From the IMG/VR virus record IMGVR_UViG_3300046000_000454, positions 1 to 21,918 of that record: a stretch of DNA of 21,918 nucleotides, one strand, 5' to 3'. The position numbers and the translations under genes are program-made. Position 1 is the first letter of the stretch. Every line of letters starts with the position of its first letter. The notes below the pieces were generated by a model. That model saw nothing but the letters and a program-made list of their open reading frames with translations, was not told the origin of the DNA and did no database searches. The stretch is from a virus. Below, piece after piece: positions 1 through 21,918 of this stretch.

Positions 1-285
1 GGGCAGATGATCCAGAATGTTGGCAAGTCTATTGAAATGCAAGACATGGAACGCAAGGACTTTGAGGCTCAGATCAAACTTTATGATGCTGAAACCAAAC
101 GAATTGCAGCAGTGCAGGCGGGTATGACTGAAGAGCAGATTCAAGACATTGCCATGGGCGTGGTTGCTGCGGCCATGGAGTCGCAAAACATCGTCAACCA
201 GATGCCTGATATGCGCGAAGAGTCCATGCCCATGGAAATGATGCCGCCAGAACAAATGATGCCTCCACAAGGAATGCCACAATGA
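1..285 (+). CDS. Portal protein, C-terminal fragment (cut by left edge)
   Basis: The frame is open to base 1, so this is the last 94 codons of a longer gene. The visible part is a charged helix (roughly visible residues 1-65) followed by a tail rich in methionine, proline and glutamine (repeated MPP and QMMPP). A helix ending in a low-complexity Met/Pro tail fits the C-terminus of podovirus portal proteins, which form the dodecameric ring at the capsid vertex through which DNA enters and leaves. Position agrees: P22-like phages place the portal upstream of scaffold and coat. The next gene starts inside the stop codon (ATGA), so translation is probably coupled. The assignment rests on context and C-terminal character, because the conserved portal core is outside the window. 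Confidence 0.6.
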   Translation, partial: GQMIQNVGKSIEMQDMERKDFEAQIKLYDAETKRIAAVQAGMTEEQIQDIAMGVVAAAMESQNIVNQMPDMREESMPMEMMPPEQMMPPQGMPQ

Positions 286-644
286 AAGCAAATGAATTTT
301 TAGGCTTGCTGTTTTTGGCGCGGGATGTTGCACATTCTGTGCATCTGAACACACGCAGCTTTAGCAAGCACGAAGCGCTCAATATCTTCTACAACCGCAT
401 TATTGGTGCGGCTGATGACTTTGCCGAAGCCTACCAAGGACGGTATGGTTTAATTGGCCCAATTACCTTGAATTCGGCTAAGAAAACGGCCAATGTGGTT
501 GAGTTTTTAGAAGATTCACTTGCTGAAATTGAAGCCGCAAGATACGATGTGTGTGATAAATCTGATTCATCGTTGCAACAATTGATAGATAATATTGTTG
601 AAATTTACCTCCGCACGTTATACAAGTTAAAATTCTTGGCATAA
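282..644 (+). CDS. Small helical phage protein of unknown function (DUF5856-like)
   Basis: This is a 120-aa soluble, mainly alpha-helical protein with no signal peptide or membrane span. The N-terminal half carries a run of the type FLARDVAHSVHLNTRS followed by an acidic patch around YNRIIGAADDFAEAYQG. From memory this resembles phage proteins annotated as DUF5856, with no established function. The start ATG overlaps the portal stop (ATGA), so the two are probably translated together. The pairing with portal suggests a packaging or virion-assembly role, but nothing in the sequence proves it. The helical, His- and Asp-containing composition could suggest a ferritin-like bundle, but I do not see a convincing metal motif. 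Confidence 0.6.
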   Translation: MKANEFLGLLFLARDVAHSVHLNTRSFSKHEALNIFYNRIIGAADDFAEAYQGRYGLIGPITLNSAKKTANVVEFLEDSLAEIEAARYDVCDKSDSSLQQLIDNIVEIYLRTLYKLKFLA

Positions 645-652
645 GGATCATC

Positions 653-961
653 ATGGAACTACTTAACCCAATGAGCAAAGCGGATTTTCCCGCTTTTACC
701 GCAACAGCAGGCGCTAGTGCTGGCAACACAACCGCATGGAACGCTGGCCCACAAGGTGTGCTAGTGTGGGCTGACGTGCCTTGCTATGTTGAGGTGGGTG
801 TTGGGGCTGTTGCCACCAGTGCCAGCACACCAATCCCCGCTTTCACACCTATTCCGTTTGTTCTAACACTCAGCACAAGCGGCGCGCCTTGGCGTGTCAG
901 TGTGATACGAATTGGTAGCACAGACGGCATTGCGTACTGCAAACCAATTAACAAGCAATGA
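653..961 (+). CDS. Small beta-rich virion protein, function unknown
   Basis: This 102-aa protein is rich in Ala, Thr, Val and Pro and looks like a single beta-sandwich. It has alternating hydrophobic strands (VLVWADVPCYVEVGVG; PWRVSVIRIG) and a conserved-looking end, YCKPINKQ. AAGGA precedes the ATG at good spacing, and the gene starts eight bases after the preceding one. Small proteins of this composition are common next to phage fibre and head genes, and I infer a structural or decoration role. There are no catalytic motifs, signal peptide or membrane segment. Its stop codon overlaps the next start (ATGA), so the 54-aa gene downstream is probably coupled to it. Confidence 0.55.
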   Translation: MELLNPMSKADFPAFTATAGASAGNTTAWNAGPQGVLVWADVPCYVEVGVGAVATSASTPIPAFTPIPFVLTLSTSGAPWRVSVIRIGSTDGIAYCKPINKQ

Positions 962-1122
962 GCTTTGGTGTCGCACTTCGCAACGCCGTAGGCATTGGCC
1001 TTGGTGGCATTGTCACGTTGTTTACTGGCACACGCGGTGGTGGTGTTGGGGTAGACAATTTGCTGTGCGAAAATGGTGACAATCTCGTCCAAGAGGACGG
1101 TGGCTTGATTCTTTTGGAGTGA
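958..1122 (+). CDS. 54-aa mini-protein, function unknown
   Basis: The ATG at 958 overlaps the stop of the previous gene (ATGA) and the frame runs 54 codons to TGA at 1120-1122. The N-terminal half is glycine-rich and mildly hydrophobic (residues about 5-30). The C-terminal half contains two degenerate copies of a short acidic beta motif: LLCENGDNLV, then QEDGGLILLE. Such short Leu-Glu-Asn-Gly-Asp repeats look like edge strands that add onto a larger beta structure. It fills an otherwise empty gap between two coding genes exactly, and its last codons carry the GGAG that serves the next gene at 1128. I infer a real, coupled virion mini-gene. Confidence 0.6.
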   Translation: MSFGVALRNAVGIGLGGIVTLFTGTRGGGVGVDNLLCENGDNLVQEDGGLILLE

Positions 1123-1127
1123 CCTAA

Positions 1128-1646
1128 ATGGCCGTATTTCTCTCCCCTGTGGGCGGTGCTGCAACGCAGTTCTTTGACAACTACGGCGTCATTTTATCTG
1201 GCGGGAAGTTATTCACTTATTCTGCTGGTACAACTACCCCTGCCGCCACGTTTACAACAATTGCGGGTAATGTTGCCCACACTAATCCTATTATTTTGGA
1301 TTCCGCTGGCCGAGTGCCAAGCGGTGAAATATGGCTAACAAGCTCAACACAATATAAATTTGTGTTGCAGACTTCTTTAAACGTACTAATTGCCACTTAT
1401 GACAATCTTTGGGGTATTGGTGCTGCTGGTGGCTCTGAGGTTAGCTCTCCTGTAATTTTTAACACTTCAGGTAACGGCTCAACTACCGTATTTTCATTAG
1501 GCGCTTCGCCAACCAGTGAAAACACCACAAATGTGTATATCAACGGTGTGTATCAGCAAAAGAATACATACACAGTGGTTGGGGCCACATTAACCTTTTC
1601 AACCGCACCGCCAACTACTTCAAGCATTGAAGTATCATTTACTTAA
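1128..1646 (+). CDS. Tail fibre / receptor-recognition protein with virion-anchor-type N-terminus
   Basis: The protein has 172 aa in two parts. Residues 1-95 resemble a domain that often begins phage fibres and tailspikes: MAVFLSPVGG, FDNYGVILSGGKLFTY, a Thr-rich linker, then HTNPIILDSAGRVPSGEIWL and a YKFVL...IATYDN strand pair. Residues about 105-172 form a second beta unit with GNGSTTVFSLG, NVYINGVYQQ and a final strand IEVSF, of the kind found in fibre tips. The GGAG in the end of the preceding gene supplies the Shine-Dalgarno site. It lacks an enzymatic beta-helix, so a short fibre or an adaptor carrying another fibre is more likely than a depolymerase. The exact role is inferred. Confidence 0.65.
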   Translation: MAVFLSPVGGAATQFFDNYGVILSGGKLFTYSAGTTTPAATFTTIAGNVAHTNPIILDSAGRVPSGEIWLTSSTQYKFVLQTSLNVLIATYDNLWGIGAAGGSEVSSPVIFNTSGNGSTTVFSLGASPTSENTTNVYINGVYQQKNTYTVVGATLTFSTAPPTTSSIEVSFT

Positions 1647-1658
1647 TCGGAGTTCATT

Positions 1659-2315
1659 ATGGCTGACGCAAAAATTTCCGCACTACCCGCCGCAACCACG
1701 CCCGTTGCGGGCACGGAAGTATTGCCGATTGTTCAAGCTGCAACAACAGTAAAGCTGGCTATCTCTGACATTACCCCAGGTCTTAGCGTTATCACAACAG
1801 CTAAAGGTGGCACTGGTCAAACGTCTTTGGCAGCGGCTAATATTCCTGTTACCAATGTAGCCAACACCTTTACTGGTACTCAGACATTTTCAGGCACATC
1901 ATCTGCTCAAGCCATTGTCCTAAACGATGCGGCTGAAGTGGCTACAGTTTCAGCTACTGCGGCTACTGGAACGATTAACTACGACATTACCACTCAGTCT
2001 GTCTTGTACTACACCACCAGTGCAAGTGCTAACTGGACTGTTAACTTCAGAGGTTCTAGCGGTACATCACTCGATACTTTGATGACTACAGGTCAATCAA
2101 TGACTGTGGCTTTTTTGGTGACTCAAGGTGCTACGGCTTACTACAATTCTGCTGTGCAGATTGATGGCACGACATCTGGAGTCACGACACGTTGGCTAGG
2201 TGGTGCGCCTACTGCGGGAAATGCAAGTGGCATTGATAGCTATCGTTATTTGATTATCAAGACAGGTAGCGCGACTTTTACAGTCTTGGCAAGCAACACA
2301 CAATTTAAGGCTTAA
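1659..2315 (+). CDS. Phage tail fibre-like structural protein
   Basis: This 218-aa protein begins with a common phage fibre opening, ADAKISALPAATTPVAGTEV (residues 2-21). It continues with the fibre motif AKGGTGQTSL (about 48-57) and a TGTQTFSGT repeat (about 72-80) of the type found in trimeric fibre shafts. Residues about 95-218 form a Thr/Ser-rich beta domain with aromatic strands (QSVLYYTTSASANWTVNF) that probably makes the globular end. A GGAG site precedes the ATG. It lies in a run of fibre-type genes, supporting a host-range role. There is no signal peptide, transmembrane segment or enzymatic motif. The fibre class is well supported; the receptor and stoichiometry are unknown. Confidence 0.7.
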   Translation: MADAKISALPAATTPVAGTEVLPIVQAATTVKLAISDITPGLSVITTAKGGTGQTSLAAANIPVTNVANTFTGTQTFSGTSSAQAIVLNDAAEVATVSATAATGTINYDITTQSVLYYTTSASANWTVNFRGSSGTSLDTLMTTGQSMTVAFLVTQGATAYYNSAVQIDGTTSGVTTRWLGGAPTAGNASGIDSYRYLIIKTGSATFTVLASNTQFKA

Positions 2316-2318
2316 ACC

Positions 2319-4268
2319 ATGCCATTACAAGCAACTTCTGGTGCGGCTAGTTACGATGCCTTTGGTGGTGGCGCGCCTGCTGGTGGTGCTAACTACATTG
2401 AGGATGTGTTTAGCACATATCTTTATTTAGGGACAAATTCGGCACAGACAATTACCAACGGAATTGATTTGGCGGGCAAAGGCGGCCTTATTTGGCAGAA
2501 ACAGCGTACATCTGCCATTAGGCATAGATTATTTAGTACAGCTTTGGCTCTAGGTGATGAATTAGCATCAAATTTAACAAGTGCGGTAACTAATGCTGGA
2601 AATGTAACGGCATATTCTTCTACTGGTTTTTCTATTGGCTCAAATATAAGTGACGTTGGGGAAACCTACGTCACTTGGACATTCCGCAAGCAACCAAAGT
2701 TTTTTGATATTGTGACTTATACGGGCGATGGCGTTGCTGGCAGAACCATTGCACATAATCTTGGTTCAACTCCTGGCTGTATGATTGTTAAATGCACAAG
2801 CGCAGGAAGTTTTTGGAGTGTTTACCATAGGTCAACAGGTGGCACACAAGTAGGACTTTTAAATGCAACTAGTTCATTTAGTGCGTCTTCTGCATATTGG
2901 AATGATACCGATCCAACATCAACTGTTTTTACTGTTGGTATTACGGGTAATGTAAATGATTCAGGTCAAACCTACGTAGCCTACTTATTCGCCCATGACG
3001 CAGGAGGCTTTGGTCTGACGGGTACGGACAATGTGATTTCGTGTGGGTCGTTTACTGCTACAACTAATATGTCTGTCAATTTGGGGTATGAACCTCAATG
3101 GTTAATGTTTAAAAAATCCAGTGCGGCGCAAGATTGGGTGATAGTAGACAATATGAGAAGGTGGGATTATCAAGAATCTAGAGCACTCAAACCAAATCTT
3201 GCTGATGCGGAAAATGCGCCTTTGTACTGCACACCAACTGCAACAGGGTTTTCTTCAGTTTCTGGTTTTGATACAGGCTCAACCTATATCTACATAGCCA
3301 TTCGCAGAGGCCCGATGAAAGTGCCTACTGTGGGGACTAGTGTGTTTGCGCCTGTTGCTTCAAATGCTTCAACTGGAACTTCACTTACGACAAACTTCCC
3401 TATTGATTTGCAAATGACTGCATTAAGGCCTGGCAATGCAGGCAATACTACATTTAGCACTCGTCTTATTGGTATTAACAGCCAAAACACAGCAGTACTT
3501 ACGCCTTATCTTGTATCTTCTTCAACTGCGGCAGAAACTACTGGTAGTGTGACTCGCTATTGGACAAACACTGGTTTTCAAATGCCAGGTGCTTTTGCGG
3601 GAACGGACACAATTTTTTGGAATCTGCAACGTGCCCCCTCCGTATTTGATGTGGTTTGCTATACAGGAACTGGAAGCGTTTTATCTTTGACACATAACTT
3701 AACAGTAGCTCCAGAGTTTATTCTTATAAAATCTAGGTCTGACAGTAGCTATTGGATAATTGGTGCTAACTTTGGCGCGTCTACGTATGCTTTAAAAGAC
3801 GATTGGGGGTATAACGCTTCTAATGCAAGCAGGGCATATTCATCAACTGTTGGCTTTAATGCTCAACCAACTTCAACGACAGTTTCTTTAAGTACCAATT
3901 CTGCTCTCAATGTTTCCGCAAGTACCTATGTAATGTATATGTGGGCTACCTGCGCTGGTGTTTCTAAAGTTGGCACATACACAGGTACAGGCGCATTACA
4001 AACCATCAACTGTGGTTTTACGTCTGGCGCAAGGTTTGTGTTGATTACTCGTATTGGTGTTGTTGGTGATGTAAACACTTATGTTTATGACTCAGCCCGT
4101 GGAATTTCATCAGGTAATGACCCCTATCTTTTGCTTGAAACTACATCCGCTGAAGTAACAGGTACTAATTATGTAGATACAACGAGCACGGGTTTTCAAG
4201 TCACAGCCGCAGCACCTGCAGGTTTAAATGCCTCTGGTGGCTCTTACATCTTCTTGGCTATCGCATAA
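2319..4268 (+). CDS. 649-aa modular tail protein with about six repeated beta modules
   Basis: The protein has a short Gly/Ala N-terminus (1-25) and then about six divergent modules of roughly 90-115 residues, beginning near residues 26, 128, 238, 340, 441 and 547. Several modules open with strands such as FDIVTYTGDG, FDVVCYTGTG or VGTYTGTG, followed by HNL-type turns and a strand ending in a Lys (MIVK, LMFKK, ILIK). All close with a Gly/Ser/Thr-Tyr strand: GETYVTWTF, GQTYVAYLF, GSTYIYIAI, DTIFWNL, STYVMYMW, GSYIFLAI. It lies among fibre and tailspike genes, so a receptor-binding or fibre-shaft role is likely. No enzymatic residues are evident. The Shine-Dalgarno (AAGG) is rather far from the ATG, and the gene directly follows its neighbour. 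Confidence 0.65.
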   Translation: MPLQATSGAASYDAFGGGAPAGGANYIEDVFSTYLYLGTNSAQTITNGIDLAGKGGLIWQKQRTSAIRHRLFSTALALGDELASNLTSAVTNAGNVTAYSSTGFSIGSNISDVGETYVTWTFRKQPKFFDIVTYTGDGVAGRTIAHNLGSTPGCMIVKCTSAGSFWSVYHRSTGGTQVGLLNATSSFSASSAYWNDTDPTSTVFTVGITGNVNDSGQTYVAYLFAHDAGGFGLTGTDNVISCGSFTATTNMSVNLGYEPQWLMFKKSSAAQDWVIVDNMRRWDYQESRALKPNLADAENAPLYCTPTATGFSSVSGFDTGSTYIYIAIRRGPMKVPTVGTSVFAPVASNASTGTSLTTNFPIDLQMTALRPGNAGNTTFSTRLIGINSQNTAVLTPYLVSSSTAAETTGSVTRYWTNTGFQMPGAFAGTDTIFWNLQRAPSVFDVVCYTGTGSVLSLTHNLTVAPEFILIKSRSDSSYWIIGANFGASTYALKDDWGYNASNASRAYSSTVGFNAQPTSTTVSLSTNSALNVSASTYVMYMWATCAGVSKVGTYTGTGALQTINCGFTSGARFVLITRIGVVGDVNTYVYDSARGISSGNDPYLLLETTSAEVTGTNYVDTTSTGFQVTAAAPAGLNASGGSYIFLAIA

Positions 4269-4277
4269 GGAATCATC

Positions 4278-4793
4278 ATGCAAATCAGAATTAAAGAATC
4301 AGGCGCAGTCATGTACGAAAGTGAATTTCGTGCATATCAACAATCCAATGGTGGCCCATCATGGGAAACAACAACAACTGAAGTCTTAGAGGCTTTGGGT
4401 GCTGATGTAGTCTTTGAAGGCGCACAAGCTACTGGTGGTGACCACTACCAATACTCTCAAGCAGATGGTGTCGAGCAGATTGATGGCAAGTGGTACACAA
4501 AACACATCCTTGGGCCAGTGTTTACAGATACACCCGCCACAGAAGAAGCCCCTGCTAAAACAGCCGCAGAACATGAGGCCGCATACAAAGCAGCCAAAGA
4601 CGCTGAACAGGCCAAGTCTGTGCGTCAAAGCCGTGATGACAAACTCAAAGAAACAGATTGGGTTGTGATTAAAAACTTGGAAGCAAATGCCAACATACCT
4701 AATGTTTGGGAAGTTTATCGCCAAGCATTAAGGGATGTACCTACACAAGAAGGCTTCCCTTGGACAATCGTTTGGCCTACGCAACCGGAGTAA
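4278..4793 (+). CDS. Tail assembly chaperone-like protein (Phage_tail_APC type)
   Basis: This is a 171-aa protein. The C-terminal 60 residues match the tail-fibre assembly chaperone pattern: R..RD.KL.ETDW (about 116-127), a helix with NVWEVYRQALRDVP, then GFPWTIVWPTQP at the end. The YRQALRD..TQ.GFP...WP signature is typical of small chaperones encoded next to tail fibre genes, which help fibres fold or assemble and need not stay in the virion. The N-terminal part is a small beta unit, and residues 85-115 are an Ala/Lys/Glu-rich helix. AAGGA precedes the ATG. Position just upstream of the tailspike suggests that the tailspike or the modular protein upstream is the client; this last point is inference. 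Confidence 0.75.
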   Translation: MQIRIKESGAVMYESEFRAYQQSNGGPSWETTTTEVLEALGADVVFEGAQATGGDHYQYSQADGVEQIDGKWYTKHILGPVFTDTPATEEAPAKTAAEHEAAYKAAKDAEQAKSVRQSRDDKLKETDWVVIKNLEANANIPNVWEVYRQALRDVPTQEGFPWTIVWPTQPE

Positions 4794-4796
4794 GAC

Positions 4797-6614
4797 ATGG
4801 CACTTACAAAAGTTTCTTATTCGATGATCACTGGCGCACCAGCCAATGTGCTTGACTTTGGTGCTGACCCAACTGGTGTGGCAAATAGCCAGCCAGCGAT
4901 CCAAGCCGCCATCAATTCAGGCGCAGTTGAGATCATTATTCCATCGGGGACATACCGCCTAAACTCTGGTTTAACAATCAGTAAGAATAATGCCGTTAAA
5001 AAGATCAGCGGCTTTGACATGTCAACAACTCTAAAGTTGTACACGGCTACTACTGCGTCTATTTTTGACATTCAATATATTGCACCGCCCCCTGAGACAA
5101 AACAGTTTTTCACCATTGAGAACCTGATTCTTGATTCCAACGGCACAAAGGCCGATGCCTTTTTAACCTACGGCATTTTCTCTACTGGCACGTCTTACGC
5201 CCAATTTAACAACATTCGTGCGACTAACTTCAGTGGTTCTGGTTGTGAAATTAAGGGTTGCGTTTACATTGGGATTAACAACTATACGGCTGGTGAATGC
5301 CGATACGGTTTAGCTTTTGAACTGAACTTGGGAACTGCTTGCACCTCGGTTGTGGTTGATCGTGCGTATATATCTGGTTGCTTGCGTGGCATCACGCAGA
5401 CCAACGCCAACAACATGACATACATTAACTGCGTCATTGAGTACAGTGGCAGTAGCACGACAACTGATGGTGCGATTCACCTTGCTGGTGGTATGGCTGA
5501 AATCATCACGCCTTACTTTGAAATCAATGGCAGAAACTTTGTCAGTATTGAAGGCTCACCAGTTATTGTGCAACCTTATGGTTGGACAAGCGGCACTGCG
5601 GCTAACGTCGTCACCTATGGTGCTTTATCGTTTGATGAACGTGGCGTAACGCTACAGTATCCCTACAATTTATATCTGCCAAGAATTAACGCAGACATTA
5701 CGTCCAATCGTGATTTGGTGATTGGTACAAATCTCACTGTGCCTGTTGCTGGCGGTAGCGTCATTTTTGGTAACGAGACAATGGATTCTGCCAATGGGTT
5801 TCTTACTAATGGCGCATGGTCAAACACTTACGCTATCCCTGCATCTGAAAGCACAGGGTCAGCCGCTAACTCAAAAGCATTGTATGAGTACACATGCTAT
5901 GCGGGTGCAGCCGATCTAAGCACAGGTTTTGATGCTGGCACGATTATGAATGGCACATTGCGTAGCTACTCTGGCTCAAATCCTGCTTGGTTAAGATTGG
6001 TGGGTGGTAGCTTGGCATCAGTAGCAATCACTGGTACTGCGGGTCAGTTTAGTTGCACAGCCTCAACATTGACTGAGGGAATGGCCGTAACGATTGCGGG
6101 AACATTTGGCGGTACAGGTTCTATTACGGGTTACACCGATCCTAAGACATACTACATTATCACCACAAACGGCACGACAACATTTACTTTGTCTAGCACC
6201 TATAACACGGGTACTTTGTCAACAGTTGTAATTACTGGAACTTCTGGGCAATTTAGCTGTGCTGCCACAACATTGACTGTTGGCGCATCGATCACAATCT
6301 CTGGCACTTTGGGTGGCACTGGAACAATTACAGGTTACAGCGACCCAACAACCTATTACATCATTGCCACTAATGGAAGCACAACATTTACCTTGTCTGC
6401 GTCTGTAGGCGGTGTAGCAATAACAACAACTGTGGGAACGCCAACAGGCTTGACCTATACATTGGGTAACGTAGCCCTGACAACAACCGCTGGCACGCCA
6501 ACAGGTCTGACCTACACCATTCCTAGTTATGTTCAGATGAATGTTACGAGTACAACTTACGGCTTGACATATAAAATTGTCATGCGTAGGGTATTCCCAG
6601 GCGTTGCTGTATAA
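4797..6614 (+). CDS. Tailspike with pectate-lyase-type right-handed beta-helix
   Basis: The protein has 605 aa. Residues 18-40 (NVLDFGADPTGVANSQPAIQAAI) are the classic opening of the Pectate_lyase_3 / tailspike beta-helix fold, followed by IIIPSGTYRL. Residues about 40-310 continue as short alternating strands with many Asn and Gly turns (CEIKGCVYIGINNY, MTYINCVIEYSG), as expected for a parallel beta-helix that binds and often cleaves surface polysaccharide. Residues about 320-405 are a separate beta domain. Residues 409-544 contain two 68-residue tandem repeats, followed by a short 19-residue repeat and a C-terminal domain. A GGAG lies before the ATG. The catalytic acids cannot be assigned from sequence alone, so depolymerase activity is probable but unproven. 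Confidence 0.8.
   Translation: MALTKVSYSMITGAPANVLDFGADPTGVANSQPAIQAAINSGAVEIIIPSGTYRLNSGLTISKNNAVKKISGFDMSTTLKLYTATTASIFDIQYIAPPPETKQFFTIENLILDSNGTKADAFLTYGIFSTGTSYAQFNNIRATNFSGSGCEIKGCVYIGINNYTAGECRYGLAFELNLGTACTSVVVDRAYISGCLRGITQTNANNMTYINCVIEYSGSSTTTDGAIHLAGGMAEIITPYFEINGRNFVSIEGSPVIVQPYGWTSGTAANVVTYGALSFDERGVTLQYPYNLYLPRINADITSNRDLVIGTNLTVPVAGGSVIFGNETMDSANGFLTNGAWSNTYAIPASESTGSAANSKALYEYTCYAGAADLSTGFDAGTIMNGTLRSYSGSNPAWLRLVGGSLASVAITGTAGQFSCTASTLTEGMAVTIAGTFGGTGSITGYTDPKTYYIITTNGTTTFTLSSTYNTGTLSTVVITGTSGQFSCAATTLTVGASITISGTLGGTGTITGYSDPTTYYIIATNGSTTFTLSASVGGVAITTTVGTPTGLTYTLGNVALTTTAGTPTGLTYTIPSYVQMNVTSTTYGLTYKIVMRRVFPGVAV
6021..6428 (+). repeat. Tandem 204-bp repeat (two copies) in tailspike gene
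   Basis: Copies lie at 6021-6224 and 6225-6428 and encode residues 409-476 and 477-544. Both share the frame ITGT.GQFSC.A.TLT, then GT.GGTG.ITGY.DP.TYYII.TNG.TTFTLS. The DNA has diverged more than the protein, which implies selection on the encoded beta module. A shorter 57-bp repeat (6414-6470 and 6471-6527; TTT.GTPTGLTYT) partly overlaps the end of the second copy. Confidence 0.85.
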
Positions 6615-6675
6615 ATTAGTGTAAGATTAAACTGTATCGGCCCAGTTGACCGAGGAATCTTAGGATTCAGAAAAA

Positions 6676-7464
6676 ATGACTCAAGAAGTCCAAGCCCTAG
6701 CGGAAGTAGACTCCGCGCCAACCACGGATGTGACGGCCACACCTGAAGTTGCTGAAAGTACGCCGGAAGTCGCTGAGAATCAAGTCGAGCAAGCTGAAGA
6801 GAAAAAATACTCCCAAGCTGAAATTGACGCGATGATTGGCAAACGCCTCGCAAGAGAGCAACGTAAGTGGGAAAGAGAACAATTAAATCGGTCTGCGGAA
6901 ACGCAAATCGTGAAAGCTGCGCCAACTGCATCCGTTGACCAGTTTGAAAGCCCTGAAGCCTATGCGGAAGCATTGGCCTATCAAAGAGCTGAAGAACTGA
7001 TTGCCAAACGTGAAGCGGCCAAGCAGCAATCGGCTGTTCTTGAGAGTTATCACGATCTTGAAGAAGAAGCTAGGACAAAGTACGACGATTTTGAACAAGT
7101 CGCCTACAACCCTAAACTTCCTATTACCAACGTGATGGCTGAAACGATCCAGTCTTCGGACATTGGGCCTGAGTTAGCGTACTACCTTGGCTCAAATCCA
7201 AAAGAAGCGGATCGAATCTCACGCATGACGCCACTCGGTCAGGCGAAAGAAATTGGGAAAATTGAGGCCAAATTGGTTTCAACGCCCCTGATTAAGAAAA
7301 CAACATCTGCGCCAGCGCCGATTTCTCCTGTCACCGCACGCTCCGTTGGAGTGTCGGCTTATGACACTACTGATCCAAGGTCTACCAAGACCATGACGGA
7401 TTCGCAGTGGATTGAAGCTGAACGCAAACGACAGATAAAGAAGTGGGAAGCGCAGAACCGCTAA
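6676..7464 (+). CDS. Scaffolding protein (P22 gp8-like)
   Basis: This 262-aa protein is strongly helical and charged. Residues 1-45 are acidic and disordered (repeated EVAE). Residues about 45-125 are a long coiled coil (QAEIDAMIGKRLAREQRKWE, then AEALAYQRAEELIAKREAAKQQ). The last 25 residues form a Lys/Arg-rich helix (QWIEAERKRQIKKWEAQNR), matching the basic C-terminal helix by which P22-type scaffolds bind coat protein. P22 gp8 is 303 aa, so the size is compatible. The gene lies 27 bases before the coat gene, the standard position. Scaffold guides procapsid assembly and then leaves. AGGA lies somewhat far from the ATG and within a weak hairpin. No protease domain is visible. Confidence 0.8.
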   Translation: MTQEVQALAEVDSAPTTDVTATPEVAESTPEVAENQVEQAEEKKYSQAEIDAMIGKRLAREQRKWEREQLNRSAETQIVKAAPTASVDQFESPEAYAEALAYQRAEELIAKREAAKQQSAVLESYHDLEEEARTKYDDFEQVAYNPKLPITNVMAETIQSSDIGPELAYYLGSNPKEADRISRMTPLGQAKEIGKIEAKLVSTPLIKKTTSAPAPISPVTARSVGVSAYDTTDPRSTKTMTDSQWIEAERKRQIKKWEAQNR

Positions 7465-7491
7465 AACTTTGACTTTTTTGAAAGGACTGAA

Positions 7492-8694
7492 ATGTCTAAT
7501 AGTATTCTGACGATTGACATGATCACCCGTAAGGCTCTCGAAATCCTCGAGAACAACTTGGTGATCACCCGTAACGTAAACCGCCAATATGACGACTCTT
7601 TCGCTGTTGAAGGCGCAAAAATCGGCTCTACATTGCGTATCCGTTTACCTGACCGCGCTTTGGTTACTGACGGAGCCGCCTTGCAAGTGCAAGACGACAA
7701 CGAGCAGTTCACCACACTGACTGTTGCTTCACAAAAGCACATCGGTGTTAACTTCACATCTGCTGAATTGACCATGCAATTGGACGACTTTGCAGAGCGT
7801 GTGTTAAAGCCTCGTATCAGCCAATTGGCATCTTCTATTGATGCTGACGTGGCCAATGCGTACAAATCCATCGGTAACACCGTTGGTACACCTGGCACTA
7901 CGCCCGCAACTTCTTTGGTCTTGCTCCAAGCCCAACAGAAGCTGAACGAAAACGCCGCTGTGATGAACCCCCGTTACGCCACTGTCAACCCTGCCGCTAA
8001 CGCTGGTTTGGTTGAAGGCATGAAGGGTTTGTTCAATCCTACAGACACCATCAGCAAGCAGTTTAAGAACGGCATGATGGGCACTGGCGTGTTGGGCTTT
8101 GACGAGATCAACATGTCTCAGTCTATCAAGCAGCACACAACTGGCTCACGCGTTGCCACTGGTAACTCTGTGACCACCACTGTGGCTTCTCAAGGCGCTG
8201 CAAGCATTGCTTTGACTATTGGCTCTGGCCTGACAGTTAAAGCCGGTGACGTGTTCACTGTTGCTGATTGCTTTGCTGTGAACCCACAGACCCGTGAATC
8301 CACTGGTTCGTTGTTCCAGTTCGTAGCTTTGGCTGATGCAACTGCTGTTAGCACTGCAATCACTGTGACTGTTGCTCCTATCTACACTTCTGCCAATGCT
8401 TTGGCCACCGTGGACAGCTTCCCTACCGCTGGTAAGGCCGTTGTGTTCGTTGGTGCGGCTTCTAGCCAGTACGCTCAGAACTTGGTCTATCACAAAGATG
8501 CGATCACGTTTGCCACTGCGGACTTGTTGTTGCCACAAGGCGTTGACATGGCTGCTCGCGCAGTTCACAACGGTATCTCTTTGCGTGTCGTGCGTCAGTA
8601 CGATATTAACAATGACCGTATGCCTTGCCGTATTGACGTTTTGTACGGTTTCAATACGATCCGTCCACAAATGGGCTGCCGCATCTGGGGCTAA
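7492..8694 (+). CDS. Major capsid (coat) protein, P22 gp5 family
   Basis: This 400-aa protein has the organisation of the P22 coat family, whose P22 member is 430 aa. The N-terminal helix MITRKALEILENNLVITRNVNRQYD is followed by a strand region IGSTLRIRLPDR, then the E-loop-like segment and spine helix (FAERVLKPRISQLASSIDADV). NPAANAGLVEGMKGLFNP follows in the central domain, then a Thr/Val-rich inserted beta domain (about residues 225-320) and a final strand region ending PQMGCRIWG. Coat protein forms the icosahedral shell by the HK97 fold. AAAGGA sits six bases before the ATG. A strong terminator-like hairpin follows eight bases after the stop, which suggests a separately controlled, abundant transcript. 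Confidence 0.92.
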   Translation: MSNSILTIDMITRKALEILENNLVITRNVNRQYDDSFAVEGAKIGSTLRIRLPDRALVTDGAALQVQDDNEQFTTLTVASQKHIGVNFTSAELTMQLDDFAERVLKPRISQLASSIDADVANAYKSIGNTVGTPGTTPATSLVLLQAQQKLNENAAVMNPRYATVNPAANAGLVEGMKGLFNPTDTISKQFKNGMMGTGVLGFDEINMSQSIKQHTTGSRVATGNSVTTTVASQGAASIALTIGSGLTVKAGDVFTVADCFAVNPQTRESTGSLFQFVALADATAVSTAITVTVAPIYTSANALATVDSFPTAGKAVVFVGAASSQYAQNLVYHKDAITFATADLLLPQGVDMAARAVHNGISLRVVRQYDINNDRMPCRIDVLYGFNTIRPQMGCRIWG

Positions 8695-8701
8695 TCTGAA
8701 C

Positions 8702-8718
8702 GGGGCTTCGGCCCCTTT
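8702..8718 (+). terminator. Intrinsic terminator after coat gene
   Basis: The hairpin is GGGGC (8702-8706), loop TTCG (8707-8710), GCCCC (8711-8715), followed by TTT. The UUCG loop is an exceptionally stable tetraloop. The short U-run suggests partial termination, leaving some read-through into the next gene. Confidence 0.75.
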
Positions 8719-8747
8719 CGTCTTAACATCTTTTTAAGGAAATTATC

Positions 8748-9155
8748 ATGGCTTTACCTAATGGCGCAGGCGGTTATCAAATTGGTGACGGCAACTTGCT
8801 CGAAGCACAACTGACGGTTCAAACTATTCCCACAACCTTGACTGGCGACACTACGTTGACCGCTGATCAAGTAGTTGTTGGTTTGGTTGTTTGCAACAAA
8901 GGCAGCGATGCTACATTGACCGTGACTCTGCCCACAGCAGCGTTGCTTGATGCAGCCGTTCCTAGCGCAAAAGTTGGCTCTGCTTTTGAGTTAACAATCT
9001 GCAACAACAACAACACCGGAGCATCGTCTACCGTTCCTGTTACCACAGGCACTGGCGTTACGATCTTTGGTTCTGTGACTGTTCCACGTTTCGGCGCACA
9101 CACATACCGTTTTGTGCGTACTGGCGACGCGGCTTACTCGGCCTTCTTGAAGTAA
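8748..9155 (+). CDS. Probable capsid decoration or head-associated protein
   Basis: This 135-aa protein is mainly beta, rich in Thr, Val and Gly. An N-terminal segment, YQIGDGNLLEAQL, precedes strands TLTADQVVVGLVVCNKGS and ATLTVTLPTAALLDAA. These are followed by AFELTICNNNN, VTTGTGVTIFGS and a C-terminal HTYRFVRTGDAAYSAFLK. It has no catalytic motif, signal peptide or membrane segment. Its place directly after coat, a good AAGGAAA Shine-Dalgarno site and its own downstream terminator suggest an abundant virion component such as a capsid decoration or stabilising protein. This is inference; a head fibre is the main alternative. It does not resemble phage lambda gpD closely enough to claim homology. 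Confidence 0.6.
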   Translation: MALPNGAGGYQIGDGNLLEAQLTVQTIPTTLTGDTTLTADQVVVGLVVCNKGSDATLTVTLPTAALLDAAVPSAKVGSAFELTICNNNNTGASSTVPVTTGTGVTIFGSVTVPRFGAHTYRFVRTGDAAYSAFLK

Positions 9156-9158
9156 ACA

Positions 9159-9181
9159 ATGGGGGCTTCGGCCCTCATTTT
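9159..9181 (+). terminator. Intrinsic terminator after the first accessory head gene
   Basis: ATGGGGGC (9159-9166), loop TTCG, GCCCTCAT (9171-9178) form an 8-bp stem with a single G-U pair, running into TTTT at 9178-9181. The stem begins with an ATG, which creates a spurious upstream start for the next gene; that start is not used here. Confidence 0.85.
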
Positions 9182-9183
9182 AA

Positions 9184-9188
9184 AAGGA
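9184..9188 (+). promoter_or_regulatory. Ribosome binding site that fixes the 9195 start
   Basis: AAGGA lies six bases before ATG 9195. The in-frame ATG at 9159 lies inside the terminator stem and has no such site, so 9195 is the preferred start. Confidence 0.75.
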
Positions 9189-9194
9189 ACAACT

Positions 9195-9608
9195 ATGACC
9201 TCTAATACCAAATCAATTGGCGTTGCTTTTGAAGACCAAGACATCATTGGGTCTAACTTTGTACTGGCTGGTGGCGAGTTGGGCTACACCGCAGAAGCAA
9301 GCGGCACAGTGACTCAATTGACAGACAAGTCCACAGCGGTCACGCTGAACAAGTCTGCTGGTCAGATCACACTGAACGGCGCCTCTTTGGCAAACATTAC
9401 AAATGTTTCGTTCACTTTGAACAACAGCACAATCAGCGCCAATGATGTTGTAATTCTGAGCGTTGCGTCTGGTGCTACCGCTGGTGCTTACAACTGCTGG
9501 ATTTCTAGCAAAACCTCTGGAAGTTGCGTAATCACAATACGCAACTTTTCGGGAGGGGCGCTGTCTGAGGCTTTTGTACTAAACTTTGCTGTACTCCACG
9601 TCCTGTAA
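9195..9608 (+). CDS. Second accessory virion protein, beta-rich
   Basis: With the start at 9195 the protein is 137 aa. Residues 1-35 (MTSNTKSIGVAFEDQDIIGS...) lead into a beta-sandwich-like domain. In that domain SKSAG-type, SFTLNNSTISANDVVIL, GATAGAYNCWI and SCVITIRNFSGGALSEAFVLNFAV strands follow in order. The last segment resembles a domain that I recall from many uncultured phage head or fibre proteins; this is memory, not a search. The gene is bracketed by two terminators and has a good AAGGA site, so like its neighbour it is probably abundantly expressed and virion-associated. Decoration protein, head fibre or short tail component are all possible. Confidence 0.6.
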   Translation: MTSNTKSIGVAFEDQDIIGSNFVLAGGELGYTAEASGTVTQLTDKSTAVTLNKSAGQITLNGASLANITNVSFTLNNSTISANDVVILSVASGATAGAYNCWISSKTSGSCVITIRNFSGGALSEAFVLNFAVLHVL

Positions 9609-9611
9609 ACC

Positions 9612-9636
9612 AAAAGGGGGCTAATCACCCCCTTTT
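9612..9636 (+). terminator. Symmetric intrinsic terminator after the second accessory gene
   Basis: AAAAGGGGG (9612-9620), a 7-base loop CTAATCA, and CCCCCTTTT (9628-9636) form a perfect 9-bp stem. A-tract and U-tract flank the G/C core, so it could act in both directions. Confidence 0.9.
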
Positions 9637-9641
9637 CTAAT

Positions 9642-9827
9642 ATGAACATTACTCTAGTCCATCCTGTCCACGGCGCTAAAATTGCCACAATGGAACTTGA
9701 AGCCGAAACAGATGAAAAAAATGGCTGGACTCGTTATAATCCAGATACGTCTTCTGAACTTGAAGCGGCTCCTGTAAACGTGCTGGAAGTTAAACGCCGT
9801 AGAAAAGTGACTACTGAAGAGGTCTAA
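9642..9827 (+). CDS. 61-aa small phage protein, function unknown
   Basis: The protein starts MNITLVHPVHGAKIATMELEA and continues to NGWTRYNP, an acidic stretch and a basic C-terminal patch (EVKRRRKVTTEEV). The pattern is a small N-terminal beta hairpin with a charged tail. Similar short proteins often lie between coat and neck genes in P22-like phages from environmental samples; this is recollection. The ATG lies only five bases after a strong terminator and has no visible Shine-Dalgarno site. Either translation is weak, or the hairpin stem contributes to initiation on the read-through transcript. The stop lies two bases before the gp4-like gene, so coupling downstream is likely. Its conserved-looking composition argues for a real gene. 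Confidence 0.65.
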   Translation: MNITLVHPVHGAKIATMELEAETDEKNGWTRYNPDTSSELEAAPVNVLEVKRRRKVTTEEV

Positions 9828-9829
9828 GC

Positions 9830-10543
9830 ATGACAACGTACACCGCTGGCGAACAAATCAATCGGGCGCTTCGGCTCCTTGGCGTGCTTGCTGAAGGTGA
9901 AACGCCCTCTGCGGCCACGTCACAAGACGCTTTGATGGCGCTCAATCAGATGATTGACAGTTGGAACACTGAGCGTTTGTCGGTGTTTTGCACAGAAGAT
10001 CAGGTTTTTACTTGGCCTGCAAGTCTTATCAGCCGCACACTTGGCCCAACAGGTGACTTTGTAGGCAACCGTCCTATTTTGCTAGACGATGCAACATACT
10101 TCAAAGCGCCTAGTGGCGTGTCGTATGGCATCAAGATGATCAACCAACAGCAGTACAACGGTATTGCTGTTAAGACCGTTACGTCCACGTTCCCACAAGT
10201 TATGTGGGTCAACATGACGTTTCCTGATATTGAGATATACCTCTATCCAAGGCCCACGGAAAACTTAGAGTTTCATTTTGTGTCGGTGCAAGAATTAGAC
10301 AAGCCCGCTACCTTGTCAACAGTGTTGGCTTACCCGCCTGGCTATCTGCGTGCGTTCACATACAACTTGGCTATGGAGTTTGCCCCTGAGTTTGGCGTTG
10401 AGCCAAGCCCACAGGTTCAGCGTATTGCCATGACTTCTAAGCGTGATCTCAAGCGCATCAACAACCCAGATGACGTGATGGCGCTGCCTTACGCATTAGT
10501 GGCCAACCGCCAGCGTTTCAACATCTATGCCGGTAACTACTAA
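9830..10543 (+). CDS. Head-to-tail adaptor, P22 gp4-like
   Basis: This 237-aa protein starts with a helical segment (TAGEQINRALRLLGVLAEGE, then SQDALMALNQMIDSWN) of the P22 gp4 tail-accessory type. A middle beta region with FDIEIYLYPRP-like strands follows (here FPDIEIYLYPRPTENLEFHF). The end is helical: YLRAFTYNLAMEFAPEFGVEPS, then RIAMTSKRDLKRIN. gp4 of P22 is 166 aa, so this member is longer. It binds below the portal ring, closes the channel after packaging and provides the docking site for tail parts; the P22 protein also has a reported muralytic activity, which I cannot judge here. GAGG lies before the ATG. The next gene overlaps its stop by one base, in the P22 order 4-10. Confidence 0.85.
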   Translation: MTTYTAGEQINRALRLLGVLAEGETPSAATSQDALMALNQMIDSWNTERLSVFCTEDQVFTWPASLISRTLGPTGDFVGNRPILLDDATYFKAPSGVSYGIKMINQQQYNGIAVKTVTSTFPQVMWVNMTFPDIEIYLYPRPTENLEFHFVSVQELDKPATLSTVLAYPPGYLRAFTYNLAMEFAPEFGVEPSPQVQRIAMTSKRDLKRINNPDDVMALPYALVANRQRFNIYAGNY

Positions 10544-11982
10544 TGAAGACGCCGATTCTTGGCTCTAGTTATGTGGCACGTAGCGTCAACGCTGCGGATG
10601 CCAGAATGGTCAATCTTTTTCCTGAGATTGTTCCTGAGGCTGGTAAAGAGCCTGCGTTCCTAAACCGCGCCCCAGGCTTGCGTTTGCTCAACACCATTGG
10701 CACTGGCCCGATTCGTGGCCTATGGGCTTTCTCATCAAACGATGGCATTGCCTTTGTCATATCGGGCATTGAGCTTTATAAAATCGACAATGCTTATGCG
10801 GCCACATTGATTGGCACGGTGTATGGCACTGGAGCAGTTAGCATGGCCGACAATGGCACGCAACTGTTCATTGCGGCCAACGGCCCTAGTTACATCTACA
10901 ACAACACAACAGGCGCATTTGGGCAGATTACTGACCCAGACTTCCCAGGCGCGGTGACGGTGTGCTTTCTAGACGGCTACTTTGTGTTTAATGAGCCAAA
11001 TAGCCAAAAGATGTGGGTCACTGAATTGCTTGATGGCACGTCCATTGATCCTTTAGAGTTTGCTAGTACAGAAGGCTCACCTGATGGGCTAGTCGCCGTG
11101 GCGTCCAACTTCCGCGAAGTATGGGCGTTTGGCACAAACTCAATTGAAGTCTGGTACAACACCGGATCGACTGATTTCCCTTTGCAACGCATTCAAGGTG
11201 CGTTTAATGAGTTAGGTTGCGCAGCGCCTTACTCAGTGGCCAAAATGGACAATGGCTTGTTCTGGCTTGGCCGTGACCGTCGTGGCCAAGGTATTATCTA
11301 CCGCGCCAATGGTTATACAGGTGTTCGCATTTCAACCCACGCGGTTGAATGGCAGATTCAGCAGTACAGCGATTTAACTGACGCTATTGGCTACACATAC
11401 CAGCAAGACGGCCACAGTTTTTATGTACTGATTTTTCCTAACGCTAACACAACGTGGGTCTATGACGCGGCAACGCAAGTGTGGCATGAGCGTGCTGGTT
11501 TTATTGACGGAGAGTTTACCCGTCATCGTAGCAATTGCCAGATGGCATTCAACAACCTGGTTGTTGTTGGCGACTACCAAAATGGCAACATCTATGCGTT
11601 TGACTTAGATGATTTTAGCGACAACGGGGGCATCCAAAAATGGCTGCGTTCTTGGCGTGCATTGCCTACGGGCACAAACACTCTTAAAAGAACAACCCAA
11701 CACACCCTGCAACTTGACTGCGAGTCTGGCGTAGGCTTAAACCTTGGCCAAGGCAGTGAGCCTCAAGTCATGCTCCGCTTCTCAGATGACGGTGGCCACA
11801 CTTGGTCAAACGAGCATTGGCGGTCTATGGGAAAAATCGGCGAATATTACAAGCGTGTAATTTGGCGTCGTTTAGGCATGACGGTTAAATTGCGTGACCG
11901 CGTGTATGAGTTGTCGGGCACTGACCCTGTGAAAATTACGATCATGGGCGCTGAACTCATTTTGAGTCCAACGAATGCCTAG
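10543..11982 (+). CDS. Packaged DNA stabilisation / tail hub protein, P22 gp10-like
   Basis: At 479 aa this is close to P22 gp10 (472 aa). The N-terminal opening, LGSSYVARSVNAADARMVNLFPEI followed by a short APGLRLL segment, is typical of the family. Repeated Trp- and Tyr-containing strands then follow (RGLWAFSS, REVWAFGTNSIEVWYNTG, GLFWLGRDRRG, TTWVYDAATQVWHERAG), consistent with a beta-propeller-like hub. The C-terminus holds LRFSDDGGHTWSNEHW. In P22, gp10 caps the gp4 ring and holds the needle and tailspikes. It directly follows the gp4-like gene and overlaps the needle-like gene by eight bases. The family call is strong; the detailed contacts are inferred from P22. Confidence 0.88.
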   Translation: MKTPILGSSYVARSVNAADARMVNLFPEIVPEAGKEPAFLNRAPGLRLLNTIGTGPIRGLWAFSSNDGIAFVISGIELYKIDNAYAATLIGTVYGTGAVSMADNGTQLFIAANGPSYIYNNTTGAFGQITDPDFPGAVTVCFLDGYFVFNEPNSQKMWVTELLDGTSIDPLEFASTEGSPDGLVAVASNFREVWAFGTNSIEVWYNTGSTDFPLQRIQGAFNELGCAAPYSVAKMDNGLFWLGRDRRGQGIIYRANGYTGVRISTHAVEWQIQQYSDLTDAIGYTYQQDGHSFYVLIFPNANTTWVYDAATQVWHERAGFIDGEFTRHRSNCQMAFNNLVVVGDYQNGNIYAFDLDDFSDNGGIQKWLRSWRALPTGTNTLKRTTQHTLQLDCESGVGLNLGQGSEPQVMLRFSDDGGHTWSNEHWRSMGKIGEYYKRVIWRRLGMTVKLRDRVYELSGTDPVKITIMGAELILSPTNA

Positions 11983-12613
11983 CCCTAACGCTACACCAAC
12001 GCCAGTCACGCCCCCGCGAGTGCCGCTGACTGACCCTCGCACGGGCTTAATTGACCGTGCTTGGTTCATGTTTTTTGTGTCGCTATATAACGCAAGCGAA
12101 GAAAAAGGCGGCGACATTAACCCTGATGTTGTGTCTCTGGTTGCGTCTTATGATGAGTTTTTGCGGACTATCAGTCAAGAATTGCAGACCTTACCGCCAA
12201 GTTTAGAATCTCAAATAGCTGAACTGCAAAAGCAGATTGAGGCTTTAGAGTTACAACCTGTTAGCGTTAGCGTGGTCGCTTCAGGCGGCTCAACATTAAC
12301 TGCGCCAGTGACTGTAACGGCCAATTATTCGATTGCCGATACAGACGCTTGGATTATCAACAACAAGACTGGCTCGGCCTTGATATTGACGTTTCCTAGC
12401 CCCTCGGCGTGGTCTGGCCGTGTCATCACGGTTAAGAACATGCAGGCTCAGTTGGTTAACTCAGCATCAAGCAACATTGTGCCGCTAGATAGTACGTCGG
12501 CTGGCACTGCAATTCTCTTGGCAGTTGTAGGAAATTGGGCGACAATGGTGTCTGACGGCACTAATTGGGTCATTATGCAAGCTGCCTCTAACAACAATTT
12601 GCTTTTGGAGTAA
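11975..12613 (+). CDS. Probable tail needle or plug protein, gp26-like by position
   Basis: This 212-aa protein has three parts. Residues 1-40 contain a Pro-rich segment and RTGLIDRAWFMFFVSLYN. Residues about 58-93 form a coiled coil (YDEFLRTISQEL, then LESQIAELQKQIEALEL). Residues about 100-212 form a beta domain with NKTGSALILTFPSPSAW, GRVITVKN and NWATMVSDGTNWVIMQ. It follows gp4- and gp10-like genes exactly as the needle gene 26 does in P22 (233 aa). A short N-terminal anchor, trimeric coiled coil and C-terminal tip fit a needle that plugs the channel and touches the cell surface. No direct sequence match to P22 gp26 is claimed; a short fibre is the main alternative. Confidence 0.6.
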   Translation: MPSPNATPTPVTPPRVPLTDPRTGLIDRAWFMFFVSLYNASEEKGGDINPDVVSLVASYDEFLRTISQELQTLPPSLESQIAELQKQIEALELQPVSVSVVASGGSTLTAPVTVTANYSIADTDAWIINNKTGSALILTFPSPSAWSGRVITVKNMQAQLVNSASSNIVPLDSTSAGTAILLAVVGNWATMVSDGTNWVIMQAASNNNLLLE

Positions 12614-12616
12614 ACC

Positions 12617-12952
12617 ATGACTGTCACAGTAAAAGTTCTTGTACCGGCAAAATTTGCCGAGGCAACCCAAACAACGCAGTACACCTCAACGGGTGTTACA
12701 ACCCTTATTGACAAATTTACGGCCACCAACATTACTGCGTCGGCCGCTACAATTTCTGTCAATTTGGTCACAACTGCTGATTCTGCTGGTAATACAAACT
12801 TAATTACTAAGACCAAATCACTTCAGGCGTCTGAAGTTTATACGTTCCCTGAATTGGTTGGCCAAGTGCTTGGAGTTGGTGACTTTATTAGTACAATTGC
12901 AGGCACGGGCAGTGCAATCAATATTCGCGTTTCTGGACGTCAGGTGACTTAA
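12617..12952 (+). CDS. 111-aa beta-rich virion-associated protein, function unknown
   Basis: The protein is mainly Thr/Val/Ala beta strands: TVTVKVLVPAKF, TTLIDKFTATNITASAATISVNLVT, then SEVYTFPELVGQVLGVGDFISTIAG, and INIRVSGRQV at the end. No signal peptide, membrane span or catalytic motif is visible. GGAG lies before the ATG and its stop overlaps the cupin start by one base. It lies between the needle-like gene and the ejection genes, where P22 carries the head-assembly gene 14, but it does not resemble that protein as far as I can tell. A small decoration or tail-tip protein is a reasonable inference. Confidence 0.55.
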   Translation: MTVTVKVLVPAKFAEATQTTQYTSTGVTTLIDKFTATNITASAATISVNLVTTADSAGNTNLITKTKSLQASEVYTFPELVGQVLGVGDFISTIAGTGSAINIRVSGRQVT

Positions 12953-13293
12953 TGATTAACCACCACTTTAGTGCAGGGGTTTACGCAAAGGAAACGCTGA
13001 TACCAGCGGGTCATGTGCTTGTGCAACATAAACACAAGTTCAGTCATTTGTCGATTCTTGCCAGTGGTTCTATTGAGTTGATGGTGGATGGTGAGCGCAA
13101 GATTATTCATGCGCCAGCTTGTTTGACCATTGAGGCAAATAAACATCATGGCGTAAAATCGCTTACAGATGTTGTGTGGTATTGCATTCATGCAACTGAA
13201 TGCACTGATTTGGACGAAGTTGACGAAGTTTTAATTGTGCCAAGCGATCAAGCCCAAGCGCAAGAACTGGCCAAGTGCCTACAGGAGAATTGA
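12952..13293 (+). CDS. Small cupin-domain protein with a four-histidine site
   Basis: This 113-aa protein has the cupin beta-barrel pattern. Motif 1 reads PAGHVLVQHKHKFSHLSILASG, giving His26, His28 and His32 with the Gly39 turn. Motif 2 reads APACLTIEANKHHGVKSL and supplies His66. In a classic cupin motif 1 the third metal ligand is Glu; here a His occupies that region, giving a possible four-His metal site. A strand pair (IELMVDGER, VVWYCIHAT) completes the barrel. Such proteins bind a metal and can be oxidases, isomerases or binding domains; which applies is unknown. It lies in the late virion cluster, so it may be packaged or act during assembly. The first base of its ATG overlaps the preceding stop. 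Confidence 0.8.
   Translation: MINHHFSAGVYAKETLIPAGHVLVQHKHKFSHLSILASGSIELMVDGERKIIHAPACLTIEANKHHGVKSLTDVVWYCIHATECTDLDEVDEVLIVPSDQAQAQELAKCLQEN
13283..13287 (+). promoter_or_regulatory. Ribosome binding site that fixes the 13295 start
   Basis: AGGAG lies seven bases before ATG 13295, which follows the cupin stop by one base. The longer open frame from 13235 would overlap the cupin by 59 bases and lacks such a site. Confidence 0.75.
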
Positions 13294-13294
13294 T

Positions 13295-13990
13295 ATGCCA
13301 TGGATCGCCCTAGCAATTGGTGGAAGTGCCTTACTCGGCGCAAGCGCATCTAGAAGCGCAGCGTCTACACAATCAGATGCTGCTAATCGCGCTGCTGAAC
13401 TTCAGAATCAACAGTTTCAACAAACCCGTGAAGACCTAGCGCCCTATCGTGCGGCTGGTCAAACTGCACTTAACGCGCTGACGCCTTTGGCAACAAACTA
13501 TCAAAAGTTTGGCATGGCTCAATTTCAACAAGACCCAGGCTATGCGTTTCGTTTGTCTGAAGGTCAGAAAGCGCTTGACCGCAGTGCAGCCGCCCGTGGT
13601 GGTTTGATCAGCGGTGGGGCTTTAAAAGCCGCACAGCGTTATGGTCAGGACATGGGTTCACAAGAATACATGAATGCGTTTAATCGTTACCAGACTGAGC
13701 GTAATGCTCAATTAAACCCATTGCAATCGTTGGCTGGTGTTGGTCAAACTACAGCCAATCAATTAGGTCAATATGGCGCGGCCAATGCGGCTAACGTAGG
13801 CAATCTAATGACTGGTGGTGCTGCGGCGCAAGCAGCTGGTCGAGTAGGTGCGGCCAACGCAGCTACTGGTGGATTAGGTACATATCTAAACTACACAAGC
13901 AGTAACAATTTGCTTAACGCTCTGCGCGGTACAGGTAGTAGTAGCCCAACAAATGCGCAATTAGCCGATATGTATTATTTAAATGGTTAA
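13295..13990 (+). CDS. DNA ejection protein, gp7-like by position and composition
   Basis: With the start at 13295 the protein is 231 aa; P22 gp7 is 229 aa. Residues 3-20 are a hydrophobic Gly/Ala segment (WIALAIGGSALLGASASR), then a Gln/Ala helix (NRAAELQNQQFQQTREDL). The best marker is the central segment FQQDPGYAFRLSEGQKALDR followed by AARGGLISGGALKAAQRYGQDM, common in phage internal virion proteins. The C-terminal part is Ala/Gly/Asn-rich with repeated AANAA runs. Such proteins are released from the capsid and enter or cross the cell envelope to make the DNA path. It begins the ejection block, upstream of 445-aa and 818-aa genes. The GAGGT in the intergenic run serves the next gene. Confidence 0.72.
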   Translation: MPWIALAIGGSALLGASASRSAASTQSDAANRAAELQNQQFQQTREDLAPYRAAGQTALNALTPLATNYQKFGMAQFQQDPGYAFRLSEGQKALDRSAAARGGLISGGALKAAQRYGQDMGSQEYMNAFNRYQTERNAQLNPLQSLAGVGQTTANQLGQYGAANAANVGNLMTGGAAAQAAGRVGAANAATGGLGTYLNYTSSNNLLNALRGTGSSSPTNAQLADMYYLNG

Positions 13991-13999
13991 GAGGTAAAT

Positions 14000-15337
14000 A
14001 TGGCACTTAATCCAAACATTGCACTTGGCGTTAGACCCTTAGAGATTGCTAATCCTTTGGCGCAGTATGGCCAGATTGCACAGATTCAAAACGCGCAAAA
14101 TCAAAATGCTATGGCGCAAATTCAAATGCGTGAAGCCGAAGCGGCCGCGCAAGAGAAAAATATGTTGCGCAGGCTAGACCCTACCGCTGCTGATTATGAA
14201 AGCCAACTGTTTAGAGTTAGTCCTCAGTTGGGTATTAACTACCGAAAAGAAAAAGCCGCAGCCGAAGCAAGCAAAGCCGCAACGGCGTCTAGCCTTGCTA
14301 CGGCAGCCAAAGCAAAACAACAACTGTTAGGTCAAGCCTTGCGTGATATTAGCGGTCGCCCATCGGACGCCAATATTACTGCGCATACAGAAGACATTCA
14401 AGCGTCGCCCTTGTTTTCGCCAGAAGAAAAAGCAAGGGCTTTAGTTACACAGCAGACTTTGTTGTCAATACCTTTTGACCAACGCCAAGCATATCTTGCG
14501 GCTCAAGGTGCTAGCGCAAGCGAATTAAAGCCTACGTTAACTTCGCAAGATTTTGGTGGCGGCAAACGAGTAATAGCTACGCCTGCATTTGGTGGCGCGG
14601 CAACTCTAGTGCCTGGCAGTGAAATTACTAAAACGCCAACTTTTGCCGACATAACTAGCCAAGGTCAGCTTAAAGTATCGCAAGGTCAACTTGGCGTGTC
14701 GCAAGGCCAGCTTAATTTGGCGCGCGATAGATTGGCTCAAGAAAATCAAGGCGTTACTTATCAACAAGACGCGCAAGGTAATTTTGTTGCTTTACCATCA
14801 CGGCTTCCTTCAGGTGTTATGCCTGTCGCAAGGCCAGTTACTGGCGAGGGCGGCGCGCCTGTCAAAGGTAAACCCTCGGCGTTTGCAGAAAAGACTGCGG
14901 CGCAACGAGCGCAAACGAATAGGGATCTTGGCTTTGCAATTACACAATTAAGCGAAGTTACAAAAGATGGGGGTTTGATTGACCAATCTACTGGTAGCGG
15001 CGCTGGCCGACTAGCTGATATTGGCGCAGGGTTTGTTGGTAAGGCAACGCCCGGCGCAATTGCAATTGGAAAGATTGCGCCAATTGCAGATTTAGTGCTA
15101 AAAATGGTTCCTCGATTTGAAGGGCCGCAGTCAAATAAAGACACTCAGTCTTACAAAGAAGCTGCTGGTCAATTAGCCGATCCTACATTGCCAACAGCAA
15201 TTAGAAAAGAAGCAGGTAAAACTGTTCTTCGTTTAATGCAAGAGCGCAAAAACCAATTTGTAACCAATGATATGGCGGCTGAAGGCGCTGCGCCCACACA
15301 AATCGCACCGCCAGCTGGCTTTACCCCAGACCAATAA
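14000..15337 (+). CDS. Internal virion / ejection protein, gp20-like by position
   Basis: This 445-aa protein is close to P22 gp20 (471 aa). It is Ala/Gln-rich and helical. Residues about 10-60 and 85-125 look like coiled coils (AQIQNAQNQNAMAQIQMREA). Residues 220-240 contain three 7-residue copies of SQGQL.V. A Gly-rich, possibly membrane-interacting segment lies near 335-365 (GRLADIGAGFVGKATPGAIA). A helical C-terminal domain follows (VPRFEGPQSNKDTQSYKEAA, then KTVLRLMQERKNQ). It is expected to be packaged in the capsid and injected ahead of DNA. Order and size match the P22 7-20-16 block; direct homology is inferred, not shown. GAGG precedes the ATG. Confidence 0.65.
   Translation: MALNPNIALGVRPLEIANPLAQYGQIAQIQNAQNQNAMAQIQMREAEAAAQEKNMLRRLDPTAADYESQLFRVSPQLGINYRKEKAAAEASKAATASSLATAAKAKQQLLGQALRDISGRPSDANITAHTEDIQASPLFSPEEKARALVTQQTLLSIPFDQRQAYLAAQGASASELKPTLTSQDFGGGKRVIATPAFGGAATLVPGSEITKTPTFADITSQGQLKVSQGQLGVSQGQLNLARDRLAQENQGVTYQQDAQGNFVALPSRLPSGVMPVARPVTGEGGAPVKGKPSAFAEKTAAQRAQTNRDLGFAITQLSEVTKDGGLIDQSTGSGAGRLADIGAGFVGKATPGAIAIGKIAPIADLVLKMVPRFEGPQSNKDTQSYKEAAGQLADPTLPTAIRKEAGKTVLRLMQERKNQFVTNDMAAEGAAPTQIAPPAGFTPDQ
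14657..14719 (+). repeat. Three tandem 21-bp (7-residue) repeats
   Basis: The three units encode S-Q-G-Q-L-K-V, S-Q-G-Q-L-G-V and S-Q-G-Q-L-N-L, with synonymous changes between copies. This may be a length-variable heptad of a coiled coil in the gp20-like protein. Confidence 0.85.
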
Positions 15338-15346
15338 AGGCACAAC

Positions 15347-17803
15347 ATGAGTTTGCAAACTGCAACTAACCCTACTACCGGCGAACGTGTTGTTTTAGTT
15401 GGCGACCAATGGAAGCCGATTACACAATCTGCAACCAATAAGCAAGGCGTCAAAGCATACCTTGTTGGGGGTAACTGGTTAACCGATGACGCGCCTACTG
15501 CCGCGCCTGCGCCTAGCGGTGGGGGCATACCCGGCCCGCGTGCAGGCCCGTCAGTGTATGGGTCTGCACCGTCAAACCCTGTACTAAAATCGTTGTACGC
15601 CCCCGCCGTTGGTTTTTATCGGGGCTTACAAGACATCACTGACACTGCGGCAATTGCGGCTACAGAAGCATTGGGCATCAAAGGCGCGCGCGAAACAGCA
15701 GCGCAACAAAAACAACAATATGAACAAAATTACGGCGACCTAATGGGCGGCGAAGTTGGCCGCGTAGGTGGCCAAATAGTAGGCACGTTGCCTGTAGGTG
15801 GTGCAATTGCTGCGCCGATAAAAAAAGTGGCCCAGATGGCTCCCTCGTTGGCCAAATTTTTAACGCCGTTGGCCACGTCTATTCAAAGCGGTGGGTTTCA
15901 AACTGGCCTTAAACCAGGCGTAATTAACGTAGCAACAAAAGGTGTAGGCGGCGGCGTCGTAGGCGGCGCGTCTGCTGCGGCGGTTAACCCAGAAGACGCC
16001 GAAATGGGCGCGGCCATAGGGGCTGCAGTGCCTACAGTAATTGCACCGTTGGTTGGTAAAGTGGTAAATTACGGGCGCAAAATTGCAGACCTAAAATCAG
16101 CTACATATTTAGACGCCGTTGAAGGCAAGGGCCGAGATATTATCAATGCTTTGCGCAGCAAGGGGGCCGTAATTGTTCCCGGTTCCGCGCCAACTGCGGG
16201 TCAAGTGGCCGCGCCTGTTGGGGGCGCCAAATTCTCTGCGTTGCAACAAGAGTTGTCCGAGTTACCCGGTGTGGCTACTGAATATGCCGGCGCAGCAGCG
16301 CAAACAAACCAAGCTCGATTGGCGCAAGAAACGCGTGTTCAACAACGGTTTCAAAATGTTGCGGGCAAACTGCAAGCAAAGATTGACCGTAATTTGGTGG
16401 ATGTTAGCCCGTCTGAGGTAGGTGAGGCCTTGACCGCTGCTGCCAACGCTGAAAGACAGTCTGTTAAAGCTAACGTAACTCAACCCGCATATAAAGCCGC
16501 GTTTGATGCTGCGGGCGACGCCAAAATTGATATTTCAAATGTTATTGCCGACGCCGAACGTATTCTTGACCGCAAGCTGTCTAGTTTTGCTACTGAAACT
16601 GCGCCCGATACGGTACGCAAACTGCGCGGGTTCATGCCGTCAGTGCCGGAAGCGGAAGCAGTAACAATTGGTAAAGCAGGTTTTAAAGCAGCTAAAGCGC
16701 CTACGCCGCCCCCAGCAACGCCTGAAGCAACTCTGTTGCAGCTTGACGATGTTCGCAAAGCCATTAACGCAGACATTGCTGCGGCTTCGTCAAGCAACGC
16801 GCCTATGGCGGCCACAACGCTTAAAAACTTAAAGCAGTTGCATGCCGCAATTGACGACGCGATTGGTAAAAGCACCACCTTGGCTGACGATGCTAAAACG
16901 CTGTACGCCAACGCCGTATCTAAATACCGCACTGAGTACGCGCCTCGGTTTAAAGAAGGCGTCAACGCTAACTTGTTTAAGCGCACCAGTTTGGGTGAAG
17001 ACAAAATTCGACCTGAAGATGTCATAAACCGTTACTTTACGCCTAACGGTGAGTCGGAAGCGCGGCAATTTACCCAGTTGTTTGGCAACAACCCAGACGC
17101 GTTAAAAATTGCACGGGCTGGCATTGAAGACGTGTATCGCAAAAAGGTTGCGCAAGGCGGCATGTCGCACGCTAACTTTATGCGAGATTACGGGCGCACG
17201 ATTGATATTTATGACGGCGCAGGAATGAATCTGCGCCAGCGGTTTGATGTTATTGACAAAGACGCGCAGCGCTTGGCGCGCGTTGAAGACATGGCTAAAT
17301 CCAGCGGCAACAAGTTGGCCCCCGCTTTACCGCCAGGGTCTAACGCCTTGGCAGTGGAAGCGCGGATTGGCGAATTAACCAAAGGGTTAGACAACCGTCA
17401 ATTGACTGCAATCAATTCTGTGCGTGACGATTTAGCCCGCGAAGCTGAGTTTGAGCGCTTGGCGTCTGCGGGCAGAAAAAGCGGTAAAGATGTAGGCCAG
17501 ATAGCAACGCAAGTTGGTAAAGAATCTGGCGTGGCGCCTACTTCTGCTTTTCTGTCCATGCCTATTACCATTTATAACGCAGTGGTCAAACGATTGCTGG
17601 GGGTTGTAGACGATAAGTTGGCCATGGAGTTGGCACGCGAAATGTTAAGCCCAGCAGTTACGGCAGAATCTATTCAAAAAGCAATGGCTCGGCAGGCTCA
17701 ACAGCAAGCAACAAATGAATTGGCAAAGCAAATTGCACCCCGCGCTGCTGCCGCTGCCGCGCAAATGCCCGCGTCAGAAAACCAAAACGCATTGGCAAGA
17801 TAA
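15347..17803 (+). CDS. Large internal virion / ejection protein, gp16-like by position
   Basis: This 818-aa protein is the largest in the window. Residues 1-50 hold two copies of a short beta unit (TGERVVLVGDQWKPI, then GVKAYLVGGNWL). Residues about 50-75 are a Pro/Gly/Ala linker. Residues about 135-245 are Gly/Ala-rich and hydrophobic (GGQIVGTLPVGGAIAAP, GGGVVGGASAAAV, MGAAIGAAVPTVIAPLVG), suited to insertion into a membrane. The remaining 570 residues are largely helical with long coiled-coil stretches and an Ala/Gln C-terminus. P22 gp16 is 609 aa, so this protein is longer. I see no lysozyme or transglycosylase signature, so wall digestion would have to come from elsewhere. It closes the ejection block and overlaps the next gene by one base. 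Confidence 0.65.
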   Translation: MSLQTATNPTTGERVVLVGDQWKPITQSATNKQGVKAYLVGGNWLTDDAPTAAPAPSGGGIPGPRAGPSVYGSAPSNPVLKSLYAPAVGFYRGLQDITDTAAIAATEALGIKGARETAAQQKQQYEQNYGDLMGGEVGRVGGQIVGTLPVGGAIAAPIKKVAQMAPSLAKFLTPLATSIQSGGFQTGLKPGVINVATKGVGGGVVGGASAAAVNPEDAEMGAAIGAAVPTVIAPLVGKVVNYGRKIADLKSATYLDAVEGKGRDIINALRSKGAVIVPGSAPTAGQVAAPVGGAKFSALQQELSELPGVATEYAGAAAQTNQARLAQETRVQQRFQNVAGKLQAKIDRNLVDVSPSEVGEALTAAANAERQSVKANVTQPAYKAAFDAAGDAKIDISNVIADAERILDRKLSSFATETAPDTVRKLRGFMPSVPEAEAVTIGKAGFKAAKAPTPPPATPEATLLQLDDVRKAINADIAAASSSNAPMAATTLKNLKQLHAAIDDAIGKSTTLADDAKTLYANAVSKYRTEYAPRFKEGVNANLFKRTSLGEDKIRPEDVINRYFTPNGESEARQFTQLFGNNPDALKIARAGIEDVYRKKVAQGGMSHANFMRDYGRTIDIYDGAGMNLRQRFDVIDKDAQRLARVEDMAKSSGNKLAPALPPGSNALAVEARIGELTKGLDNRQLTAINSVRDDLAREAEFERLASAGRKSGKDVGQIATQVGKESGVAPTSAFLSMPITIYNAVVKRLLGVVDDKLAMELAREMLSPAVTAESIQKAMARQAQQQATNELAKQIAPRAAAAAAQMPASENQNALAR

Positions 17804-18024
17804 TGGACACGCAAGTTCTTTTTAACATCGCGGTAAGTTTAGCGGGGTTCTTAGGGGGTTGGGTGCTGAATAACATCTACAGATCGCTTGAGCGCCTTGA
17901 CACCGACGTGCGGGCTATGCCACTCAACTACGTCACCCGCGACGACTACCGCGCTGACATGCGTGACATTAAAGAAATGCTTGGTAAGATATTTGACAAA
18001 CTAGACAACAAAGTAGACAAATGA
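17803..18024 (+). CDS. Small membrane protein with C-terminal coiled coil
   Basis: This 73-aa protein has a hydrophobic segment at residues about 6-25 (LFNIAVSLAGFLGGWVLNNI). An amphipathic stretch follows (YRSLERLDTDVRAM), then YVTRDDYRADM and a coiled-coil tail (IKEMLGKIFDKLDNKVDK). One N-terminal span plus a charged helix is the layout of inner-membrane spanins and of some holin partners. It opens the lysis region; the start overlaps the stop of the 818-aa gene by one base and the Shine-Dalgarno site is weak. No lipoprotein partner is visible nearby, so the spanin assignment is open. Confidence 0.65.
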   Translation: MDTQVLFNIAVSLAGFLGGWVLNNIYRSLERLDTDVRAMPLNYVTRDDYRADMRDIKEMLGKIFDKLDNKVDK

Positions 18025-18113
18025 AAGACTGGGCCGAAGCAATCATTGCGGCGGCCTGTATAGTGGCCTTCGTTATATTTGGCACGTACATAATTGCATG
18101 GAGTTTGAGTTGA
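18021..18113 (+). CDS. 30-aa single-span membrane micro-protein
   Basis: The ATG at 18021 overlaps the previous stop (ATGA) and the frame ends in TGA at 18111-18113, one base before the next start. The translation is MKDWAEAIIAAACIVAFVIF followed by GTYIIAWSLS. Residues about 7-27 form one transmembrane helix preceded by a short charged N-terminus. The tight fit in an otherwise empty 90-bp gap, coupling on both sides and a well-formed span argue for a real gene. Size and position fit a lysis regulator or pinholin-like peptide, but the function is unknown. A Cys at residue 13 follows three Ala, but the residues after it are hydrophobic, so a lipoprotein is unlikely. Confidence 0.6.
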   Translation: MKDWAEAIIAAACIVAFVIFGTYIIAWSLS

Positions 18114-18114
18114 T

Positions 18115-18384
18115 ATGAATTGGTCAGACGCACTTAAAGCAGTAATACCAATCGTTGTCATGTCTTTGGCGTGGCTGTTGGGGCAGGTTAACTCTTTCTC
18201 TGAGCGCCTGACTAAGATTGAAGGCCAGATGCCTGCCTTGATTACCAAAGAGGGTACCCCCACTGACAGCCCTATATCTGCCGAGCGCCGTGCCGTTTTG
18301 AAAGAAAGTTTAATGAACCACATCAACGAACTACAAGTCAAGGTTCGCCTACTTGAAGAACGTGAAAAACTGGGGAAAAAATAA
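18115..18384 (+). CDS. Small membrane protein with periplasmic-type coiled coil (possible i-spanin or holin partner)
   Basis: This 89-aa protein has one N-terminal hydrophobic segment (about residues 7-26, LKAVIPIVVMSLAWLLGQVN). A charged region follows (SERLTKIEGQMPALITKEG), and the C-terminus is a coiled coil of about 25 residues (LMNHINELQVKVRLLEEREK). Its general plan resembles phage inner-membrane spanins (Rz-like) and some holin-like proteins. It lies between the 30-aa peptide and the 164-aa probable holin, with stop and start overlapping by one base (TAATG). The AATG/Shine-Dalgarno context is plain. A spanin function would need an outer-membrane lipoprotein partner, which is not visible here. 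Confidence 0.6.
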   Translation: MNWSDALKAVIPIVVMSLAWLLGQVNSFSERLTKIEGQMPALITKEGTPTDSPISAERRAVLKESLMNHINELQVKVRLLEEREKLGKK

Positions 18385-18878
18385 TGTTAGACATCTTATC
18401 CGGCGGTATTCTGGGGTCTGTGTTTGGCGGTCTGTTCCGCCTTGCGCCTGAAGTCTTAAAGTTCTTTGATAAGAAGAACGAGCGTGAGCATGAGCTTGCC
18501 ATGTTCAAAAACCAATGCGAGTTGGAGCAGATGCGTGGCCAGATGAAGCTGGCTGAGATAGGCGCACAGCGGGAAGCCGCTATTGACGTAGGCGTAATGG
18601 ATGCGTTTCAGTCTGCCATAGAACAACAAGCTACGATGGCCAAAGCTGCCGGAGGTTGGGTTGCTGGCTTATCCGCTTCTGTGCGTCCAGTGGTTACATA
18701 CTGGGTGCTGTTTGTCTGGTCGTTCATCCACGTATGGTTTGCATGGAACGCATGGCTTGCCGGTGCGCCAGCCGCCGAAGTGTTTAAAACCATGATGACA
18801 CCTGACTTCTCAGCCCTGTTGTCTGGGACAATTAACTATTGGTTCCTTGACAGAACTCTAAAGCAACGTGGCCTATGA
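18384..18878 (+). CDS. Probable holin (GTA-type three-TM holin family)
   Basis: This 164-aa protein starts with a weakly hydrophobic helix (LSGGILGSVFGGLFRLAPEVLKF) followed by a charged coiled-coil stretch (KKNEREHELAMFKNQCELEQ, then MRGQMKLAEIGAQREAA). Two hydrophobic segments follow, at about residues 88-100 (AGGWVAGLSASVRP) and 103-125 (VTYWVLFVWSFIHVWFAWNAW), with a last one at about 143-155 (ALLSGTINYWFL). The SVRP.VTYWVL...W motif and a C-terminal NYWF match proteins annotated as three-TM holins of phage and gene-transfer agents. A holin lets the lysozyme reach the wall at a set time. It directly precedes the endolysin gene and overlaps it by four bases. Confidence 0.68.
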   Translation: MLDILSGGILGSVFGGLFRLAPEVLKFFDKKNEREHELAMFKNQCELEQMRGQMKLAEIGAQREAAIDVGVMDAFQSAIEQQATMAKAAGGWVAGLSASVRPVVTYWVLFVWSFIHVWFAWNAWLAGAPAAEVFKTMMTPDFSALLSGTINYWFLDRTLKQRGL

Positions 18879-19318
18879 ACTTAGAACTAGCCGCAGAGAT
18901 GTGCAAACGGTTTGAGGGCTTTCGCTCCAAGCCGTATCTTTGCCCTGCCAACGTAGCCACAATTGGCTACGGTTCTACATATTACGCAGACAAGCGCAAG
19001 GTAACTTTGGAAGACCCACCGATGAGTCAGGAAGAAGCTCACGCCCTTTTGATGATTGAGCTTGAGCATACATACTTGCCAGGCGTTTTGAGGAACTGCC
19101 CCGGTCTGATTACTGACGTTCGCAAGTGCAACGCCATTGTGGACTTTGCCTACAACTTGGGCACGGGGCGTTTGCAGACTTCAACCCTCAAACGCAAGAT
19201 AAACGCAGGCGATTGGGAAGGCGCTGCCGAGCAACTGATGCTTTGGACTAAGGGCGGCGGCAAGGTGTTGCCGGGCCTTCTCAAGCGCAGGCAAGCCGAA
19301 TGCACCCTTATTCTTTAG
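18875..19318 (+). CDS. Endolysin: GH24 lysozyme (T4-lysozyme type)
   Basis: This 147-aa protein is of typical GH24 size. The catalytic region reads KRFEGFRSKPYLCPANVATIGYG: Glu14 is the acid, Thr29 fits the third residue (T4: Glu11, Asp20, Thr26), and the position of the usual Asp is Cys23. Spacing is Glu-8-Cys-5-Thr. Downstream, AIVDFAYNLGTGRLQTSTL and LPGLLKRRQAECTL are family helices. The Glu/Cys/Thr form occurs in natural phage lysozymes, and the analogous T4 D20C mutant is known to be active. No signal peptide or SAR anchor is seen, so a pore-forming holin is needed for export. ATG overlaps the holin stop (ATGA). The C-terminus overlaps a converging gene. Confidence 0.92.
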   Translation: MNLELAAEMCKRFEGFRSKPYLCPANVATIGYGSTYYADKRKVTLEDPPMSQEEAHALLMIELEHTYLPGVLRNCPGLITDVRKCNAIVDFAYNLGTGRLQTSTLKRKINAGDWEGAAEQLMLWTKGGGKVLPGLLKRRQAECTLIL

Positions 19319-19469
19319 TTAGCGCCCTGTAAGCCTCAATGGCGGTCTTTAGATCGCATTGTAACTGCTGTATGCGGTCGTCTTGCTCACACAGCTTGGC
19401 GTAGGCTTCATCGGCAAACTTGGCCAAGTTGGCCTGGCTCCATGTTGCAAAGTCTGGTCTGTTAGTCAT
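19308..19469 (-). CDS. 53-aa helical protein, function unknown
   Basis: The start at 19469 overlaps the 63-aa upstream gene by eight bases. The product begins MTNRPDFATWSQANLAKFAD and ends ALTKE. It is almost wholly helical and charged (YAKLCEQDDRIQQLQCDLKTAIEAYRALT), most likely a short coiled coil. AAGGA is placed well before the ATG. The last codons overlap the endolysin stop on the other strand by 11 bases (19308-19318). It is the last gene of the minus-strand unit visible here. I do not recognise a function. Confidence 0.7.
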   Translation of the reverse strand: MTNRPDFATWSQANLAKFADEAYAKLCEQDDRIQQLQCDLKTAIEAYRALTKE

Positions 19470-19653
19470 TGACTTCCTTTTTTGACGGCGCGTCTAGTTC
19501 AAGGCGGTAATACTTGGCCGGCATCTTGGCGTTCTTATCCAAGTAATTGCGCAACCATTCGGCGCCGCCAAGTTCTTGCATGATCATCCAATGTCTATCT
19601 GACATTCGTATGTTTCTAAACGTCAATGGTTCAGGTGGTTTTGGTCGTGGCAT
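19462..19653 (-). CDS. 63-aa small protein, possible ribbon-helix-helix-like DNA binder
   Basis: The protein runs MPRPKPPEPL, then a short strand-like FRNIRMSDRHW, a helix (WMIMQELGGAEWLRNYLDKN) and a Lys/Tyr-rich tail. A strand followed by an amphipathic helix with an R.SD..W opening and GG.EWLR turn resembles small phage RHH-type regulators, but only one helix is clear, so this is tentative. AGGAG lies about ten bases before the ATG, which directly follows the stop of the upstream gene (TAAATG). It overlaps the following gene by eight bases. Function unknown. Confidence 0.65.
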   Translation of the reverse strand: MPRPKPPEPLTFRNIRMSDRHWMIMQELGGAEWLRNYLDKNAKMPAKYYRLELDAPSKKEVND

Positions 19654-19839
19654 TTACCTGACTCTCCTAAGTGGCATGTCCATAACGCGCTCTGGCGGCG
19701 GGGGCGGCATTTTTTCAGAAGGCGGCGTCCAGCCATGCTTGCGCCAGAGGGCTTGCACGTCAGAGCCAGGCTCCCATTTAAAATCTTTTAACGGCACTGA
19801 TGGATAACTGATCTTTGAGTAAGGTGGTTTTTCTAGCAT
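19654..19839 (-). CDS. 61-aa small phage protein, function unknown
   Basis: The sequence begins MLEKPPYSKISYPS, then DFKWEPGSDVQALWRKHGWT, then a proline run PPSEKMPPPPP and a basic end. The FKW.P.SDVQALWR..GW.PPSE pattern recurs in small phage proteins as far as I recall. AGGAG precedes the ATG at good spacing and the start overlaps the preceding stop by seven bases, so it is part of the coupled operon. No catalytic, membrane or DNA-binding signature is seen. The motif may be a protein-protein interaction peptide; function is unknown. Confidence 0.65.
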   Translation of the reverse strand: MLEKPPYSKISYPSVPLKDFKWEPGSDVQALWRKHGWTPPSEKMPPPPPERVMDMPLRRVR

Positions 19840-20024
19840 TGTGTTGCTCCTTTAAGTAGTTCTAGTCTTTCCCGTGCTACGCGCAGGGTGTTGTAGCGCT
19901 GATGAAGGCGCTGAAGCATGGTAACGCGCTTGGCGCCATCACGTTCCTCGTTAAGCAGTTTGAGGACGTCTTCCTCACTCATCCTGCTAAGTTCATTGTT
20001 AAGGCTTCGCCAGGTAGTTGTCAA
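19833..20024 (-). CDS. 63-aa helical protein, TTG start
   Basis: The frame has no good ATG at its natural start. The first ATG (19982) has AGG directly abutting it, while the in-frame TTG at 20024 has GGAG with seven bases between. I choose the TTG. The product then begins MTTTWRSLNNELSRMSEEDV and ends with YNTLRVARERLELLKGATQC. It is a Leu/Arg/Glu-rich helix pair (VLKLLNEERDGAKRVTMLQRLHQRY), with no metal or membrane signature. It overlaps the upstream gene by 26 bases and the downstream one by seven. Small charged helical proteins of this kind are often regulators or protein inhibitors, but no function can be given. Confidence 0.65.
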   Translation of the reverse strand: MTTTWRSLNNELSRMSEEDVLKLLNEERDGAKRVTMLQRLHQRYNTLRVARERLELLKGATQC

Positions 20025-20160
20025 TTTTCTTCTCCAATTCAGTAATTGTCCCGCGCACGCGCATGAGCGCCCGCACTGCGGCGTTGGCTTCGCGGTCGCG
20101 TATGCGCAACTCGGCCTTGGCCACTTTAAGTTTGGCTTTCCATTGGTCAATTCGTTTCAT
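19999..20160 (-). CDS. 53-aa basic helical protein, function unknown
   Basis: The ATG at 20160 overlaps the upstream 209-aa stop by four bases (ATGA). The product begins MKRIDQWKAKLKVAKAELRI and ends with a short coil KKIDNYLAKP. It is mainly Lys/Arg/Ala/Glu helix, most likely a coiled coil; no zinc or DNA-binding motif is evident. AAGGA stands well before the ATG. Because the start of the next gene lies inside it with a good ribosome site, its presence explains the layout. A longer, competing frame over the same bases on this strand has an unusual Cys/Pro-rich composition and no ribosome site. Confidence 0.65.
   Translation of the reverse strand: MKRIDQWKAKLKVAKAELRIRDREANAAVRALMRVRGTITELEKKIDNYLAKP
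20032..20035 (-). promoter_or_regulatory. Ribosome binding site that decides the TTG start
   Basis: GGAG on the minus strand lies seven bases before TTG 20024, inside the upstream gene. The competing ATG at 19982 has no spaced Shine-Dalgarno site. Confidence 0.7.
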
Positions 20161-20786
20161 TTTCTTTCCTTAACATCGTAAAACCAATCATCGCCTGCTG
20201 ACCACTTGCGTGTGCCATCCACTGTCCACAGGCGCTGCGCCGCTTGGAAGTCAGGAAACTTTGTCTCAGCAGGGATTAGGCTCTGGTCGTACCACAGGCA
20301 TCGGTTGTTTGGCTGGCAAGCAAACTGGCCATTGTCTAGCGCAATCCAATTGAACGACTTGTGTTCCTCGGCCTGCTCGGTAAAACCCGTGTCTAAACTT
20401 AATTCGTCAGCACAAAAATCTACAGTGAACAAGTAGCGCCCAAAGTGCCACTCACGGTCTTTACCCAAAAACTTTACGCCCAGGTTACGCAAGCCAATCT
20501 TTTCAAGAATGGTAAACCTGTAGCCCATGCAGTCCCACAACTGAAGCGTGTCAATAGGCAAGTTGCCAGCGTCTTTGTGCCACACATACGCGTGTATCGG
20601 CAGCTTGTCATACAAAGCGCCGTAGGCCGGCAATAGCGATTCAATTCGGAACACTTGGCCACGCAAGGCTTTAAGGCTCACCCAGATGGCCGGCTCCAAC
20701 TCGCCGTGCCCCTTGTGATCGTTGTACAAAAACTCGCGCTTCACAAAGCATTTCATGGGCGGCAGTGACGCCACGATATAACTCAT
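20157..20786 (-). CDS. 209-aa phage protein of unknown function
   Basis: The product begins MSYIVASLPPMKCFVKREFL, contains an aromatic core with PAIWVSLKALRGQVFRIESL and YGALYDKLPIHAYVW, and a run of His/Trp/Tyr/Phe motifs: LQLWDCMGYRFTI, DREWHFGRYLFTVDF, EHKSFNWIALDNGQFACQPNN. It looks like a single alpha/beta globular domain without a membrane span. Similar proteins sit next to SNF2-type helicases in phages, as far as I recall, and the present start overlaps the helicase stop by four bases after a strong GGAGG site. It could assist the helicase or nucleic-acid metabolism, but I see no catalytic motif. Function unknown. Confidence 0.7.
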   Translation of the reverse strand: MSYIVASLPPMKCFVKREFLYNDHKGHGELEPAIWVSLKALRGQVFRIESLLPAYGALYDKLPIHAYVWHKDAGNLPIDTLQLWDCMGYRFTILEKIGLRNLGVKFLGKDREWHFGRYLFTVDFCADELSLDTGFTEQAEEHKSFNWIALDNGQFACQPNNRCLWYDQSLIPAETKFPDFQAAQRLWTVDGTRKWSAGDDWFYDVKERK

Positions 20787-21918
20787 TTCAGTTCCTCCAT
20801 TGCAATATCAGATATGGCGCGCTTGTCGTGCAAGGCCGCCCAAATTTTTTCATCTACCGTTTTGCTGGTCAGTAGGATATAGCACCACACAGGGTGTTGT
20901 TGCCCGCTGCGGTGCAAACGACCAATGGTCTGCTCGTACAGTTCCAAACTCCACGGCAGCGACAGAAACACCATGTGACTGCCGCCGTGCTGTAAGTTAA
21001 GCCCGTGGCCGGCTGACTTTGGATGGACGGCCAATAGCCTGATCTTTCCATCATTCCATCGCTTAATGGCGTCGGTGTCGTCAAGGGTGGTGACATTAAA
21101 GCGTCGCTTGAGTTCGGCAAGTTCTTCTTGGTAGTTGTACACAATAATGGTGTTGGCATGCTGGTTCTCATCGAGTAATTCTTCAAGCCTTTCAAACTTG
21201 TGCATGCTGTACCAGATCGGGCGTTGCGTGGAAACAAACTTGCCAGGCGACTCTGACGGCGTGGTCTTCGTATCGTAAACAAAACCTGACGCCAGTTGTT
21301 GTAGCTTGCCCGTGACAACGGCGGCGTTCACAGCAGTGATGCCTTCCAGCACAAAGTCTTTCTTCATGGTGTTGTACGGCGTCATGTCCATGGTGCAGGC
21401 CAGTTCAACTGTATGCAAAGGCGGCAGCTTGTCCTTATACTCACCTGCCTCCAAGACAAATGTGGCCGGCCGTATCACGTCCATGACTTTCTGAAGTGAA
21501 CCGACACGCGGCGCCCATTCACCAAACTCCTTGTTGATCAGCACAAAGTATTGCTGCATGAACGCGCCTTTAGACCGACCAAGCAGGCTTTGATCAACGA
21601 TCTTGCACTGGCCAAACACATCCTCAAGGCCGTTGCTAGTAAACGAGCCAGTCAAGCCCCATCGCGTCGTCATGGGGTCAACAACTTTAAGAAATGCTTT
21701 GAAGCGTGTGCCTGATGGGTTTTTTAATCTGGTCAGTTCGTCAAACACCACGCCATCAAAATTCAGCTTCTGCTCGGCCAACCACTGCAAGTTGTCGTAA
21801 TTGGTCACAACCATTTGGGCGGGGCTTTTAAGGGCGTCTAAGCGCTGTTTAGGTGTGCCAACGCACAGAGCCATGCTGATGCGGTCTGCCCACTTAGGGC
21901 GCTCGACTGGCCATATCT
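20783..21918 (-). CDS. SNF2-type DEAD-like helicase, N-terminus cut by the right edge
   Basis: The frame is open beyond 21874 to the edge, giving 377 visible residues of the C-terminal part. Numbering from ATG 21874: VVFDELTRLKN (43-52) is motif II, with DELT where SNF2 has DE.H. WGLTGSF (72-78) is motif III. VHPKSAGHGLNL (283-294) is motif V, and QTIGRLHRSGQ (315-325) is motif VI with the arginine fingers. The QTIGR.HRSGQ form is typical of SNF2/SWI2 translocases. Walker A (motif I) must lie beyond the edge. The protein is an ATP-driven DNA or RNA translocase, perhaps acting in replication, recombination or host takeover; the partner is unknown. It heads the visible part of the minus operon. 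Confidence 0.88.
   Translation of the reverse strand, partial: IWPVERPKWADRISMALCVGTPKQRLDALKSPAQMVVTNYDNLQWLAEQKLNFDGVVFDELTRLKNPSGTRFKAFLKVVDPMTTRWGLTGSFTSNGLEDVFGQCKIVDQSLLGRSKGAFMQQYFVLINKEFGEWAPRVGSLQKVMDVIRPATFVLEAGEYKDKLPPLHTVELACTMDMTPYNTMKKDFVLEGITAVNAAVVTGKLQQLASGFVYDTKTTPSESPGKFVSTQRPIWYSMHKFERLEELLDENQHANTIIVYNYQEELAELKRRFNVTTLDDTDAIKRWNDGKIRLLAVHPKSAGHGLNLQHGGSHMVFLSLPWSLELYEQTIGRLHRSGQQHPVWCYILLTSKTVDEKIWAALHDKRAISDIAMEELK

Follow-up and report, generated by a model that had tools for sequence, protein, structure and literature searches.

The window analyzed here is a 21,918-nt stretch of viral DNA (IMG/VR virus record IMGVR_UViG_3300046000_000454, positions 1 to 21,918) that opens with the end of a portal gene and a gene for a DUF5856 protein. 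Between these and the scaffold gene lies a run of seven ORFs at 653–6614, correctly delimited in the initial annotation, that includes a tail-fiber assembly chaperone, a fiber with DUF7483 domains and a pectate-lyase-like spike (Table 1). The portal-to-scaffold distance is 6,390 bp, so the scaffold gene is not directly 3′ of the portal gene. Homologs of gp4 and gp10 follow the coat gene (phrog_12985 and phrog_637 at 9830; phrog_578, E 2e-136, at 10543). Further downstream, the ORF in the place of gp16 (15347–17803) had no PHROG match and is followed by small genes and an endolysin at 18875, with no tailspike at the end of the cluster. A DNA search of the whole window against named phages returned a single 68-bp match, and the portal of phage DSL-LC05 aligns over the 1–285 region in contig G033, which is near-identical to the window. 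The PHROG family matched by the DUF5856 protein (phrog_858) is labeled as a transcriptional regulator.

Table 1. Features of the window around the receptor block (E-values follow the family matched; aa percentages are identities).
Feature	Position	Strand	Remarks
Portal gene, C-terminal end	1..285	+	Left flank; 37-98% aa across matched clade loci
DUF5856 protein	282..644	+	PF19174 5.3e-19; conserved left flank of slot; 62-100% aa across matched clade loci
102-aa protein, family F7	653..961	+	First gene of slot in window
54-aa protein, family F9	958..1122	+	Called in 11/14 blocks having F7
172-aa adaptor	1128..1646	+	Predicted tailspike head-binding domain (1140-1409) at N-terminus, DUF4183-like C-terminal part; phrog_26190
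218-aa fiber-linked protein	1659..2315	+	phrog_5906; opens gene run common to L222
649-aa fiber with DUF7483 domains	2319..4268	+	PF24299 1.7e-71
Tail-fiber assembly chaperone (Phage_tail_APC)	4278..4793	+	PF16778 1.6e-19
605-aa pectate-lyase-like spike	4797..6614	+	PF12708 7.9e-9; 68-aa repeat, two copies
Possible -10 element (TAAGAT)	6622..6627	+	Nearer pseudoknot than family norm; without good -35
Structured scaffold leader (predicted)	6630..6668	+	S1 6630-6634/6643-6647 and S2 6637-6640/6650-6653 (pseudoknot), then hairpin 6655-6659/6664-6668
Scaffold	6676..7464	+	phrog_8865 5e-29; right flank
P22-type coat	7492..8694	+	PF11651 2.4e-38 over whole protein
Second fiber-like group (212, 111, 113 aa)	11975..13293	+	After gp10; slot holding head-binding domain in other relatives

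The portal, scaffold, coat, gp4, gp10 and ejection genes of P22 (Lederbergvirus) stand in the same order as in the window. As the initial annotation had stated, the P22 scaffold gene (3893–4804) follows the portal gene (1702–3879) directly, 13 nt away with no gene between, and its tailspike (16204–18207) comes late, after gene 16 (11484–13313), whereas the window has the block in the former position and its spike within that block. Receptor blocks were likewise absent between portal and scaffold in P26218, PBR31 and PAE2. The closest named relatives, DSL-LC05 (OR003940) and ctNMl277 (MW202483), share with the window the succession of portal, DUF5856, receptor-like genes, scaffold and coat, with coat proteins 80–81% identical, but carry other spike and fiber genes. 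For DSL-LC05, whose receptor-like genes occupy the same slot, identity to the window is 80% in the coat, 78% in gp10 and 65% in the DUF5856 protein. The article on DSL-LC05, which proposes the family 'Luchaoviridae', treats its taxonomy and predicted hosts, and the terms 'tailspike' and 'tail spike' do not occur in its main text (PMC10611076).

By sequence profile and predicted fold, the 172-aa product of the ORF at 1128 carries a head-binding domain of the tailspike kind, as in P22. In profile searches of the PDB it matched the tailspike head-binding domain of cyanophages Pam1/Pan3 (7eeq, E 1.6e-15; 9vyg, E 1.4e-13), and its structural model (pLDDT 71.9) matched 7eeq with a TM-score by target of 0.69 (Foldseek E 1.5e-3) and the P22 head-binding domain 1lkt with 0.55 (E 0.1). 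The model's best Foldseek match by E-value was CBA120 TSP4 (2e-4), which we set aside for its low TM-scores (0.35/0.25). Unlike in Pam1/Pan3, the domain is on a separate protein and not at the start of a long spike, and this stand-alone arrangement (159–172 aa) was found in 18 of the 26 loci that carry the domain between portal and scaffold. As to the other ORFs, those at 653 and 958 had no Pfam or PHROG family match, and the model of the former was poor (pLDDT 59.2); the latter, at 54 aa, fell under the 60-aa limit of the first ORF listing and was taken from a later gene call. For these two and for the ORF at 1659, a receptor-related function is suggested by position. The DUF7483 fiber had no match in the PDB; among the 80 loci kept for it, P22-type core genes lay within the fetched stretch in five, three of these being contigs near-identical to the window. 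A likeness of the spike to P2X receptors (six PDB sequences matched) was judged to be due to chance.

To place the block in its lineage, we measured the interval from DUF5856 to scaffold in those clade sequences that span it in full, 41 out of 83, with the window among the 41. Its length was 325–344 bp in seven, 638 bp in one and 1,555–6,193 bp in 33 (6,031 bp in the window), the seven small intervals holding one gene only, of family F5 (88–92 aa). The lineage-specific order offered as one option in the initial annotation is thus borne out, as the slot is filled with at least 1.5 kb in 33 of 41 sequences, DSL-LC05 and ctNMl277 among them. Other genomes mostly have, in place of F7, a gene of family F5 (88–100 aa) or F12 (91–101 aa) in the slot; hhalign comparisons among the three families found no homology, and by clustering none of them occupies the slot of L068, L072 and L073.

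The contents of the slot behave differently from its flanks. In three relatives (L003, L006 and L008) DUF5856, scaffold and coat are 87–90% identical to the window in DNA and yet the interior is replaced: the ORFs at 2319, 4278 and 4797 fail to align in DNA, and at the protein level the match covers only part of 4797. The same block in the same place with divergence matching that of its neighbors, as an ordinary lineage trait would have it, is therefore not what we observe. Such replacement is seen in relatives with coats 96–97% identical. Among 24 relatives given to the DNA comparison, 15 had a complete interval, and in these the fiber ORF at 2319 aligned in one (L042) and the spike ORF at 4797 in none; the spike of L015, whose block is cut by the contig end, is shared with the window at 82% DNA identity. 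Placement of the block is a habit of the lineage, and inheritance of the site does not bring the contents with it.

Matches to the interior lie elsewhere. On L220, a 7.9-kb fragment that leaves the capsid genes outside, positions 4418–6614 of the window recur at 94% DNA identity in another position, with the match stopping at the stop codon of the spike (97% identical to that of the window) and with lysis genes 94, 84 and 81% identical to those of the window following about 1 kb past it. The 32-kb contig L222 holds the four-gene run 1659–6614 in identical order, with discontinuous stretches of DNA homology spanning 1659–6617, 77% identity in the chaperone/spike DNA and a spike 88% identical. 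No P22-type coat was found on this contig, whose major head protein belongs to phrog_371 and differs from the capsid protein of the window.

The head-binding domain is itself found at several places. It was detected in 54 of 95 sequences, as a single copy in 53 and as two in L088, and in 25 of 32 whole contigs, with one copy each. Four sites are used, namely portal–scaffold, coat–gp4, gp10–gp14 and after gp14; by site letter, 26 loci are at A (portal–scaffold), 17 at B, 2 at C and 9 at E. Of the A loci, seven are on contigs that start inside the block, with DUF5856 outside view, and of the B loci, six end ahead of any gp14 match. Genomes with a minimal slot on long contigs have the domain elsewhere, namely between gp10 and gp14 (L058) and after the ORF in the place of gp16 (L065), and ctNMl277, in another difference from the window, has it after gp10. 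Mapping the sites on single-gene trees required 12 changes for coat, nine each for gp4 and scaffold, and seven for gp10. These are not direct counts of movements, because the core genes recombine too: the coat DNA of L009 is 92% identical to the window, yet its scaffold and gp10 DNA are 69 and 72% identical.

We consider it highly probable that the block serves as a modular cassette for receptor recognition, housed in a slot that is favored but not obligatory and that runs from DUF5856 to the scaffold leader in a freshwater lineage with a P22-type coat (the DSL-LC05 group, or proposed 'Luchaoviridae'). That the cassette is exchangeable, and that this slot is one of several permitted, follows from the replaced interior, the presence of the spike and gene run elsewhere and the single domain copy at varying sites. 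The suggestion in the initial annotation of a cassette relocated or acquired relative to P22 therefore holds for the contents, given that the spike and its neighbors also occur at other positions and with another capsid protein. It does not hold for a single move of the whole 6 kb as a unit, since the ORFs at 653 and 958 behave as residents of the site and several exchanges are needed.

Two stable lineages, with the anchor domain at site A in the first and at site B in the second, could produce a similar picture by recombining their coat–gp4 segments, with the receptor genes themselves unmoved. The coats of L009, L012 and L014, at 95–97% aa identity to the window beside scaffold and gp10 proteins at 64–67%, are consistent with such exchange, as is the clustering of sites on the gp10 tree, where seven changes compare with a mean of 13.4 after shuffling and none of 200 shuffles was as low. 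However, the tree of the anchor domain (54 rows, 100 columns), poorly resolved but with strong grouping by site, still needs eight changes over four sites and sets the A-site rows L016 and L042 adjacent to the B-site L048, and near-identical spike DNA lies at another position in L220, so that we regard this explanation as unlikely.

Rather less probable is a true mobile element, or a block that rides with homing endonucleases cutting near scaffold or gp4. Some relatives do have insertions, of ~0.6–0.7 kb in the scaffold–coat gap and of ~0.5–1.7 kb between gp4 and gp10, where ctNMl277 has an annotated endonuclease, and family F26, HNH-like by eye, has a single member in each of slots A, B and D; but none of the seven ORFs of the window matched an endonuclease or recombinase family in Pfam and PHROG searches, and the ends of the block have no direct or inverted repeats of at least 14 nt. 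Least probable is vertical inheritance of a block that merely diverges faster than the head genes, which accords with the frequently filled slot but for the interior predicts the reverse of what we see, as this DNA is unaligned in relatives with near-identical coats and yet, over the chaperone and spike, 94% identical in L220, at another position, and 77% in L222, with another capsid.

Under the cassette interpretation, the 172-aa adaptor would plug into the tail hub like the N-terminus of the P22 tailspike and bear the fiber and spike. The interior is replaced gene by gene, and these exchanges probably arise by recombination at the borders between genes and at gene starts that are conserved, with no dedicated mobility enzyme involved. 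We propose that the slot tolerates such cargo because a separate promoter and leader would serve the capsid genes to the right of it. Anchor and specificity modules are also known from the receptor-binding proteins of Klebsiella phages, in which the N-terminus is the anchor and the C-terminus the specificity module (PMC8262889); in the window's relatives, multi-gene groups are additionally found at different genomic positions. Across P22-coat phages the single-copy anchor domain is found in four genomic slots, of which one clade uses three, and phages with different capsid proteins have a group of several receptor genes in common. Together these findings imply that gene position is no guide to host range in uncultured freshwater phages. 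Modular receptor proteins are otherwise well known, mostly as domain swaps at one fixed locus.

The right border of the receptor block adjoins the leader of the scaffold gene, for which we predict a conserved pseudoknot followed by a hairpin. A model of this leader had one match in each of 67 clade sequences, the element recurs in distant P22-coat phages, and covariation is strong in both stems of the pseudoknot. The case for the structure rests on this counted covariation. The folding energy of the window's leader is no better than that of shuffles (z -0.31), folding gives either S1 or S2, and RNAalifold on the leader alignment returned three S1 pairs only. In Rfam 15 the window matched no family at the gathering score, 6560–6720 had only chance-level matches at E up to 5, and a scan for promoter-like sites found none at 6622–6627. 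A search of titles and abstract openings yielded no paper that we recognized as treating this slot or leader.

The single copy per clade sequence had suggested an operator exclusive to scaffold, but in a broader strict scan the same element also precedes F13, a small gene after the spike in a receptor cassette, which argues against this idea and led us to widen the claim beyond scaffold. Tentatively, and with more doubt than confidence, we suggest that the element is an undescribed pseudoknot-plus-hairpin RNA device of several P22-coat lineages, situated before F13 and also at the 5′ end of the scaffold–coat transcript or close to it, that both leaders might be read by a single trans-acting factor or by the translation machinery, which would coordinate the receptor module with capsid assembly, and that the slot may adjoin the leader because leader and promoter insulate capsid expression from inserted cassettes. 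The leader of T4 gene 32 contains a pseudoknot, and the P22 scaffold is autoregulated. The window would resemble the former in having a pseudoknot in a phage gene leader and may resemble the latter in control of scaffold synthesis; P22 itself has a mere 13 nt ahead of its scaffold gene. The leader is a testable candidate for control of scaffold and coat synthesis in phages of the P22 type that belong to other genera than P22.

The record is a linear viral sequence of 21,918 bases that starts inside the portal gene and continues with the DUF5856 gene (282-644), the receptor block (653-6614), the scaffold, coat, gp4-like and gp10-like genes, a second fibre-like group, and ejection-type and lysis genes. 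The initial annotation had described a run of seven fibre, chaperone and tailspike genes ahead of scaffold, and seven such ORFs are present when the small overlapping ORF 958-1122 is counted. A coat search of IMG/VR returned at least 80 loci with 85-97% identity, and the coats of the nearest named records, DSL-LC05 and ctNMl277, are 80-81% identical; the window, these two records and 80 IMG/VR loci among the matches listed form the clade of 83 sequences considered here. The DUF5856-scaffold interval could be measured for 41 of the 83 and was 325-344 bp in seven, 638 bp in one and 1,555-6,193 bp in 33, with that of the window (6,031 bp) being the second largest. Each of the seven short intervals holds a single ORF of 88-92 aa (family F5). 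Among distant phages with P22-type coats, the slot is empty in P26218 (where the genes overlap), PBR31 (78 bp), Thalassomonas phage BA3 (73 bp) and P22 (13 nt), and spans ~3.1 kb in ctkAd229; in PAE2 it has one small gene, and in ctn9Y15 and cta1H496 the coat-gp4 interval carries fibre genes. A filled portal-scaffold slot is a habit of the lineage, with exceptions in both directions.

Two other intervals also vary among the relatives. The scaffold-coat gap is 582-681 bp in eight loci (L002, L004, L013, L022, L024, L045, L046, and L076) vs. 8-63 bp in other clade sequences, which is room enough for the insertion of a small gene. In some relatives (e.g., L031 and L032) the region between gp4 and gp10 is a further slot for fibre-linked genes, containing nine ORFs of families F16 and F20 (199-251 aa) whose start, ALPxAT..VLPIVQ, resembles that of the fibre-linked gene at 1659.

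In L003, L006, and L008, relatives whose coats are 96-97% identical to that of the window at the amino acid level, DNA identity is 87-89% for both the DUF5856 and scaffold genes and 88-90% for coat. Within the block of these three, 39-79% of the length of the adaptor gene (1128) and at most 18% of that of the 1659 gene align at the DNA level, and the DUF7483 fibre (2319), chaperone (4278) and spike (4797) genes have no DNA alignment. Locus L042 has the fibre-chaperone pair in common with the window (52% amino acid identity over 97% and 42% over 99%, respectively), and the L015 spike gene is 82% identical in DNA over 98%. The replaced interiors together with these partial overlaps indicate that each exchange involves one block gene or a short run of them. 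The adaptor gene occupies the scaffold-side end of the block in L042, L016, and L067.

Spike and fibre genes of the window also occur in other genomic settings. Identical (100%) copies of both were found in three contigs (L218/L219/L221 and L242-L244), with L218 matching window 4-12611 at 100% identity after rounding. Locus L220, a stretch of 7.9 kb that lies outside the capsid genes, carries window 4418-6614 at 94% DNA identity, ending at the spike stop codon, and ~1 kb past the spike, beyond two small ORFs, has lysis genes whose products are 94, 84, and 81% identical to those of the window. The same chaperone-spike pair therefore adjoins scaffold in one phage and lies near related lysis genes in another. 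The 32-kb contig of L222, in which there was no match to a P22-type coat, has a major head protein of phrog_371 (with Pfam Mu-like gpT just above threshold) and 1659-like, DUF7483, chaperone and spike genes in the order of the window, the spike being 88% identical and the DNA homology being split into four main segments between 1659 and 6617. In L228 a fibre gene and a spike gene (85%) precede lysis genes, and the core genes of its contig, all partial matches, are 22-24% (coat), 28% (portal) and 29% (gp10) identical. The right end of homology is at 6614 in L220, L226, L228, and L233 and at 6617 in L222. Of 544 confirmed DUF7483 loci 80 were kept, and P22-type core genes were in the fetched stretch of five, three of which are contigs near-identical to the window; many of the other loci kept are short fragments. 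Flanking repeats were not seen at the block, and exchange of the receptor cassette would most likely proceed via recombination, homologous or illegitimate, at the borders between genes. Among 12 spike relatives examined (window 6021-6404; L218-L231), lengths of 605 aa (four), 517-518 aa (three) and 429-432 aa (five) match two, one and no detected copies of a 68-aa repeat.

By profile comparison, the N-terminal ~90 residues encoded by 1128 match the solved head-binding domain of the Pam1 cyanophage tailspike (7eeq, E 1.6e-15) and also the Pan3 tail spike. When the full-length protein was modelled (pLDDT 71.9), the model matched 7eeq (TM by target 0.69, E 1.5e-3), with a weak match to the P22 head-binding domain 1lkt (0.55, E 0.1). 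The adaptor would be expected to dock on the tail hub, with specificity presumably coming from the fibre and spike. By profile search, this anchor domain is in 54 of 95 sequences, with one copy in 53 and two in ctkAd229 (L088), and is absent from 41, many of which are fragments covering only some slots; among 32 whole contigs it occurs once in 25 and is absent from seven. (The contig of L065, G023, is 53.6 kb long, the next longest of the 32 being 38.5 kb.) The anchor lies between the DUF5856 gene and scaffold in 26 cases (seven seen only as upstream of scaffold, the contig beginning inside the block), between gp10 and gp14 in 17 (six of these loci ending before a gp14 match), between coat and gp4 in two (L087 and L091, the latter placed by hand owing to a spurious DUF5856 match) and after gp14 in nine; within the clade the corresponding counts are 26, 17, 0, and 3. 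In loci with a minimal slot the anchor can lie elsewhere: in L058 it is between gp10 and gp14, and in L065 it is 3' of the homologue of window ORF 15347-17803, the ORF in the place of gp16, as in P22. In the portal-scaffold slot the anchor is a stand-alone protein of 159-172 aa in 18 of 26 rows, and at the gp10-gp14 site the anchor protein has at least 238 aa in every row except the cut L036. We infer that in the portal-scaffold slot a spike that had been a single protein was divided into an adaptor and separate receptor proteins.

The fewest anchor-site changes were 12 on the coat tree (46 rows), nine on the gp4 tree (37), nine on the scaffold tree (42; L073 dropped for a stop) and seven on the gp10 tree (34). 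On a tree of the anchor itself, built without L036 from 54 rows of 53 loci, the number is eight, vs. a shuffled mean of 24.0 (0/200 as low). However, head genes recombine in short segments, as in L009, whose coat and gp4 genes are 92 and 90% identical to those of the window in DNA, whereas its scaffold and gp10 genes are 69 and 72% identical. As a consequence the counts overstate movement, and it is safe to state that the anchor changed place more than once.

Between the spike stop and scaffold start is a conserved leader element. From 5' to 3' it comprises the first strands of two stems, S1 and S2, separated by a UA loop, then the strands pairing with S1 and S2, separated by a short loop, and finally a hairpin. 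The structure was drawn by eye and then counted in 46 distinct clade leaders. Across its three helices 86.0% of cells are paired (75.2 when shuffled) and the covariation score is 0.347 (0.159 shuffled), neither being equaled in 500 shuffles; two-sided changes occur in 10 of 14 pairs (shuffled 6.2, 3/500), and the pairing signal is lost when partners are slid by 1-3 columns. Further pair types, at 17, were not above control (15.5, 113/500). One S1 pair is CG in 25 leaders, UA in 19, UG in one and broken in none; conservation is weak for the two A-U pairs on the outside of S1 (18/46 and 33/46). The element had no match in Rfam 15. A search of 1.44 Mb with a model lacking S1 gave 68 matches with E no higher than 1, one apiece in 67 of the 83 clade sequences (46 of which built the model and 21 did not) and a weak one (E 0.34) in BA3, between portal and scaffold. 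In 66 checked, matches end from 42 nt before to 1 nt past the scaffold start (starts estimated from alignments, sign as computed). The model had no match in 16 clade sequences: 15 of them start at or within scaffold or have no scaffold, and the other, ctNMl277, has a leader that the model missed.

Leader elements located in the window and in loci of its relatives
Feature	Sequence	Position	Basis
Scaffold leader, pseudoknot and hairpin	window	6630-6668	covariation
Scaffold leader, pseudoknot and hairpin	L082	22687-22741	shared element
Scaffold leader, pseudoknot and hairpin	L094	17995-18036	shared element
Leader before F13 gene	L002	4883	strict pattern
Leader before F13 gene	L008	5947	strict pattern
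Leader before F13 gene	L059	8781	strict pattern
Leader before F13 gene	L078	1559	strict pattern
Leader before F13 gene	L220	2199	strict pattern
Leader before F13 gene	L226	7559	strict pattern
Leader before F13 gene	L228	2632	strict pattern
Leader before F13 gene	L231	5871	strict pattern

The element is common to the clade and distant P22-coat phages. Coat searches of the BA3 and cta1H496 types gave a wide set of at least 115 loci; from 115, removal of 18 with short upstream DNA, one without a scaffold ORF and 12 duplicates left 84 distinct leaders. A pseudoknot score of at least 24 was reached by 57 of these vs. 1/84 in-gene controls and 71/4,200 shuffles, by 51 when the first loop also had to end in UA (0/84 and 1/4,200) and by 47 when it was exactly UA (0/4,200 shuffles). 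A strict pattern, picked after viewing the wide leaders, had 85 matches in ~3.05 Mb of partly overlapping loci vs. two in one shuffle per sequence: 74 before scaffold, eight before family F13 (phrog_6228), a small gene after the spike or at the end of the receptor block, and three elsewhere. The element precedes nine of the 13 F13-like ORFs whose upstream DNA is long enough, a count that permits one S2 mismatch and includes one contig twice. There are consequently two genes with one leader type. The most likely role of the leader would be in the 5' region of the capsid message, either switching translation or setting mRNA stability; an operator dedicated to scaffold is less likely, because the leader has F13 as a second target gene.

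A TTGACA-17-TATAAT pattern, each position at 43-64%, is present in 48 wide leaders, and its spacing would start transcription near the first base of S1. The F13 leader is directly 3' of the spike stop in L220, L226, and L228, so such a start need not hold for every copy. There was no clear -35 in the clade leader set. Hexamers resembling a -10 were counted in 25 of the 41 clade leaders, against 7.4 expected, and in 25 of the 48 wide leaders, against 15.8 expected. In the window leader, where a good -35 is not visible, the -10 candidate is four bases closer to the pseudoknot.
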